Virus record (IMG/VR): IMGVR_UViG_3300018080_000256
Coordinates: 1 to 47,683 of that record
Length of the DNA stretch: 47,683 nucleotides
Source: a virus
Direction: 5' to 3' (one strand)
Both the position numbers and the translations under genes were made by a program. A model generated the notes under the pieces. The model did not search any database. It had not been told where the DNA came from and saw only the letters and a list, made by a program, of their open reading frames with translations. Shown in pieces: positions 1 through 47,683 of the stretch (the stretch's first letter is position 1; every line of letters begins with the position of its first letter).

Positions 1-79
1 ACATGGCTTGCCGTTCTGGCTTGGTGGTTGGTTTTCCAGGCATTACCCCTTACCCCCCATATATAGCTTCTAGCTAGCT

Positions 80-1702
80 TTAATTACTTAACTCCACAGG
101 AGAGCTGGGAGTCTCTTCTGAGAGGGCTTTCCTCAGTTCGCCCCAGGACGTCCCGTCTTCCCGAATCGGGTCCTTGCCTGTGAAATCTGCCCAGCGCTGT
201 AAAATCACGTCGCAGTAGAGCGTGTCGATTTCCATGAGGTAGGCCCGGCGGCCTGCTTTCTCTGCGGCTATAAGCGTGGACCCAGATCCGCCGAAAAGAT
301 CGAGGATGTTTTCCCCGGGTTTCGAGGAGTAGAGAATCGCCCGGGAGGCAAGCTCGACCGGCTTCTCGGTGAGATGGATCATTGACGTCGGGTTGACCTT
401 TTTTACGCTCCAGACGTCGGTTGCGTTGTTGATTTCCGGGTTGAACCAGTGCCCCGCCCCCTTGCGCCACCCGTAGAAGCACCACTCGTGATTCCCCATG
501 AAATCTTTCCGCGTAAGAACGGGATGCTCTTTCACCCAGATGACGGTCTGGGAAAAGTACAGGTCCGACTCGGCGAGGGCCGAAGGGTAGTTGGCGCAGT
601 TCGCATATCCGCCCCAAACGTAGAAAGACCTGCCTGGGGCAAGGGCTCGGGCAATGTTGCCGAACCATGCCCGTAGAAGGGCGTCAAATTCCTCGTCGGT
701 GACGAAGTCGTTCTCGAGGGGCCGGTCCTTTGGCCGAAGTTTGGCGTGGGTAGGGGCCGATGCGCCGGGTCGGCGTGAGAGGTCATGTTTCTGGTGATGC
801 GTTAGATCCTTGGCTCTGGGCTTCTGTTCCCCGCCCCGCATGGCGTTCCGCTTGAACTCTTCCGATAGATTCGGGTCCGATTGGACGAAAGAACTCAATC
901 CCGCGGCAATCGCATTGTTCGACCTGGGCTCCACCTTCACGTTGTACGGAGGATCCGTGTTTACGAGGTGGATCCTGGCGCCATCGAGCAGGCGACTAAG
1001 ATCCTCCGGCTTGCTCGAATCGCCGCACATGAGCCGGTGATTCCCGAGCCGCCACACGTCCCCCGTCCGCGTCACCGCCTCGTCCGGAGGCTCCGGCACA
1101 TCATCCGCGCCGTCTTCGTCTTCATCGCCGTCCTGGGCACCACAGAACCCCAATGCCTCCAGGTCCAGGGTTAGGTCCGGAAGTTTTAAGCCCACGAACA
1201 GGTCCGGGTACTCGAGCGAGATCTCCTCGAGGAGCGGCCCGGCGCCCTCCGTCCACTCCCCCATGATCCGGCTGTTGTTCGCCGTGACGTTCGCCGCCTT
1301 CTCGAAGGACTCCGTCCAGTCCACCTCCCGGACCGGGAACCGGGCGCCGCCCTCCGCCTCGAGCACGCCCCAGCGTTCGGAAGACGTGAACCGATCGCCC
1401 GGGGCCCCGAGTTCCACCTGGTGCTCCTCGCCCCAGGCGACCGCTGCGAGGGCCCCCTCGCCCAGGGCCTTGCGCCGCTGGTTCGCGCAGATCACGTGGC
1501 CCGTGCGCCGGTTGACGACGAAGCCGCTGAGATCTCCGAACGTTCTGAGGCTCGTTTTCAATCCTTCCATCGCTTCCGCTGAGATCTTCCTTGGGTTGTA
1601 CGCCGGGGTTTCGAAGTCCCCGAGCGCCGGTCTGGATTGGGCTTCCACTTTCCCACTCAATTTCTCCCGTGGTGCCGCCGATATGAAAACTGGTCCAAGC
1701 AT
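80..1702 (-). CDS. ParB-like domain fused to beta-class DNA methyltransferase
   Basis: The protein has 540 residues. Residues about 30-130 resemble a ParB/sulfiredoxin-like domain (NPRKISAEAMEGL, then an NQRRKAL segment). An acidic linker at about 190-210 leads into an amino-methyltransferase. The catalytic DPPY is at 250-253, and the SAM-binding FGGSGS lies near 470-475. This order (motif IV before motif I) marks a beta-class N6-adenine or N4-cytosine methyltransferase. ParB-methyltransferase fusions are common in phages and probably modify phage DNA against host restriction. It is the last early gene before the left edge. The ATG has only a weak upstream ribosome binding site, so the true start may lie slightly downstream. 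The target sequence cannot be predicted. Confidence 0.88.
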   Translation of the reverse strand: MLGPVFISAAPREKLSGKVEAQSRPALGDFETPAYNPRKISAEAMEGLKTSLRTFGDLSGFVVNRRTGHVICANQRRKALGEGALAAVAWGEEHQVELGAPGDRFTSSERWGVLEAEGGARFPVREVDWTESFEKAANVTANNSRIMGEWTEGAGPLLEEISLEYPDLFVGLKLPDLTLDLEALGFCGAQDGDEDEDGADDVPEPPDEAVTRTGDVWRLGNHRLMCGDSSKPEDLSRLLDGARIHLVNTDPPYNVKVEPRSNNAIAAGLSSFVQSDPNLSEEFKRNAMRGGEQKPRAKDLTHHQKHDLSRRPGASAPTHAKLRPKDRPLENDFVTDEEFDALLRAWFGNIARALAPGRSFYVWGGYANCANYPSALAESDLYFSQTVIWVKEHPVLTRKDFMGNHEWCFYGWRKGAGHWFNPEINNATDVWSVKKVNPTSMIHLTEKPVELASRAILYSSKPGENILDLFGGSGSTLIAAEKAGRRAYLMEIDTLYCDVILQRWADFTGKDPIREDGTSWGELRKALSEETPSSPVELSN

Positions 1703-1738
1703 GCCCGGCGGTGCGTCTTCATCCCGTGGTCAGGCGCA

Positions 1739-1758
1739 GTGGGTGTGTCAGCACCCAC
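1739..1758 (-). other. RNA hairpin between early genes
   Basis: A 7-bp stem (GTGGGTG with CACCCAC) encloses a 6-base loop in the gap between the sulfotransferase and methyltransferase genes. Further GC-rich pairing (GGCGC with GCGCC) is possible outside it. No U-tract follows, so this is not a standard terminator. It may be an mRNA processing or stability element. Confidence 0.3.
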
Positions 1759-1774
1759 AGCCGCCGGGCGCCTT

Positions 1775-2332
1775 TCAACTACTTATCAGCCCCTCAATGC
1801 CCACCCCCGCCGCGTTCAGCGCCCTCCGCAGAATGCTCTTCGCGACTCGATCGCTAACCTTGGTCGGCAGGCGGATTTTGAACCAATGGAAAGAGCTGGA
1901 CTTCGGCAACTGCTCCTCGATCGCCTGGTAGTACTTCTCCGCAATCGCCACCGCCTCCGGCCTGGTCGGCCTGGGCCTCATATGCCTTTCGAGGCTCGCC
2001 GCGACGCGGTACAGATCCCTGTGCACCCAGATCACGAGGTCCGGCTCGAGCGCCGCCATGTCCATGAAGGCGAGCTCCGGCGTCTTCACGCCGACGGGAC
2101 CGGTGCACCCTCCTCCCCCATGGACTTGGCCGAGCGTTTTGAACCAGGCGACCGGGTCCTTGCGCTCCGTCGCCTCGACCATTCGGGGATCCTCGAAGAA
2201 GCCCAGGGGGTTTCCCTCGTTCGCGGCGACGAATTCGTGTCCCATGCAGACGCCCATCTCGTGGAGGTTCCGGGCCACGAACGAGGTGCCCGAGCGGGGG
2301 GATCCCGTAACCAGAACAAGGCTCCGTTTCAT
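1775..2332 (-). CDS. Sulfotransferase family protein
   Basis: The protein has 185 residues. Residues 9-18 (TGSPRSGTSF) form the P-loop-like site for the 5'-phosphosulfate of PAPS, and VHRDLYRVAAS (103-113) fits the 3'-phosphate-binding motif. The protein is short for the family, but both cofactor motifs are present. The start is fixed by GGGAGG seven bases upstream and by a 4-base overlap (ATGA) with the preceding small gene. An upstream in-frame ATG exists, but that extension overlaps the small gene in another frame and has no protein-like character. The acceptor is unknown; a host surface glycan or small molecule is possible. Sulfotransferases are unusual among phage early genes. Confidence 0.8.
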   Translation of the reverse strand: MKRSLVLVTGSPRSGTSFVARNLHEMGVCMGHEFVAANEGNPLGFFEDPRMVEATERKDPVAWFKTLGQVHGGGGCTGPVGVKTPELAFMDMAALEPDLVIWVHRDLYRVAASLERHMRPRPTRPEAVAIAEKYYQAIEEQLPKSSSFHWFKIRLPTKVSDRVAKSILRRALNAAGVGIEGLISS

Positions 2333-2493
2333 GCCAGCGCCTCCCGCACGACGTCTTCCACGCTCTCGTGCTCCCCCACGGCGGCCTGGTCGAAGAAGAC
2401 GGCGATGGCTTTCTTCCCGTTCATCAGGTGCCATTCCTCCTCGAGGTCCTCGACCTGGTACATGCGCTTGAGGCGCCACTTATCGCTTTGCAT
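2329..2493 (-). CDS. Small protein of unknown function (54 aa)
   Basis: This short frame begins MQSDKWRLKRMYQVEDLEEE and ends VVREALA. It has an excellent ribosome binding site (GGAGG, seven bases before ATG). It overlaps the upstream replication gene by 14 bases and the downstream sulfotransferase start by 4 bases (ATGA), the coupling seen throughout this operon. The product is charged, with no membrane segment and no cysteine. I do not recognise it. Translational coupling suggests it is made with the sulfotransferase. Confidence 0.7.
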   Translation of the reverse strand: MQSDKWRLKRMYQVEDLEEEWHLMNGKKAIAVFFDQAAVGEHESVEDVVREALA

Positions 2494-3442
2494 CTGCGGC
2501 CTCCTTCCCGTTCATCCAGGGCCTGAGCCCGACGCGCTCGATCTCGGCCACGTCCTCGTCAGTCAGCGCCATTCCGGCCCTGCGTTCGAGGATCTCCTTG
2601 GCGGTTGGAGGCTTGATTGGCGGCGGGGCCTTTTCCGGGGGGTGCTCCTCGAGGAAGTTCTCGATCACGCCCCGGGCGTACTTGTGGCCGTAGCCGTTCG
2701 AGTCCGGGCGGCTCCAGACCTTGACGAGCTCGGCGACGGCAGAGTGCCACATCGTTTCGGGAACTACGTTGGCGAAGTAGGCGGCGAAGGACCGCGTCCT
2801 GATTTTGCGCAGGCGTTCGTCCTGACCCAGGAGGTCGAGAACCCGGCCGGCGGAAGGAGGGAAGGGGTTTTCTGGTGGCGGGGCAGGAGGCCGAATAGCT
2901 TCCGGCGCGTCGGGGTTCTGGGGGCCTTCGAAGGGTGCCTCGTGCCCAATTTCCCCTTCCTGCTCCTGCTCCGGTTCCTGTTCCGGTTCCTGTTCCGGTA
3001 TAGGCATAGCCTTCGCGAAGGCTTCCCGGAAGGCTTTCACGTAGCCTTTAGACAAGCCTTCCGCAAAGTCTTTAACCCTTTTGTACGTCTTGGCTTTGAG
3101 CTTGCACTCAGGCAGCAATTCGAAGGCGCCGATCCACGCTTTTACCACATTCGGGGACTCGGGCTTGTTGTACTTGAGGAAGTTCGGGAGGACCACCAGC
3201 GAAGCCTTCTCGTCGGCCTCAATCATGTCCTTTGCGGTAGCCTCTCGAAAGGCTTCCCGGAAGGCTTTCTCGGGCCATCCCATCTCGGCAGCGAGGCCGG
3301 GTATCGTGTGGCGCATCGCCCCGATTGCGGTCATGTGGGGGTGCGTGAGAAGGAAGAGGAAAGTCAGCTTTCCCTGGTCAGAAAAGGACCTGAACTTCTC
3401 GTCGTTCCAGATTCTTGGGTCGATCTTCCTGTACTTTGCCAT
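2480..3442 (-). CDS. Phage replication-initiator-like protein
   Basis: The protein has 320 residues. The N-terminal 110 or so (KIDPRIWNDEKFRSFSDQGK, then a TAIGAMRHTIPGLAAEMGW segment) match the winged-helix start of phage replisome organisers, where this domain binds origin DNA. A linker at about 150-210 is rich in Glu, Gln and Pro, with EQEP repeats. The C-terminal part (about 215-320) resembles the DnaD-like or helicase-loading region of such proteins, but that match is weak. At DNA level the REAFREA and KAFREAF stretches are near-duplicates. Its place among ParB and recombination genes supports a replication role. No helicase or primase is visible nearby. Confidence 0.68.
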   Translation of the reverse strand: MAKYRKIDPRIWNDEKFRSFSDQGKLTFLFLLTHPHMTAIGAMRHTIPGLAAEMGWPEKAFREAFREATAKDMIEADEKASLVVLPNFLKYNKPESPNVVKAWIGAFELLPECKLKAKTYKRVKDFAEGLSKGYVKAFREAFAKAMPIPEQEPEQEPEQEQEGEIGHEAPFEGPQNPDAPEAIRPPAPPPENPFPPSAGRVLDLLGQDERLRKIRTRSFAAYFANVVPETMWHSAVAELVKVWSRPDSNGYGHKYARGVIENFLEEHPPEKAPPPIKPPTAKEILERRAGMALTDEDVAEIERVGLRPWMNGKEAADAKR

Positions 3443-3458
3443 TGGTAGAAGTCTCCAG

Positions 3459-3692
3459 TCAGTCGCCCTTCCCGGTAACCAGGCCGTCGCTGGTTACCAC
3501 GATCGTCGGGTCCACCGCGATCCCCAGTTCGTCCTCGATCCGCCTCATAAGCTTCCGCCACTCCACCTCGTACTTGTAGAGCGGCGGGCCGTTCTGCAGG
3601 GCGTACAGGTCGTGCAGCATGCCGTGTAGGCGGGAGGCTCGGGCCTCGGCCTCCTCCGTGCGCCGGCGTAGGTTTTCGGCTTCCTCGGTCAT
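3459..3692 (-). CDS. Small coiled-coil protein of unknown function (77 aa)
   Basis: The product starts MTEEAENLRRRTEEAEARAS, an amphipathic helix likely to form a coiled coil, followed by a mixed region ending DGLVTGKGD. The start is chosen for the GGGGAGGATGAA ribosome binding site directly before ATG. A longer in-frame reading runs antiparallel to nothing useful and overlaps the upstream gene in another frame, so it is rejected. It lies 16 bases upstream of the replication-like gene and 11 bases downstream of the zinc-ribbon gene. No family is recognised. Confidence 0.65.
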   Translation of the reverse strand: MTEEAENLRRRTEEAEARASRLHGMLHDLYALQNGPPLYKYEVEWRKLMRRIEDELGIAVDPTIVVTSDGLVTGKGD

Positions 3693-3703
3693 TTCATCCT
3701 CCC

Positions 3704-4174
3704 CTAAGCGTTGTAATACCCGCAATGCGGGCAGTTCGTGCCCCGCGAAACAGGGCGTCCGCAACTTACGCAGACAGCGGTGTCGTCCTTTTCCAGTTGG
3801 AACGCCGCCATTGCGTCTCGAATTATCTTCGCCCCGATCATGTCCTGGTATTCGCGCGCGCACTCCCGGGCGAATAAGCGGAACTTGTCGCCCCAGAAAG
3901 ACGGACTCAATTCCATTTCCTTGCGGAGTTCTTCCTTGTACGCATTGAGGGACTTTTGCCACTCCTCGCGGATCATGTCGCGGATCATGGCCTTGAGCGG
4001 GCTCGGAGTGACCTTGTTGCTGTATCGGTCCTTCTTGTCCGTCGTTAGAAAATCGGTTTCGTTTTTGATTAGTTCGTCCCACTTCTCGGGCGGGATCAGG
4101 TCGAAAAACGCCGCCTTGATTCGGTCCCGGATTTTCTCTTTCACGTCGTCGAGTTTTACGATTTCTTCGCTCAT
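3704..4174 (-). CDS. Helical protein with C-terminal zinc ribbon
   Basis: The protein has 156 residues. The first 125 are charged and helical (VKEKIRDRIKAAFFDLIPPE, then long Lys/Glu-rich helices). The last 25 carry C-x2-C and C-x2-C pairs (CVSCGRP and CPHCGYY), a treble-cleft or zinc-ribbon end. No catalytic motif is seen. Its ATG lies one base after the stop of the ParB-like gene, so the two are probably translationally coupled. A role in DNA transactions next to ParB and the replication gene is an inference. Confidence 0.7.
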   Translation of the reverse strand: MSEEIVKLDDVKEKIRDRIKAAFFDLIPPEKWDELIKNETDFLTTDKKDRYSNKVTPSPLKAMIRDMIREEWQKSLNAYKEELRKEMELSPSFWGDKFRLFARECAREYQDMIGAKIIRDAMAAFQLEKDDTAVCVSCGRPVSRGTNCPHCGYYNA

Positions 4175-4175
4175 C

Positions 4176-5918
4176 TCACTTCCTCCGCTTCACCCCGAAG
4201 GCGTCCTGCAGGTCCTTGGTGAGGCTCCCGGGGGGCAGGCCCGCCTCGAGAATGGCCTTCTTGATGTCCTCGAGCTTCTTGCTCTTGCTGACCTCGACCC
4301 CGAGCTCCCGGGCGATGACCAGGACATCGACCTTCCGGTGCTCGTCGAGCATGTCGGCCGAGACCTCGAACGTGTTGGCTGCTTCGACGAGGAGGGCCGT
4401 GGTCGGCTCCCAGGCGGCGATCTCGGCGAAGGTCCGGGTCGAGAGAACGTCATAGACCCCGATCGCCTCCGTGCAGCGCGCGAGACCGTCGTAGTTCAAT
4501 TTCTCGAGCTCGGCGGGCGCCGCCGGGTCCGCCCAGAGGTTCTGCTCCTCGGGCGGGAGTACTCCGAGCATGCTCATGAGCCAGAGGCGCGCCGCCGTCC
4601 CGCTTCTGCCGCCGTGCGTGCCGCCTCCGCCGGCGAGAGACCAGAGCGCGCAGGCATCGAGGGGTTCGCAGGCGAACCTGCCGTCCACCTCGAGGAGATC
4701 GAAGCATTCCGCCTCGAGGGCAAGCGCAAGGGTGAAGGCTATGTGCGCGTTCGCGAAATCCCGGGCCACCTCCCGGCGCTTGTCCGGGTCGCCTTCAGGC
4801 TCCGAGGCCTCGGTGTCGGAGCGCTTGCTCGCCCCTTTCTTCTTCGCCGCCCGCTGCGCCGTGGACGATTCCGAGCGCCTGGTCGTGCCCCAGAACCAGG
4901 TCCCGACCTTTTTCCCCGAGATCCGCAGGCAGGGCTTGGCCCCCTTGGCGGACTTCTTGCACCCGAAGACCTGGTAGCTCGAGAGCGCCTTCTTCGCCAT
5001 GTCCTTCGGAATATCGCCGGTCCTGTAGACGTCCTGGACGAAGACGACGTCCCCGTGCTTCTTCTTCAGCTCGTCGGCCTTCGCCTTCAGGAAGGCGCCG
5101 TATTTGCGCGCCCAGCATGCGGGGTCCAAGCACCGGTCGTTACCGTTCTTGGTCTTATCCAGATCGGGGAAGAGGAAGGGCTTCCTCGAGGAACGGTTGC
5201 TGCAGGCCGAGCAGGCGGGGGTCTTCTCGAGGATGGCCTGGTCGGCGAGGTTCCAAGGAGCCGCGGAGAGGTCCCGCAGGAAGGCGGAGAGGTACACCTC
5301 GAGGCCTGTCAGTGATTCTATCTCCCCGATCGCTAAAGGGTCGTCCAGGTCCTCGAGCACCTCGTTCTGGACCGCGCCATCCATGCGGGCGATCCGCTCG
5401 AGGTAGGTCGCCGGCCAGAGGGCGAAGTTGGAGTCCTCCTTGGAGAGGGCCTTTCGCCATTTGTCCGTGAGCGCCGTCAGCCGGGCCCGGCGATAGACCC
5501 ACCCCTCGCTCTTGCCGATCTGGGCCGCAATCGTTTGCACCTCCCACCCCCCATCGAGCAGGGCCTGCACTCCCTTGGCCTCCTCGAGGGGATGGAGGTC
5601 CTCCCGCTGCAGGTTCTCGGTGACCGTGACCTCCAGGGCCTCCCGGTCCGTGAGATCTCGCACGATGCAAGGGATGGTCTTGATGCCGGCGAGCTGGGCC
5701 GCGGCGTGACGTCGCGCGCCGGCGCGGAGGTCGTACTTGCCCTTCTTCGCCGGGTGCGGCCGGGCGAGCACCGGCTGCAGCACGCCGAGCTGCTTGATGC
5801 TGTCGGCGAGGTCCTTCAGGGCCGGGTCCTTCTTTCGGATGGTCCGTGGGTTGTCCGGGGTCGGTATCAGGTCCGCCACGGCGACCGCGGCGAGCCCCTC
5901 CTGTGCTTTCGTTGCCAT
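4176..5918 (-). CDS. Large ParB-like protein with cysteine-rich insert
   Basis: The protein has 580 residues. Residues about 10-110 form a ParB N-terminal domain (ADLIPTPDNPR, then RAGARRHAAA and ENLQREDLHPLEE). A helix-turn-helix follows at about 125-165 (TIAAQIGKSEGWVYRRARL). Two cysteine pairs near 233 and 266 (CSACSNRSS and CLDPACW) suggest a zinc site. The C-terminal half is long, helical and of unknown function. Such phage ParB-like proteins act in DNA binding or partition-like steps, and some ParB folds bind CTP, but no partner ParA is visible. The start is preceded by GAGGAGGCACGCATG, a leader shared with several other genes here. Confidence 0.82.
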   Translation of the reverse strand: MATKAQEGLAAVAVADLIPTPDNPRTIRKKDPALKDLADSIKQLGVLQPVLARPHPAKKGKYDLRAGARRHAAAQLAGIKTIPCIVRDLTDREALEVTVTENLQREDLHPLEEAKGVQALLDGGWEVQTIAAQIGKSEGWVYRRARLTALTDKWRKALSKEDSNFALWPATYLERIARMDGAVQNEVLEDLDDPLAIGEIESLTGLEVYLSAFLRDLSAAPWNLADQAILEKTPACSACSNRSSRKPFLFPDLDKTKNGNDRCLDPACWARKYGAFLKAKADELKKKHGDVVFVQDVYRTGDIPKDMAKKALSSYQVFGCKKSAKGAKPCLRISGKKVGTWFWGTTRRSESSTAQRAAKKKGASKRSDTEASEPEGDPDKRREVARDFANAHIAFTLALALEAECFDLLEVDGRFACEPLDACALWSLAGGGGTHGGRSGTAARLWLMSMLGVLPPEEQNLWADPAAPAELEKLNYDGLARCTEAIGVYDVLSTRTFAEIAAWEPTTALLVEAANTFEVSADMLDEHRKVDVLVIARELGVEVSKSKKLEDIKKAILEAGLPPGSLTKDLQDAFGVKRRK

Positions 5919-5928
5919 GCGTGCCTCC

Positions 5929-6657
5929 TCAATAACTGTCGTCCCGGGCCCGGGCGGACGCTTCCGACCAGGCGCGGCCGACGATCCCGGTACCGGGGAA
6001 AAGGTCTACGAGTTCATCGCCGGCCCGCATGCCGAGCAGGCCGAACAGCCAGGCGCAGAAGGCGATGGGCTTCCGGCCCGGCAGGCTTCCCCCGAACCGG
6101 GCGGGCTGAGCGCTGAGCCAGTCCCGCTTGCCGGGCCGCTCCTCGCGGCCGGGGACGACGATCACGGGTTCCCATGTGCTGTGTATGCCGAAGGTCCTCA
6201 CCGACGCGCCTATGGGCTTGACCCAGGCGCAGACCCGGGCCTCGGGAGGGCAGAGGGGGAGGATGTCGCGGAGGGCCTTGGACGACGTGGAGAGCGCCCA
6301 GCCATCGTAGCCCGCCGCGGTAAGCGACGATATCAGCGCCTCATGGTCGACCTCGCCGGCGAACGACGCCTCCCCCTTGTAGAACTTCGCAGCCATTCCA
6401 GGGTAAGGCGGGTCGGCGTAGGCCATGCGCTTGGGCTCGTCGTTCAGGTCCTCGACGACGAGGCGCTGCCTGAATCGCCAGGCGGCCTGCCGGCACTTCC
6501 TCGAGCAGTACTTCCGTCGCGCCGGCGCCGCACGACACCAGGCGCAGAGGCCGTTACGGTCATCACCGGACGACGGGCTGCCGTGGGCGACGGTCGCCGG
6601 GGGATCCCCGAGTCGTCCGGCGCCGTCTCGTCTCGGGAGTACTTCACCGACGCTCAC
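5929..6657 (-). CDS. DNA methyltransferase with N-terminal zinc finger
   Basis: The protein has 242 residues. Cysteines 38, 41, 51 and 55 (CAWC, then CSRKC) form a short zinc finger like those in phage HNH and methylase proteins. DPPY at 82-85 is the catalytic motif, and VDLFPGTG near 217-224 is the SAM-binding motif, giving beta-class order. It is probably an adenine or N4-cytosine methyltransferase, and the finger may contribute to site recognition. It is the second methyltransferase in the window, so the virion DNA may carry two marks. It overlaps the next upstream gene by four bases. Confidence 0.85.
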   Translation of the reverse strand: MSVGEVLPRRDGAGRLGDPPATVAHGSPSSGDDRNGLCAWCRAAPARRKYCSRKCRQAAWRFRQRLVVEDLNDEPKRMAYADPPYPGMAAKFYKGEASFAGEVDHEALISSLTAAGYDGWALSTSSKALRDILPLCPPEARVCAWVKPIGASVRTFGIHSTWEPVIVVPGREERPGKRDWLSAQPARFGGSLPGRKPIAFCAWLFGLLGMRAGDELVDLFPGTGIVGRAWSEASARARDDSY

Positions 6658-6788
6658 AGCGCCCCTCCCGCGATCCAGCCGATGACAACCGCCGCCGCCA
6701 TGGCGATCGCCGCCAGCGCCAGGAAGGCGAAGGCGATGCGCAGGCTCTTGGCGTCCTTGTCGAAGAAGTCCTCGTTGCGTGGAATCAT
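6654..6788 (-). CDS. Small single-pass membrane protein (44 aa)
   Basis: The product starts MIPRNEDFFDKDAKSLRIAF and continues through one hydrophobic helix of about 22 residues rich in Ala, Ile and Val. The start ATG overlaps the stop of the upstream gene (ATGA), and its own stop overlaps the methyltransferase start. The N-terminus is charged and probably cytoplasmic. Such tiny early membrane proteins may affect host physiology or exclusion, but nothing specific can be assigned. Confidence 0.6.
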   Translation of the reverse strand: MIPRNEDFFDKDAKSLRIAFAFLALAAIAMAAAVVIGWIAGGAL

Positions 6789-7090
6789 CACACCAGCCTT
6801 TCGGTCCAAAACAGCTTGAAGGGCTTCAGCCCGTTGTTCTCGTGGTCGCGCTCCCGGACGACGAATTTCCTGGCCTCGATCCACTTCCGGGCTTCCCTGA
6901 AAAGCCGGGGGGCGTCGTTGCCGGCCTGGTCGGCGGTGATCAGCGCGCGCATGGTGATCGGCGTGCCCTCGGTCGCCCGGATGACTTGCTCGGTGACCCA
7001 GCCCTTCTTCCCTCGAGGGAAAGCCCGATCGCCGAGCAGCTCGGCGACATCGAGGGGGCGCATGGGCAGGGTCAGGCCGAGGATTGTCAT
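6788..7090 (-). CDS. Conserved-looking early protein of unknown function (100 aa)
   Basis: The product begins MTILGLTLPMRPLDVAELLG and ends KPFKLFWTERLV. A central segment (GWVTEQVIRATEGTPITMRA) with mixed helices and a C-terminal beta hairpin would fit a small winged-helix fold, but no DNA-binding motif is decisive. The start is set by a GGAGGAGG-like Shine-Dalgarno element and by overlap with the stop of the ASCH gene. A longer upstream reading is in the shadow of the ASCH gene. Confidence 0.62.
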   Translation of the reverse strand: MTILGLTLPMRPLDVAELLGDRAFPRGKKGWVTEQVIRATEGTPITMRALITADQAGNDAPRLFREARKWIEARKFVVRERDHENNGLKPFKLFWTERLV

Positions 7091-7527
7091 GGGGCGGCCT
7101 CCTCCCTGGGTTCGAGGTATTCGACGTCCCCTTCCCAATCCCAGAGGCCCTGCGATCCCCTGGCTTGGATGGGCTTGATCGCCCTGACGTTCTGGAGGAT
7201 CCAACCCACTTTGCCGTGTTCGTAGTAGTAGGACGGGCAGAGGTGTCGCGCATACGTCTTCGTCCACTCCCTGATGTCCCGGAACTCGATTGCGGCATAG
7301 AGATCGGCTATCGCGAGGATCGAGCCCCGGACTCCCGAGGCGTTGACGATGTCATGCGGCAGGAAGCGCGCGGCCTCGTCGTCGAATGATTTTCCCGCGT
7401 GGATTCCGAGCGGCCCCTGGTACTCCGTGCCCCAGTTCCGGGTCTCAATGGTCTTGCGCCCCAGGGCGATCGCCGAGGCCCAGGGCTGCCAGAGCGTCAG
7501 GCACTTGATCTTGACGTGTTCGATCAC
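7087..7527 (-). CDS. ASCH-domain protein
   Basis: The protein has 146 residues. The opening LTLWQPWASAIALGRKTIET, followed by a short spacer to GPLGIHAGK, is typical of ASCH domains, a PUA-like beta-barrel that binds RNA or modified nucleobases. Some ASCH proteins hydrolyse N4-acetylcytidine and related nucleosides. The protein is full length for the family. Neighbours overlap on both sides by 4 bases, and the next gene upstream is the RuvC-like nuclease. In phages ASCH proteins often lie in early operons near nucleic-acid enzymes, but the role here is not established. Confidence 0.78.
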   Translation of the reverse strand: MIEHVKIKCLTLWQPWASAIALGRKTIETRNWGTEYQGPLGIHAGKSFDDEAARFLPHDIVNASGVRGSILAIADLYAAIEFRDIREWTKTYARHLCPSYYYEHGKVGWILQNVRAIKPIQARGSQGLWDWEGDVEYLEPREEAAP

Positions 7528-8000
7528 GCCTTCACCTCTCTTTCATTCAGCGCCCAGTCCAGGATCCAGAGGGCGTCCGCTTCGTTGTCGTCCGCCGGGT
7601 CCCAGCCACGCACCCGGGCGGCCCGGACCATCTCGGCCTTGCTTGCGTTCCCGTGTCCGGTCGCGTGCTTCTTCACCGTCCCGACCGGCACTCCCCGGTA
7701 GGGGATCTTCTCGCCCTCGCACCAGGCCGTGAGGACCGCGAGCAGCCCGCCGTAGACGTGGGCCGCCGTCGTTCCCAGGTGCCGGCGAACCTCCTCGAAG
7801 TAGACTTCGTCGAAGCCCCCCACTGCCTGGTGGGCCTCGCGGAGCTGTCGGGCGAAGCGGAGGTATCGCATCCCCCCGCCCTCGAACCGCTGAGGCTGGA
7901 AAGACCAAACGCCCGAAACCGTGACCCCCGGCGAGTGGGCGGCCCAGCCGGTGTGGGTCCCGAGGTCGAGCGCGAGGATTGCGGTGCTTTCTTCGCTCAT
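7524..8000 (-). CDS. RuvC-like Holliday junction resolvase
   Basis: The protein has 158 residues with an RNase H-like fold. Asp12 lies in LALDLGTHTGWA, Glu69/Glu70 in YFEEVR, and acidic residues in DNEADAL (138-144) supply the last metal ligand(s). This spacing and the full-length size match RuvC-type crossover junction nucleases. It would resolve branched recombination or replication intermediates before packaging, consistent with the RecE-like and RecT-like genes in the same operon. It overlaps both neighbours by 4 bases. Confidence 0.8.
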   Translation of the reverse strand: MSEESTAILALDLGTHTGWAAHSPGVTVSGVWSFQPQRFEGGGMRYLRFARQLREAHQAVGGFDEVYFEEVRRHLGTTAAHVYGGLLAVLTAWCEGEKIPYRGVPVGTVKKHATGHGNASKAEMVRAARVRGWDPADDNEADALWILDWALNEREVKA

Positions 8001-8434
8001 GCCAGTGCCGAGACGTCCTTCATCTTCCGGGGCTTGCGGCCCCGCTTCCGGGGTTTGGGCTTCGGTGCGTCCGCTTCCGGTTCCGCCTTCTCCGCGGTCG
8101 CGTGGGGATCGGGGAGATCCTCCAGGCCCAGGTCCAGCGTCCCCTGTCCGCCCGGCTCCGCGATCCCGTAGAGCCGATACTCCGCCGAAACGGCCTTCTT
8201 CGTGATCTCCTTGAAGACCCGGATCGTGTTCAAGCGCTTGCAGTGCGCGCAGGGCACCTCCACGCAGACGGTCTCCTTGTCTTTGCTCTTCTTGGTCTCG
8301 TCGGGCTTCTCCTGGTAGGGGTTGGTGCGCTTCGTGTCCCCCTGCTTCTTGGCCTTCTCGACCAGGTCGTCGACGAACTTTTCGGCCTGCTTCTTCGAGG
8401 CCTTCTTCTTGGTTGCGGTTTTCTTCTTTGCCAT
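7997..8434 (-). CDS. Lys-rich protein with zinc-like CxxC and AT-hook-like tail
   Basis: The protein has 145 residues. Its first 20 are almost all Lys, Ala and Thr (MAKKKTATKKKASKKQAEKF). The middle has a CAHC pair in EVPCAHCKRLNTIRVF. The tail contains KPKPRKRGRKPRK, close to an AT-hook core (RGRKP). This composition suggests a nucleic-acid-binding protein, but no enzyme motif is present. The start is preceded by AAGGCACGCATG, a member of the repeated leader family described in the findings. Confidence 0.68.
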   Translation of the reverse strand: MAKKKTATKKKASKKQAEKFVDDLVEKAKKQGDTKRTNPYQEKPDETKKSKDKETVCVEVPCAHCKRLNTIRVFKEITKKAVSAEYRLYGIAEPGGQGTLDLGLEDLPDPHATAEKAEPEADAPKPKPRKRGRKPRKMKDVSALA

Positions 8435-8457
8435 GCGTGCCTTCTCCAAAAGGGCCG

Positions 8458-9213
8458 TTACTCCGGCCATTCCCTGATCCGTAAATCCTCGGGAAACTCT
8501 TCGAGCCGATGGCGAACCTTGCCGTCGACCTCGAGTTGCTTGATCCAAACCGGGACGCCTGCAGCGCGGGCCTGCTCTACGAGGTCGCGGACCCAGGCGA
8601 GGTCGGTCGGGCGGCGACGGGGGCCGGACTCGCAGCCGATAATGAGCCAGTCGAGGCCGCGCCATTTCTCCGGTTCGTACCCCCGAAGCGCGTTCAAGTT
8701 GTGCCTCGTGTGTTGGTCCCACCAATGTTCGATGCGGGTTAAGTCCACCGGCCCGAGCAGCGGCTCCAGGCTCAGGAACCGCTTCGCCGCCGGGATGTGA
8801 AGCAGGTGCGGGATGCGTTCGTCGGCCCGGGGCTGGTCCTCCACGGTAGTGCCGATCCAGATGTTGGCGATCTCCTGTGCGTCCCATAGGCGCGCCGGTC
8901 GCTTGGTAAGCACAAGAAAGAGGTGCTGAGGGGCCTCGATCATCGCCAGGAACGCACGGTTGATCTCCAGCCAATCGAGGCAGGGATGCCCTAAGTCATT
9001 CCATACCGCGAAGACAGCGGGCTTTTTCCTCCGGTGCGGGATCTCCAGCCGGTCGGGTCGGAACCGTGGCTCCGTCTCCCGCCCGAAGCGTTTTGCCATC
9101 GCGAGCGCCCAGCAGTTGTCACACGACGGGCTGCAAGGCGTGCAACCTTCAACGATGGTCCAGGGGAGGTCCCACCACTTGCCCTTGACGATGTTCGCCG
9201 GGGATGGCTTCAT
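8458..9213 (-). CDS. Phage Gp37/Gp68-like protein (DUF5131 family)
   Basis: The protein has 251 residues. Near the N-terminus it has WWDLPWTIVEGCTPCSPSCD followed by NCWA, the C-rich signature of the phage Gp37/Gp68 family. The rest (LFLVLTKRP, NIWIGTTVEDQ, RFLSLEPLLGP, IIGCESG) follows the family pattern to the end. The biochemical role of the family is unknown to me; the cysteine cluster suggests a metal site. The start chosen is the ATG that overlaps the stop of the preceding gene. An in-frame extension reaches back through the tRNA-like region but is in the shadow of another gene. Confidence 0.82.
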   Translation of the reverse strand: MKPSPANIVKGKWWDLPWTIVEGCTPCSPSCDNCWALAMAKRFGRETEPRFRPDRLEIPHRRKKPAVFAVWNDLGHPCLDWLEINRAFLAMIEAPQHLFLVLTKRPARLWDAQEIANIWIGTTVEDQPRADERIPHLLHIPAAKRFLSLEPLLGPVDLTRIEHWWDQHTRHNLNALRGYEPEKWRGLDWLIIGCESGPRRRPTDLAWVRDLVEQARAAGVPVWIKQLEVDGKVRHRLEEFPEDLRIREWPE

Positions 9214-9482
9214 GCTTCCTTCACTTCCAGGTCGTCCGGTCCGGTCAGCGCCCGGGCTTCCAGCCGTGCCCAATAGCTCCCGCCCTTGGGGTTCGGGCCG
9301 ATGGTCGTCTCGGCATCGAAGGGCTGCGCGTGCGACAGCGCCAGTTCGATCACGTCCGAATCCGATAGCGGGTCGAAGTCCGGCGGCGTGCGAACGGTGA
9401 CGCGGACTACCAGTTCGACCGTGCGGACGCGCCCGCCCTTGTAGTAGGAATCCTGGTTCATTGATCCAGCGAATGATTTCAT
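9210..9482 (-). CDS. Unknown early protein (90 aa)
   Basis: The product begins MKSFAGSMNQDSYYKGGRVR and continues with a beta-rich segment (TVELVVRVTVRTPPDFDPLS) and a DAETTIGPNPKGG turn. The stop overlaps the start of the Gp37/Gp68-like gene. GAGGAGG lies a few bases before the ATG. I do not recognise the family. Coupling with the next gene suggests related function. Confidence 0.6.
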   Translation of the reverse strand: MKSFAGSMNQDSYYKGGRVRTVELVVRVTVRTPPDFDPLSDSDVIELALSHAQPFDAETTIGPNPKGGSYWARLEARALTGPDDLEVKEA

Positions 9483-9794
9483 CTATCCTCCTCGCCTTGC
9501 GGCGTCGTACTTGCGGGGCCGGGTCATAAGCCTTCTTTCGAGGTCCTTGTCGGTCAGCCTCGCCAGCCCCTATTGACCAAAGGGTCGTTGATGGCGCGGG
9601 GAGGATTCGAACCCCCTTGCAGCAGGCGGCCGACCGGGTTCCCATGGCCTGCATCCTTGTCGGCATCTCACGCTGCACTTGGTCGTTGGACGGCTTTTGC
9701 AGTCCGCCTTGCCCTGCGTTTCACACACGCCGCCGCGCCTTTGCTTTCTCCCCGGGCAACACACCCGGGGGCTCATATGATCCCGGCTCGACCT
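9483..9794. other. Gene-free stretch holding a tRNA-like element
   Basis: No convincing full gene is seen here. The main content is the tRNA-like element described separately. To its left, a minus-strand frame reading LTDKDLERRLMTRPRKYDAA runs to a stop near 9483; it looks protein-like but lacks a convincing start, so it may be a gene remnant. Confidence 0.5.
9592..9739 (-). other. tRNA-like element, Cys-like ends with long insert
   Basis: The minus strand begins GGCGCGG and ends with the exact complement CCGCGCC plus A, giving a perfect 7-bp acceptor stem. Just inside the 3' end is a full T-arm (GGGGG-TTCGAAT-CCTCC). Near the 5' end there is a possible short D-arm (GCG/CGC) and a CTGCAAA stretch that is a standard tRNA-Cys (GCA) anticodon loop. 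However, the anticodon stem does not close properly and the whole element is 148 nt, about 70 nt too long. The excess lies between the anticodon region and the T-arm. It may be a degenerate phage tRNA, a tRNA with an insertion, or a tRNA mimic. Confidence 0.45.
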
Positions 9795-10808
9795 TCATCC
9801 GTGCCGGGGTTCCGGTTGGAATATCAAGAGGTATCCCGTGGCGTCCTTTAGTCTCTCCCTAGCCGATTTAAGGAGCGCTATCGCCTCCTTTGTTTCTACC
9901 GTCGGCTTCGGGACGGCGAGCAGCGCTTCCCCGTAGGCGTTTAGTTTTTCGAAGTCCGGCCTCATTGCCTCCCGCCTTGCCTTCTCCGCCTCCTCCCGGG
10001 CCTTCCTCTCCTCCGCCTCGCGCTTCTCCCGCTCGGCGCGTTCCTGGGCCTCCTGGGCGGCCCTCTCCTCGGCTTCCTTGCGCTCCCGCTCGGCCCGCTT
10101 CTCGTCCTCGAGGGCGCGCCGCTCCGCCTCGATCTTCGCCCGGGCTGCGGCCTGCTCCCGCTCGATGCGCTCCTCGTCCTCGCGGATCTTGCGGGCCTTC
10201 TCCTCGAGGGCCTTCCGTTCTGCCTCCTGTTTCGCCCGCTCCTCGGCGAGCCGCTTTTCCTCCTCCTCGTGGCGCCGGCGCTCCGCCTCCTCGGCTTCAC
10301 GGCGTTTGCGCTCCTCCGCCTCCTTCGCCCGCTGCTCCGCCTCGTGGGCGTTCCGTGCGGCCTCGAGGACGTCGGCGTACTCCTCGTCCGGCATCGCGGC
10401 CACGTCGTCCCAGCGCATCGGCGCGCCGTACTCGAGGAGGGCGTCGACGCGGGCCTGGACTGCCTGGCGCTTCTCCTCGGCAAGCCGGGCCTTCTCGTCG
10501 GCGATCTTTTTCTCCTCGGCGGCGAGGTGGGCTTCGATGGGCGCGGCTTCAGCGATGAGGCGCTTCGCCTCGTCGTCCGATTGTTTCTTGATGCCGAGGA
10601 TCTGGCGCCCGAAGTCGAGCCGGCGGTTCTCGATTGAGCACCTCCACCTCTTGATCTCCATGCGAGCGTCGTGGACGGACGCGAGCCCTCCCTTGTCCTT
10701 GATGCCCTGGATTTTGAGGTTGAGGTATCCGCGGAATCTGGCGATTTCCGCTTCCTCCGCGTCGTACTTCACGGGCGGGTATTCGATGGTCTTCGCCTCC
10801 TGGGTCAT
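9795..10808 (-). CDS. Long coiled-coil protein of the recombination region
   Basis: The protein has 337 residues. Residues 1-75 form a folded-looking start with basic helices (ARMEIKRWRCSIENRRL). Residues about 75-290 are an uninterrupted Glu/Lys/Arg/Ala-rich helix (EEAERRRHEEEEKRLAEERA and similar), as in TolA-like rods or single alpha-helices. A short folded C-terminus contains FEKLNAYGEALLAVPKPTV. Similar proteins often sit beside phage RecT and exonuclease genes, but no activity is known to me. Low-complexity helices attract false database hits, so assignments by similarity alone should be treated with care. The leader is GAGGAGGCTCACCATG. Confidence 0.72.
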   Translation of the reverse strand: MTQEAKTIEYPPVKYDAEEAEIARFRGYLNLKIQGIKDKGGLASVHDARMEIKRWRCSIENRRLDFGRQILGIKKQSDDEAKRLIAEAAPIEAHLAAEEKKIADEKARLAEEKRQAVQARVDALLEYGAPMRWDDVAAMPDEEYADVLEAARNAHEAEQRAKEAEERKRREAEEAERRRHEEEEKRLAEERAKQEAERKALEEKARKIREDEERIEREQAAARAKIEAERRALEDEKRAERERKEAEERAAQEAQERAEREKREAEERKAREEAEKARREAMRPDFEKLNAYGEALLAVPKPTVETKEAIALLKSARERLKDATGYLLIFQPEPRHG

Positions 10809-10836
10809 GGTGAGCCTCCTCTTTCGTTTTTTGGGT

Positions 10837-11226
10837 TTACGGGGCTGGAAGGTTGATTCTCAGGGCGAAATAGCCGTCCTTCCTCTTGATCCATTCCCCG
10901 GCATTGATGCTTTCGCCCATTGCGTTTTCGACCTCCACAAAGCGCCCGGATTCCGGTCCGGGCGGGGCGTCGAAAACGATATCCACGAACGGCGCAGGCG
11001 GCCCCCCGTGGGCTGGACAAGCAAGCGCAGGGACGTAGCCCTCATATTTCCCGTCGGTCCGGCGCCGTCGCCCATCTCGATCCCTGAACGTCTCGCTTGG
11101 GATCTGATTGCCGAAGGCCGGCTTGTCGCAGAATCCGGCGGGCATGCCGTTGCGCCACATCGGCACAGAGCATTTACCGACCCCGTTCTTGTCGAGTGTT
11201 CTGTGGCGCTTGCCAATAAATGCCAT
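10837..11226 (-). CDS. Unknown protein with Cys/His metal-site candidates (129 aa)
   Basis: The product begins MAFIGKRHRTLDKNGVGKCS and holds cysteines at KCSVP, GFCDKP and ACPAHGG, so a small zinc site is possible. The remainder is beta-rich and ends YFALRINLPAP. The start is fixed by AGGAGGCTCACTATG, nearly the same leader as two neighbouring genes. A longer reading upstream would overlap the tRNA-like region and is rejected. No family is recognised. Confidence 0.6.
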   Translation of the reverse strand: MAFIGKRHRTLDKNGVGKCSVPMWRNGMPAGFCDKPAFGNQIPSETFRDRDGRRRRTDGKYEGYVPALACPAHGGPPAPFVDIVFDAPPGPESGRFVEVENAMGESINAGEWIKRKDGYFALRINLPAP

Positions 11227-11355
11227 AGTGAGCCTCCTGAAAAGCCTGGTCTTCGAATCGTGCCCCTGCGTCGGATTCCGCCGGCGCTTTATCGGGCGGG
11301 CCGCCCGCGCCATTTGTCTCCTCAGAGTTACCCGAAGGTTATTGCCCCCAGGACA

Positions 11356-11470
11356 TATCACCGGGAATCGAACCCGGCTCCCTTCGCTCCAAGCCGTCGG
11401 CGAACCGTCGGGAATCGAACCCGCACTTCTAATGCCCCGCCCGCCCTTTCGACCGGACGGAGCCGTGATA
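11356..11470 (-). other. tRNA-like element with two T-arm motifs
   Basis: Two tRNA T-arm signatures lie 46 bp apart on the minus strand. One is CCGGG-TTCGATT-CCCGG (perfect 5-bp stem, about 11361-11377). The other is GCGGG-TTCGATT-CCCGA (about 11407-11423). The pair is framed by complementary TATCAC (11465-11470) and GTGATA (11356-11361). Two normal tRNAs could not fit in this space, and I cannot draw a standard cloverleaf. The element fills most of the gap 11227-11476. It may be tandem tRNA fragments, for instance relics of older att sites, or a structured RNA. Confidence 0.35.
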
Positions 11471-11476
11471 GAGGAG

Positions 11477-12622
11477 TCAATCCTTGAACAGCGTGCCCGG
11501 GGGCGGGCCCGATTTCCGCCGCGCCGTCTCCTGCTTGATCCAGGCGCCGAGTTTCCGCGCCGTCGGGAAGTCCTCGAGCTTGACGAGGCACTCTTCCGCC
11601 TGCTCTTTGGACAGGGACTTGAGCGAATTCGCCTTCGCCATGAGCTGGAGGAAGGCGGTCTCGTCGCGCTGGTTCACGCCCTTCGCGGTCATCACCTCGT
11701 GGAGCATCGAGAGCGCCCCGAGGCGGGCGTCTTCGGCGGCGTTGTCCTCCCGGGAGGGCTCGGGCCGCATCTGTACGGCCTCATCCGTCGTGCCCTCGGT
11801 TGCCGGCGGGATGATCGGGCGCTCGACGGTCTCGGCTTCGGGGTCGCTCTCGGGGGGCGGCGTTTCGCCGTTGAGCCGGTCCTTAAGGGCGGCGGCGCGG
11901 TCCTGGGGGTTGGAGCCGTTGGCTTCGTCTCCCGCAACTAACCGGGCCTGCGCGAGGCGCCCGACGTTTTCGGGGTCCGTGATTCCGTCGTCTATGGAAA
12001 TCGTCACGTTTTCCGCCGCCTTGGTCAGTCGGTCGCGCATCGTAGCGTCGACGCCCTCCCACATTTTGGGATCGAGGACAAACGCCACGGCCTGGGGGGC
12101 GGCGTCGTGCTGCGCGCGCTTCTCGGCCATCCTGAGAAGGATCCGCTTGTCCGTCACCTTCGATACGTTCTGAAGCTTCACGTTCTTCGGCGAGGCTGTT
12201 CCCCATCCTGCGACGGGCCCCGCGAATCCCTCCAACTGGCAATCCCAGAGCCATCCGACCTCCCCGTCGTCGCCGTTCCCGTAGACCTCCAGCTCTTTGG
12301 AGGTCATGGGTCGCGAACGCGTCGGCCCCTGATACCGCTTGTCGGTCGTGAGCCGCTTCATCCACGCCTGCTTCGTTATGTAGATCGTAGGCTGGTCTGC
12401 GGTCCCGAGGATGTTTACGTCGCCCGCGAGGGGGTCGAGGCCGTATCCTCTCGTGAGAAGCGCGACCGTCGCCCGCATGTCGGGCGCCATGCGCTCCAGA
12501 ATCGTTCCCGCCCGGAAGCTGTCTCGGGCGTAGTCAAGGGCCGTCTCGGAGCGAACCGCTGGCGGCTTGATAGGGGGTTTTGCCTGCGTCACAACTTCCG
12601 CTTTCGCCTCCTGGTCTTCCAT
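11477..12622 (-). CDS. RecT-like single-strand annealing protein (probable)
   Basis: The protein has 381 residues. The N-terminal half carries a RecT-like pattern: YGLDPLAGDVNILG, then PTIYITKQAWMKRL and, further on, LLRMAEKRAQHDA, corresponding to the conserved core of phage annealing proteins. The C-terminal half is acidic and Pro-rich before a last helical segment (SLKSLSKEQAEECLVKLEDF). It directly follows a RecE-like exonuclease gene, the classical exonuclease-annealase pair that drives phage recombination. The match is by pattern only, so another annealase family is possible. The leader is GAGGAGGCTCACCATG. Confidence 0.6.
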   Translation of the reverse strand: MEDQEAKAEVVTQAKPPIKPPAVRSETALDYARDSFRAGTILERMAPDMRATVALLTRGYGLDPLAGDVNILGTADQPTIYITKQAWMKRLTTDKRYQGPTRSRPMTSKELEVYGNGDDGEVGWLWDCQLEGFAGPVAGWGTASPKNVKLQNVSKVTDKRILLRMAEKRAQHDAAPQAVAFVLDPKMWEGVDATMRDRLTKAAENVTISIDDGITDPENVGRLAQARLVAGDEANGSNPQDRAAALKDRLNGETPPPESDPEAETVERPIIPPATEGTTDEAVQMRPEPSREDNAAEDARLGALSMLHEVMTAKGVNQRDETAFLQLMAKANSLKSLSKEQAEECLVKLEDFPTARKLGAWIKQETARRKSGPPPGTLFKD

Positions 12623-12634
12623 GGTGAGCCTCCT

Positions 12635-13501
12635 CTACTCGATGACTTCGTAGGGCCTATCCATCGCCCACTTCGGCGGGGATAGAGACATGATTCCCGG
12701 ATAAGCGGGCCACTCACCGTTGTCCATGCACCACTTCCAGCGTCGGAGCGCGAAGTGGTATTGCTCCCGCCCGTGGGCGAGGTCCGAAACGGAGATCTCG
12801 TAGACCGCGGAGAAATACTTCGGCGGGGTTTTCTCGACGGGGATCACAATAGGCATGTAGGGCTTTCTCCCCGTCAACGCCCGGAGCCCGTCCCAGTACA
12901 TCGCCGTCTGCATGAAATAGCCCCAGTCCTCACAGGATCTTTGAAACTCGCGAGGGTCCACGCTCTTGGTGGTTTTGAGGTCCGCGAAGAGGACGGAGGG
13001 CCGGTGGAAGTGGTCGAGCCTGCCCTGGAGAAAAAGCCCCGTCGCCTCGTCCCGCCAGAGCATCGAGACTTCGGTCTCACGTCCGGGGGCGAGGAGAATA
13101 TCGTGGGCCTCCTTGTGCGCCATGATCGAATCGCGCATTCCCCGGAGGTGCTCCATGTCCTCCTCGGAGATGACAAGCGCGCCGGGGTTGCAAGCCTCCC
13201 ATTCCGCCCACGCCTTGGTGTCTCGGCCGTAGGCTTTCCCCGTCTTCGGGTTGATCGGCCCACCGATGACGTACTCCGCCGCGAAGCGCTCGGGTTCAAG
13301 TACGAAGGTGTGAAACGCCGTCCCGAAAACCATGGCCTCGGTCGGAGCGCTCGGTGCCATGAGTCGCCGCTGGTAGTGCGCCGGGGTCTTGCGCACGAGG
13401 GGCCAGAGGGAGGACGCCCGGTGCCCGCCGAGGGCGGCGTAGTCGTCGTAGGAAAGGCCGGGGTAGATGCCCGAGACGAGGGGGCGCTCAGTCGCTTGCA
13501 T
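12635..13501 (-). CDS. RecE/exodeoxyribonuclease VIII-like PD-(D/E)xK nuclease
   Basis: The protein has 288 residues. It opens with GIYPGLSYDDYAAL, continues to GTAFHTFVLEP (His64) and carries the nuclease core QGRLDHF (Asp163) and ADLKTTKS (Asp174, Lys176), then a QTAMYWDGL helix. This is the layout of phage RecB/RecE-like exonucleases (DUF3799-type). It should degrade double-stranded ends 5' to 3' and hand single strands to the RecT-like protein encoded 13 bases downstream. It overlaps the upstream gene by 14 bases. Confidence 0.85.
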   Translation of the reverse strand: MQATERPLVSGIYPGLSYDDYAALGGHRASSLWPLVRKTPAHYQRRLMAPSAPTEAMVFGTAFHTFVLEPERFAAEYVIGGPINPKTGKAYGRDTKAWAEWEACNPGALVISEEDMEHLRGMRDSIMAHKEAHDILLAPGRETEVSMLWRDEATGLFLQGRLDHFHRPSVLFADLKTTKSVDPREFQRSCEDWGYFMQTAMYWDGLRALTGRKPYMPIVIPVEKTPPKYFSAVYEISVSDLAHGREQYHFALRRWKWCMDNGEWPAYPGIMSLSPPKWAMDRPYEVIE

Positions 13502-13760
13502 CGGTTGCCTCCTCCCGCTTGTGAAATCTCGGTCCGCCCTTCTTCCGCTTCGGCGTCTCGTAGTAGTAGAGGCCGCGCCGGAAAGCGGCGAGAATTTGCG
13601 GACCCTGTTGGTGGATTGCGATTGCCGCGGGTTTGGGCTGGCCGAAGCAGGGGTTGCCCATGCAGATGACGGCCCGCCTTGCCTGCGCCGCCTCGTCGAG
13701 TTCTTCGAGGGTGTTGATCCGCGCGCCCGCGAATAGGGGCTTGCGTTCCTGCTCGCTCAT
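13488..13760 (-). CDS. Unknown early protein (90 aa)
   Basis: The product begins MSEQERKPLFAGARINTLEE and ends KREEATDASD, with two cysteines in VICMGNPCFGQPKP. The C-terminal third is basic (YYYETPKRKKGGPRFHK). The stop lies inside the exonuclease start region (14-base overlap), and the start overlaps the stop of the upstream gene, so all three are coupled. A longer in-frame reading upstream is the shadow of the next gene. Function unknown. Confidence 0.62.
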   Translation of the reverse strand: MSEQERKPLFAGARINTLEELDEAAQARRAVICMGNPCFGQPKPAAIAIHQQGPQILAAFRRGLYYYETPKRKKGGPRFHKREEATDASD

Positions 13761-14383
13761 TTCGCCCTCCTCGGCTGTTGCGCGCTGATCTCCACGCCGT
13801 CCTCGGTCCATACGTCGCACGTGTCCTGTAGCGCGCCCGTCTCTGTTAGGTGGTACTCCCCGTGCTTGGTCCTCCCGAGGGAGGGCAGATCCTCCCAGCC
13901 CGGAACGCGCCGTCCGGGCTCGATCGCCGTAAGCGAGACTCGGATTCCGCACTCCCTCGTCAGCGGCCCCAGAATCTTGGCCGCCATCGCGATCCGCTCC
14001 GCGTCCGTCCACTCCCCGTCCAGAATCCGCTCGAGGCGCTCAGCCTGCTCCTGGCGGATCGGGTCGTGGTAGCGGACGCCCGCCGTGTGGTACTCGCAGC
14101 CGATGGCTTCGCGGGTGAGCAGCTCGAGCGCGGCGACCTGTTCCTCAAGATCGGTATTCCGTTTCTTCACGGCTTCGAGCGGGCCGGGGTCCGAAACCTC
14201 AACGACGCTGTTCCCCTTGATCGCGTCCTCGAGTTCGCCCTCGAGTTCGCGGATCCGTTCGGCCGCCTGCCTGAGCAGGTCCGCCGTGTCGTCGTAGGGG
14301 ATGCGCCCGCGCCCGACCGGGCCGGAGATGACCTGCGCGTGGCGGGTGAGAGCCGCCGGTTCGAATACGCCATTGGTGCCCAT
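13757..14383 (-). CDS. Unknown early protein with central coiled coil (208 aa)
   Basis: The N-terminus (FEPAALTRHAQVISGPVGRG) is followed by a heptad-rich helix at about 30-110 (LLRQAAERIRELEGELEDAI, then LEEQVAALELLTREAI). The C-terminal part is a small beta-rich region (GRTKHGEYHLTETGALQDTC). No enzymatic motif is evident. It lies between the regulator genes and the exonuclease-annealase pair. Confidence 0.62.
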   Translation of the reverse strand: MGTNGVFEPAALTRHAQVISGPVGRGRIPYDDTADLLRQAAERIRELEGELEDAIKGNSVVEVSDPGPLEAVKKRNTDLEEQVAALELLTREAIGCEYHTAGVRYHDPIRQEQAERLERILDGEWTDAERIAMAAKILGPLTRECGIRVSLTAIEPGRRVPGWEDLPSLGRTKHGEYHLTETGALQDTCDVWTEDGVEISAQQPRRAK

Positions 14384-14404
14384 CTGATCCCTCCTCTATC
14401 TCCT

Positions 14405-14422
14405 GGCCTCGGGGGCGAGGCC
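14405..14422. other. GC-rich hairpin between early genes
   Basis: GGCCTCG and CGAGGCC form a perfect 7-bp stem with a GGGG loop. It lies between two early genes transcribed leftward. There is no following U-tract, so termination by itself is unlikely. Confidence 0.3.
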
Positions 14423-14453
14423 CGATTGCCCCGCCCCGGCGAGGGCCGCGGTT

Positions 14454-14720
14454 TCAGCGATCCTTGATCCGGCAGGCGATCTTGTGGCCCCGCTTAGCCA
14501 TCCAGACCTCGTAGCCGTGAAGGCGAAACTGAACCCCGCTCGTCTCCCAGGCGGCCTCCCGCCGGCCTGGGTTGGGCTCGAGTTCCCGGAGCGCCTTCTT
14601 TGCGGCGCCCACGATGTTGCGCCATTCCATGGAGAGCAGCTCCTCGGCGAGGTTCCGCGTGTACTTGCGGCCGAGGGCCTTGACGACTCCTCGCGCCTTT
14701 TCCTCCGCTATGCTCGGCAT
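14454..14720 (-). CDS. Unknown early protein (88 aa)
   Basis: The product begins MPSIAEEKARGVVKALGRKY, is helical and basic for 60 residues, and ends with a beta-rich HGYEVWMAKRGHKIACRIK. The start overlaps the end of the HTH regulator gene by 13 bases. The layout would suit a small DNA- or RNA-binding protein, but no motif is decisive. Confidence 0.62.
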   Translation of the reverse strand: MPSIAEEKARGVVKALGRKYTRNLAEELLSMEWRNIVGAAKKALRELEPNPGRREAAWETSGVQFRLHGYEVWMAKRGHKIACRIKDR

Positions 14721-15265
14721 GGCGTCATCTCCTCTCCGGGCGCGCTCGCGGCCCTGAGCGCCTCGTCCATCGCGATCAGAGCCCCCGCCGCCTCGATCAG
14801 CACCGGATGGGCCTGGCGGTACTCCATGCCCGTCACGCGGCCGTCGGCGAGGACCTCGGCGGCCTTGGCGATCGAGTCGGCCACCGATCGAGCGAAGGTC
14901 GTGAAGTCGGCGCGCGCCTCCGCCTCCTTGTCGGCCAGCTTCGCCGGGAAGGGCGGAAGCCAGACCTCGAGCCTGGCCCCCGGCGCGCCGTTCGCGCTGT
15001 TGAGCACCTCGTATAGAAGGGCCTGGGCCTCCCCGAGCCCCACTTCGTCGCGCACCAGGCCCGCGAGACGCGCGAGCACCTGCGGCGGGAAGGTCTGCGA
15101 ACCGTTGAGGTAGCCGTACAGCGCGCTGGTGGATACCCTGAGGCGGGCGGCGATCTCCGTGTGCATCTCTTCGGAGTCGTACTCCGTCCCGAAGAAGCGC
15201 CTGAGCTGCTGATCGATCGCGATCCCGATCTCGCGGCGTTCCCGGGCGGACGTGGGGTTGTGCAT
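14708..15265 (-). CDS. HTH regulator, phage CII-like (probable)
   Basis: The protein has 185 residues. A helix-turn-helix lies at about 30-70 (HTEIAARLRVSTSALYGYLN), preceded by a basic helix. The C-terminal 100 residues are helical (AEARADFTTFARSVADSIAK), as in CII-type regulatory proteins of proteobacterial phages, which have a similar size. It is the second gene of the leftward operon and could control the lysis-lysogeny choice or early expression. Its start codon overlaps the stop of the first gene (TAATG). Confidence 0.7.
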   Translation of the reverse strand: MHNPTSARERREIGIAIDQQLRRFFGTEYDSEEMHTEIAARLRVSTSALYGYLNGSQTFPPQVLARLAGLVRDEVGLGEAQALLYEVLNSANGAPGARLEVWLPPFPAKLADKEAEARADFTTFARSVADSIAKAAEVLADGRVTGMEYRQAHPVLIEAAGALIAMDEALRAASAPGEEMTPCRA

Positions 15266-15450
15266 TAGAGCCTCACAGCATTTCTTCCGATGCCTTGCTC
15301 TTGCCTTTCGGGCTTCGAGAGGACAAAATTGAAAGCGGACGGGGCGCCCCCGTACCTGAAGGCGGCGACAACGAAGACACCCTCGTGGCGTGAGGGGCCC
15401 CGTCGCTTTTTTGTTGGGTCAATCGCGGTATTGGCGGTTGCGAATTGCAT
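15265..15450 (-). CDS. First gene of the leftward early operon (61 aa)
   Basis: The product begins MQFATANTAIDPTKKRRGPS and includes GVFVVAAFRYGGAPSAFNFV. The ATG has GGAG eight bases upstream and lies about 18 bases after the predicted transcription start. Its stop overlaps the next start (TAATG). It occupies the position of Cro in lambdoid phages but has no recognisable helix-turn-helix. It may be a small regulator or inhibitor. Confidence 0.55.
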   Translation of the reverse strand: MQFATANTAIDPTKKRRGPSRHEGVFVVAAFRYGGAPSAFNFVLSKPERQEQGIGRNAVRL

Positions 15451-15475
15451 CGGGTGTCTCCGTTGTCTGGTTTGC

Positions 15476-15503
15476 ATTCTATACAAAAATGTGAAGAAGT
15501 CAA
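15476..15503 (-). promoter_or_regulatory. Leftward early promoter
   Basis: On the minus strand TTGACT (-35, plus-strand 15498-15503) and TAGAAT (-10, 15476-15481) are separated by 16 bp, close to the sigma70 consensus. Transcription would start near 15468 and reach the 61-aa gene after a leader of about 18 nt. An imperfect palindrome TTTGTAT-AGA-ATGCAAA overlaps the -10 and could be an operator. Confidence 0.72.
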
Positions 15504-15531
15504 GCGATAAAACTACAAAAATGTCAAGAAG
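15482..15531. promoter_or_regulatory. Two direct repeats, candidate repressor operators
   Basis: TACAAAAATGTGAAGAAG (15482-15499) and TACAAAAATGTCAAGAAG (15514-15531) are 18-bp copies with one mismatch, 32 bp apart (about three helical turns). The first covers the spacer and -35 edge of the leftward promoter. The second covers the start codon of the repressor gene. That placement suits binding by the repressor to silence the early operon and to autoregulate. Confidence 0.6.
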
Positions 15532-16168
15532 AGCGGGGCGGCCACCTAAGGTCCATCTGCCCGGACGGTTACGCATGCTCATGGAAATGGCCGGGATTGA
15601 TGGTCTTCCAGCCCTGGCGGACCTGACCGGGATCTCCTATCGCGTCCTCAAGAACCTCCCGGAGGCCAAGGACGGGGGGAAGCTAACGACCTGGTCCAAG
15701 CTTGCCGACTTCTTCGACGGAAAGGTTCGAGCCATCCTGGGCGTTTCCAGAGTGACAATTGACTACTTGCTCGGTGGGGACCCCCCGGAGGGTGAGGTGC
15801 TCGCGCCGGAGATCCCAATCAAGGGCACCGCCGGGGCCTCTTTGACCTACACGGGCGAATCTATAGATCTCGGGTCGAAATCCCTGGAGTGCTGCTTCCT
15901 TGTCCAGGTTGTGGATTCGTCAATGGAGCCGGTCGTCCGCTCCGGCGAGATGGTTATCGCCACGGGATGCGAGGATCCGGTCTCGGGGGACGTGGTCGTT
16001 TTCGGTTCGGACTCGGAAGGGCACTGGCTGGTGAAACAATGGATCAAGACGACCAAAGGGCATCAGTTCAGAAGCTTGAACATGCGAGAACCCCTGGAGA
16101 CGATCGTGATGAAAAAGAAGCCCCGGATGTACCGGGTAATCGGGGTCATCATGGGGAAGAGAACATAG
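15521..16168 (+). CDS. S24/LexA-type phage repressor
   Basis: The protein has 215 residues. An N-terminal DNA-binding region at about 12-75 includes LADLTGISYRVLKNLPE, a helix-turn-helix-like segment. The C-terminal half is a LexA/CI-type S24 peptidase: VVDSSMEPVVRSGEMVIA holds the serine (near 134) and WLVKQW the lysine (near 171). An Ala-Gly pair in GTAGAS (about 104-105) is the likely self-cleavage site. RecA-stimulated cleavage would induce the prophage. The ATG has no good ribosome binding site, so translation may be leaderless or weak, or it may begin at the in-frame GTG at 15491. It heads the plus-strand lysogeny operon. Confidence 0.85.
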   Translation: MSRRAGRPPKVHLPGRLRMLMEMAGIDGLPALADLTGISYRVLKNLPEAKDGGKLTTWSKLADFFDGKVRAILGVSRVTIDYLLGGDPPEGEVLAPEIPIKGTAGASLTYTGESIDLGSKSLECCFLVQVVDSSMEPVVRSGEMVIATGCEDPVSGDVVVFGSDSEGHWLVKQWIKTTKGHQFRSLNMREPLETIVMKKKPRMYRVIGVIMGKRT

Positions 16169-16178
16169 GGGGGGCACA

Positions 16179-16607
16179 ATGAAGCCTGTCGCTATCGTCA
16201 TGCCATTATTGCTTTTGCTCAGTACGGGATGCGCTACGATCATAAACGGCACAACAGAAGACGTGATTGTTCTCTCGAAACCGGCAGGGCAGAAAGTGCT
16301 TATTGACGCTGTAGAATACGAGACGCCCGTGACGGTATATTTAAGCAGGAATTCAAGGCATGTAATCAAATTTCCAGACGGACAGGTGATTAAAACAGGA
16401 TGGTCTTCATGGGGGAACCACAATGTTTTATGGAACATATTGTGGAATCTGGTGGGAATTGCACCTGCTCTTGTAGCGATATTGGTTGACGTAGCTACGG
16501 GAGCCGCCAAGGACATCGAACCTGATATTCTATTATTCGATCATGGGAAGATAATAGACATGGACAACGGTGAGATCGTTGCCCAAAAGCAGAATAAAAC
16601 CGAGTGA
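16179..16607 (+). CDS. Lipoprotein in lysogeny operon
   Basis: The protein has 142 residues. The signal MKPVAIVMPLLLLLSTGC is a textbook lipobox ending in Cys18. A beta-rich segment follows (VIVLSKPAGQKVLIDAVEYE), resembling PEGA-like surface domains. Around residue 80-110 a hydrophobic stretch (WNILWNLVGIAPALVAIL) could be a second membrane contact. It lies 10 bases after the repressor with a strong ribosome binding site (AGGGGGGG). Prophage lipoproteins expressed with the repressor often act in superinfection exclusion or alter the host surface; this is inference. The gene is more AT-rich than the phage core. Confidence 0.75.
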   Translation: MKPVAIVMPLLLLLSTGCATIINGTTEDVIVLSKPAGQKVLIDAVEYETPVTVYLSRNSRHVIKFPDGQVIKTGWSSWGNHNVLWNILWNLVGIAPALVAILVDVATGAAKDIEPDILLFDHGKIIDMDNGEIVAQKQNKTE

Positions 16608-16996
16608 TGCACATCCACAAATCAAATAACACCCGCAGGAAGACGGTGAAATTGACGGCGGTGGCCGAGAGGCCGCTCCCTGTCAAGCACGCGGGCCGCC
16701 GGCGCCGGGGGGAAGCCCCCCTCGGCGTCGGCATATTGATGACGCCCGGCTGGTTTGCCAAGGCGCGCAAGTGGCCGGAGTACGCCATCGGCCTGCGGCA
16801 GCGCGTGTACCTGGACGGCGGTGAGATCTCCGCGAAGGACCTGGACCCGGACGACGTGAAGATTCTGGCCTGGCTGTTCGAGAAGCGGACCGGGCTGGCG
16901 TGCAGGATAGAAGACAAAACGAACAAGCATGGGAATCCGGGGGCTCGCGTTGCACGGAGGCAGACATGTCAAAAAAAGGAGGAGGGGCAGGAATAA
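16607..16996 (+). CDS. Unknown protein in lysogeny operon (129 aa)
   Basis: The product begins MHIHKSNNTRRKTVKLTAVA, is basic at both ends, and holds a middle region APLGVGILMTPGWFAKARKW. Its ATG overlaps the stop of the lipoprotein gene; a GTG one codon upstream is also possible. The reading frame is GC-rich compared with the genes on either side. Its end overlaps the next gene by 31 bases. No family is recognised, and the overlap leaves some doubt about the exact C-terminus in vivo. Confidence 0.5.
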   Translation: MHIHKSNNTRRKTVKLTAVAERPLPVKHAGRRRRGEAPLGVGILMTPGWFAKARKWPEYAIGLRQRVYLDGGEISAKDLDPDDVKILAWLFEKRTGLACRIEDKTNKHGNPGARVARRQTCQKKEEGQE

Positions 16997-17259
16997 TCGG
17001 GCTGCTAATTTTGGGGGGGATCATCTATGGATTTGTGAAGTACCCGGTGCTCGGAATAATCGGCGTAGTCGTCCTGGTGGGCCTTTTCATTCTCCACGCC
17101 CTGACTTCGGGGCCGGTAGACTGTGAAATCTGCGGGGTCGAATTGAAAAAGAAATCGTATGAATGGAATATCGACGGGAAAAAGAAGACCGTATGCCCCA
17201 ACTGTAATAGGAAGATGGAAAAGAAGGCGAGCGACGACGCGTTCCGGGACATGGAATAA
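16966..17259 (+). CDS. Membrane protein with zinc ribbon
   Basis: The protein has 97 residues. After a Gly/Lys-rich start there are two hydrophobic helices at about 9-47 (GIIGLLILGGIIYGF and GIIGVVVLVGLFILHAL). A C-terminal zinc ribbon follows with CEIC and CPNC pairs, and then a charged tail. The start is fixed by GGAGGCAGACATG; a longer upstream frame has no such site. The topology suggests a membrane-anchored zinc domain on the cytoplasmic side. It ends 15 bases before the TIR gene and is a good candidate partner or sensor for it. Confidence 0.68.
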   Translation: MSKKGGGAGIIGLLILGGIIYGFVKYPVLGIIGVVVLVGLFILHALTSGPVDCEICGVELKKKSYEWNIDGKKKTVCPNCNRKMEKKASDDAFRDME

Positions 17260-17274
17260 TTGAAAGGACCACAG

Positions 17275-18132
17275 ATGGAGATATTTATCAGCTGGTCCGG
17301 AGAGCGAAGCAAGGCGGTTGCTACGACCCTCAAGGATTGGATCCACAAGGTTATTCAGAACGTCAAGCCGTGGATGTCTGACCGGGATCTCCCGCCCGGG
17401 ACGGCATGGTTTTCGGAAATACTCGAAAGGCTTAGCGTTTCAAAAATGGGAATAGTTTGCTTCACGCCCGAAAACATCAACAAGCCCTGGCTGCTTTTTG
17501 AAGCTGGGGCGACATTAAAATCGGTTGGTAGGTTGCGTGTATATCCATATCTATTTGACTTGAAATCCCTCCCTGCAGAACACCCTTTATTCAGCATTCA
17601 ATCAGCGAGCACAGACAAAGAAGATACAAGAAAATTGATACAAGCAATAAACGCCATGCAGGAAGACAGAGGGCTTTCAAAAGAGGATATGGACGAATCA
17701 TTCGAAACCAGATGGGGTGAACTGGAAAGCAAATTCAAGAAAATCCAACCCCCCAAGGGGCATGTGAAAGAAATGAAAACTGCTGATGAAAAACTTGATG
17801 AAATTACGGCAATAGTGAGGGGCATTTCGGTAGAACAAACGAGAAATTCAAGTGATATAAATGATAACGTCGAAGAGGTTTTGAACAACTTTCTTCAGGA
17901 GCGTGCGGCCTTGCCTCCATCTGGAGGAACTGTACCATTTAATAAGTTAAAAAGTCTGAGGAAATACCTGGATAAGATCCAGGAAGAGAAGCGAATGAGA
18001 AGAGAGGTCGCAGCATACGACGTTTATAGAACAGACCAATTAATTAAAGATTTCTTTGATAAATTGATGAAAAGCTCTAAAGGAAGCGAAGAAAATAAAG
18101 GCAAGGGACATAGTCTCATGGGCCTTGATTAG
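17275..18132 (+). CDS. TIR-domain protein, candidate antiphage effector
   Basis: The protein has 285 residues. Residues 1-130 form a TIR-like domain: IFISWSGERSK at the start, KPWMSDRDLPPGTAW, MGIVCFTPENI and PWLLFEAGAT, where Glu76 is the expected NADase catalytic residue. The rest is helical and charged, with no known sensor domain. In bacteria TIR proteins cleave NAD+ or make cyclic-ADP-ribose signals during antiphage defence. The gene is clearly AT-rich relative to the phage core, a sign of later acquisition. It lies between repressor and integrase on the same strand, so it should be expressed in the lysogen. The ATG at 17275 is preferred (AGGA upstream) over the frame start 15 bases earlier. 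Confidence 0.82.
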   Translation: MEIFISWSGERSKAVATTLKDWIHKVIQNVKPWMSDRDLPPGTAWFSEILERLSVSKMGIVCFTPENINKPWLLFEAGATLKSVGRLRVYPYLFDLKSLPAEHPLFSIQSASTDKEDTRKLIQAINAMQEDRGLSKEDMDESFETRWGELESKFKKIQPPKGHVKEMKTADEKLDEITAIVRGISVEQTRNSSDINDNVEEVLNNFLQERAALPPSGGTVPFNKLKSLRKYLDKIQEEKRMRREVAAYDVYRTDQLIKDFFDKLMKSSKGSEENKGKGHSLMGLD

Positions 18133-19272
18133 ATGCCTTTCTTCTGGCGCAAAGTCCGGACAGCCAACGGCGTGACCAAGGTGCCTTACGTCCGCATCTA
18201 CTTCGCCGGCACCGACCGGGCGCGCTCCATCAAGGAGATCTGGCCGCACAAGCGGAAGAAACCGCCGGCGAGGATCGTCGCCCTCGCGGAGGCCGAGATC
18301 TACAGGGAACTCGAGCAGCCGCAGAAGCCCCGTCGCGGGACGAGCGAGGCCCTGCGCACGGCCGAGAAGTACCTGGAATGGATGCGGGCGAGCAGGAGCG
18401 ACGGCCATTTCGAGCACGTTGACTTCGCCGTCCGGAACGCCTGCGATGCGATCGGCACGGAGACGATAGGGGAGTGGACGCTTCGGGAACTCGAGGACTA
18501 CCTCCACCAGGGGAGGACCGCGGCCGGCTGGGCGGAGGATCGGAGACCCTGGTCCGCCCGCACATACAACCTCCACCTCGGCATGCTATCCCACTTTCTG
18601 AGCTGGGCCGTGAAGCGCGGGATCATCGAGGCGAACCCGGCGAGGGAGGTGGAGAAGATCCGGGGCGAGAAGAAGCAGCCCCAGTACGTCGCCGAGACCG
18701 ACATCCCCGCGCTACTCAAGGCCTGCGCGGCTCAGGACGCCGAGCTCGAGAAACGCCCCTTCTCCCTCGAGGAGGTGGTCACCGTCGCCCTGGGCACCGG
18801 CGCCCGGATCTCCGAGCTGGTCGGGCTCCGATGGGAGGACGTGGATCTCAGGAAGCGCCGGGTCCGCTTCACCGGCAAGGGGAAGAAGGACAGGACCATC
18901 CCGATCTCGGCGATGGCAGGCAGGGTCCTGAACAAGACCAGACGCCGGAAGAACGGCCCGGTCTTCCCCGGCCTGAACCGGGACGCCCGTCCCCTGAAGA
19001 GGGCCATCACGGCCGCCAAGATCCCCGTCGAGGGCGGTTGGCACCTGCTCAGACACACCTTCGGGGCCCATGCGGCCTCCCGCGGGGTCCCCCTGAGGGT
19101 CCTAAGTTTTTTTCTCGGGCACTCGTTTTTTCGGACCACGGAGCTCTATTCCCACCTGATTCCGTCCGAAATGGACGGCGCGATGGACCTGGTGGACAAG
19201 GCCCTCTCCGTGACACCTGACCGTGACAGTCGCAAGAAAAAGGGCCGCAAGCGCAAGCGCAAGCGACCCTAA
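18133..19272 (+). CDS. int: Tyrosine integrase
   Basis: The protein has 379 residues. An N-terminal arm-binding region (1-60) and core-binding region (about 65-180) precede the catalytic domain. The active-site set is complete: Arg in GTGARISELVGLRW (near 225), Lys in GKGKKDRTIP, HLLRHTF (near 303-309), the LGHSFFRTT histidine (near 330) and Tyr in LYSHL (near 337). The C-terminal tail is very basic (RKKKGRKRKRKRP). The ATG follows the TIR stop codon without a gap. It integrates or excises the phage at a tRNA 3' end, as the adjacent att core shows. Confidence 0.93.
   Translation: MPFFWRKVRTANGVTKVPYVRIYFAGTDRARSIKEIWPHKRKKPPARIVALAEAEIYRELEQPQKPRRGTSEALRTAEKYLEWMRASRSDGHFEHVDFAVRNACDAIGTETIGEWTLRELEDYLHQGRTAAGWAEDRRPWSARTYNLHLGMLSHFLSWAVKRGIIEANPAREVEKIRGEKKQPQYVAETDIPALLKACAAQDAELEKRPFSLEEVVTVALGTGARISELVGLRWEDVDLRKRRVRFTGKGKKDRTIPISAMAGRVLNKTRRRKNGPVFPGLNRDARPLKRAITAAKIPVEGGWHLLRHTFGAHAASRGVPLRVLSFFLGHSFFRTTELYSHLIPSEMDGAMDLVDKALSVTPDRDSRKKKGRKRKRKRP
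19208..19229 (+). repeat. attP arm-type repeat pair (left arm)
   Basis: CCGTGACA occurs at 19208-19215 and 19221-19228, a 13-bp period, inside the last codons of the integrase gene. The same octamer pair with the same period appears on the other side of the tRNA-derived core. This is the layout expected for integrase arm-type binding sites. Confidence 0.6.
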
Positions 19273-19299
19273 GTCCTGACGGTTCCGTGGCTTCCGTCC

Positions 19300-19348
19300 T
19301 GGTGACCCCGACGGGATTCGAACCCGTGTCGCGAGATCGAAAATCTCG
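19300..19348 (-). other. attP core: 3' segment of a tRNA gene
   Basis: The minus strand carries a tRNA 3' half: anticodon arm CGAGA-TTTTCGA-TCTCG (19332-19348), a 4-base variable loop, T-arm ACGGG-TTCGAAT-CCCGT (19311-19327), acceptor strand CGGGGTC (19304-19310), then ACCA. The 5' half is absent; no D-arm or complementary GACCCCG follows. The anticodon position would read UUC (Glu), tentatively. A truncated tRNA 3' end 28 bases after an integrase is the typical phage attachment core that restores the host tRNA on integration. Confidence 0.82.
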
Positions 19349-19494
19349 TTTGGCCCGTGGGCGGAATACGCCCGAAAGTGGCGAGTCACGCCAGAGAAGC
19401 CCCCCAAGAGCATCGAGCGACCGATTCAAGGCAAATACAATCCAGACATCCCGTGCAGGAAAAACAGTGTCAGTCCCGAATAATGGGCCGGTGA

Positions 19495-19515
19495 CCGTGA
19501 CAGCGGACCGTGACA
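19495..19515 (+). repeat. attP arm-type repeat pair (right arm)
   Basis: CCGTGACA occurs at 19495-19502 and 19508-19515, again with a 13-bp period and in the same orientation as the left pair. The extended unit is GACCGTGACAG. With the left pair it brackets the tRNA-derived core at distances of about 72 and 147 bp. Confidence 0.6.
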
Positions 19516-19625
19516 GTTTTCGCACCAGACGCGCGAGGATCGCCCAGGACGAATCCGGGGTGTCAGGGGTCGGGCCGCCGGCGAGAATGCGCAGGACGGG
19601 GCGGAGAGGCGCGGAGAAATAGAAA

Positions 19626-19665
19626 GGAGCGGTTGGAGGCCTCTTGGCTCTCCTCCGACCGCTCC
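19626..19665 (-). terminator. Long hairpin, possible terminator on the minus strand
   Basis: GGAGCGGT (19626-19633) pairs with ACCGCTCC (19658-19665), and an inner GGAGG/CCTCC extends the stem to about 14 bp. On the minus strand the stem is followed by TTTCTATTTCT, a loose U-rich tract. It could stop late transcription running leftward toward attP, although that would pass antisense through the 20046-20968 pair. On the plus strand there is no U-tract. Confidence 0.42.
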
Positions 19666-20045
19666 TCATGGCCGTATCAGCCTCAAGCTGTACGGGTAAG
19701 CCGAGGGCAGACTACTTCGCAGAATTTGATAAATCAAGGTAAACAAATAGATCAGGATAATAATTATTTTGCAAGAATGACGTAATCCAATTATCTGCAA
19801 GGCTTTACCGCGTAACAGGAAAATTACTAAGATTTCAAAAATATCATTGCCTTAATAAGATTTTGGGGCAAGATATTAGGTGTATTGGGATGAAGACCTC
19901 AAGCGATCGGGTAAGCCAACCCTGCCTAAGGTCAGCTTCCCATTTTATCTTCAGGGCTGAGACGAGAAGGGGCCGTCCCGGCTCGTAATGAAGACAGCAG
20001 ATTGTTGTTTTCGTGTCTGCCTCGAGAACGGAGTGCGTAATCGAG

Positions 20046-20546
20046 ATGAAATCCCATGGACCAGAGAAATGTGGTAGAGTAATTGTTAAAGCTGGATGCC
20101 ATAGTTTGCCGATACTACTACCAGACGGTACGCTCGGGACTGGCTTTCTATCCTTCGATCATCGCAATTACATCTGGAAGGGCCCGGAGTGGAAGTACCG
20201 GGAGCTTCAGTACATAGTCCCAGGAGTTCTTGAAAAACCCCGCCATCTCTGGCGCGGCATTCGGCATGCCAGGGCATGGGAAGAGGTGTTGCTGAAGGAT
20301 GGCTGGACGAAGGAAATGGCGGAGTCGGCATTTGACCCGGACTGGTGGGCATATACAGGAGTGCCAAAATTTGACTTTGATGGGTGGAGAGGCGCTAAGA
20401 AGGTCCCGTATCCCCCTGGTTATGTATTCCTGGTTTGTGTAAACGAAGACAAGATGATATATATTTGGCTCTCAGTGAAGGCTGATCCAACGGACCCAAC
20501 GAAACCGGAGGGTCACGAAAAGAGGTTCTTAAGGGAATACTTCTGA
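20046..20546 (+). CDS. Possible toxin-like protein of a two-gene unit
   Basis: The protein has 166 residues from ATG at 20046; an in-frame GTG at 20013 is an alternative. Features include ELQYIVPGVLEKPRHLWRGI and, near the end, PPGYVFLVCVNEDKMIYIWL. This order (a bound pro-segment, then an Arg/Trp-rich helix and a strand pair) recalls phage-associated Barnase/EndoU/ColicinE5/RelE-like nuclease domains, but the resemblance is weak and no catalytic set is certain. The next gene overlaps by one base (TGATG). The unit lies between attP and the lysis genes, on the strand opposite to the late operon, as cargo genes often do. Confidence 0.55.
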   Translation: MKSHGPEKCGRVIVKAGCHSLPILLPDGTLGTGFLSFDHRNYIWKGPEWKYRELQYIVPGVLEKPRHLWRGIRHARAWEEVLLKDGWTKEMAESAFDPDWWAYTGVPKFDFDGWRGAKKVPYPPGYVFLVCVNEDKMIYIWLSVKADPTDPTKPEGHEKRFLREYF

Positions 20547-20968
20547 TGAACGATTTCGCAAGGGATCTTGAGAGGGCAGTTCAAGGTCTCGACCGCCCCA
20601 GAGAGTTCCAGCCGTGCGTGCATTACAATCGCGAGGGGGATTGCCTCGAATTCCTCGTTTCTTCAAATCGTTACTGGGCCGATCGGATCGACCCGATAAT
20701 CACGGTGTATATGGATTTCGAGAGCGACAAGATTGTCGGCGTGATGATCAAGGGCGTCCGGAATTTGGTCAAGGTCATCAGTGAAAAGATCCCCGGATTT
20801 GAACTTGCCGTGGATGATGGCAAGGTTCAGATGGAGTCTCTCCTTCTCGCGGCGTTTTGGGTGAAGCGATTCCCCGAGGAGAAGATCCCATCACTCAGGA
20901 AAATCTACAGGCGTCTTATTCATATCGCAGAGGAAGCAAAAGCGGAAACTGATTTCTGCCTCGCATAG
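20546..20968 (+). CDS. Possible antitoxin/immunity partner (DUF2283-like)
   Basis: The protein has 140 residues. CVHYNREGDCLEFLVSSNRY, then a DPIITVYMDFESDKIVGV strand pair and an IKG turn, resembles the DUF2283 pattern. The C-terminal half is helical (VKRFPEEKIPSLRKIYRRLI). Its start overlaps the stop of the upstream gene. DUF2283-like proteins are often small partners in two-gene units, which suits an antitoxin or immunity role, but this is inference. Confidence 0.55.
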   Translation: MNDFARDLERAVQGLDRPREFQPCVHYNREGDCLEFLVSSNRYWADRIDPIITVYMDFESDKIVGVMIKGVRNLVKVISEKIPGFELAVDDGKVQMESLLLAAFWVKRFPEEKIPSLRKIYRRLIHIAEEAKAETDFCLA

Positions 20969-20974
20969 GCATCT

Positions 20975-21571
20975 CTATCCCACCCACGGTTCGTACTTGT
21001 ACCCCCGTGCCGTCGCCCTCGAGGCCTCGCTGATCTCGCATGGCGCAGCCTGGTCCTGGGCGAGCCGGTCAAGTCGCCCGGTCGAGCCCATCCACGTCCC
21101 GCCCTCCTTCGCGTCGCGGGAGTCCCGGCCCGTCGTCGCCGCGATCCAGTGGAGGGCCTCGTGCGGGAGTGTAGGGAGGGGGTTCTCCGCCCTGGGCGTG
21201 CCGTCCTCGAGTCGTGCCCAGGAGACGACGACGAGGGTGTTGTACCGGCACCCCTTCACCCATCGGCGGAAGGGGGCCATGAAGGGATAGGCGGGGTGAA
21301 TCATGATCTCCAGCCGGGTCCAGGGCGCCCGCGGGAAGGCGGTGCGCAGGGGGGCGAGGTAGCTCTCGGCCGTCGCCAGCACCAGGTTGCGATCCTCCTC
21401 GACGAGCCAGTCCGGAAAGATCAGTCGCCCGGCGCCGGCGAGATCTCCCGCGGGCCTATCGGTGGAGTATTCGCTCTCGAACGCCGCCTGCTCCCGGTAG
21501 GCATCGAGCGTGGTGCATGACGCCAGGGTGAACAAACAGAGGCCCAGCGTGAACAAAGCACGGTGAATCAT
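20975..21571 (-). CDS. Lipoprotein with HExxH metalloprotease-like motif
   Basis: The protein has 198 residues. The signal MIHRALFTLGLCLFTLASC ends in a lipobox Cys19. The mature part contains LPHEALHWIAATTGR, an HExxH motif (HEALH), and an acidic residue in the following DSRDAKEGG segment might be the third zinc ligand. A partial fit to zinc peptidases is therefore visible, but no full family match. The start is chosen for GGAGGTG seven bases upstream. It lies at the end of the late operon in the lysis region, where an endopeptidase or spanin-like function would be expected. The gene ends 7 bases from the opposing gene pair. Confidence 0.68.
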   Translation of the reverse strand: MIHRALFTLGLCLFTLASCTTLDAYREQAAFESEYSTDRPAGDLAGAGRLIFPDWLVEEDRNLVLATAESYLAPLRTAFPRAPWTRLEIMIHPAYPFMAPFRRWVKGCRYNTLVVVSWARLEDGTPRAENPLPTLPHEALHWIAATTGRDSRDAKEGGTWMGSTGRLDRLAQDQAAPCEISEASRATARGYKYEPWVG

Positions 21572-21583
21572 GAACACCTCCGT

Positions 21584-21610
21584 AAAAAACCCCGGCCGCC
21601 AAGGCCGGGG
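21584..21610 (-). terminator. Rho-independent terminator before the HExxH lipoprotein
   Basis: CCCCGGCC and GGCCGGGG (21590-21597, 21603-21610) form a perfect 8-bp GC stem with a 5-base loop. On the minus strand it is followed by six U residues (21584-21589). The ribosome binding site of the next gene starts only two bases later, so that gene is reached only by readthrough or antitermination. Confidence 0.8.
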
Positions 21611-21728
21611 CTGCGCCCGCGAGGGGCGCTCTCGGGGCACGCATGGCCGCGAGCATCCCGTGGATTGCATGCCGGGGGCCCCGCGCCCCCGGCGGATCCT
21701 GAGGACCCATAGTCACTCAGGAGGCGAA

Positions 21729-22070
21729 TCACTTGGGCAGCCGGTCGAGGATCTCCTTCAGGTCCCGGCGCATCTCCGCTTGCCCCTGCAGGATCATGCG
21801 CTGCGTGGCCCGGGTCTCGGAGGCCTCCTCTCGGGTTGCCTCGATCTTGGACTTCGCGTCTTTCAGGTCCTCGGCGGAGGCCTTGCCGTTGCCCCGGAGG
21901 ATCATGTAGCCGAACGCCCCGCTCATGACGAGCGACAGGATCGTGATGATGATGCCGATCACCCATCGCGAGACCTTCGCGTCGACCTTGTCGTCCACCC
22001 GGTTGATTGCCGAGTAGACGCTGCTCCGGCATTCCCGGCGGATGTCTTCGCAGTCCTTTGCCGATGGCAT
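21729..22070 (-). CDS. XhlA-like lysis-region membrane protein
   Basis: The protein has 113 residues. A short N-terminal helix (CEDIRRECRSSVYSAINRVD) leads to one membrane segment at about 34-55 (VIGIIITILSLVMSGAFGYM), then a coiled coil to the end (DAKSKIEATREEASETRATQ). This arrangement resembles XhlA-type proteins that assist holins. The start ATG has AAGGGGG upstream; an in-frame TTG two codons earlier is less likely. It directly follows the holin-like gene. Confidence 0.62.
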   Translation of the reverse strand: MPSAKDCEDIRRECRSSVYSAINRVDDKVDAKVSRWVIGIIITILSLVMSGAFGYMILRGNGKASAEDLKDAKSKIEATREEASETRATQRMILQGQAEMRRDLKEILDRLPK

Positions 22071-22072
22071 AG

Positions 22073-22333
22073 TCAACCCCCTTCCGGGGCGCTCCCGGCC
22101 TCGTCCGCCCGTACATGGTTGTGGATCACCGGGAGGTCGGGCTTTTTGGTCCTGGCCCGGGCCATCGAGTAGAGGCCAGAGGCCAGGGCCGGTCCGAGCA
22201 CGAGCGCGACCTTGACCAGGGCGTCTTCCTCAGTGACTATGCCGAGCCCGATTAGAAGCGCGATGACGATCACAAGGAAAAACCCCGCCCACTCCGTCGT
22301 TCGCCAGCCCGGTTTCGGTTGCGGAATTTCCAT
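22073..22333 (-). CDS. Holin-like two-helix membrane protein
   Basis: The protein has 86 residues. It begins MEIPQPKPGWRTTEWAGFFL and has two hydrophobic helices at about 14-32 and 38-58 (VIVIALLIGLGIV and VALVLGPALASGLYSMA) with a basic, disordered tail. The KPGWRTTEW entry followed by two helices is frequent in phage holin-like proteins. The start is fixed by GGAGGAAGCCATG. It should sit in the inner membrane and could time lysis. No signal or enzyme motif is present. Confidence 0.65.
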   Translation of the reverse strand: MEIPQPKPGWRTTEWAGFFLVIVIALLIGLGIVTEEDALVKVALVLGPALASGLYSMARARTKKPDLPVIHNHVRADEAGSAPEGG

Positions 22334-22359
22334 GGCTTCCTCCGTGCTGGAGGCGGGGC

Positions 22360-22863
22360 CTATTCCCCGCCTGCTGCTATGGCCTTCTTGGCCGACTCCC
22401 TCAGCATGTAAAGGGGCGGCCCGGCGCCGATGCCGGCCACCCAGGCCCACCATTTGATCGGCGCCACCTCCTCGCGCCGTCGGCGATCGGATTCTTCGGA
22501 GAAGGCCCGGATGTATGCTGAGAGTTCTGTAGCGCTTATCAGTCCGTCGTGGTTCTGGTCGTACTGCTCAATTCGGACTCCTGTTTGGTCCGCGAGCCAG
22601 TCGAGGGCGGAATCGCATTGCTTTACGGTCCCTGTCTCGACGTAGTCCACGGCTTCCTCGAGGGCCCCGTCGGCGACGGCCTTCGCTCCCTCGAGGACGG
22701 CGGGCGATATGCCGGGCATCCGGTCCTTGAGTACGACCTCCGCGGCCCCCCATGCTCCATCGAACGTTGCGTGCGTGGCTTTCTCGAGCGCCGTGCAGCC
22801 GCCCAATACGAGGGCGATCGCGACCAGCGCCAGGAAGCCCCAGAATGGATTTGGTCCTCTCAC
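22360..22863 (-). CDS. Lipoprotein with EF-hand
   Basis: The protein has 167 residues and starts at GTG, with AAGGAGGTACACC upstream. Residues about 5-20 (FWGFLALVAIALVLGGC) end in a lipobox cysteine. A canonical EF-hand calcium loop, DQNHDGLISATEL, lies near 115-128. A C-terminal hydrophobic segment (WWAWVAGIGAGPPLYML) precedes a basic end. A calcium-binding lipoprotein in the lysis cassette is unusual. It might be a spanin-like outer-membrane partner or a regulator of lysis, both inferences. Confidence 0.68.
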   Translation of the reverse strand: MRGPNPFWGFLALVAIALVLGGCTALEKATHATFDGAWGAAEVVLKDRMPGISPAVLEGAKAVADGALEEAVDYVETGTVKQCDSALDWLADQTGVRIEQYDQNHDGLISATELSAYIRAFSEESDRRRREEVAPIKWWAWVAGIGAGPPLYMLRESAKKAIAAGGE

Positions 22864-23081
22864 GGTGTACCTCCTTTCAATTGGTTTTGTGCATCCAACT
22901 GCTCGCGCAGTTCTTCGGTCGTCAGTTTTCTCAATTTGCCCCGGCACCATCGGCACCGGTTGACGAGGCGCCGGTTCACCCAGCACGCCTCGATCACCTC
23001 TTGCGGCTTCTGGCATTGCGGACGCAAGGGCGCCACGCACTTCGCCCAGACCCTGCCGTGCTCTATGTCATCCTTGATCAT
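22860..23081 (-). CDS. Small cysteine-rich protein (73 aa)
   Basis: The product begins MIKDDIEHGRVWAKCVAPLR and holds six cysteines or so (AKCVAP, PQCQKP, EACWVN, NRCRWCRGK). A zinc-knuckle or iron-sulfur site is possible. The stop overlaps the GTG of the EF-hand lipoprotein (GTGA), and the start lies at the end of the fibre-like gene, where the two overlap by 4 bases. Function unknown. Confidence 0.6.
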   Translation of the reverse strand: MIKDDIEHGRVWAKCVAPLRPQCQKPQEVIEACWVNRRLVNRCRWCRGKLRKLTTEELREQLDAQNQLKGGTP

Positions 23082-24118
23082 TCGGGCACCAGCTCCATGT
23101 AAGAGATGTAAGCCTCGAAGCCGCCGCTCGCCCCGTTCTGGCCGTCCACTTTGGCCTTGAGTTCGTAGATGCCGGCAACGGAAACCGAGATCGCGCTCTG
23201 CACGAGAAGCGTGTTTCTGACGTTTGCCACGTTGTAGGTGTCCCAAGTCGCCACGAGGGTCGTATCGAGGTAGGCCTTCACGATGCCGTTGTTCGGGCTG
23301 AGCATCGTCATGAACCATAGCTGATAATTGCCGACCCCGAGGTAGACCTTCCACTTGACGTAATCGCCGTTGGCCGCGCCGGCGGAGTTATCGTTGTAGC
23401 CGGCCGTGCATTGCGCGTTGTCGTTGTTCCAGGCCCAGGTTCCGAGGACCGGAAACTCCCCCTGGTTCGAATCGCCGGGGCAGTATTGCCGGGGGCGCAC
23501 CTTCCAGACGTCCCACGTCTCCCAGCTCGAGGCCGCGCGGCGTTTGTGCTCGCCGTCGGTGCCGTGGTAGAAAACCTGCCCTGTCTTCGGCAAGGTGTAC
23601 CGCCAGGTCTTGTCGTCGCTCTCGACGCACTCCGCGATCTGGCCGTCCTTGTTCAGCCATGCCCCGGCGCCGGTGCCGATGAGGTGGCGGTCCCCGACGT
23701 TGGGATTGGCCGGCGGATTGTTCAGCGTGGAGGTGACGTTCGGCAACCAGGCGACGGAGTCCACCGGGCCGCCCCAGGCGGAAAAGGCTACGAGTTTCGG
23801 GCGCTGGCCCGTCGCCGGGTCTCCGTAGACCGTCGCCCGCATGTTGATGTATCGGCAGTATTTTTCCCCCGCCTTGAAGATCTCCCAGCCGCTCCAGGAG
23901 ACGTTGTCCTCCGAGGTGTTGATCTCTACGTCGAAGCTCGCCGGGCCGGTCCCAGCCGGGTCCTTCTGCACCTTGCAGATGCAACGGATGTCATGCCAGC
24001 AGAGGTCGGTGAGGTCCTGGGAGCCGGATTCGAAGTAGCCTTCCCGCTCTCCTTCGTTGAGCTGGAGGCTCCCGTCGCCGGCGGGACTCATGTTTTCGCA
24101 GGTTTCGTCCCAGGCCAT
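23078..24118 (-). CDS. Tail fibre or receptor-binding-like protein
   Basis: The protein has 346 residues and is beta-rich. The N-terminal half has a discoidin-like look (FKAGEKYCRYINMRATVYGD). Residues about 130-190 (NNPPANPNVGDRHLIGTGAG, then a WRYTLPKTGQVFYH segment) match the DUF2793-type module of phage fibre proteins. The C-terminal part is a jelly-roll-like region (YQLWFMTMLSPNNGIVKAYL), suggesting carbohydrate binding. It lies directly downstream of the J-like tail-tip gene, the standard place for a receptor-binding protein. Confidence 0.7.
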   Translation of the reverse strand: MAWDETCENMSPAGDGSLQLNEGEREGYFESGSQDLTDLCWHDIRCICKVQKDPAGTGPASFDVEINTSEDNVSWSGWEIFKAGEKYCRYINMRATVYGDPATGQRPKLVAFSAWGGPVDSVAWLPNVTSTLNNPPANPNVGDRHLIGTGAGAWLNKDGQIAECVESDDKTWRYTLPKTGQVFYHGTDGEHKRRAASSWETWDVWKVRPRQYCPGDSNQGEFPVLGTWAWNNDNAQCTAGYNDNSAGAANGDYVKWKVYLGVGNYQLWFMTMLSPNNGIVKAYLDTTLVATWDTYNVANVRNTLLVQSAISVSVAGIYELKAKVDGQNGASGGFEAYISYMELVPE

Positions 24119-24124
24119 CCGTCT

Positions 24125-27100
24125 CTATGTCCTGAAGTTGAGCGACCAGGTCGTCGGCGAGGTCGAATGCGGCTGCGTGGCCGTGTCGCTCGCGGGATTG
24201 CTCGAGTACTGGTCGGTCGTGGTCTTCGCGGCGATCCAGTACGTGACGCTGTAAGCCGTCGCCAGGCATGGCGAGCTGTACCGCGTCTCCGTCGTCGTGG
24301 CGACGACCTCGGCCATGTCCCATGTGACCCCCGCCCTGATCTCGTAATGCAGGAAATCCGGGCACCCCGAGATCGCGTCCCACGCGAATGAAATCGTGTA
24401 CCCGTTGTTCGTCGCGCTGAACCCGGTGACGTCGGGCGGGGGGATCAAGTAGGGCGTGATCGTCACCGTGTCGTTCACGCCGTCGTCCGGGTGCATCCCC
24501 GGGCCGCCGGGCGCACGGCTGACCACGGAGATCCTGTACTGCTCCCCGGGGGCGAGCCCGTTCCCGATCGTGTACGAGCTGTCGGAGGTCCGCCCGTGGA
24601 ACTCGTACCCGGTTGATCTCGTTTCGAGGTACTGCCTTGACTGCACCTGGTGGTTGCCGACCTCCGTGATGTAGATCTCGGTGGAATAGGCGCAGATCCC
24701 GGAGGGATAGGAAAACTCGTCGCGCAGGTAGCCGTCGTGGCCGGTTCCCACCTCGTCCTGGTAGGCGAAGTCCGAGAAGGCGCGGCGCTGGATCCGGTGG
24801 TTCTCGTAGTCGGTGACCCAGACGTAGGTGCCGTCCGTGTCCACGTACATGGGCTTGTCGAAGGCGTTGCTTCCCGCGCCCGCCTGTGTCGTCCAGGTCC
24901 CGCCGCCCGATCCCACCAGCCCGTCGTCCACCTTGACGATCCTGTCGTTTCCCGTGTCCCCGACGATCAGCATGGAGGTGGAATGGGAGATGCCCATCGG
25001 GCGCTCGAACTGATCGGCTCCGCCGCCCTGGGCCCCGAGCGTCGTCCAGGTCCCGCCGCCGGCCCCCACAAGGGCGTCATCCACCTCCACGAGCCGGTGG
25101 TTATACGTGTCGCAGACGAAGACGGAGCTGCCGGCGTGGCAGATCCCCATGGGCGTATTGAACTGGTCGTTCCCGGCGCCGGTGGTCCCGAGTTTCGCGA
25201 CGAACGCGCCGGCGACCGTCAGCTTCTGGATCCTGTCGTTGCCCGAATCCGGGACCCAGATGTGCGTGCCGTCCGTGCAGACATCGTGGGGATTCACGAA
25301 CTGTCCGTTCCCGGTGCCGGCGCTGCCGAGGTTCGCGACGAAGGAGAGGTCCGCGAGGAGCAACTTTACGATCCGGCCGTTGCGCGTGTCCGCGATGTAG
25401 AGATAGGTCCCGTCCGTGCAGCAACCGTGAGGCTGGCTGAACTCGCCGTTAGAGGAGCTCGGAATTCTGTAATCCGAACCCTGGACGAGAAGCTGACCGC
25501 TGAGTTCCTTTATCCAGACCTCCGCGTCGTAGGGGCTCGCGCTCTCAGGCTTGGTGAAGGCGACGTCCACGATGTAGTTGATGGTCCGGTCCGAGTTCAC
25601 GCTGCTCGATGCGGAGAGGGTCAAGTCCTCGACGTCCGGAGGGATCACGTCGCGGCGCGGGAGAGTGGATTCGGTGAACGTGGGCAGGGTCCCGTAGTCG
25701 TCCACGTAGTAGGCCTCGTCGTCCTCCTCCGCCTCGATCTCGAAGAACAGGTCCGTCATCATGCGAACCGCGGTCACGCGGTACCGGCCGAGCGTCCCGA
25801 TGGCGTAGATCTCGTCCTCGGCCGGGTTGCTGGTCCAGGTCGCCGGCGAGATGCTGAGCGTGCGATAAGTGCCCGCCGCGCTGGTGATCGTCGCCGTCTC
25901 CTGGGTGTCGTCGCTGTGACGGATCCTGATGGACTCCCCGCCGGAAATCGTGACGTCGTAGTCCAGGGTGATCGTGCTCGCCGTGCTCGAGACGACCCGG
26001 CCGCCCCAGACCCCGTCGCCGCTGATCTCGTGCTGGAAGCGGAAGACGTCGCCCACCTCCATGTCGAGGGCCTCGATCCCCATCTCGAACTTGATCGGGT
26101 CGCCGGCGTAGCGGAGGCGCTTGAGCCGGAAGTAGCACTCGCGGTATGCGTGGGAAGGCCTGGTCACGCCGTACATCTCGAGTTCCCCGGTCACCAGGTC
26201 CTCGCTGTTCGAGTAGGCGTCCGGATCCTCGTGGTGGGCGACGTCCCTTCTGTAGTCGAGGTCCTCGTTGAGGAAGATCACGTCGAGGGCGTTCGGCCTG
26301 TCCCCGGTCTCGGGATAGGACCGGACGAAGGAGCCATCCACGATATTGCCGTGCGTGACGAGCTGCACGGGCGTTTCTGCCTTGAGAGGCACGACCGTGA
26401 TGTATGACCCGTAGCGGACGATCCAGGCCCGGCCGCATTTCCCGATGCGCTCGAGGGCGTCCCAGCCGTTCTCGCGGCCGTCGAACACGAAGTCGAAGTG
26501 CGCGCGCTCCTCCATGTGCTCGACGTCGTGTTTCTCCGCCTGGGTGTGGTTGTAGGCGAGGTTCGTCTTGGTCGTGAAGCTGACCCCGGCGTTGACCGTC
26601 TGTATCTGGATCTCCTCTTCTTTCGCCCCGCCCCTGTTGACGATGGTCCAGTCGTCGGCGGAGAACCCCGTGGTATCGTCCACGAAAAGCGTGTTCGTTC
26701 CGGCGTTGCTGTTCTGGTCTACGTTCACCAGGTACCGGCCGGACACGACCTGGTCGGCACAGAACTGGTGCCATGACCAGAATGCCGAGAGGTTCACGCC
26801 GCGCGGGGTCAGGGCCGTCACGTTGCCCGTGGCGCCCGAGTCCACGCCCTGCAGCGCCCCGTACGGGAGCCCCTGCGTGGAATCCACCGTCAGGGTCGGC
26901 GAGGACCATGAGACGACGGTACCGAGAAACTGATAGTCGGAGGCCGCACTCTGCACGGTCTCTCCCGGGGTGAACGCGCCGGCCACCCCGCCCATCGTGA
27001 GTTCGAGACGCCGGTCTATGTACTTCGCCAGGCCCCAGCGCTCGTTGTAGAGCAGGCCCAGCATGAGGTCGGCGGGGTTCTGCGTATGGGCCGCGGCGCT

Positions 27101-28294
27101 CATGGTCGAGGCCGATGCCATCTCCTGGACGATCACGCCGTCCACGTCGAAGGTCAGGTTCGGCGGGTCCCCCGTGAGCTGCTCGGTCGCGACCTCCTCG
27201 ACGGCCGCCACGGCGGTGTTCACGTAGCGGAGATCTTCGAAGAGGACCTCCTGGAACTCCTTCACGTAGGCGTCGCAGTACCGGCGGTTCGCGGCGTCGT
27301 GGTCGTTCGTGACCCTCGTGATCTCGACGTCGTAGGTGTCGGTGGAAGGGAAGTCGCCCTCGATCCAGATGGAGAACGGCTCGCGCCGCCGTATGTCCTC
27401 GTCGTGGTAGACGTAGGAGGACCAGGCGCCGGGGCCCGCGTGCGTCCGGTACCTCAGAGAGACGCTGAAATAGGAGGAGTGAGCGTGCCCGCTATGGTCG
27501 AGGTAGTAGAGCCCGGAGGTGAACGTCACCTTGATGCGGTAGCGGTCCGCGTTCGTGGATCCGGAGAGCGTGACGGGCGTGGCCCGCACGAGTTGGTTGT
27601 TCTTCGCGGTGGCCGTGACGATCTCGTTGTGGCCCGGAAGCGCCGTCTGCGAGTTCGTGCCGGTCCTCGAATAGAACGAGGTGCCGGAATAGCTCGAGTA
27701 CGAGACTCCGTTGATGTAGGCCGCGTTGATCCCGGAGATCGGCCCCTCGGAACAGGCTACGATGTTGTAGAGCTTGTCCTGGGAACTCGTTGCCGGCCGG
27801 GTGAACTGCGAGACCACGGTGCCGCCGACCCGGTGCCTGCCCATGACCACGGGGATCGGCTCGCCGTCGTCGTAGTTGTTCTCGATTATGTCGAAGGCGT
27901 AGGTGGGGCCGAGCCTGCCGGACTTCTCGATCCGCTTGGCCTTGGGCTGGACGGCGTACTTGTTGATCGCCCACTCGCCGCCCTTCAGGGCGAGCCCCAC
28001 GGCGAGGGAGACCCCGGCGCCGATCAGCGCAGCGGCGACGCCCCCCGCTACGGGCCTCAGCGTCAGGCGATCGCCCGGGCCGACTTCGCGCTCGCGCCAG
28101 CCCTGCTCGTCGAGCTCCTCGCCGTTCAGCTTCACGCTGAGGATGTCGAGCGCGTGGTACTCGTCGGGGATGTAGTCCCAGACCTTCTCCCCGGGCCGAA
28201 CCTTGTGCGTGACCGACGGGCCTATAGGCCCCTGGTAGAGCACGAGGTCGGCTTCAAGCTCTTCTTCGGTGTACTGACAGCACGCGGTCAGCAT
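24125..28294 (-). CDS. J-like tail-tip protein with NHL propeller and FN3
   Basis: The protein has 1389 residues. An N-terminal ubiquitin-like part (about 1-80, KVRPGEKVWDYIPDEYHALD) and a hydrophobic helix (about 85-105) resemble the lambda I/K-J entry. Residues about 130-750 form the J-type tail hub. A domain shared with two other virion proteins lies near 515-590. Residues about 950-1230 hold six NHL repeats with the F-x-x-P-x-x-x-x-x-D...N-x-R pattern, for example GTYLYIADTRNGRIVKL and THIWVPDSGNDRIQKL, enough for a six-bladed beta-propeller. Two fibronectin-III-like segments follow to the end. It should form the central tail spike that contacts the host. The start has GGGAG upstream and overlaps the K-like gene by 41 bases. 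Confidence 0.87.
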   Translation of the reverse strand: MLTACCQYTEEELEADLVLYQGPIGPSVTHKVRPGEKVWDYIPDEYHALDILSVKLNGEELDEQGWREREVGPGDRLTLRPVAGGVAAALIGAGVSLAVGLALKGGEWAINKYAVQPKAKRIEKSGRLGPTYAFDIIENNYDDGEPIPVVMGRHRVGGTVVSQFTRPATSSQDKLYNIVACSEGPISGINAAYINGVSYSSYSGTSFYSRTGTNSQTALPGHNEIVTATAKNNQLVRATPVTLSGSTNADRYRIKVTFTSGLYYLDHSGHAHSSYFSVSLRYRTHAGPGAWSSYVYHDEDIRRREPFSIWIEGDFPSTDTYDVEITRVTNDHDAANRRYCDAYVKEFQEVLFEDLRYVNTAVAAVEEVATEQLTGDPPNLTFDVDGVIVQEMASASTMSAAAHTQNPADLMLGLLYNERWGLAKYIDRRLELTMGGVAGAFTPGETVQSAASDYQFLGTVVSWSSPTLTVDSTQGLPYGALQGVDSGATGNVTALTPRGVNLSAFWSWHQFCADQVVSGRYLVNVDQNSNAGTNTLFVDDTTGFSADDWTIVNRGGAKEEEIQIQTVNAGVSFTTKTNLAYNHTQAEKHDVEHMEERAHFDFVFDGRENGWDALERIGKCGRAWIVRYGSYITVVPLKAETPVQLVTHGNIVDGSFVRSYPETGDRPNALDVIFLNEDLDYRRDVAHHEDPDAYSNSEDLVTGELEMYGVTRPSHAYRECYFRLKRLRYAGDPIKFEMGIEALDMEVGDVFRFQHEISGDGVWGGRVVSSTASTITLDYDVTISGGESIRIRHSDDTQETATITSAAGTYRTLSISPATWTSNPAEDEIYAIGTLGRYRVTAVRMMTDLFFEIEAEEDDEAYYVDDYGTLPTFTESTLPRRDVIPPDVEDLTLSASSSVNSDRTINYIVDVAFTKPESASPYDAEVWIKELSGQLLVQGSDYRIPSSSNGEFSQPHGCCTDGTYLYIADTRNGRIVKLLLADLSFVANLGSAGTGNGQFVNPHDVCTDGTHIWVPDSGNDRIQKLTVAGAFVAKLGTTGAGNDQFNTPMGICHAGSSVFVCDTYNHRLVEVDDALVGAGGGTWTTLGAQGGGADQFERPMGISHSTSMLIVGDTGNDRIVKVDDGLVGSGGGTWTTQAGAGSNAFDKPMYVDTDGTYVWVTDYENHRIQRRAFSDFAYQDEVGTGHDGYLRDEFSYPSGICAYSTEIYITEVGNHQVQSRQYLETRSTGYEFHGRTSDSSYTIGNGLAPGEQYRISVVSRAPGGPGMHPDDGVNDTVTITPYLIPPPDVTGFSATNNGYTISFAWDAISGCPDFLHYEIRAGVTWDMAEVVATTTETRYSSPCLATAYSVTYWIAAKTTTDQYSSNPASDTATQPHSTSPTTWSLNFRT

Positions 28295-28607
28295 TTACGC
28301 GCTCCCTAATCGTCCCCCGGTCGTATGTCGCATGGATGACGAAGCCCCGCCCGAGGTAGAGGGCGACGTGTCCGCCGATGGTCTTGCCGCCCTTCGACAT
28401 GGTCAGGACGTCCATGGGTTGCCGGTCCTGCCAGGGGATCTGGACCCATTCCCCTGCCGCCTTCTCCGGCTCCTTCACCGGGTCGGTGATCTCCACGCCC
28501 GCCCGCCTGTAGATCTCCGCGACCAGGCCCCAGCAGGAAATGCCGCGGCGCAGGTTCCGCGAGAGCATCCGAAAGGGCGTGCCGATCAGATCGCGGATCC
28601 TCGGCAC
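28254..28607 (-). CDS. NlpC/P60-like tail-tip peptidase (K-like)
   Basis: The protein has 117 residues from GTG at 28607. The active site is visible: Cys25 in ISCWGLVAEIY, His80 in GGHVALYLG and His92 in VIHATYD. This matches NlpC/P60 cysteine peptidases of the lambda K type, which cut peptidoglycan during DNA injection or assemble the tail tip. A longer reading to an ATG at 28679 overlaps the L-like gene by 70 bases and is less likely. The gene lies between the L-like and J-like genes, as in lambda. Confidence 0.8.
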   Translation of the reverse strand: MPRIRDLIGTPFRMLSRNLRRGISCWGLVAEIYRRAGVEITDPVKEPEKAAGEWVQIPWQDRQPMDVLTMSKGGKTIGGHVALYLGRGFVIHATYDRGTIRERVNADRVLSVHRRRA

Positions 28608-28609
28608 CT

Positions 28610-29221
28610 TCAGATGTGGCGCAGCGGAATCGCCGGGAAGCCCCCGTACCGGTCCTCGTTTGACATCGTGTCCCTGCATGTCTCGTATCTCTTGTCACAG
28701 CTCGTTTCGCCGCCCGCGTACCCGCAGGCCGCGGACTTGAAGACCCAGCGGCAACGGCAGCGGTATGCCTTGCAGGCCGGGACCGTCTCTCGCCGGAGGT
28801 CGTAGGTGCCGCAGGTGAAGGTCACGTAAGGCGGTTCCTCGTTTACGTCGGCGCGCTTGATGATCCCCCGGAAAACGACCTTGTCCGCGGCGCTCGAGAG
28901 GTTGTTCTTCTCGACGAGCGAGATGCTCATGGGCATGTTTCGGAACTTGGACGCTTCCATGTAGACGGACATGGCGAGGTCCACGTTCTGCACCGTGATC
29001 TTGACGTCCTTGAGCGTCCCCTCGTTGTCGGCCTCGATCACGCCCACGCCCGAGTTCTGCTTGGACCAGGTCTGCGAATCGAAGGTGACGTCCTCGATGT
29101 CGGTGGTGAGCCGGGAGATGTTCGAGCTGTCGCGGTGCAGCTCGATGAGCCAGACGACCGGCCCCGCACCCGTAAGGGCGTTCTTAACCCCGATAAACGC
29201 CGATGTCAGGGCCCTGGCCAT
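28610..29221 (-). CDS. Tail-tip protein L-like
   Basis: The protein has 203 residues. The N-terminal two thirds are beta-rich (VVWLIELHRDSSNISRLTTD). The C-terminus is cysteine-rich (CRCRW, SAACGY, SCDKR, ETCRD) followed by RYGGFPAIP, the pattern of the phage minor tail protein L, where the cysteines can hold an iron-sulfur cluster in lambda. Its order between M-like and K-like genes supports the call. Confidence 0.85.
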   Translation of the reverse strand: MARALTSAFIGVKNALTGAGPVVWLIELHRDSSNISRLTTDIEDVTFDSQTWSKQNSGVGVIEADNEGTLKDVKITVQNVDLAMSVYMEASKFRNMPMSISLVEKNNLSSAADKVVFRGIIKRADVNEEPPYVTFTCGTYDLRRETVPACKAYRCRCRWVFKSAACGYAGGETSCDKRYETCRDTMSNEDRYGGFPAIPLRHI

Positions 29222-29222
29222 G

Positions 29223-30134
29223 TCAGAAGTGCTCCACCACCTGAAGGGAAAGCGCGAACTTGCCGGTCTGAGCTATGAGGACCGGCTCCATCTCGAAGCC
29301 GTCCTCGAGGACGACCGTCACCGTTTCCGTGAAGTTGTTGCTGGTGGGCGCTGCGGTGCCGAGAGTGCCGGCGTTCGCGGCGTCGAGGTAGACCTTGTCT
29401 GCGTCGAGTGCGGTATGGTTGTATGTGAGGTCGTCCTCGAGGGTGAGGGTTCCCGCTCCCACCGAATCAATGACCCCGGACTCTTGCCGGGCGGTGCCCT
29501 CGCCGATGATGATGACCTGGCCATCCTCGAAGTTCGTGGTGCTCGCGACGTTCAGAACTTTCTGGCCCTGGTTAGAGTTCACGTTCACCGTGGTATAGGG
29601 CTCGGTCCAGGTGCCCCCCGAGGAGGAGATCGTGCCGGCGAAGTAGAGGGTCCCGCTTGACGTCCCGATGTAGACCCGGGCCTCGGTGACGTTTGCCGGG
29701 AACGTCTCGCCTGAGGCGGACATCAGGTTGTTGGCGTTGATCGCCTGGGACGTCTCCTCGCTGAGGTTCGTGACCTGTGTGCCATCGGACCAGGCGTAGG
29801 CGACGTAGTAGGTCCTGGCCCCTATCGTCCCGCCGGCGGCCGTGCTCGTGTCCATCGCGTCGTAGGGTCGGGCCAGCTTCGAGTGGCCGTTCTCGATCGT
29901 GAACTCCTCGGCGCCGCCGCCGCGGGATCGGTTCCAGGCGCGGACGGTTTCCGCGTCGTCCTCGTTTAGGTAATCGCAGGACCACGACCACTTGCGGCGA
30001 GGCTTGTCGGTGCGCCGGCGCCGGTGGATATGCCCGCTGCGGTAATGCACGGAGATCGGGCGCCACTCCTCGCGCTGCTTGAGCGGATACCACTGGATCG
30101 GAGCGCTCAGCGTAGGCCATGCGGGAGTCGCCAT
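29223..30134 (-). CDS. Minor tail (M-like) protein with shared inserted domain
   Basis: The protein has 303 residues. Residues 1-80 (WPTLSAPIQWYPLKQREEWR, then a KPRRKWSWSCDYL segment) look like a tail-tip M or distal-tail-type domain. An Ig-like or FN3-like stretch follows (TYYVAYAWSDGTQVTNLSEE). Residues about 180-247 (NSNQGQKVLNVASTTNFEDG, then GTARQESGVIDSVGAGTL) form the domain also found in the J-like protein and the neck protein at 41027. The C-terminus returns to a compact ending (MEPVLIAQTGKFALSLQVVE). The start junction is TGATCGATGGC with the tape-measure stop. Confidence 0.72.
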   Translation of the reverse strand: MATPAWPTLSAPIQWYPLKQREEWRPISVHYRSGHIHRRRRTDKPRRKWSWSCDYLNEDDAETVRAWNRSRGGGAEEFTIENGHSKLARPYDAMDTSTAAGGTIGARTYYVAYAWSDGTQVTNLSEETSQAINANNLMSASGETFPANVTEARVYIGTSSGTLYFAGTISSSGGTWTEPYTTVNVNSNQGQKVLNVASTTNFEDGQVIIIGEGTARQESGVIDSVGAGTLTLEDDLTYNHTALDADKVYLDAANAGTLGTAAPTSNNFTETVTVVLEDGFEMEPVLIAQTGKFALSLQVVEHF

Positions 30135-30137
30135 CGA

Positions 30138-32117
30138 TCAGGCCCTCACCAATCCGTTGGGGTTGTCGTCGAGCATTTGCATCATGGCACCCCTGAGCGC
30201 CGGAAGGTTCTGCATGATGGCCCGGTTTGCGTCCTTGCCGTCCCAGGCCTGCACGCTGAAGTGAACGTTGATCTGGTTCCCGCCCCCTCCCCCGCCCTTC
30301 ATCTCGACCGGGACCTTGCCGGAGCGCAGTGGGATGTGGGCTTCGGGACCGGCCTCGCCGCGGAGAACGAACTCTGGGCGCCAGGAGATCCCGCCATCGG
30401 CGAAGGCGCGGTAGCCGCCCGGGACAGCGAATGCGGGGCGGCCGGCGGTCTCGAAGACCCCGCCGTGTGCGGCGCCGGTGATCGAGGAGACGGCCACCTG
30501 CATCGCCGCCCGGAGGCCCGTCTGTATCGCCATGTTCGCGAGGCTTCGCAGGATGTCCTTGAGGTACTGCGAGGCGGGCTTCAGCGTGCCGTCCACCCAA
30601 TCGTTGAAGGCGGCGAGGACCGTGTTGATCATCACGTCGCCGATCTCGAGGAGCGTCTGCTTGACCGCCTGAAGGCGCTCGAGACGCTGGCGCTGGCCTT
30701 CCTTGTCCTTCTCGGTGGCCCGGTCAATGTAGGCGTCGAGCCGCTCCATGGCCTCCTGGCTTCTCTGGATCTGCTCGACGTCCACGATGGGGAGGTTTGC
30801 ATTGGAGAGGTCGAAGTCCGGGAGGGCCGCGCGCTCGTTGATGTCATTGAGAATGCTGTCGAGCTCGCCAAGGGCGGCCCTCTTTTTGTCCAGATAGGGC
30901 ATGATGCCCTTCCCTCGCCTCTCCTCGGCGGTGAAGTACTTGGCCCATTCGATCCGGTAGTCTTTGACCTTGTCCTTGCCCTGCTCGAGCTCGTCGAAGA
31001 AGTTCTTCGCCGCGGTTGCGTTGTGGCCGAAGTTGTCCGTCAGGTGCTTCGTGTCCGTGATGAGAAGTTTCAGGTTTTCGCTGATGTCGGAGACTGTTTC
31101 CGCGGCAGAGGCCCGAGCCCTCTCCAGGCTGTCGGTCGAGAGGCCGAAGGCGTCCGCGATCAGAATCAGCCCCCCAAGGAATTTCTCTGCCAGCCAGTTC
31201 CAGGCATAGAAAAGGGAATTGCCGCCGATGGCGAGCGCGTTGATGCCGATTCGGATTGCATCTATGGCGTCGAGCACGTGCGCCGCTCCCACCCCGACCC
31301 ACCTGATGGCCGTGATGATCTTCTCGGCGATCTCGGGAGCCTTCTTGTCCATGTCACCCATGCGGATGTTCACCTGGTCCATGCCCGCCTTCAGGTACTC
31401 GAAGACCCCACCCTGCATTACCTTGACCTGAAACTCCCACCACTGAGAGGCGAGGAGCGCCGTCATGCCCCGCCAGTCCTTCTCCGCGCGCTCCATCGCG
31501 CCGGGGAACCGCTTCTCCCAGATCTCGAGGATCCCCGCCCGGATCGCCTCCGCGGTCTTGTCCGTCTCTATGCGCATGTCCCCCGACATGAGGACGGCCC
31601 GCTTTCCAGTTCGGTCGAGCTGTATACCGAGACGGCGGAGGACCTCCGTTTCGAGGCCGATCAGGGCGGTGGACACGTCGGAGATGTTCCGGTCGAAAAT
31701 GTATGAGACGTCCCCCACGGTGCGGATCATGCTTTGCGAGACGTCCACGCCCACGGCCTTGAGTTGCACGTATGCCTGGATCACATCGGAGGTCATGTGC
31801 GGCGTCGCCGCCGCGAATTGTCGGACCCATTTGAGCGTGGAGTCCGCCAATTGCTCGTTCTGGTCCATGACCGCGACGAGCTGCGTCCGGAACTTCTCCG
31901 CTTCCGCGCCGGCGTCTATGAACGACTTGGCGAGCATCCCGCCGCCGGCGGCGACCAGCAGGCCCTGGAGGGAGCCGACGATCCTGAAGATGGACTTGAA
32001 GGTGCCGCGCACCCGGTCGCCGAAGCGCTGGACCACGCCGAGGACACGCGAGAATTCCCGCGTCACCATGTCCTTCGCGCTGAGGATTACTCGGAGCTGT
32101 GTGTCTGAGATGAACAC
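30138..32117 (-). CDS. Tape measure protein
   Basis: The protein has 659 residues. The N-terminus (FISDTQLRVILSAKDMVTRE, FSRVLGVVQRFGDRVRG) and the Gly-rich hydrophobic segment SLQGLLVAAGGGMLAKSFID are typical of phage tape measures. The middle is helical. The C-terminus carries AHGGVFETAGRPAFAVPGGY and EAGPEAHIPLRSGKVPVE, common in lambdoid tail length proteins. From the family rule of about 1.5 angstroms per residue, a tail near 100 nm is expected (inference). It follows the frameshifted chaperone gene, which overlaps its start by 31 bases. Confidence 0.9.
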   Translation of the reverse strand: MFISDTQLRVILSAKDMVTREFSRVLGVVQRFGDRVRGTFKSIFRIVGSLQGLLVAAGGGMLAKSFIDAGAEAEKFRTQLVAVMDQNEQLADSTLKWVRQFAAATPHMTSDVIQAYVQLKAVGVDVSQSMIRTVGDVSYIFDRNISDVSTALIGLETEVLRRLGIQLDRTGKRAVLMSGDMRIETDKTAEAIRAGILEIWEKRFPGAMERAEKDWRGMTALLASQWWEFQVKVMQGGVFEYLKAGMDQVNIRMGDMDKKAPEIAEKIITAIRWVGVGAAHVLDAIDAIRIGINALAIGGNSLFYAWNWLAEKFLGGLILIADAFGLSTDSLERARASAAETVSDISENLKLLITDTKHLTDNFGHNATAAKNFFDELEQGKDKVKDYRIEWAKYFTAEERRGKGIMPYLDKKRAALGELDSILNDINERAALPDFDLSNANLPIVDVEQIQRSQEAMERLDAYIDRATEKDKEGQRQRLERLQAVKQTLLEIGDVMINTVLAAFNDWVDGTLKPASQYLKDILRSLANMAIQTGLRAAMQVAVSSITGAAHGGVFETAGRPAFAVPGGYRAFADGGISWRPEFVLRGEAGPEAHIPLRSGKVPVEMKGGGGGGNQINVHFSVQAWDGKDANRAIMQNLPALRGAMMQMLDDNPNGLVRA

Positions 32118-32497
32118 TGCGGCCTTTTCTCCTTCTTCCCCCGGCCCTTCTTGCGCTTGGCTTCCTCGAGGTAGCTGCCGATCATTCGCATCGCCTGGAG
32201 ATACACGTGGGCCTGGTCATAGAGCCCCGCCCCCCGGCGAGTGGTCACGTAGTGCCCTTCGACGAATTGCCAGTAGAGCTCCACCAGCCGGCGAGATCTC
32301 CGCGTGACGAGGGCCATCGGGCATTGGTTCACCTCGATTTCCCACTGCGAGCCCTTGTAAAGCACCCACCTCCAAGGGCTGTCAGGGTCCGGGTCGGGCT
32401 CGCATTTCCAGACGGTCTTGAGCGAGGGGTCCGCCGCGCACCTGGAGCAGTCCCGGACGAAGCCGTTGTCTGCCGCCAGGTAGGCGGCGATCCTCAG
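32087..32497 (-). CDS. Frameshift extension of the tail assembly chaperone (T part)
   Basis: This is the -1 frame downstream of the slippery site in the preceding chaperone gene. It is open without stops from 32497 (LRIAAYLAADNGFVRDCSRC) to 32087. It adds 136 residues, giving a G-T-like fusion of 286 residues. It carries CSRC and WKCE cysteines, a basic tail and no good independent start: the first candidate (GTG at 32365) would discard protein-like sequence upstream. Lambda and many other long-tailed phages make such a fusion to load the tape measure with tail tube subunits. Confidence 0.78.
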   Translation of the reverse strand: MRIAAYLAADNGFVRDCSRCAADPSLKTVWKCEPDPDPDSPWRWVLYKGSQWEIEVNQCPMALVTRRSRRLVELYWQFVEGHYVTTRRGAGLYDQAHVYLQAMRMIGSYLEEAKRKKGRGKKEKRPQCSSQTHSSE

Positions 32498-32946
32498 TTT
32501 TTTGCTTCTTCCTCAGCGACGGTGTTCCCGTTCTCGATAGCCGCGGAGATGAGCGACCGTTGCGTCGGGTGCAGGTGCCGGATGTTCTCCCAGGGGCACA
32601 TGCCGTCCGCGCCGGGCTTGACGAACTCGAGTTTCTCTCCCTGCTTCCAGAAGTTCGTCCAGCCCTTCAGGCCGATGCGAAGAAGCGAGAGGTTGCGGCT
32701 GCCCGCCTTGGTGTTCACCTTGATCCCGCCGCGGGACTGCTTGCCGCCCTTCTTCTGCTCCTTGACGAGCGCCTCCATCTTGGCGATGTCCGCGGCGCTG
32801 AACTCGATGGCGTCCTCGATCTGCGCGTACTCGTGCTCGTCGAGGGTCGCCAGGTGAAAGACCGAGCGTTTGGGGTCGTCCAATTCCCTGCCTTCGTCCT
32901 CCGGGAGTACGAAGTCGAACTCCCCCGGTATGAATGCCTCTGCCAT
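32494..32946 (-). CDS. Tail assembly chaperone (G-like)
   Basis: The protein has 150 residues. It begins MAEAFIPGEFDFVLPEDEGR and is helical with charged patches; the end reads NTVAEEEAKN. Its place between tail tube and tape measure is diagnostic. The last sense codons GCA AAA AAC before TGA contain the slippery heptamer, so a fraction of ribosomes enters the following frame. The start uses the GGAGGCACGCATG leader. An in-frame extension upstream is the shadow of the intergenic region. Confidence 0.8.
   Translation of the reverse strand: MAEAFIPGEFDFVLPEDEGRELDDPKRSVFHLATLDEHEYAQIEDAIEFSAADIAKMEALVKEQKKGGKQSRGGIKVNTKAGSRNLSLLRIGLKGWTNFWKQGEKLEFVKPGADGMCPWENIRHLHPTQRSLISAAIENGNTVAEEEAKN
32497..32503 (-). 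promoter_or_regulatory. Programmed -1 ribosomal frameshift site
   Basis: The minus strand reads GCA AAA AAC TGA in the chaperone frame, giving the heptamer A-AAA-AAC immediately before the stop. After a -1 slip the next codon is CTG, and the new frame stays open for 136 codons. The in-frame stop next to the slippery site should help the pause. No strong downstream pseudoknot was identified by eye. Confidence 0.82.
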
Positions 32947-32981
32947 GCGTGCCTCCATGTAGTTGCGCCAGGCCCCGGCTC

Positions 32982-33923
32982 TTACGTCAGGGCGAGGCTC
33001 CATTCGTCGTCCCCCGAATTCTTGTTGAGAGAGAGGGGGAGCTGCATGTAACCCAGGTCGTCGATGTTCTGCGGCTCGGGGACCTCGATCTGGCACTTGG
33101 GCAGATTGAGGGTGATGATGTTCCCCGCCGCGCCGAAGGGCCCGAATACCAGCGCCGACTCCGTGCCGGCCGTTGCGAGCCCGAAGAAGTCCTTGGTGGC
33201 CACGAGCTCGTCCTCGACCACGAGAACGGCCGAGGGCTCGCGCCTGGAGATGACCACGCTCTTGATGCCGTTCGCGGTCGTGTAGTCGGGCCGCGCCACG
33301 AGGATGTTCCCGAAGTTGACCTCGAGCGACTTACCGAGAAGGTTGGTCCCACCGAAGGTGAAAGTGCCGCCGACCAGGGCCGTCGCAATCGTGTCCTCGT
33401 AGGAAACTGCGGAGATGAGCGCCGTGTCGGTCCGCGCGTTGTAGCCGCCCAGGGCCTCGAAGCGGACCATGGGCACCTCGCCCGCATTGAAGACCATCGT
33501 GGGATTGCACCGCGCTCCGTTGAGCAGGTAGCGGTGGCCGTCCACGTACAGGGCGATCGTCAGGCTCTTGTCGTCGGTCGAGGAACTCGATGGCGTGTAC
33601 GTGACGGAGGTCCCCGCCGATATCGCCTCGTTCGTCAGGGAGCCGTTGAGCAGCTCGCCCCAGGAGGGGGCGGTGCCCGCCGCGCCGCTTCCGGCCATCG
33701 GCACGTCGAAGGTGAGCCTCCAGACGCGGGGCCCCATCGGCGAGCCTTTGAACTGGCTCAGCGAGGACGAAATCGCCCGCGACTTGCGGAAGGGCCACTC
33801 GGCCCGTATCGTCGGGTTCTCCACGCGGATCTTCGCCTCGGCTGCCGTGAGGGCTTCCGCCGAGCCTTCGGTCGTTTCGACCTTGACGGCGAGCTGGCCC
33901 TCGCTCCATCTCATCGTGGCCAT
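32982..33923 (-). CDS. Major tail tube protein
   Basis: The protein has 313 residues and is beta-rich throughout. It opens MATMRWSEGQLAVKVETTEG, a common entry for siphophage tail tube proteins, and contains AEWPFRKSRAISSSLSQFKG and WRLTFDVPMAGSGAAGTAPS, then repeated Thr/Gly-rich strands. Position before the chaperone and tape-measure genes supports the call. The gene starts at GGAGGACTGATCCATG, where TGA is the stop of the previous gene. Confidence 0.85.
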   Translation of the reverse strand: MATMRWSEGQLAVKVETTEGSAEALTAAEAKIRVENPTIRAEWPFRKSRAISSSLSQFKGSPMGPRVWRLTFDVPMAGSGAAGTAPSWGELLNGSLTNEAISAGTSVTYTPSSSSTDDKSLTIALYVDGHRYLLNGARCNPTMVFNAGEVPMVRFEALGGYNARTDTALISAVSYEDTIATALVGGTFTFGGTNLLGKSLEVNFGNILVARPDYTTANGIKSVVISRREPSAVLVVEDELVATKDFFGLATAGTESALVFGPFGAAGNIITLNLPKCQIEVPEPQNIDDLGYMQLPLSLNKNSGDDEWSLALT

Positions 33924-33926
33924 GGA

Positions 33927-34226
33927 TCAGTCCTCCTTCTTTCGAATCCCGGGCGGGGGACCCGCGACGGGGTCCGTGTATTCCGGGAAGTCCTTCTGGT
34001 ATTCCCGCGCCGGGAAGTGTCGGAGGACCTGCCCTTCGGGCCTTCCGCCCTCGCGGTCGAGCAGCCACTTCCCGTCGTCGGAAAGGAACCACCGACCGCC
34101 AGGGCATCGGGTCGAGGGCGGACCGAACCTCTCGGCGTCGTCACGCTTCGGAGCGCTTTTCCTTTTCGGCCTCGGCGCCTCCGTCGGCGTCGTCGTCGGC
34201 CTTCTTTCCGGTGTCGGTTCCGGCAT
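33927..34226 (-). CDS. Unknown tail-region protein (99 aa)
   Basis: The product has a Pro/Thr/Arg-rich start (MPEPTPERRPTTTPTEAPRP) and a folded-looking part WFLSDDGKWLLDREGGRPEG. The start has GAGGAAGGCG immediately upstream. The first 86 bases overlap the end of the zinc/acidic gene in another frame, so the true start could lie later, but no other start is good. It may be a minor tail or assembly protein. Confidence 0.55.
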   Translation of the reverse strand: MPEPTPERRPTTTPTEAPRPKRKSAPKRDDAERFGPPSTRCPGGRWFLSDDGKWLLDREGGRPEGQVLRHFPAREYQKDFPEYTDPVAGPPPGIRKKED

Positions 34227-34908
34227 CGCCTTCCTCTTCCTTCTTGTCCGGGGCGGGCAGCGCCTTCTGCTTCTCGCCCTCGGGCAGTTCCTTGGTTTCG
34301 TCCTCGTCGTCCTCCTCCTCGTCGTCCTCCTCCTTCACCCACTCGATCTCTTCGTCCTCGGGGAAGGGGTCGGGGCTGGTCTTGGACCCGAGGTCCTCCC
34401 AGTCCTTGAGGCGCCTGAGGGCCACGGCCTCCTTGCGGAGGTTGCGCCGGGTGATCGGGGCGCAGGGGCTCTTGAGGGGCTTCTTGCGGATGTCCCAGAG
34501 CCAGGTGCGGAGGTGGCGCTCCAGGGGAAGGAGCAGCAGGAAGTCGGGCTGGCAGGGACGCAGCTTCGTCGCCTGCTCCGCAGCATCCTCGGGCTCGACG
34601 CCGTCCTCGAGGGCTTTCTCGTAGCAGACCGGGCAGGCGCTCTTTTCCCGGGCCGCTTCAGCCGCCTCGCCCTTGTGATCGGCGAAGAAGATGTGCTCCT
34701 CGCACTCGGGGCAGTACCCGACCTCGATGGAGATGCGTTCCGTCTTTTCGTCGAAGAGGAAGTACCTCTGGCGCTCGATCCGCGCGAGGATCGTGTGCTG
34801 CGCCTTCTCGTCTTCGACCGATGCGGGTTTGTGGTTGAAGACCTCGCGCCACCATTCCAGGATCATCTGGGGCGGGGCCTCGACCATGAGGACCTTTACC
34901 TTAGCCAT
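34141..34908 (-). CDS. Zinc-binding protein with acidic tail (255 aa)
   Basis: The N-terminal half includes YCPECEEHIF and ACPVCYEKA, two CxxC knuckles. The middle is basic (RRNLRKEAVALRRLKDW). Residues about 195-255 are strongly acidic (EEDDEEEDDEDETKELPEGE and similar). The start uses the GGAGGCACGCATG leader right after a terminator U-tract; an ATG 12 codons earlier lies inside the terminator region and is rejected. The place just before the tail tube gene suggests a structural or assembly role. Confidence 0.65.
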   Translation of the reverse strand: MAKVKVLMVEAPPQMILEWWREVFNHKPASVEDEKAQHTILARIERQRYFLFDEKTERISIEVGYCPECEEHIFFADHKGEAAEAAREKSACPVCYEKALEDGVEPEDAAEQATKLRPCQPDFLLLLPLERHLRTWLWDIRKKPLKSPCAPITRRNLRKEAVALRRLKDWEDLGSKTSPDPFPEDEEIEWVKEEDDEEEDDEDETKELPEGEKQKALPAPDKKEEEGDAGTDTGKKADDDADGGAEAEKEKRSEA

Positions 34909-34920
34909 GCGTGCCTCCGG

Positions 34921-34971
34921 ATAAAAAAGAAGGGCGGTGGACACGAGGAACTCCCCCGTGTCACACCGCCC
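34921..34971 (-). terminator. Strong terminator inside the late operon
   Basis: GGGCGGTGGACACG (34932-34945) pairs with CGTGTC-A-CACCGCCC (34957-34971), a 14-bp stem with a single bulge. On the minus strand it is followed by TTCTTTTTTAT. The following ribosome binding site GGAGG lies about four bases beyond, so the next gene depends on readthrough or antitermination. Confidence 0.85.
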
Positions 34972-35049
34972 TATCGGTGTCGCCCGCCGGCGCCGTCATA
35001 GGGGACGGCCTGGGTAGCTACTCCCCCGGCGGTTCAGTTGTGGACCTGA

Positions 35050-35166
35050 CTATCTCCTCCTGTTGCTTCCGCGCCCGACCCTCCGGGTCCTGGCGCAACC
35101 CCCGCGGCCCCGGTTCGCCCTGCGGCCGCGACCCGTTCCGTTTCTTAGCGGTGTTCCCTTTGCCAT
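35050..35166 (-). CDS. Arg/Gly-rich small protein (38 aa)
   Basis: The frame reads MAKGTPLRNGTGRGRRANRG and ends GRGSNRRR. AAGGAAAGGGG lies just before ATG. The product is strongly basic with one cysteine. It would suit a nucleic-acid-binding peptide or a minor virion component. Another frame over the same DNA also looks protein-like, but it has no start codon after the previous stop. The gap 34972-35049 holds nothing else recognised. Confidence 0.45.
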   Translation of the reverse strand: MAKGTPLRNGTGRGRRANRGRGGCARTRRVGRGSNRRR

Positions 35167-35221
35167 CGGTTTCCCCTTTCCTTGGTTCGCGTGTTCGCCG
35201 GTCCCTTGAAAGCCGGGGTGC

Positions 35222-35491
35222 CTACAGCTCCCGCGCTTCGACCTTGAAGTCCGGGCCCGGCTCGATCCCGTCGTGCCGGAACTGGTTGGCGATGGGCACG
35301 GCGAAAAGCATCTGCCTGATGTTCGCCTTGGTCTTCTCCGCGGCCTTCCTCTCCGCGACCTTGATCTGCTCCTCGGTCGGCTCCTCGAGGGCGTTCCCGT
35401 CCTTGTCCACGAGGAACAGGGAGGCGGGAGTCTGCCGCCGCACGAAGAACGCCTCGGGGACGTCCAGCTCCACCTCGAATTTCATCTTCAT
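35222..35491 (-). CDS. Unknown virion-region protein (89 aa)
   Basis: The product begins MKMKFEVELDVPEAFFVRRQ, continues with TPASLFLVDKDGNALEEPTE and a charged helix, and ends FKVEAREL. It is a plausible small two-strand and helix fold. It lies directly after the 1622-residue protein gene. No family is recognised. Confidence 0.6.
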   Translation of the reverse strand: MKMKFEVELDVPEAFFVRRQTPASLFLVDKDGNALEEPTEEQIKVAERKAAEKTKANIRQMLFAVPIANQFRHDGIEPGPDFKVEAREL

Positions 35492-35515
35492 GACTTTGCT
35501 CCTTACGCTTCTCCT

Positions 35516-38500
35516 TTACGTCAGTTCGACCTTCCTCGCGCCGACGTCCGCGTCCTGGATCACGAGGTAGGTCTTGTCGTCGTCCGTGTCCCTCCAGATC
35601 AGGAGTTCGCCCTCCTGCGCGGCGGGCTGTGCAGCCTGGGAAACGCGCCTTACCTTCACGTAGCCGCTGTTCGTGTAGGCGTCTATTGATTTGCTCGCGG
35701 CGACTGTCACGCTTCCCGCCGTATCCACGTTTCCGTCCTTATCCACCGCGAATTTTTCCACGCCGTTTACCTGTCCGCGGAAGAAGTCGCCGGAGAATCC
35801 CGTCTCCATGTCGGCGTCGAAGGCGATGGCGTCCGCGTTCGCGCTGTCCCCGTGCGCCTCGAATGCGACCATCGCCTGATTTGCCCCGCCGAGGTCGGAG
35901 CGGATACCGACCGCCGCCGCGTCCTGCGTGTCGGAAAGAATCGAGGTGATGAGACCGGACGTGTGAATGTTGTTTGCCGCGCACACGGACAGGGCGGTTC
36001 CAGCCACGCCGGACTGGTAGATGTGCAGGCCCGTCCCGCTGGGGGCGGTCGTCGCATCCCAGTCGTAGGCCGTGTTTGCATTGGTGATGAAAATGCCGGA
36101 GTTGGTCCCGGCCCCGGAGTTTTCGTCCACCGCGACGAGCAGGGCCGTTGCGTTGTTCGCTGAGTTCGTGTTGTTCGTGTCGAGCGAAACCAATGTCCCG
36201 CTCAGGTCCGTCGCGTGCCCGGAGATGGTCAAGCCGGTCCCGGTCGAGCCGCCCGTGGCGCTGGCACCCCAGGCGAAGCCGTTGTTATCCACATACGTCT
36301 TGACGGCCTTCTCGGTGGGAACGGCGGAATCGCTGTTATCCCCGAGCGTCCCGTCCGTCGAGAACTCGTTCACCGCGTTTGTCAGTGTAAGACTCGTCAG
36401 CGTCGGCGTTGCGCTCCATGCCGGGGCGGTGGTTGCGCCCTGGGAAACGAGGACCTGCCCCGCCCCAACCGCCGCGAGCGCTCCGTAGGTGGTCGCCGCC
36501 GTGGCGTAGAGCAGGTCGCCCACCGCGTGACTCTGCCCCGCGAGGGAGGTCAGGTTCGCGTCGAGCGGCTGATAAATCGTGGCAAGCGCATTGCCGTTGA
36601 TGGTGATGTCGTTCGTGACCTCCAGGTCCGTGGTCCAGACCTTCGTGACGCGTGAGCCGGTCGCGGCGATGCTCCCGGTCAGGGTCAGGCTTCCGGCACC
36701 GAGGGCGAGCCCGGCGAAGGTCGGGGAGGCGCTTTGCTGCACGTCCTGGTCGAGCGTGCAAGCCGCCGAGACGGTGAGGTTCGCGTCCACGTCCACCGTC
36801 GCAGCGTTGACGTCAATAATCGCCGTGCCCTTGGTGATGTTCCAGTTGTTCGCGGCTTCCGTCAGTTGCACCGTCGTCTCGATCACGGCGTCCGGCGTTC
36901 CGTTGGTCGTGTATATCGCGTTCGCGGTCGTGTACCCGCCCGGGGTGTCGGTGAGTTCGGTGAACTGGTCCTTCGCTGCTACGGCGCCGTCCACGTAGGT
37001 CTTGACCGCCTTCTCGGTGGGAACGGCGTCGTCCGAATCGTCGCCGAGGGTGCCGTCGGTGCTGAACTCCGTGATCGTCGTCCCGGCAGAGAAGCCGAGC
37101 GTCGAGGTGCAGGTTATCGCCCCGCCGAAGCTCGCGGTCCCGCCCTGATAGAACTTGAACTCCTGGGTTCCACCTGCGCTGAAATACTGGTTCGTCCCCG
37201 CCGCCCCCTGAAGCCTTGCCACTTCCTTGATTGACTGGTCGTCGTTGTCGCACGCCCCGAAGTAGATGAAATCGTCGTCCACGGTCCCGGTGCGAAGGGA
37301 TGCGCCGTCGGCGAGGGTCAGGTTGCCGCTGTTGTCGATCTTCGCCTTGAACGTCGCGTTGGCATACGTGGCATCCGTCGAGGTGCCGAAGAAGGCGAGG
37401 AGCTGTTCCCCGGTGCCGACTGAGTTCTCCCAGCGGGTGACCGCGAAGTCCACGCCGGAGGCGTCATTCGTCTGTGTGTACTTCGGCCGGATGTGAAAAC
37501 CGACCAGGGTCTCGCCCGTGCTTTGCGTCATCTCGCCGGTGACGGCTTCGATGACGGAGTCGGAGTTGGAGAAACCTTTGTCGTGAAACGTGATCGTTGC
37601 GCCTGTATTTGTCGTAACCTTCCTGCACGCGACAGTGCCCGACCCGCTTGCGCCAGCGAAAATTGCGCCACTTGCATAAATGTTGCCGCCACTGCTCACC
37701 CAGAAAGTGTCCGTCGCCGCCGCCCCGTTTTTGCTGCTCCGCAAATACCACGTTGCGGATGTCGTCGCGGCTGACGCGGGCACCACCTCCTGCCAGAAAT
37801 CCCACGTATCCGCCGATCCGTCCGTGTCCCAAGCGTGCGCCCGCTGCCTGAACCTCGGGCTGTACTGCTCCGTCGTCCCCACTGTCGCCGCCGTCGCGTT
37901 TTCGAGGACGAAGCCGTCCGTGGAGGTGGTCTCGATCCCGTCCTGGTGAATGCCGACGTGGCCCCGGGTGCCGCTCGTCGTGCCGCCGGGGTAAATCTTG
38001 AAGGTGCCGCCCGTGCCGCTCCCGTGCGCTGCGCCCATCTCCCAGATCAGGCTCCCGCCGTCGGTGTTGTTATCGAGCCCGCTCTGCGTGGCGATGTACG
38101 AGTCCCGGCCCGCGACCGTGGTCAGCGAGTTGAAGCCGGAAACCGTCGCGCTCGATATTGCGATTGCGTCCACGGCAGCGTTGCCCGTCGTGTTGTGGCC
38201 GAGGATGAGCGAGTTCGCGGGCATGTTGGCGAGGTCTTTGTTGTAGCGGAGGCGGGCCTCCTGGGCCGTGCCGAGGTAGAGGCCGGAGGTGGAGACGGAG
38301 CCGGTGGATGTGTCTTCGCCGAAATAGCCGGAAAGCCATTCCGTTGTAGAACTTCCAATGCCGTAAGCATTGGCTTGGTGTGGTCGGAAGGCGGTTGACT
38401 CGGCTCGGCACTTCGGAGTGCCGCCCAGGGCCAAAACAACACTAGTTCCTGACTTTTCGTCAATCCACACATAGGATCCACCATGCCGTATTTGCAGTTC

Positions 38501-40384
38501 ATGCGTCCCCGGCGTCCCGCCCGGCTGCCGGATGATCACCGTCCCGTCCGCGCCCGCATCCCCCGTCCCGCTCTCTGCCCCGCCGTCCCCCGGTTCCAGC
38601 ACGATCGGCCCGCCCGCTCCGCCGTCATTGTCCCCTGCCGTCGCATCGCCGCCCTCGCCCGCCTTGATGTAGAGCCCTGCGCCCGCGTAGCCCGTGCCCG
38701 CCGCGTTGTCAGCGCCGGACTGGGCACGAAGATAGGTGGAGGTTCCGGCTGCGGCTGTGGCGACGAACTCGGAGACGGAGGCGTCGTCGAGCTTGAGCAG
38801 GGCCGTTCCGCCCCACTTGAGCTCCATGGGGTCGGTGGTGTCGAGGAGGATGGCCCCGGCGGAGTCGAGGGTGATGTCGCCGGAATCGCTCTGAATCGTC
38901 CCGCCGCTCGTCAGCTCGATATCCCCGGCGAGGGTCAGCTTCGTCGTCGAGAAGTTGGCGTAGGACGTGCCCCCGAGGACCATGTGGAGCGTATCGCTCG
39001 CCCAGCCAATCCCGGTGTCCATCTCGGCCTTGTCCGGGATCAGGGTCGGGTTTGTGTCCGTCGCCGCTTCGTCCGCGAAGGCGGGACCCGCGGCGTTGCT
39101 GGCCTTGATCGAGCCGGTGAATTTGTGGTCCCCGGTCCCCGCGACGTAGACCGCGTCCGTCTGGTCGTGCGTGAAAGAAACGTACTGCGTGTTCGCGCTG
39201 TCCGGGTCCGTCGCCGAGTGGATTATCAGCGTCGGGTTTGCCGCCGCCGCGTGGTCGTAGTCCTGCCCCGCGAGGGCCTGGTCCCCGATGATCAGCGTCT
39301 TCGAGGTCGTGTGAAGGCCCCAGACCATCGTCTCGGAGGCGGCCTGCGCCGTGTCCATCTTGAGGGTGGAGTCCGGCGCGGCTTTCGTGTTGCCCCATTT
39401 CAACGGCACGTCGTCGCCGAGGAAGATCCCGCCGACTGGCGTCATGGTGCCCGTCTTGTCCACGTCGAAGACGGAGGAGCCCGAATACCAGAGGTCGAGG
39501 ACGTAGACCTCGTCCCAGCCGGAATCATCGGTAACGGTCACGTCTCCGTGGAACAGGCGAAAATCGTCGGTGCCGCCCGCCGAGTTGTCGTTGAGGGTGC
39601 TCGTCACCTTGAGGGCGTAGTCGTCGGTGCCCGAGGCCGTGAGCTCGCCCTGGTTCAAGCTGAAGGCGTTCTCCGAGCCCGCCTCGAGGGTGATCCCCGT
39701 CACCGCGTCGAGGACGATTCCCCCCGCCCCGGTTGCGATCTCGAGGCCGGCGGTGAGGGAGGAGCCCGAGGCGATCGTAAACGTGTTCGCCGTGGTCAAC
39801 CCGGAATCGAGGAGCAGCTCCTTGTTCGAGGAGCCCGCCTGATCGTTGATCGCGAATGATCCCACCTTGAACGTGGCGGTGCCCGCTGCCCCGGTGCCCT
39901 GGAGGGCCCCGCCAGTGACGACGAGGGAGCCGCCGTTGTGATTCCCCGTGCCCCCGTCTCCCGCGTCCTGGAGTGTGATCTCGAGGTCCCCGCCGTCCGC
40001 GTCCACGCCCGACAGGGAGCGGAAGGTCCAGGTGTACTTGTCCGCCGCGACCCATTGCTGGATCGAGTCCGAATCGTCGCCCATGTAGATCTTGTCGCCG
40101 TCCCCGAGCAGGAGTGACGTGGCGACGTAGACCACGTTGTTGAGGTAGATGTTCCCGCTCCCGGCGGTGATGCGGATGTCGCCCGCGGCCGATGTGATGT
40201 CCAAGCCGTCGGTGCAGGCGCTCATGGACTGGATCGTCGCCCGGTTCGCCGTGGTGACCCCTATGTCCATCGAGAGGTATTTGTTCGTCGTCCGCGCCTG
40301 GTCGTAGACCTGGACCTGACCGGGCTGCAGCACGCCGGCAACGCCCCCACCGATGGGGAGCCAGAGAGGATTGTAGCTGTGCAT
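35516..40384 (-). CDS. Very long repetitive virion surface protein (1622 aa)
   Basis: The N-terminus (NPLWLPIGGGVAGVLQPGQV) looks like a small attachment region. The rest is low-complexity, rich in Gly, Ala, Thr, Asp and Ser, with repeated short beta-strand motifs suggesting a trimeric or beta-helical fibre. One motif (STDGTLGDDSDDAVPTEKAV near 1110 and STDGTLGDNSDSAVPTEKAV near 1345) occurs twice and is typical of phage fibre proteins. There is no C-terminal chaperone or peptidase. It lies between neck genes and the tail tube gene, not at the tail tip, so a head or neck appendage (whisker-like) is possible. The start has GAGGATACGAG upstream. Confidence 0.7.
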   Translation of the reverse strand: MHSYNPLWLPIGGGVAGVLQPGQVQVYDQARTTNKYLSMDIGVTTANRATIQSMSACTDGLDITSAAGDIRITAGSGNIYLNNVVYVATSLLLGDGDKIYMGDDSDSIQQWVAADKYTWTFRSLSGVDADGGDLEITLQDAGDGGTGNHNGGSLVVTGGALQGTGAAGTATFKVGSFAINDQAGSSNKELLLDSGLTTANTFTIASGSSLTAGLEIATGAGGIVLDAVTGITLEAGSENAFSLNQGELTASGTDDYALKVTSTLNDNSAGGTDDFRLFHGDVTVTDDSGWDEVYVLDLWYSGSSVFDVDKTGTMTPVGGIFLGDDVPLKWGNTKAAPDSTLKMDTAQAASETMVWGLHTTSKTLIIGDQALAGQDYDHAAAANPTLIIHSATDPDSANTQYVSFTHDQTDAVYVAGTGDHKFTGSIKASNAAGPAFADEAATDTNPTLIPDKAEMDTGIGWASDTLHMVLGGTSYANFSTTKLTLAGDIELTSGGTIQSDSGDITLDSAGAILLDTTDPMELKWGGTALLKLDDASVSEFVATAAAGTSTYLRAQSGADNAAGTGYAGAGLYIKAGEGGDATAGDNDGGAGGPIVLEPGDGGAESGTGDAGADGTVIIRQPGGTPGTHELQIRHGGSYVWIDEKSGTSVVLALGGTPKCRAESTAFRPHQANAYGIGSSTTEWLSGYFGEDTSTGSVSTSGLYLGTAQEARLRYNKDLANMPANSLILGHNTTGNAAVDAIAISSATVSGFNSLTTVAGRDSYIATQSGLDNNTDGGSLIWEMGAAHGSGTGGTFKIYPGGTTSGTRGHVGIHQDGIETTSTDGFVLENATAATVGTTEQYSPRFRQRAHAWDTDGSADTWDFWQEVVPASAATTSATWYLRSSKNGAAATDTFWVSSGGNIYASGAIFAGASGSGTVACRKVTTNTGATITFHDKGFSNSDSVIEAVTGEMTQSTGETLVGFHIRPKYTQTNDASGVDFAVTRWENSVGTGEQLLAFFGTSTDATYANATFKAKIDNSGNLTLADGASLRTGTVDDDFIYFGACDNDDQSIKEVARLQGAAGTNQYFSAGGTQEFKFYQGGTASFGGAITCTSTLGFSAGTTITEFSTDGTLGDDSDDAVPTEKAVKTYVDGAVAAKDQFTELTDTPGGYTTANAIYTTNGTPDAVIETTVQLTEAANNWNITKGTAIIDVNAATVDVDANLTVSAACTLDQDVQQSASPTFAGLALGAGSLTLTGSIAATGSRVTKVWTTDLEVTNDITINGNALATIYQPLDANLTSLAGQSHAVGDLLYATAATTYGALAAVGAGQVLVSQGATTAPAWSATPTLTSLTLTNAVNEFSTDGTLGDNSDSAVPTEKAVKTYVDNNGFAWGASATGGSTGTGLTISGHATDLSGTLVSLDTNNTNSANNATALLVAVDENSGAGTNSGIFITNANTAYDWDATTAPSGTGLHIYQSGVAGTALSVCAANNIHTSGLITSILSDTQDAAAVGIRSDLGGANQAMVAFEAHGDSANADAIAFDADMETGFSGDFFRGQVNGVEKFAVDKDGNVDTAGSVTVAASKSIDAYTNSGYVKVRRVSQAAQPAAQEGELLIWRDTDDDKTYLVIQDADVGARKVELT

Positions 40385-40408
40385 TCTCGTATCCTCTGTT
40401 GCTCGTCC

Positions 40409-40423
40409 TCAAGCGTTAGCCAT
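40409..40423 (-). promoter_or_regulatory. Possible four-codon leader ORF (MANA)
   Basis: AGGCACGCATGGCTAACGC then TGA forms a four-codon reading frame with the same leader as five other genes. It lies 25 bases before the 1622-residue gene. It may be a remnant of a lost gene, or a short leader peptide. Confidence 0.3.
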
Positions 40424-40452
40424 GCGTGCCTATGTTCCGCGCGCCCCCGCGC

Positions 40453-40740
40453 TCAGGGTTTCATGAAAGCCAGCCAGGCGATGTCGTTGGACGAAGCCGC
40501 GATGCCGTTCCAGGCGAGCCGGGCCTCGTCCGGGTCGATGATGTCCAGGCTCCCTCCGGGGGACAGCCACGCGCCCTTGTTCAAGAGGGCGTCCACGCCG
40601 GCGGCGAGCCATACGGCGTAGGTGTTGGGGTTGTAGAACGAGATCTTGCCCCGCTTCTTGTTTTCCTCGAGGAGTGCCGTCGAGCTCGTCCCCACGGCCT
40701 TCCCCCCTGGCTCGCCGGCGGTGTATCGTCCGTTCGCCAT
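40453..40740 (-). CDS. Small head/decoration-like protein (95 aa)
   Basis: The product begins MANGRYTAGEPGGKAVGTSS. The later part FYNPNTYAVWLAAGVDALLN, then LSPGGSLDIIDPDEARLAWN, fits a small beta-sandwich common in phage decoration or fibre-base proteins. The start junction GGAGGTTGATCCATGGC is nearly the same as that of the tail tube gene. Function is inferred from composition and position. Confidence 0.58.
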   Translation of the reverse strand: MANGRYTAGEPGGKAVGTSSTALLEENKKRGKISFYNPNTYAVWLAAGVDALLNKGAWLSPGGSLDIIDPDEARLAWNGIAASSNDIAWLAFMKP

Positions 40741-40743
40741 GGA

Positions 40744-41025
40744 TCAACCTCCGATGCGCTTCGGCCCCTTCATGGGGCCTTCTTTTCCTCGCCTCTGCCT
40801 GGCCTTGATTCTCAGGAACTTCTCCCGGGGCGTTTCCTCCCCGGGTGCAAACTCGAGGGTCGCCGCCGCGATCTCCTTGCGGACGGGCGCCTGCTCGAGA
40901 TCCTTCGCCTCTTCCCTGGCGAGGGTCAGCTTCGGGCTGTCGCATCGGGGGCACTTCTCCACCACTTGCTGGAAGAAGACGTGCCCGCATTCGACGCACT
41001 TGAACTTCAGCCTGAAAATAGCCAT
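40744..41025 (-). CDS. Zinc ribbon protein (93 aa)
   Basis: The product begins MAIFRLKFKCVECGHVFFQQ and has CVEC and CPRC knuckles (residues 10-28). A charged helix follows (EEAKDLEQAPVRKEIAAATL) and then a basic end. The zinc ribbon resembles those of small phage assembly or transcription proteins. In the morphogenesis region it may be an assembly factor. Confidence 0.68.
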   Translation of the reverse strand: MAIFRLKFKCVECGHVFFQQVVEKCPRCDSPKLTLAREEAKDLEQAPVRKEIAAATLEFAPGEETPREKFLRIKARQRRGKEGPMKGPKRIGG

Positions 41026-41026
41026 G

Positions 41027-41716
41027 TCAGATCTTCCTCGCCGTGTCGTTGTATTGATGCCCGTAGAGGACCGCGACGAGCATCTCCACCGCCACGAGCC
41101 CCTCGGAGGGGAAACTCGGGACCGCTTCCTGGATGCGGCAGTCCGCTGCGTAATTGCCCCGGGTGTGATCCGAGTACACCGCCCGGGTCAGGTCGTGGAC
41201 CACGTCCGCGATCGCCCTCGAGGCCTCCTTGCCGTCCTCGCTCGGCTGGTAATGGGCGACCATCGCGATGCCCACGTTCCGCCACCACCGGGTCTTGTTC
41301 GCCATGAGGTTCTCGGGCGTGTACTTCTTGTCGTCGGAGATCGCGACCTCGGGGACGTCTCCGGTCCAGGGCGGGGGACCGCCCGGCCAGAAGATCAGGC
41401 GGGAGACGTTGTAGTTGTACCAGCCCTGCTTGGCGACGTCGGTGTCGGCGGCGTCGTGGTCGTAGGTCAGGTTGCGCAGGAGCGCCAGGTGGTCCGATTC
41501 CACCGAGTTGATGACCCCGGCTTCCTCGCGAACGGTGCCCTTGGCGATCGCCACGGCCTGGCCGGCCTCGAAGCTGGCCAGGCTCGCGAGGTAGATCTTG
41601 TTCTGGCCCGCCGCGCTGTTCTGGTTCACGTTCGAGGACGCATCGGCGCTGCCGTCGATGCCGAGCAGGCTCGATTCGAAGTGGTCTATGATGTGGTCCC
41701 AGACGTTGATAGCCAT
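41027..41716 (-). CDS. Neck/tail-terminator-like protein with shared domain
   Basis: The protein has 229 residues. It starts MAINVWDHIIDHFESSLLGI. Residues about 25-95 (VNQNSAAGQNKIYLASLASF, then GTVREEAGVINSVES) form the domain also found in the M-like and J-like tail proteins. The C-terminal part (KEASRAIADVVHDLTRAVYS, VEMLVAVLYGHQY) fits a tail-terminator or neck protein. It lies directly after the HK97 gp10-like gene, the expected position. Confidence 0.65.
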   Translation of the reverse strand: MAINVWDHIIDHFESSLLGIDGSADASSNVNQNSAAGQNKIYLASLASFEAGQAVAIAKGTVREEAGVINSVESDHLALLRNLTYDHDAADTDVAKQGWYNYNVSRLIFWPGGPPPWTGDVPEVAISDDKKYTPENLMANKTRWWRNVGIAMVAHYQPSEDGKEASRAIADVVHDLTRAVYSDHTRGNYAADCRIQEAVPSFPSEGLVAVEMLVAVLYGHQYNDTARKI

Positions 41717-41719
41717 CTG

Positions 41720-42421
41720 CTAACCCACTCTCGGGACGCTGCGCTCGATCTTGTCCAGCGCCGTCCGCATGCCGTTTCTCAGGACCATCGCGAGCTCCTG
41801 GCCCCTGGCCCATCGCGTGAACGTGTACCGCATTTTCAGCCGCGGCTTGATCGTGACCTGCCGCTTGAGTACGAACATGGGCACCAGGTCCCCGCCCTTT
41901 CTCATGCCGAGGAGGAGGTTTCCCTTCTTGCTCCTGAAGGGGAAAAGCCCCCCCACGGCGTAAAGGCTGCGCTCCCCGGCCCCCACGTAGTCCGGCGCCG
42001 CCGTGTCCTTGTCCGTGATCCGGACGAACGCCCCGCGCAGATACCCGCCCTCGGTCTTGGCTTGACCGCCGTATTCCCGGCTGATCGGAATCGCAAGATA
42101 CTTGCGGCGCCTGGCCGTGATCGTGCCCCCGTCCTCGTGGATCTTCATCCAGGGATAGACCGTCCACATCCGGGCGTGGACCTGATCGATGTCCGTCCCG
42201 CGAGGCGTCACCCAGACGGGCCAGGCCGCCGGCGACGTGTGCCGACCCCTGTTCAGCCCGGGGCGCCCGCTCATGCGCGTCTCGATGAAGTGGGTCTTGA
42301 ACAGGCGGATTCCCTTCGAGAACGAGAGCCGGAGCTGCTCGCCCATGATCTCGGGGGAGCGGGCCAGGAGCGTCGTCAGCCGCTTCAGGTCTCCCTCGTG
42401 AATCCCGCTGCGCTCTACCAC
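41720..42421 (-). CDS. HK97 gp10-like neck protein
   Basis: The protein has 233 residues. The start (GIHEGDLKRLTTLLARSPEI, then a helical GEQLRLSFSKGIRLFKTHF) is typical of gp10-like or virion-morphogenesis proteins of the connector. A beta-rich middle follows (RRRKYLAIPISREYGG). The GTG start at 42421 overlaps the stop of the previous gene; the ORF region upstream of it is a shadow. It should join head and tail. Confidence 0.7.
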   Translation of the reverse strand: MVERSGIHEGDLKRLTTLLARSPEIMGEQLRLSFSKGIRLFKTHFIETRMSGRPGLNRGRHTSPAAWPVWVTPRGTDIDQVHARMWTVYPWMKIHEDGGTITARRRKYLAIPISREYGGQAKTEGGYLRGAFVRITDKDTAAPDYVGAGERSLYAVGGLFPFRSKKGNLLLGMRKGGDLVPMFVLKRQVTIKPRLKMRYTFTRWARGQELAMVLRNGMRTALDKIERSVPRVG

Positions 42422-43053
42422 CGTTCCACTTCCCAAGAGGCGTTTCTTTCGAGTGCCGCGTGGAGCTCGGGGAGCATGTCCCCGAACGCCCTGAAGTACG
42501 TCACGAACGCCGAGGTGATCTTCGTACCGCCCCCGGCAACCATCCCGCCGCTCACCGACGTGAAGCCGAGGGTGTCCTTGTTCTTGAAGGCGTACAGGAG
42601 CTGCTGGTCTATCGCGTCCACCAGGTCGGCGAAGTCGGTTGCAAGCGCGGCCGTATCCGCCGCCATTCCGCCCGTGTACGTGATCTTCAGCGCCTTCGGT
42701 CCGGACGGCAGTTCGTAGTCGAAGGAGAGGATCCCCTCGTCGCCGTTGCCGAACGTGTAGAGCGAGGAGTCCACATCCGTTCCGGAGCCGAAATTCCGGG
42801 CGGGGTCCGAGTACACCGACGCCACCGCCGAGATCGGGTACCCTTTCAGAAGCACCTTGGTCTGCCCTCGATCGATGTCCGCGTACACAGTCCGGGCCTC
42901 CGCCTTGAGCCAGCGGCCCAGGGCCTCCTCGGCGGCCTTCGAGATGGCGGCGATCTTGTTCGTCCACCAGTCGTCCCATGTCGAGGCGAACGCGGTCCCG
43001 CCGAAGTACTTCTTCAGCCGATCCGTCGTCGTGACTGTGAGGCTTGCTGCCAT
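42415..43053 (-). CDS. Head-tail connector protein (gp6-like)
   Basis: The protein has 212 residues. It starts MAASLTVTTTDRLKKYFGGT, with a helical N-terminus and a strand-helix region LKGYPISAVASVYSDPARNF, then a C-terminal helix pair (DLVDAIDQQLLYAFKNKDTL). This matches the adaptor or connector family found after capsid genes in HK97-like phages. It is directly upstream of the gp10-like gene. Confidence 0.7.
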   Translation of the reverse strand: MAASLTVTTTDRLKKYFGGTAFASTWDDWWTNKIAAISKAAEEALGRWLKAEARTVYADIDRGQTKVLLKGYPISAVASVYSDPARNFGSGTDVDSSLYTFGNGDEGILSFDYELPSGPKALKITYTGGMAADTAALATDFADLVDAIDQQLLYAFKNKDTLGFTSVSGGMVAGGGTKITSAFVTYFRAFGDMLPELHAALERNASWEVERW

Positions 43054-43081
43054 CTACCAGCGTCTCCCGGGCCCGGGGCTG

Positions 43082-43528
43082 CTACTCGTCGGACTCTTCC
43101 GGGCCGGTCTCCTCGCTCTTTTCGAGTTCCTTGTTCGGCACCTTGCCGAGCTGCTTGTTCTCCACACCCAGGGTCACCATGGGCTCCGCCGCGGCCGGGG
43201 GCGAAAAGTTCTGCTCCCCCCTCTTGCTCAGCGCATTGAGTTCCTTCCGGCTCGGCCGGGCGAACTTCACTTCCTGGCCCTTCACCGCTTTCGCCGGGAT
43301 CGCGATGAAGGGGGAGTCGTTGGGGACCCGGGTGGCGCCGCCGGCGGAGTCATAAACGAGCACTATGCTCGTGCCGGTCTTTTGGTCTTCGAACCGCCGC
43401 TGCAGCTTCGTCCCGTTGGGGTGATGGAAGGTGTACCCGGGCATCAGCTTCAGGATCACCTTCTCGTCGTCCGCGGTCTCGCTCAGATCCACCATGCCGG
43501 TTTCCTTTTCCGCTTCAGTGAGTTCCAT
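43082..43528 (-). CDS. Unknown head-region protein (148 aa)
   Basis: The product begins MELTEAEKETGMVDLSETAD, has a beta-rich centre (YTFHHPNGTKLQRRFEDQKT) and an acidic Glu-rich end. The start uses GGAGGCACGCATG. It may be a minor head or assembly protein. No family is recognised. An in-frame extension upstream is rejected because the leader is clear. Confidence 0.62.
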   Translation of the reverse strand: MELTEAEKETGMVDLSETADDEKVILKLMPGYTFHHPNGTKLQRRFEDQKTGTSIVLVYDSAGGATRVPNDSPFIAIPAKAVKGQEVKFARPSRKELNALSKRGEQNFSPPAAAEPMVTLGVENKQLGKVPNKELEKSEETGPEESDE

Positions 43529-43574
43529 GCGTGCCTCCTCGGTCGGTTGTTTCCGATGCTTCACTCAAGGGTCC

Positions 43575-43602
43575 GGGGAGGGGAGCCGAAGCCCCCCTCC
43601 CC
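43575..43602 (-). other. GC-rich hairpin with TTCG loop
   Basis: GGGGAGGGG and CCCCTCCCC form a 9-bp stem, extended by a G-T and two G-C pairs to a TTCG tetraloop on the minus strand. It lies between the decoration gene and the next. No U-tract follows. It may stabilise or process late mRNA. Confidence 0.5.
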
Positions 43603-43624
43603 ACGAAACCCCTTCTTCTGTTGA

Positions 43625-44503
43625 TCAGCCCGCGACGATCTTGGAGCAGATCGCCATGACGCAGAAGTCGAACTTCGGCGTGGTCCCGGCGATGGTCGCG
43701 ACCACCCTCAGGTACCGCCCGTCGTCCTGGGAATCGACCTTGACCTCCTCGACCGTCTCACCGTTGGCGACGTTCCAGGAGTTGGTCACCTGGTCCCAGG
43801 TCTTGCCCGAGATGTCGGCGAACGTCAGGGTGTAGCCCTGCGCGATGCGGTCCTTCGTCGCCACGTCCGCCCAGCTCGAGTCGTAGACCTCGCCGCCGCC
43901 ACCGGAGGCCACCGTGTCCTCGCCCCAGCCGATGTAGTTCGACGTGCTCGCCGAGTAGTCGCCCTGGAGGACGAGGTGGTAGTCCGTGCTCGCCGTGAGG
44001 GCGATCGGCCGGCGGAAGGTGAAGGCCACGGTCTCGCCGTTGGTGTCGGTCGTGATGTCCGTGGCGTCCACGACCTCGGAGGTCTGCACGGCGGTCCCGT
44101 CCGGGTCGCCGGTGCTATCCCCCTCGATCGTGAGCCAGATGTTCCCGCTGGTGATGGTCCCGACCTGCTTCAGGGGGATCTCCACCCGGTAGTAGGTCGG
44201 TGTGGCCCCGGCGCTCGTCGAGAACGCCTGGCTGAGTTTCACGTTGTTCGAGGCACCGAGCCTCAGCCCGGTCCAGGCGTCCACCGCCTTCGCCACCTGC
44301 AGGTCCGTGTCCACGGCCTCTGCGGTTGCTTCCTGCACCTTGCAGTCGAGGGTCGGGCTCGTACCGGTCACCGCTCCCACGTCGAGCGCGAAGACGATGT
44401 CCCGGTAATCTTTGGCGTCTACGACGTCCGAGTACTGCGTCGCGGCCGCCTGGCCGGAACACAGCACCCGCTTGACGTCCATTGCGCCTGCGAGGTAATC
44501 CAT
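43625..44503 (-). CDS. Beta-rich head decoration or structural protein
   Basis: The protein has 292 residues. It starts MDYLAGAMDVKRVLCSGQAA. It is Thr/Ser/Asp-rich with many short strands (DIVFALDVGAVTGTSPTL, AFTFRRPIALTASTDYHLVL, VKVDSQDDGRYLRVVATIAG). The parts resemble carbohydrate-binding-like beta-sandwiches. It lies directly after the major capsid gene, the typical place of a decoration or head-fibre protein. The gene is flanked on both sides by strong hairpins. Confidence 0.6.
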   Translation of the reverse strand: MDYLAGAMDVKRVLCSGQAAATQYSDVVDAKDYRDIVFALDVGAVTGTSPTLDCKVQEATAEAVDTDLQVAKAVDAWTGLRLGASNNVKLSQAFSTSAGATPTYYRVEIPLKQVGTITSGNIWLTIEGDSTGDPDGTAVQTSEVVDATDITTDTNGETVAFTFRRPIALTASTDYHLVLQGDYSASTSNYIGWGEDTVASGGGGEVYDSSWADVATKDRIAQGYTLTFADISGKTWDQVTNSWNVANGETVEEVKVDSQDDGRYLRVVATIAGTTPKFDFCVMAICSKIVAG

Positions 44504-44524
44504 GGTTCACTCCTTCTGGGTTTC

Positions 44525-44555
44525 GGGGGGGCGGGTGTCTTTCAACCCGCCCCCC
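44525..44555 (-). other. GC-rich hairpin after the major capsid gene
   Basis: GGGGGGCGGGT (minus strand) pairs with ACCCGCCCCCC around an 8-base loop, an 11-bp stem. It lies between the capsid and decoration genes. No U-tract follows, so it is likely an mRNA stability or processing element, or a weak terminator. Confidence 0.5.
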
Positions 44556-44606
44556 GCGTTCATCTCGTTCCCGTTTCCCGTCAGTCCGGATCCTTCCCCC
44601 CGGGGG

Positions 44607-45938
44607 CTACGCGCCGCGCGCGTCGGCCATGTACACGCAGGCCGCCGGGTGCTTCACGCCGACGTCCACGAGCTTCAGGCAGCGGATCCAGGTCATGTTC
44701 TTCTCGAAGGCGTCGGACGTCTCCGAGGACGCGGCGACCTCGAGGGTGCCCCACTCTCCGATGATGATGTAGGGCCAGTTGAGCAGGTAGATCTCCGAGC
44801 AGTCCGTGTTCGAGCCCTTGGTCAGGTTGATCGGGATCTGCGTCGAGGTCTCGATGGGGAAGCCGTTCCAGTCCTTCTCGATCTTCCGGCGGACCTCCCC
44901 TTCGGAGCCGATGAAGTAGGGCCTGGACTGGCTGTCGGCCCACTGCCGGATGGCGCTCCAGGAGCGCGGGTGCATGGCGAGCCCGACCTTGTCCTGGTCG
45001 CTGTTGGCGAGCTCCAGCTTGTAGAGCATCTCCTCGAGCTTCGCCTTGGTCGGGGTGGCGCCGTTCACGCCCATGGCCACCGTGGAGATCGAGCCCGTGT
45101 TCGCGATCCCCGTGGGCTGGTTCGCGGTCCCGCTTCCCCGGAAGACGGCGAGGTCGATGAGAAGGCCCACCGTCTTGGCGAGGTTGCGCTGGATGTAGGC
45201 CGCGGCCTTCGGGTTCGACCAGTTGAGCAGGGAATTGGAAACCTTGGTCATCCCGGCCGCTTCCTTCGGGGTGAGGGAGGGCTGGTCCAGGACCATGTCC
45301 GAATCGGTGATGGCCGCAGCCTCGCCGACCCAGTACCCGGTCGTGGAGGTGGTCTCGCGGGAGTACTTCACCGTCCCGACGAGGTTCTCCCACACGTCGG
45401 CCCCGAGCTTGTACGTGATCATGTACGCCCGGAGCTTCTCGACGAGCAGGGCCATCTGCATCTCGGGTACCGTGTACCCGCCGGCGGTGCCCGTCCCGTA
45501 GGTCATGGCTTTCTGCCGGGTCGCGAGCATGGTCTGCTCGTAGGTGAACCCGGCGTTCTTGTACGCGGGGCTCCCCTTGGGGATGAGGTGCTTCGCCGCG
45601 GCCTCGGGTCCGCCCAGGCGGCTGCCGAGGCAGACCATGCGCATGAACGCGGTCCAGTCCCAGTCGCCCTCCGCAGCCTTCTGCTCGGGGGTCCGGTCGT
45701 CCACCGTCACGGGCATCTGGTACCCGAGCATGGGGTTGCCGGAGATCGGGGCAACGAACTTGCCTTCGGTTCCGAGTTCGCCGGCCTCGGCGATCTTGAC
45801 GAGGTCGGCCTCGAGTTTCTCGAGCCGCCCGTCGGCCTTTTTCTGGGCCTCCTCGGCCTGCTTCTTCATTTCGACGACCGCCGCCGGCACGCCCTTGAGC
45901 GCGTCGAGCAGGGCCTTCATCTCGGGTGAAAGTTCCAT
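44607..45938 (-). CDS. Major capsid protein, HK97 fold
   Basis: The protein has 443 residues. A coiled-coil delta domain (residues about 1-55, MKKQAEEAQKKADGRLEKLE) precedes a capsid core containing GTAGGYTVPEMQMALLVEKL, TTSTTGYWVGEAAAITDSDM, GSGTANQPTGIANTGS and KVGLAMHPRSWSAIRQW, the standard HK97-type landmarks. The delta domain is probably removed by the adjacent protease during maturation. The gene order protease-capsid-decoration supports the assignment. Confidence 0.92.
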   Translation of the reverse strand: MELSPEMKALLDALKGVPAAVVEMKKQAEEAQKKADGRLEKLEADLVKIAEAGELGTEGKFVAPISGNPMLGYQMPVTVDDRTPEQKAAEGDWDWTAFMRMVCLGSRLGGPEAAAKHLIPKGSPAYKNAGFTYEQTMLATRQKAMTYGTGTAGGYTVPEMQMALLVEKLRAYMITYKLGADVWENLVGTVKYSRETTSTTGYWVGEAAAITDSDMVLDQPSLTPKEAAGMTKVSNSLLNWSNPKAAAYIQRNLAKTVGLLIDLAVFRGSGTANQPTGIANTGSISTVAMGVNGATPTKAKLEEMLYKLELANSDQDKVGLAMHPRSWSAIRQWADSQSRPYFIGSEGEVRRKIEKDWNGFPIETSTQIPINLTKGSNTDCSEIYLLNWPYIIIGEWGTLEVAASSETSDAFEKNMTWIRCLKLVDVGVKHPAACVYMADARGA

Positions 45939-45939
45939 G

Positions 45940-47280
45940 TCAGGAATCCTCCTGTTGGGTGTCCTCGTTCTCGGTCTCGTTTTCGTCGGCGGTCTCCGTC
46001 GCCTCGGCCGCGTCCAGTTGGTCCTGGAGCTGCTCGGTCAGGACCTGGTACGGGTCCTCCGATGTGGCGTCCGCCGTGGCTTCCTCCGTCTGGGCTGTCG
46101 CCCCGGAGTCGCCGGCGTCGGCCTCGGATTCGCCTTCCCCGTCGCCCTTCGTCTCGAGCGTCTCGTTGAGCCTCTGTATGGCCTTGGCGAGATCCGCCAG
46201 TGCGCCGTCGCCCGGATCCGCCGGGGAGGCGTCTTCGCTTTCGTCGGCGGGTGCCGCGGGCTTCGATTCCGCGAGCCCCCGCACCTCCTTCAGCTCCGCG
46301 CGGAGCGAGGAGATCTCTTCCTTCAGGGCCTTGAGTTCCTCCGCGATCGCGGAGACGTCGGCCTGGCCGTCCTCGGTGTCGTCCGCACCGTCCTCGGCGG
46401 ACTTCAGTTCCTCGAGGGGGTCGGTGGTGGTGACCTCGTGCTCCGTCTCGTCCTCGGTGGGCTCGCCGAGTTCCTCGACCTCGTTCACCTGGTCCTTCGC
46501 CATGTCGCGGATGGACCGGATGTCGAGGTGGTCATAGGCCGGCGATTCGAAATCGAAGACCTCGGTGGCCCCCTTGGTCTCGTCCGCAGGGACGGCCTTG
46601 AAGGTCATGTCCATGTCGATTCCGGCGGCGAGCTGCAGGCGCTCCATCGCCCGGCTCGCGTACTCGGCGGTCTTGGAGTCGGAGGCGCCCATGGCCTTGG
46701 CCAGGGCCTCGAGGTTCATGCCCACGACGACGCAGGAGATCTCGAAGACCTCGGTGTCGAGGAGGATCCTCCGGGCCTTGGCCTGCAGCTCCTCGTCGAT
46801 GCCGAGACGCTTGAGGTGCTTGGCGAAGATGTCCTTACCCTTCTCGTCCCGGTCGCCGTGGTAGATCGCCTCGAGGGTGAGGTACCCGGCGCTGAAGTAG
46901 TCCATCGCCTCCTTGTCGTAGAGATAGAGATGCTCCTCGCCGAGTTCGGTCTCCGCGAACCACGCCTTGAAGTAGGCGCCGACGTCGTTCACCTTGACGT
47001 TGAGCAGTTTCCCCAGGACCGGGGAATGGCCCGTCAGGAGCTGCTGCTCGTGGTAGCCGACGAATTTCGGCCGCGTGCCCCGCTTCTTCCACCGGTACAT
47101 GGACTTCTTCCATGCGCGGGGGTCCCAGACGTCGCCGGAGAGGTCGGGGTTCTTGGTGCTGGCCCAACCCGAGATGGTCCGCTCCTTGGTATCCACGTCC
47201 TTGACGGGGATCTGCAGGAAGGCGGGCTGGAACTTGAAGGTGCCCGCTTCGGGGGCGGCTACGGTTGCGCTTTCGGCCAT
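45940..47280 (-). CDS. Prohead protease with acidic scaffold-like tail
   Basis: The protein has 446 residues. The N-terminal 200 form an HK97-type prohead protease: His77 in VGYHEQQ, Ser130 in FSAGYLTLEAI and Glu180 in VFEISCVVVG form the likely triad. The remainder is acidic and helical (DVSAIAEELKALKEEISSLR and a long Glu/Asp/Ala-rich end), as in a fused scaffolding domain. The protease removes the delta domain of the capsid and probably itself. GGAGTGACGAA precedes the ATG. Confidence 0.85.
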   Translation of the reverse strand: MAESATVAAPEAGTFKFQPAFLQIPVKDVDTKERTISGWASTKNPDLSGDVWDPRAWKKSMYRWKKRGTRPKFVGYHEQQLLTGHSPVLGKLLNVKVNDVGAYFKAWFAETELGEEHLYLYDKEAMDYFSAGYLTLEAIYHGDRDEKGKDIFAKHLKRLGIDEELQAKARRILLDTEVFEISCVVVGMNLEALAKAMGASDSKTAEYASRAMERLQLAAGIDMDMTFKAVPADETKGATEVFDFESPAYDHLDIRSIRDMAKDQVNEVEELGEPTEDETEHEVTTTDPLEELKSAEDGADDTEDGQADVSAIAEELKALKEEISSLRAELKEVRGLAESKPAAPADESEDASPADPGDGALADLAKAIQRLNETLETKGDGEGESEADAGDSGATAQTEEATADATSEDPYQVLTEQLQDQLDAAEATETADENETENEDTQQEDS

Positions 47281-47284
47281 TTCG

Positions 47285-47683
47285 TCACTCCTTGATCTTC
47301 GGCTTGAGAATGCAACGGCAGTTGATCACCTCGCCTCCTGCGCCGTTCGGATCGTGAGGGTGGAGCAGTTTCTTCCCGTCTCCGGTCGTGAACTTCTTCC
47401 CGAGGGGCCGGTACTGCCCCGCCATGTCGGCATGGGAGTCTCGCGTGGCGTCGTCTCCCGTCGGCACCCACCAGTGCCCCTCCACCACCTCGGAAGCCTT
47501 CGCCTCCGCGTAAGCCCCGTGCTCGAGGGCGCGGCCGACCTCCGTGCGGGCGACGGTCATGGCGTTGTTCTTCAGGACGCCGTGGACCTTCTTGATCCGG
47601 GTCGCCATCTGGTCGAGGCTTTCGCCGGCCTCCATGCCCTTCTTCAGCGAGCGCCGCATGAGCGTGCGGCCCGTCTTGGTGAT
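47285..47683 (-). CDS. SPP1 gp7/Mu F-like minor head protein (partial)
   Basis: Only the C-terminal 132 residues are in the window; the frame is open to the right edge. It holds ARTEVGRALEHGAYAEAKAS, GHWWVPTGDDATRDSHADMA and GGEVINCRC, the conserved end of phage head-morphogenesis (minor head) proteins. The portal and terminase genes are expected just beyond the right edge. Confidence 0.85.
   Translation of the reverse strand: MTKTGRTLMRRSLKKGMEAGESLDQMATRIKKVHGVLKNNAMTVARTEVGRALEHGAYAEAKASEVVEGHWWVPTGDDATRDSHADMAGQYRPLGKKFTTGDGKKLLHPHDPNGAGGEVINCRCILKPKIKE

What the first reader, a model, noticed from the sequence alone, without database searches (positions are those of the whole stretch)
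16179..18132. Lysogeny operon carries a TIR effector with a membrane zinc-ribbon partner and a lipoprotein
Between repressor and integrase, on the same strand with tiny gaps or overlaps, lie a lipoprotein, an unknown GC-rich gene, a two-helix membrane protein with a zinc ribbon, and a TIR-domain protein (IFISWSGERSK, FEAGA). TIR domains in bacteria are NADases or signal makers in antiphage defence. The TIR gene is AT-rich and looks acquired. A TIR protein with a membrane-anchored zinc-ribbon neighbour, cotranscribed with the prophage repressor, would be a compact defence unit active in the lysogen. Whether the four genes work together is inference.
Basis: partly seen in the sequence, partly recalled or inferred. 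Interest (0 to 1): 0.78.

Follow-up and report, generated by a model that had tools for sequence, protein, structure and literature searches.

The report
TIR defence cargo in prophage operon
A temperate phage carries, beside its lysogeny repressor and integrase, a TIR gene of a known anti-phage family together with an unrelated small membrane zinc-finger gene; relatives elsewhere suggest two independent cargo genes rather than a new two-part defence machine.

Summary
The TIR protein (17275-18132) is a real TIR (PF13676; predicted fold like SPARTA, SARM1 and SpbK), with a W72/E76 pair that aligns to AbTir's WxxxE (weak). It belongs to a widespread family (phrog_13899, PADLOC TIR-TM). One member, from P2-like phage AC1 (42% identical over residues 1-158), belongs to a published three-gene TIR plus membrane-protein locus that protects E. 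coli C from lambda, LF82_P8 and P2. That family has another home: in 27 of 42 viral loci it sits directly behind an Arc/Mnt-type regulator. The TIR is mostly solitary (94 of 149 loci). Best reading: independent lysogeny cargo, the TIR acting alone as an NAD-consuming superinfection defence (inferred). No close relative of this phage's repressor-integrase region was found, so linkage within its own lineage is untested.

The parts
15521..16168 (+). prophage repressor with S24-type C-terminal domain (ORF is open back to 15290)
   Evidence: PF00717 2.2e-7, phrog_4 repressor 1.1e-8 on the ORF from 15290
16179..16607 (+). lipoprotein (hydrophobic start plus Cys, read by eye; weak PEGA-like N-terminal half); lysogeny cargo
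   Evidence: phrog_6823 5e-5, PEGA 0.076; phmmer over the fetched loci finds only the window itself; no match in phages
16604..16996 (+). small unknown gene (GTG start assumed) with phage-typical codon composition
   Evidence: GC3 0.82 in this frame against 0.62 and 0.46 in the others; no family above cut-off
16966..17259 (+). small membrane protein, two helices plus a C4 zinc finger; member of a phage family that mostly follows Arc/Mnt-type regulators
   Evidence: 35-50% identity to 20 aligned family members; neighbourhoods; model
17275..18132 (+). TIR protein: TIR domain about 1-130 (W72, E76), short helices to about 155, two long helices 170-211 and 222-273
   Evidence: PF13676, phrog_13899 8.6e-58, PADLOC TIR-TM 1.7e-55 over residues 1-208; model pLDDT 86.5; fold matches
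18133..19272 (+). tyrosine integrase directly after the TIR stop codon
   Evidence: PF00589 5.6e-22, phrog_1 1.4e-50
19303..19362 (-). partial tRNA (3' half) next to the integrase: likely attachment site (attP)
   Evidence: Rfam RF00005 30 bits; ARAGORN finds no full tRNA

Best explanation
The repressor-integrase interval is a lysogeny transcript loaded with independently acquired cargo genes. The TIR gene is a self-contained anti-phage effector of the AC1 / phrog_13899 TIR family. In the lysogen it would be made at low level from the repressor transcript and held inactive; a superinfecting phage is sensed, probably through the long helical C-terminal half that differs from relative to relative, the TIR domains assemble, and they consume NAD+ (or make an NAD-derived signal) so that the cell aborts the infection. 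The membrane zinc-finger gene and the lipoprotein are separate lysogeny cargo; the zinc protein more likely has a function of its own tied to phage immunity regions, for example superinfection exclusion. Shown: gene order, TIR family and predicted fold, conserved W/E pair, no linkage to the zinc family elsewhere, mostly solitary TIR genes. Inferred: NAD consumption, trigger, assembly, cotranscription, repression state.
For: TIR family by three libraries. Glu76 present in 145 of 145 aligned relatives (25 of 170 rows dropped because their starts did not fit my motif); since retrieval partly used a motif containing that Glu, the fair figure is 43 of 43 relatives that lack that motif but have the N-terminal one. 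The family profile aligns W72/E76 with WxxxE of the AbTir NAD+ hydrolase (E 0.019, weak) and with plant ADP-ribosyl cyclase TIRs (E 0.11). The model is matched by SPARTA TIR-APAZ (Z 14.7, 3.8 A, 146 residues), SARM1 (13.9, 2.2 A, 120) and SpbK (13.8, 2.8 A, 147). The AC1 relative's three-gene locus protects E. coli C (PMC9122126, passages seen). Solitary in 94 of 149 loci with room on both sides. Uneven composition: GC3 0.50, 0.82, 0.64, 0.46 for the four genes in order. Relatives sit as cargo in unrelated slots: between Q and holin genes in mEp390 and in a phage region of a 1.3-Mb E. coli record, behind a rep gene on a 4.7-kb Serratia plasmid, 0.7 kb behind an integrase in a Desulfuromonadales contig, and, in viral contig L123, between a convergent integrase (PF00589 9e-9, 15 nt away) and a ThsB-like TIR plus caspase pair on the other strand, i.e. 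among defence genes.
Against: In the best characterised relative, AC1, two membrane-protein genes lie beside the TIR and all three were cloned together; the passages I saw do not show that TIR alone suffices. In the window the zinc gene is only 15 nt upstream. The window TIR's C-terminal quarter does not match the AC1 profile, so trigger and mode may differ. The window TIR sits on a long branch. No biochemical evidence; TIR domains can also be scaffolds or signal makers. The gene models behind the 'solitary' count are a simple ORF heuristic.
Confidence: 0.6

Rival explanations
1. TIR and the membrane zinc protein (perhaps with the lipoprotein) form one defence unit: the membrane protein anchors, senses or is the pore effector, and the TIR makes or spends the NAD-derived signal, as its authors suggest for the AC1 TIR with its membrane partners.
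For: 15-nt spacing and same strand; AC1 precedent of TIR beside 2TM and 1TM proteins; TIR with 2TM SLATT pairs reported in Firmicutes phages (PMC9503650, passages).
Against: No co-occurrence: 0 of 170 other TIR loci and 0 of 48 other zinc-family loci hold both. Neither the zinc gene nor the lipoprotein hits the AC1 partner profiles 2TM-TIR and 1TM-TIR. Genes with a hydrophobic segment are not enriched in the operon-like upstream slot of the TIR family: 7 of 32, against 445 of 2307 genes overall. AC1-type partners themselves occur at only 3 of the fetched TIR loci (L003, L141, L149). The zinc family has another frequent neighbour.
Confidence: 0.15
2. The zinc gene and the TIR are two layers of one superinfection programme without contact: membrane-level exclusion by the zinc protein, abortive infection by the TIR.
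For: The zinc family sits directly behind an Arc/Mnt-type gene in 27 of 42 viral loci and within 1 kb in 11 more (PF03869 on two of these genes), with a second, divergent hit of the same profile close by at most of these loci, as in P22's mnt-arc region; P22 has a superinfection exclusion gene, sieA (PMC10883804, search listing only; that sieA is a membrane protein is recalled).
Against: No functional data for the zinc family; 3 plasmid loci and 4 viral loci lack the Mnt-type neighbour within 1 kb. In the window the regulator is an S24 repressor two genes away.
Confidence: 0.15
3. The TIR is inactive or non-defensive cargo, drifting after acquisition.
For: Long branch of the window TIR in the family tree (1.53 against a median end branch of 0.53) and departures from strong family consensus at, for example, residues 80, 100, 107 and 108.
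Against: Open frame; positions fixed in all 145 aligned relatives are kept (F4, S6, W7, S12, G42, T64, N67, E76, G78); good fold confidence.
Confidence: 0.1

Closest known systems
P2-like phage AC1 TIR locus (TIR + two membrane proteins; PADLOC TIR-TM, 2TM-TIR, 1TM-TIR), Rousset et al. 2022, PMC9122126 (passages seen)
   Same: Same TIR family (42% identity over residues 1-158; PDLC03016 1.7e-55); carried by a temperate phage; small membrane-protein genes upstream of the TIR.
   Different: C-terminal quarter not shared; membrane neighbours unrelated (no hit to 2TM-TIR or 1TM-TIR); different genomic slot.
SpbK of ICEBs1 (B. subtilis), PMC12847820 (abstract and passages seen)
   Same: One TIR protein on a mobile element; TIR fold similar (Z 13.8); reported NADase acting by abortive infection.
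   Different: SpbK's TIR domain is C-terminal (residues 111-266 in that paper); the window protein's is N-terminal, followed by long helices. SpbK is not among the sequence matches at E up to 10 in the PDB searches.
BstA-type prophage abortive infection with self-immunity, PMC8585504 (search listing only)
   Same: Single defence gene encoded by a prophage.
   Different: Unrelated protein by name; no sequence comparison was made and no self-immunity element was looked for here.
TIR with 2TM SLATT pairs of Firmicutes phages, PMC9503650 (passages seen)
   Same: Phage TIR gene beside a two-helix membrane gene.
   Different: The window's membrane protein carries a C4 zinc finger; its Pfam list holds no SLATT hit.

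Membership tests
AC1-type TIR family (phrog_13899 / PADLOC TIR-TM) | TIR domain plus conserved linker helices (profile positions 1 to about 205) | tested here: met
   8.6e-58 and 1.7e-55 over residues 1-204 and 1-208
AC1-type TIR family (phrog_13899 / PADLOC TIR-TM) | C-terminal part of the AC1 profile (positions 209-293) | tested here: not met
   the window match ends at profile position 208 of 293, AC1's own at 286; four other members tested end at 244-280. A variable part, so I keep the TIR in the family and not in the system
AC1 three-gene system (2TM + 1TM + TIR) | partner proteins 2TM-TIR and 1TM-TIR adjacent | tested here: not met
   neither the zinc gene nor the lipoprotein nor the unknown gene hits any PADLOC model at E up to 1
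TIR NAD+ hydrolase / cyclase | catalytic glutamate in a WxxxE-type motif | tested here: met
   W72/E76 align to AbTir and plant TIR motifs (weak E-values); Glu in 43 of 43 relatives not selected for it
TIR NAD+ hydrolase / cyclase | NAD+ cleavage | not testable with these tools
   needs purified protein or NAD+ measurement
Thoeris | a Thoeris effector (such as ThsA) next to the TIR | tested here: not met
   no PADLOC hit for the three upstream neighbours; the downstream neighbour is an integrase; the TIR's own ThsB match is only 0.0015
Membrane zinc-finger family behind Arc/Mnt-type regulators | hydrophobic segment, then the residues fixed in the family (P50 C53 K61 W67 G71 K72 K73 C77 P78 C80 S89 F93) | tested here: met
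   alignment with 20 members
Membrane zinc-finger family behind Arc/Mnt-type regulators | Arc/Mnt-type gene directly upstream (frequent, not universal) | tested here: not met
   no hit of the Mnt-type profile in window 9001-25000; the regulator here is an S24 repressor two genes upstream

The most novel reading that the evidence does not exclude
The membrane zinc-finger family is an undescribed prophage immunity-region factor (membrane sensor or exclusion protein, normally expressed with an Arc/Mnt-type regulator), and in this phage it has been joined to a TIR effector in the repressor operon, so that envelope sensing triggers NAD+ depletion.
Probability: 0.1. Interest if true: 0.65.

Novelty: new member of a known kind. 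Interest (0 to 1): 0.32.

Why it matters
It adds a divergent phage-borne member to a TIR family with one relative in a published protective locus, and shows by counting that its tempting membrane partner is not a conserved partner. The by-product may matter more: a small membrane zinc-finger family that rides directly behind Arc/Mnt-type regulators in 27 of 42 viral loci found, for which the libraries scanned give no function, is a simple and testable candidate for a superinfection factor.

Tried and rejected
Close relatives of the window TIR, zinc protein and repressor in viral contigs with single-protein queries: none; of the integrase: 4 distant ones, 28-31% identical over parts. So the slot could not be compared among sister phages. 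Lipoprotein in phages: no match.

I considered a split version of a fused TIR-TM protein (a PADLOC name) and rejected it: none of 172 TIR proteins (the window counted twice, as L001 and the window slice; a few are fragments too short to tell) has a hydrophobic segment after residue 150 at my Kyte-Doolittle threshold. The name belongs to the TIR of the AC1 system, whose membrane parts are separate genes.

A motif search for tyrosine integrases near other TIR loci was too strict to use (1 of 161 loci). phmmer with the window integrase hits ORFs in 9 other TIR loci; in L123 the integrase is adjacent to the TIR (15 nt, convergent), in L014 0.7 kb upstream, in the other 7 more than 2 kb away. So a TIR beside an integrase is not unique to the window; integrases unlike the window's were not counted. 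P22's own small gene behind mnt (orf59a) was read and is not a zinc protein.

A quick FastTree of 136 rows places the window TIR on a long branch without supported neighbours; phage and cellular members are intermixed (32 label changes, at least 7 forced by starred branches), though more clustered than shuffled labels (mean 44.6; 0 of 500 as low). I draw only that the family has moved between phages and cells more than once. Fold matches to viral models were poor. The helical half of the TIR was not searched alone; most fold rows cover residues 1-138 only.

The zinc family in four genomes that hold TIR relatives: 0 of 4, with no positive control. Papers (held library only): five terms including 'between the repressor' found none; of mEp390, P2_AC1 and TIR only one paper holds two, without mEp390; '2TM_1TM_TIR' none; mnt-neighbour terms gave nothing on a zinc gene in the listings.

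Full report
What is there. The window is a 47,683-base virus record. Between 15521 and 19272 on the + strand lie an S24-type repressor, a lipoprotein, a small unknown gene, a membrane zinc protein, a TIR protein and a tyrosine integrase, with gaps of 10, -4, -31, 15 and 0 nt. A partial tRNA (3' half, minus strand) follows the integrase at 19303-19362 (Rfam tRNA, 30 bits; ARAGORN finds no complete tRNA). Phage genes lie on both sides: an exonuclease VIII relative at 12635-13501 and a capsid relative at 44607-45938. So this is most simply attP of an unintegrated or excised phage genome. No + strand terminator-like site lies inside the cargo stretch, and one weak promoter-like match is at chance level. 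A single transcript is likely but not shown.

The TIR protein. It matches PF13676 (8.3e-10), phrog_13899 (8.6e-58) and PADLOC TIR-TM (1.7e-55, residues 1-208). AlphaFold2 with 76 relatives gives mean pLDDT 86.5 and pTM 0.63: a TIR fold in about the first 130 residues, then helices to 155 and two long helices, 170-211 and 222-273. The best VIA-align matches are SPARTA TIR-APAZ (Z 14.7, rmsd 3.8, 146 residues), SARM1 TIR (13.9, 2.2, 120) and the SpbK filament (13.8, 2.8, 147). A profile of the family aligns W72 and E76 with WxxxE of the AbTir NAD+ hydrolase (E 0.019, weak) and of plant TIR cyclases (E 0.11); at E up to 0.01 there was no PDB sequence match. Glu76 is kept in 145 of 145 aligned relatives (25 of 170 rows were dropped because their N-terminus did not fit my start motif). 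As one retrieval motif contained this Glu, the fair control is the 43 relatives that carry only the N-terminal motif: 43 of 43 keep it.

Known relatives. The phages collection holds four matching records (two phages, each deposited twice): mEp390 and P2_AC1; plasmids hold 11 records. In mEp390, and in a phage region of a 1.3-Mb E. coli record listed as a plasmid, the TIR is a lone, oppositely oriented gene between Q and the holin genes; on a 4.7-kb Serratia plasmid it follows a replication gene. In viral contig L123 it lies between a convergent integrase (PF00589 9e-9) and, on the other strand, a ThsB-like TIR gene (PF08937 9.1e-9) followed by a caspase gene (PF00656 3.2e-19): a Thoeris-like pair, so a defence context. 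The P2_AC1 relative (42% identity over residues 1-158) lies behind two genes whose products PADLOC names 2TM-TIR and 1TM-TIR; the three cloned genes protect E. coli C against lambda and LF82_P8, and the system also against P2; the authors suggest a nucleotide messenger acting on the membrane proteins (PMC9122126, passages seen).

Test of the proposed pair. In all, 172 loci carry a TIR hit, two of which (L001 and the window slice) are the window itself, and 50 loci carry a member of the zinc family, again including these two. The only overlap is the window: 0 of 170 other TIR loci have a zinc-family gene, and 0 of 48 other zinc-family loci have a TIR (recounted in 115). Many loci are cut by contig ends. 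Disregarding family, 0 of 922 small + strand ORFs within 1 kb of 161 non-redundant TIR genes combine a hydrophobic segment with CxxC..CxxC, against 4 of 2717 beyond 2 kb: such ORFs are rare everywhere, so this shows absence and not depletion. Lipoprotein and unknown gene have no homologue at any fetched TIR locus. AC1-type membrane partners occur at three loci, L003, L141 and L149. An operon-like upstream gene (same strand, gap up to 60 nt) is present at 32 of 154 loci with room; 7 of the 32 have a hydrophobic segment, against 445 of 2307 genes in these loci: no clear enrichment. 94 of 149 loci with room on both sides have no operon-like neighbour. These use a simple ORF-based gene model.

The home of the zinc protein. 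Homologues in phage Edno5 and Klebsiella phage KP12 are one-helix versions directly behind an Arc/Mnt-type gene (Pfam Arc PF03869 43 bits for Edno5's and 72 bits for the KP12-type gene in L180, cut-off 20.4). Of 42 viral loci found with the family alignment, 27 have such a gene on the same strand at -4 to 22 nt, 11 at 507-940 nt, 1 at 1653 nt and 3 none. Many are near-copies; counting distinct C-terminal sequences apart from the window's, 21 of 30 are immediate, 2 within 1 kb and 7 neither, three of these from plasmids. The Mnt-type profile was built from the genes it was then used to find, so the independent support is Pfam's Arc model on two of them. Library hits of the family itself are weak: phrog_3794 2.4e-5 for one of three members scanned, Pfam zinc models all below cut-off. 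The window's version is longer, with two helices, and follows an S24 repressor instead. The frequent partner of this family is phage immunity regulation, not TIR.

Composition. GC3 of lipoprotein, unknown gene, zinc gene, TIR and integrase is 0.50, 0.82, 0.64, 0.46 and 0.88. A unit acquired in one piece would be expected to be more even; this looks like serial, separate gains, with the unknown gene part of the phage's own stock. This is an inference from composition only.

Mechanism. I commit to: a single-gene abortive-infection effector made in the lysogen, triggered by a superinfecting phage through its helical C-terminal half, consuming NAD+ or making an NAD-derived signal. SpbK is a worked precedent for one TIR protein on a mobile element with assembly-dependent NADase activity (PMC12847820, abstract and passages). 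Shown here: family, predicted fold, motif, lack of conserved partners. Not shown: activity, trigger, assembly, expression.

Verdict.

Noticed in passing
L178-L219 (for example L180 4989-5195), L005 3935-4150, L006 3944-4150: A small family of membrane proteins with a C4 zinc finger follows Arc/Mnt-type regulator genes in phages (27 of 42 viral loci directly adjacent); no function assigned in the libraries scanned. Candidate superinfection factor.
   Followed up: partly
L123 1-3330: A TIR relative between a phage integrase and a ThsB-like TIR plus caspase pair: a small defence cluster at a phage end; looks like a TIR-caspase Thoeris type (type recalled, not tested).
   Followed up: partly
L014 4288-5319 and 6001-6810: The relative with the highest identity to the window TIR in the tree set (44%) lies in a Desulfuromonadales contig 0.7 kb behind an integrase with an integron-like look (PF13495 plus PF00589); possibly a cassette. 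No attC search was made.
   Followed up: no
window 19303-19362: 3' half of a tRNA beside the integrase with phage genes on both sides: likely attP, so the record probably represents a circular or excised phage genome rather than an integrated prophage (no exact terminal repeats of 11-200 bases).
   Followed up: partly
window 20013-20968: Two + strand ORFs of low GC (0.51) just beyond the attachment site, without a family hit that counts: a second patch of foreign cargo at what would be the other prophage end.
   Followed up: no
L174 2944-4308 (E. marmotae plasmid): A zinc-family gene lies between an unknown protein gene and a reverse transcriptase gene.
   Followed up: no

Follow-up and report, generated by a model that had tools for sequence, protein, structure and literature searches.

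Does the small chaperone-like gene ahead of the tape measure gene in this viral DNA end at its own stop codon, or is it extended into a second frame by programmed ribosomal frameshifting? The window (the whole 47,683-nt stretch analyzed here) reads GAG GAA GAA GCA AAA AAC TGA on its minus strand at 32514-32494, at the end of a G-like open reading frame (ORF) whose ATG at 32946 is preceded by GGAGG at 32956-32952. A preliminary description had placed the sequence GCA AAA AAC TGA at the end of this gene, and direct reading of the sequence confirmed its coordinates and lengths. G/GT tail chaperone systems are defined in part by a slippery heptamer, in frame and close to the 3' end of G, that gives access to an open -1 frame, and the window has one. 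A -1 slip on the heptamer would lead into CTG AGG ATC and onward through 136 open codons to a stop ending at 32087, giving a predicted G-T fusion of 286 amino acids; the end of this T extension overlaps the tape-measure ORF (GTG 32117) by 31 nt. The frame length, the overlap with the tape-measure start and the fusion length claimed earlier were all borne out by translation. The same is true of the expectation that a gene caller would report a truncated, separate T, since GTG 32365 is the first ATG, GTG or TTG of the -1 frame and opens a 92-aa ORF. Because the -1 frame contains a stop at 32515, it is open from only 12 nt ahead of the heptamer. The features of the locus are listed in Table 1.

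Table 1. Positions in the window of the tail chaperone frames, the proposed recoding signals and the adjoining tail genes.
Feature	Position	Strand	Basis
Tail tube protein gene	32982..33923	-	PF18906 Phage_tube_2, 32 bits (cut-off 27); phrog_290
G-like tail assembly chaperone ORF, 150 aa, ends ...EEEAKN*	32494..32946	-	Sequence, fold match, identity to L021 G
SD-like GAGGAAG, GAGG ending 7 nt ahead of heptamer, putative stimulator	32508..32514	-	Duplex -5.6 kcal/mol
Slippery heptamer A AAA AAC, 0 frame	32497..32503	-	Sequence; kept as AAAAAAC/GGGAAAC in relatives
0-frame stop TGA directly after heptamer	32494..32496	-	Sequence; most relatives also zero spacing
GC stem-loop GCCGCC-UACCU-GGCGGC, starts 8 nt after heptamer, putative stimulator	32472..32488	-	Folding; window copy z -1.4
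T extension, -1 frame, 136 codons plus stop, motif C-x2-C-x11-C-x26-CP	32087..32497	-	Translation; C17, C20, C32, C59
Shorter ORF from GTG 32365, 92 aa, expected gene-caller product	32087..32365	-	GGAGG SD-like in front, -10.2 kcal/mol
Tape measure protein gene	30138..32117	-	phrog_973 6.5e-22; tblastn to phage tape measures

The genes run in the order tube, G, T and tape measure, with the tube gene upstream and the tape measure gene downstream. After these come more genes for tail assembly, one of NlpC/P60 type and one J-like. This is the siphophage arrangement in which G/GT chaperones occur, and the pair lies, as in G/GT systems, between the genes for the major tail protein and the tape measure protein.

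Several other features of the window drew our attention. In the J-like tail protein encoded at 24125-28294 (minus strand), NHL-like repeats (PHGCCTDGTYLYIADTRNGRIVKL and others of this kind) give the impression of an inserted beta-propeller. A 1622-aa ORF at 35516-40384 (minus strand), rich in short repeats and with no Pfam match, has a fibre- or decoration-like look; with the head genes on one side and the tail tube gene on the other, it would be oddly placed for such a protein. A ParB-like gene (4176-5918, minus strand) and a tyrosine integrase gene (18133-19272, plus strand) are found beside an HK97-type capsid gene (44607-45938), which suggests from gene content that the phage may be temperate.

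In-frame heptamers of the form X XXY YYZ (Y = A or T) occur at 2 of 4764 codon positions in the tail genes of the window, the A AAA AAC site included. The 136 open codons had a probability of P = 0.026 in dinucleotide shuffles. Long open frames are not rare by chance because the DNA is 63% GC, and the open -1 frame alone is modest to weak evidence for a frameshift. The third codon position of the T extension is 84% GC, which is coding-like.

By tblastn the T extension weakly matched (E 0.1) an unannotated stretch of Alteromonas phage P24 that lies between the tube and tape-measure genes (L004, 4766-5074); the T part is absent from the public annotation. The small ORF of P24 finishes with A AAA AAC TAA, and 101 codons are open in the -1 frame. 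In nine more phages, found via the tube protein, G ends in A AAA AAC or G GGA AAC with TGA immediately after, and the site and open -1 frame are present in all ten phage records checked (P24 and these nine). The record of RcapMu marks a "potential -1 frameshift" at the corresponding spot.

A profile search with the tube protein returned 80 viral contigs and 80 prophage loci. At the phage and viral loci the chaperone ORF was picked blind to the heptamer, which yielded the site at 70 of 90, with five more recognized on closer look. All 75 have A AAA AAC or G GGA AAC at the end of the chaperone ORF, an adjoining stop and an open -1 frame; the other 15 comprise six too short to tell, three without an adjacent stop and six with a different type of T. 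Loci L017, L020 and L024 carry the heptamer or an A run and lack the adjacent stop. Zero-spaced AAAAAAC or GGGAAAC occurs at 61 of 79 prophage loci and AAAAAAA at one more, while several of those remaining have AAAAAAC, GGGAAAC or AAAAAAG at a spacing of 3-36 nt. With T-based loci added, and with zero spacing required by design, the loci with the site and an open -1 frame numbered 141, the window among them. They form 116 clusters at a T identity of 90% and 70 at 60%, and 45 of the loci have G GGA AAC instead of A AAA AAC. Of 2049 other ORFs, 19 also end in a heptamer; the AAAAAAC cases among these may be further copies of the same chaperone gene. The preliminary description had proposed a comparison with related phages, in which loss of the -1 frame would speak against frameshifting. 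The opposite was seen, as heptamer and frame are kept throughout the 141 loci. Separately, loci L015, L016, L018, L019, L023 and L088 are tube relatives with a T of another family (TDGDxTK and CRTCP motifs) and without the AAC-stop site; some of them have T TTT TTC further upstream, a possible slip site.

Conservation of the site and frame is accompanied by protein-level selection on T, measured in the relatives and not in the window. Of 14 pairings of related T regions, 12 gave a dN/dS under 0.3 and, by this measure, T is under purifying selection in the relatives. No close but non-identical relative of the window phage was found, and single-protein scans of viral contigs with window proteins returned the near-identical contig only; the figures for constraint on T accordingly come from pairs of relatives.

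The flanking sequences contain two candidate stimulators. As many as 15% of the positions in the window G pair as well as GAGGAAG, so the window copy alone is weak. Across the relatives, anti-SD pairing peaks 5-8 nt upstream of the heptamer, and the family mean for the best pairing is -4.75 kcal/mol versus -2.44 kcal/mol at matched positions within G (0 of 20000 permutations). On the other side of the site, the 50 nt from +5 have a family mean MFE of -21.5 kcal/mol versus -13.8 kcal/mol further on, and the mean fold z is -1.36 versus -0.04 (p about 1e-7). In one subgroup of 23, three pairs of the stem carry changes on both sides, consistent with compensatory change. An SD-like element and a stem-loop are the two kinds of stimulator found in dnaX and IS elements (PMC5009743, PMC4066793).

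We could find no Pfam or PHROG match for the window G, and tblastn of this protein against phages returned no match. It is nevertheless related to the G of L021 (26% identity, E 2e-10 as a single comparison). Several relatives have a G that matches Phage_TAC_4 or the tail-assembly-chaperone PHROG (phrog_313) and a T that matches DUF1799. A model of G built from nine sequences (mb6b47ffc2d32, pLDDT 72), the alignment consisting of the window and viral-contig proteins only, matched the HK97 chaperone 2ob9 with a middling Z of 6.3 (rmsd 4.5, 94 aligned residues). This is the only solved structure among the matches listed, and the named matches include viral tail assembly chaperones. The modelled G resembles the HK97 tail chaperone, with a Z that is insufficient to carry the case alone.

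The T extension of the window groups with those of P24, L020, L021, L024 and L073, of which P24, L021, L024 and L073 are distant relatives, and the single-comparison E-values are 3e-12 against the T of L021 and 9e-5 against that of L024. Residues C17, C20, C32 and C59 are invariant among seven relatives. It had been claimed that CxxC-like cysteines occur only in the extension; the CxxC pattern is indeed confined to it, but G has one cysteine too (MCPW). From the cysteine pattern, this C4 extension is possibly zinc-binding. The T model (pLDDT 60, falling below 50 at residues 28-57) is too uncertain to use for metal-site geometry, and it had no match in the viral structure library. The window T matched no Pfam or PHROG family, and a search of PDB sequences with the G and T profiles gave no credible match. 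Profile comparison with the DUF1799 (PF08809) type of T also gave no match, although the alignments were small and distant kinship is still possible. With neither a Pfam nor a profile match, the window T is unsupported as a DUF1799 homologue.

Taken together, the sequence, the synteny, the conserved site, frame and flanking signals, the selection on T in relatives and the chaperone-like modelled fold of G support the earlier reading of this locus as a frameshift of the lambda G/GT type. We predict with high confidence from these features that the tail-chaperone gene of the window phage uses a programmed -1 ribosomal frameshift. In the proposed mechanism, most ribosomes would pass through A AAA AAC in frame and terminate at the adjoining TGA, producing the 150-aa G. 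A minority would slip back one base on the heptamer and re-read its C as the start of CTG, producing the 286-aa G-T. The SD-like element upstream, the adjacent stop and the stem-loop downstream probably slow the ribosome at the site. In lambda, G exceeds G-T by about 30:1, and T serves as the link between tape measure and tube protein (PMC5009743). Systems of the G/GT type make the fusion at a low set ratio, and neither G nor the fusion is present in virions. By analogy with lambda, G would form a coat on the tape measure protein, and T, as part of the fusion, would bring in tube subunits; that slippage happens in the window phage, how often it does and what G and T do there are inferred.

How the ribosome might slip at this site is a further question. 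The preliminary description called the heptamer a textbook slippery sequence. This holds for mammalian ribosomes, with which A_AAA_AAC is strong, but for tandem slippage in E. coli it is weak and falls far short of A_AAA_AAG (PMC5009743, PMC4066793). Slippage from AAC to AAA is poorly tolerated in E. coli; even so, AAAAAAC or GGGAAAC is the site used by IS1, phiCbK and haloarchaeal viruses. As a variant of the frameshift reading, the peptidyl-tRNA might slip with the stop codon in the A site and not by tandem slippage in the A and P sites, as AAC is disfavored for tandem slippage in E. coli and zero spacing to the stop is the rule among relatives. A stop codon right after the heptamer may favor the slip by keeping the ribosome in place while AAC occupies the P site. 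It is not essential, because relatives without it exist: L020, L024, L122, L145 and L184 have A AAA AAC or G GGA AAC with no adjacent stop. We consider slippage with the stop in the A site possible but doubtful. Both modes yield the identical fusion frame.

Other explanations do not require the ribosome to change frame. T could be a separate 92-aa protein translated independently from GTG 32365, with the heptamer a coincidence. The strong SD-like GGAGG ahead of this codon would suit such a start, and annotations of several relatives give T as a CDS of its own. However, three of the four invariant cysteines precede GTG 32365, which argues against this start, as the product would lack T residues 1-44 and with them the conserved start of T. 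Moreover, the heptamer and a frame open right from it are kept across 70 lineages, and P24 has no annotated T CDS at all. We therefore think an independent T improbable. The fusion would also arise if the polymerase slipped on the A run during transcription and some mRNAs gained one base, and bacterial slippage of this kind on runs of about nine A's is known (PMC5009743). The six consecutive A's here are a short run, the G GGA AAC loci have no such run in the same position, and the SD-like and stem-loop signals suit slippage by the ribosome, not the polymerase. On these grounds we rejected transcriptional slippage as highly improbable. Homopolymers are error-prone in sequencing, but we can dismiss as barely conceivable an error in the A run that splits one continuous gene, since an independent contig (L002/L003; 99.95% identity over 3991 nt) has the identical six A's, its two base differences both fall outside the G/T frameshift region, and the relatives contradict an error, with isolate genomes keeping the two-frame layout.

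The lambda G/GT frameshift was reportedly described by Xu, Hendrix and Duda in 2004. It has since been reviewed (PMC5009743). The window resembles lambda in its gene order, its small G ORF, the predicted -1 slip near the end of G and the T extension reaching the tape-measure gene. In lambda, however, the heptamer is G GGA AAG and the stop lies 15 nt on, whereas in the window the heptamer is A AAA AAC and the stop is adjacent, and no sequence match was found between window proteins and lambda G or T. Burkholderia phage KL1 gp18/gp19 has GGGAAAC directly before the TGA of the first chaperone ORF (PMC3483164), and Acinetobacter phage Loki gp12/gp13 has AAAAAAC adjacent to the stop of its first chaperone ORF (PMC5313236). 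Both share with the window an AAC heptamer adjoining the stop, a likeness of site layout and not of compared proteins, but in both phages a further gene separates the chaperones from the tape measure. Rhodobacter phage RcapMu gp49/gp50 occupies the same place with the site G GGA AAC TGA; its T is of the DUF1799 type, whereas the window T is of the C4 type with no detectable profile match to DUF1799. The A6C frameshift of IS1 InsA/InsAB' offers a bacterial example of A AAA AAC (PMC12428005), but in a transposase gene and with the stop 15 nt downstream.

The AAC-stop arrangement has thus already been published for KL1 and Loki, and the window is a further case. We found no description of the generality of this layout across the group or of the C4 form of T, within a literature coverage that was incomplete. 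The C4 extension is the only mildly new element of the system. As a tentative proposal, the group may be characterized by a signal that departs from the common bacterial type, a eukaryote-type A AAA AAC or G GGA AAC touching the stop, with SD-like and stem-loop stimulators and a slip that perhaps occurs with the stop in the A site, and T in the branch of the window may be a zinc-binding C4 module.

With the window, a classic recoding system gains one more well-supported example. It also exposes gaps in annotation, T being omitted from the P24 record and shortened in others. The AAC-stop layout, present in 70 lineages at 60% T identity, forms a natural set for probing why these phages rely on a heptamer that is poor in E. 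coli, and the same set is suited to asking if the neighboring stop contributes to slippage.
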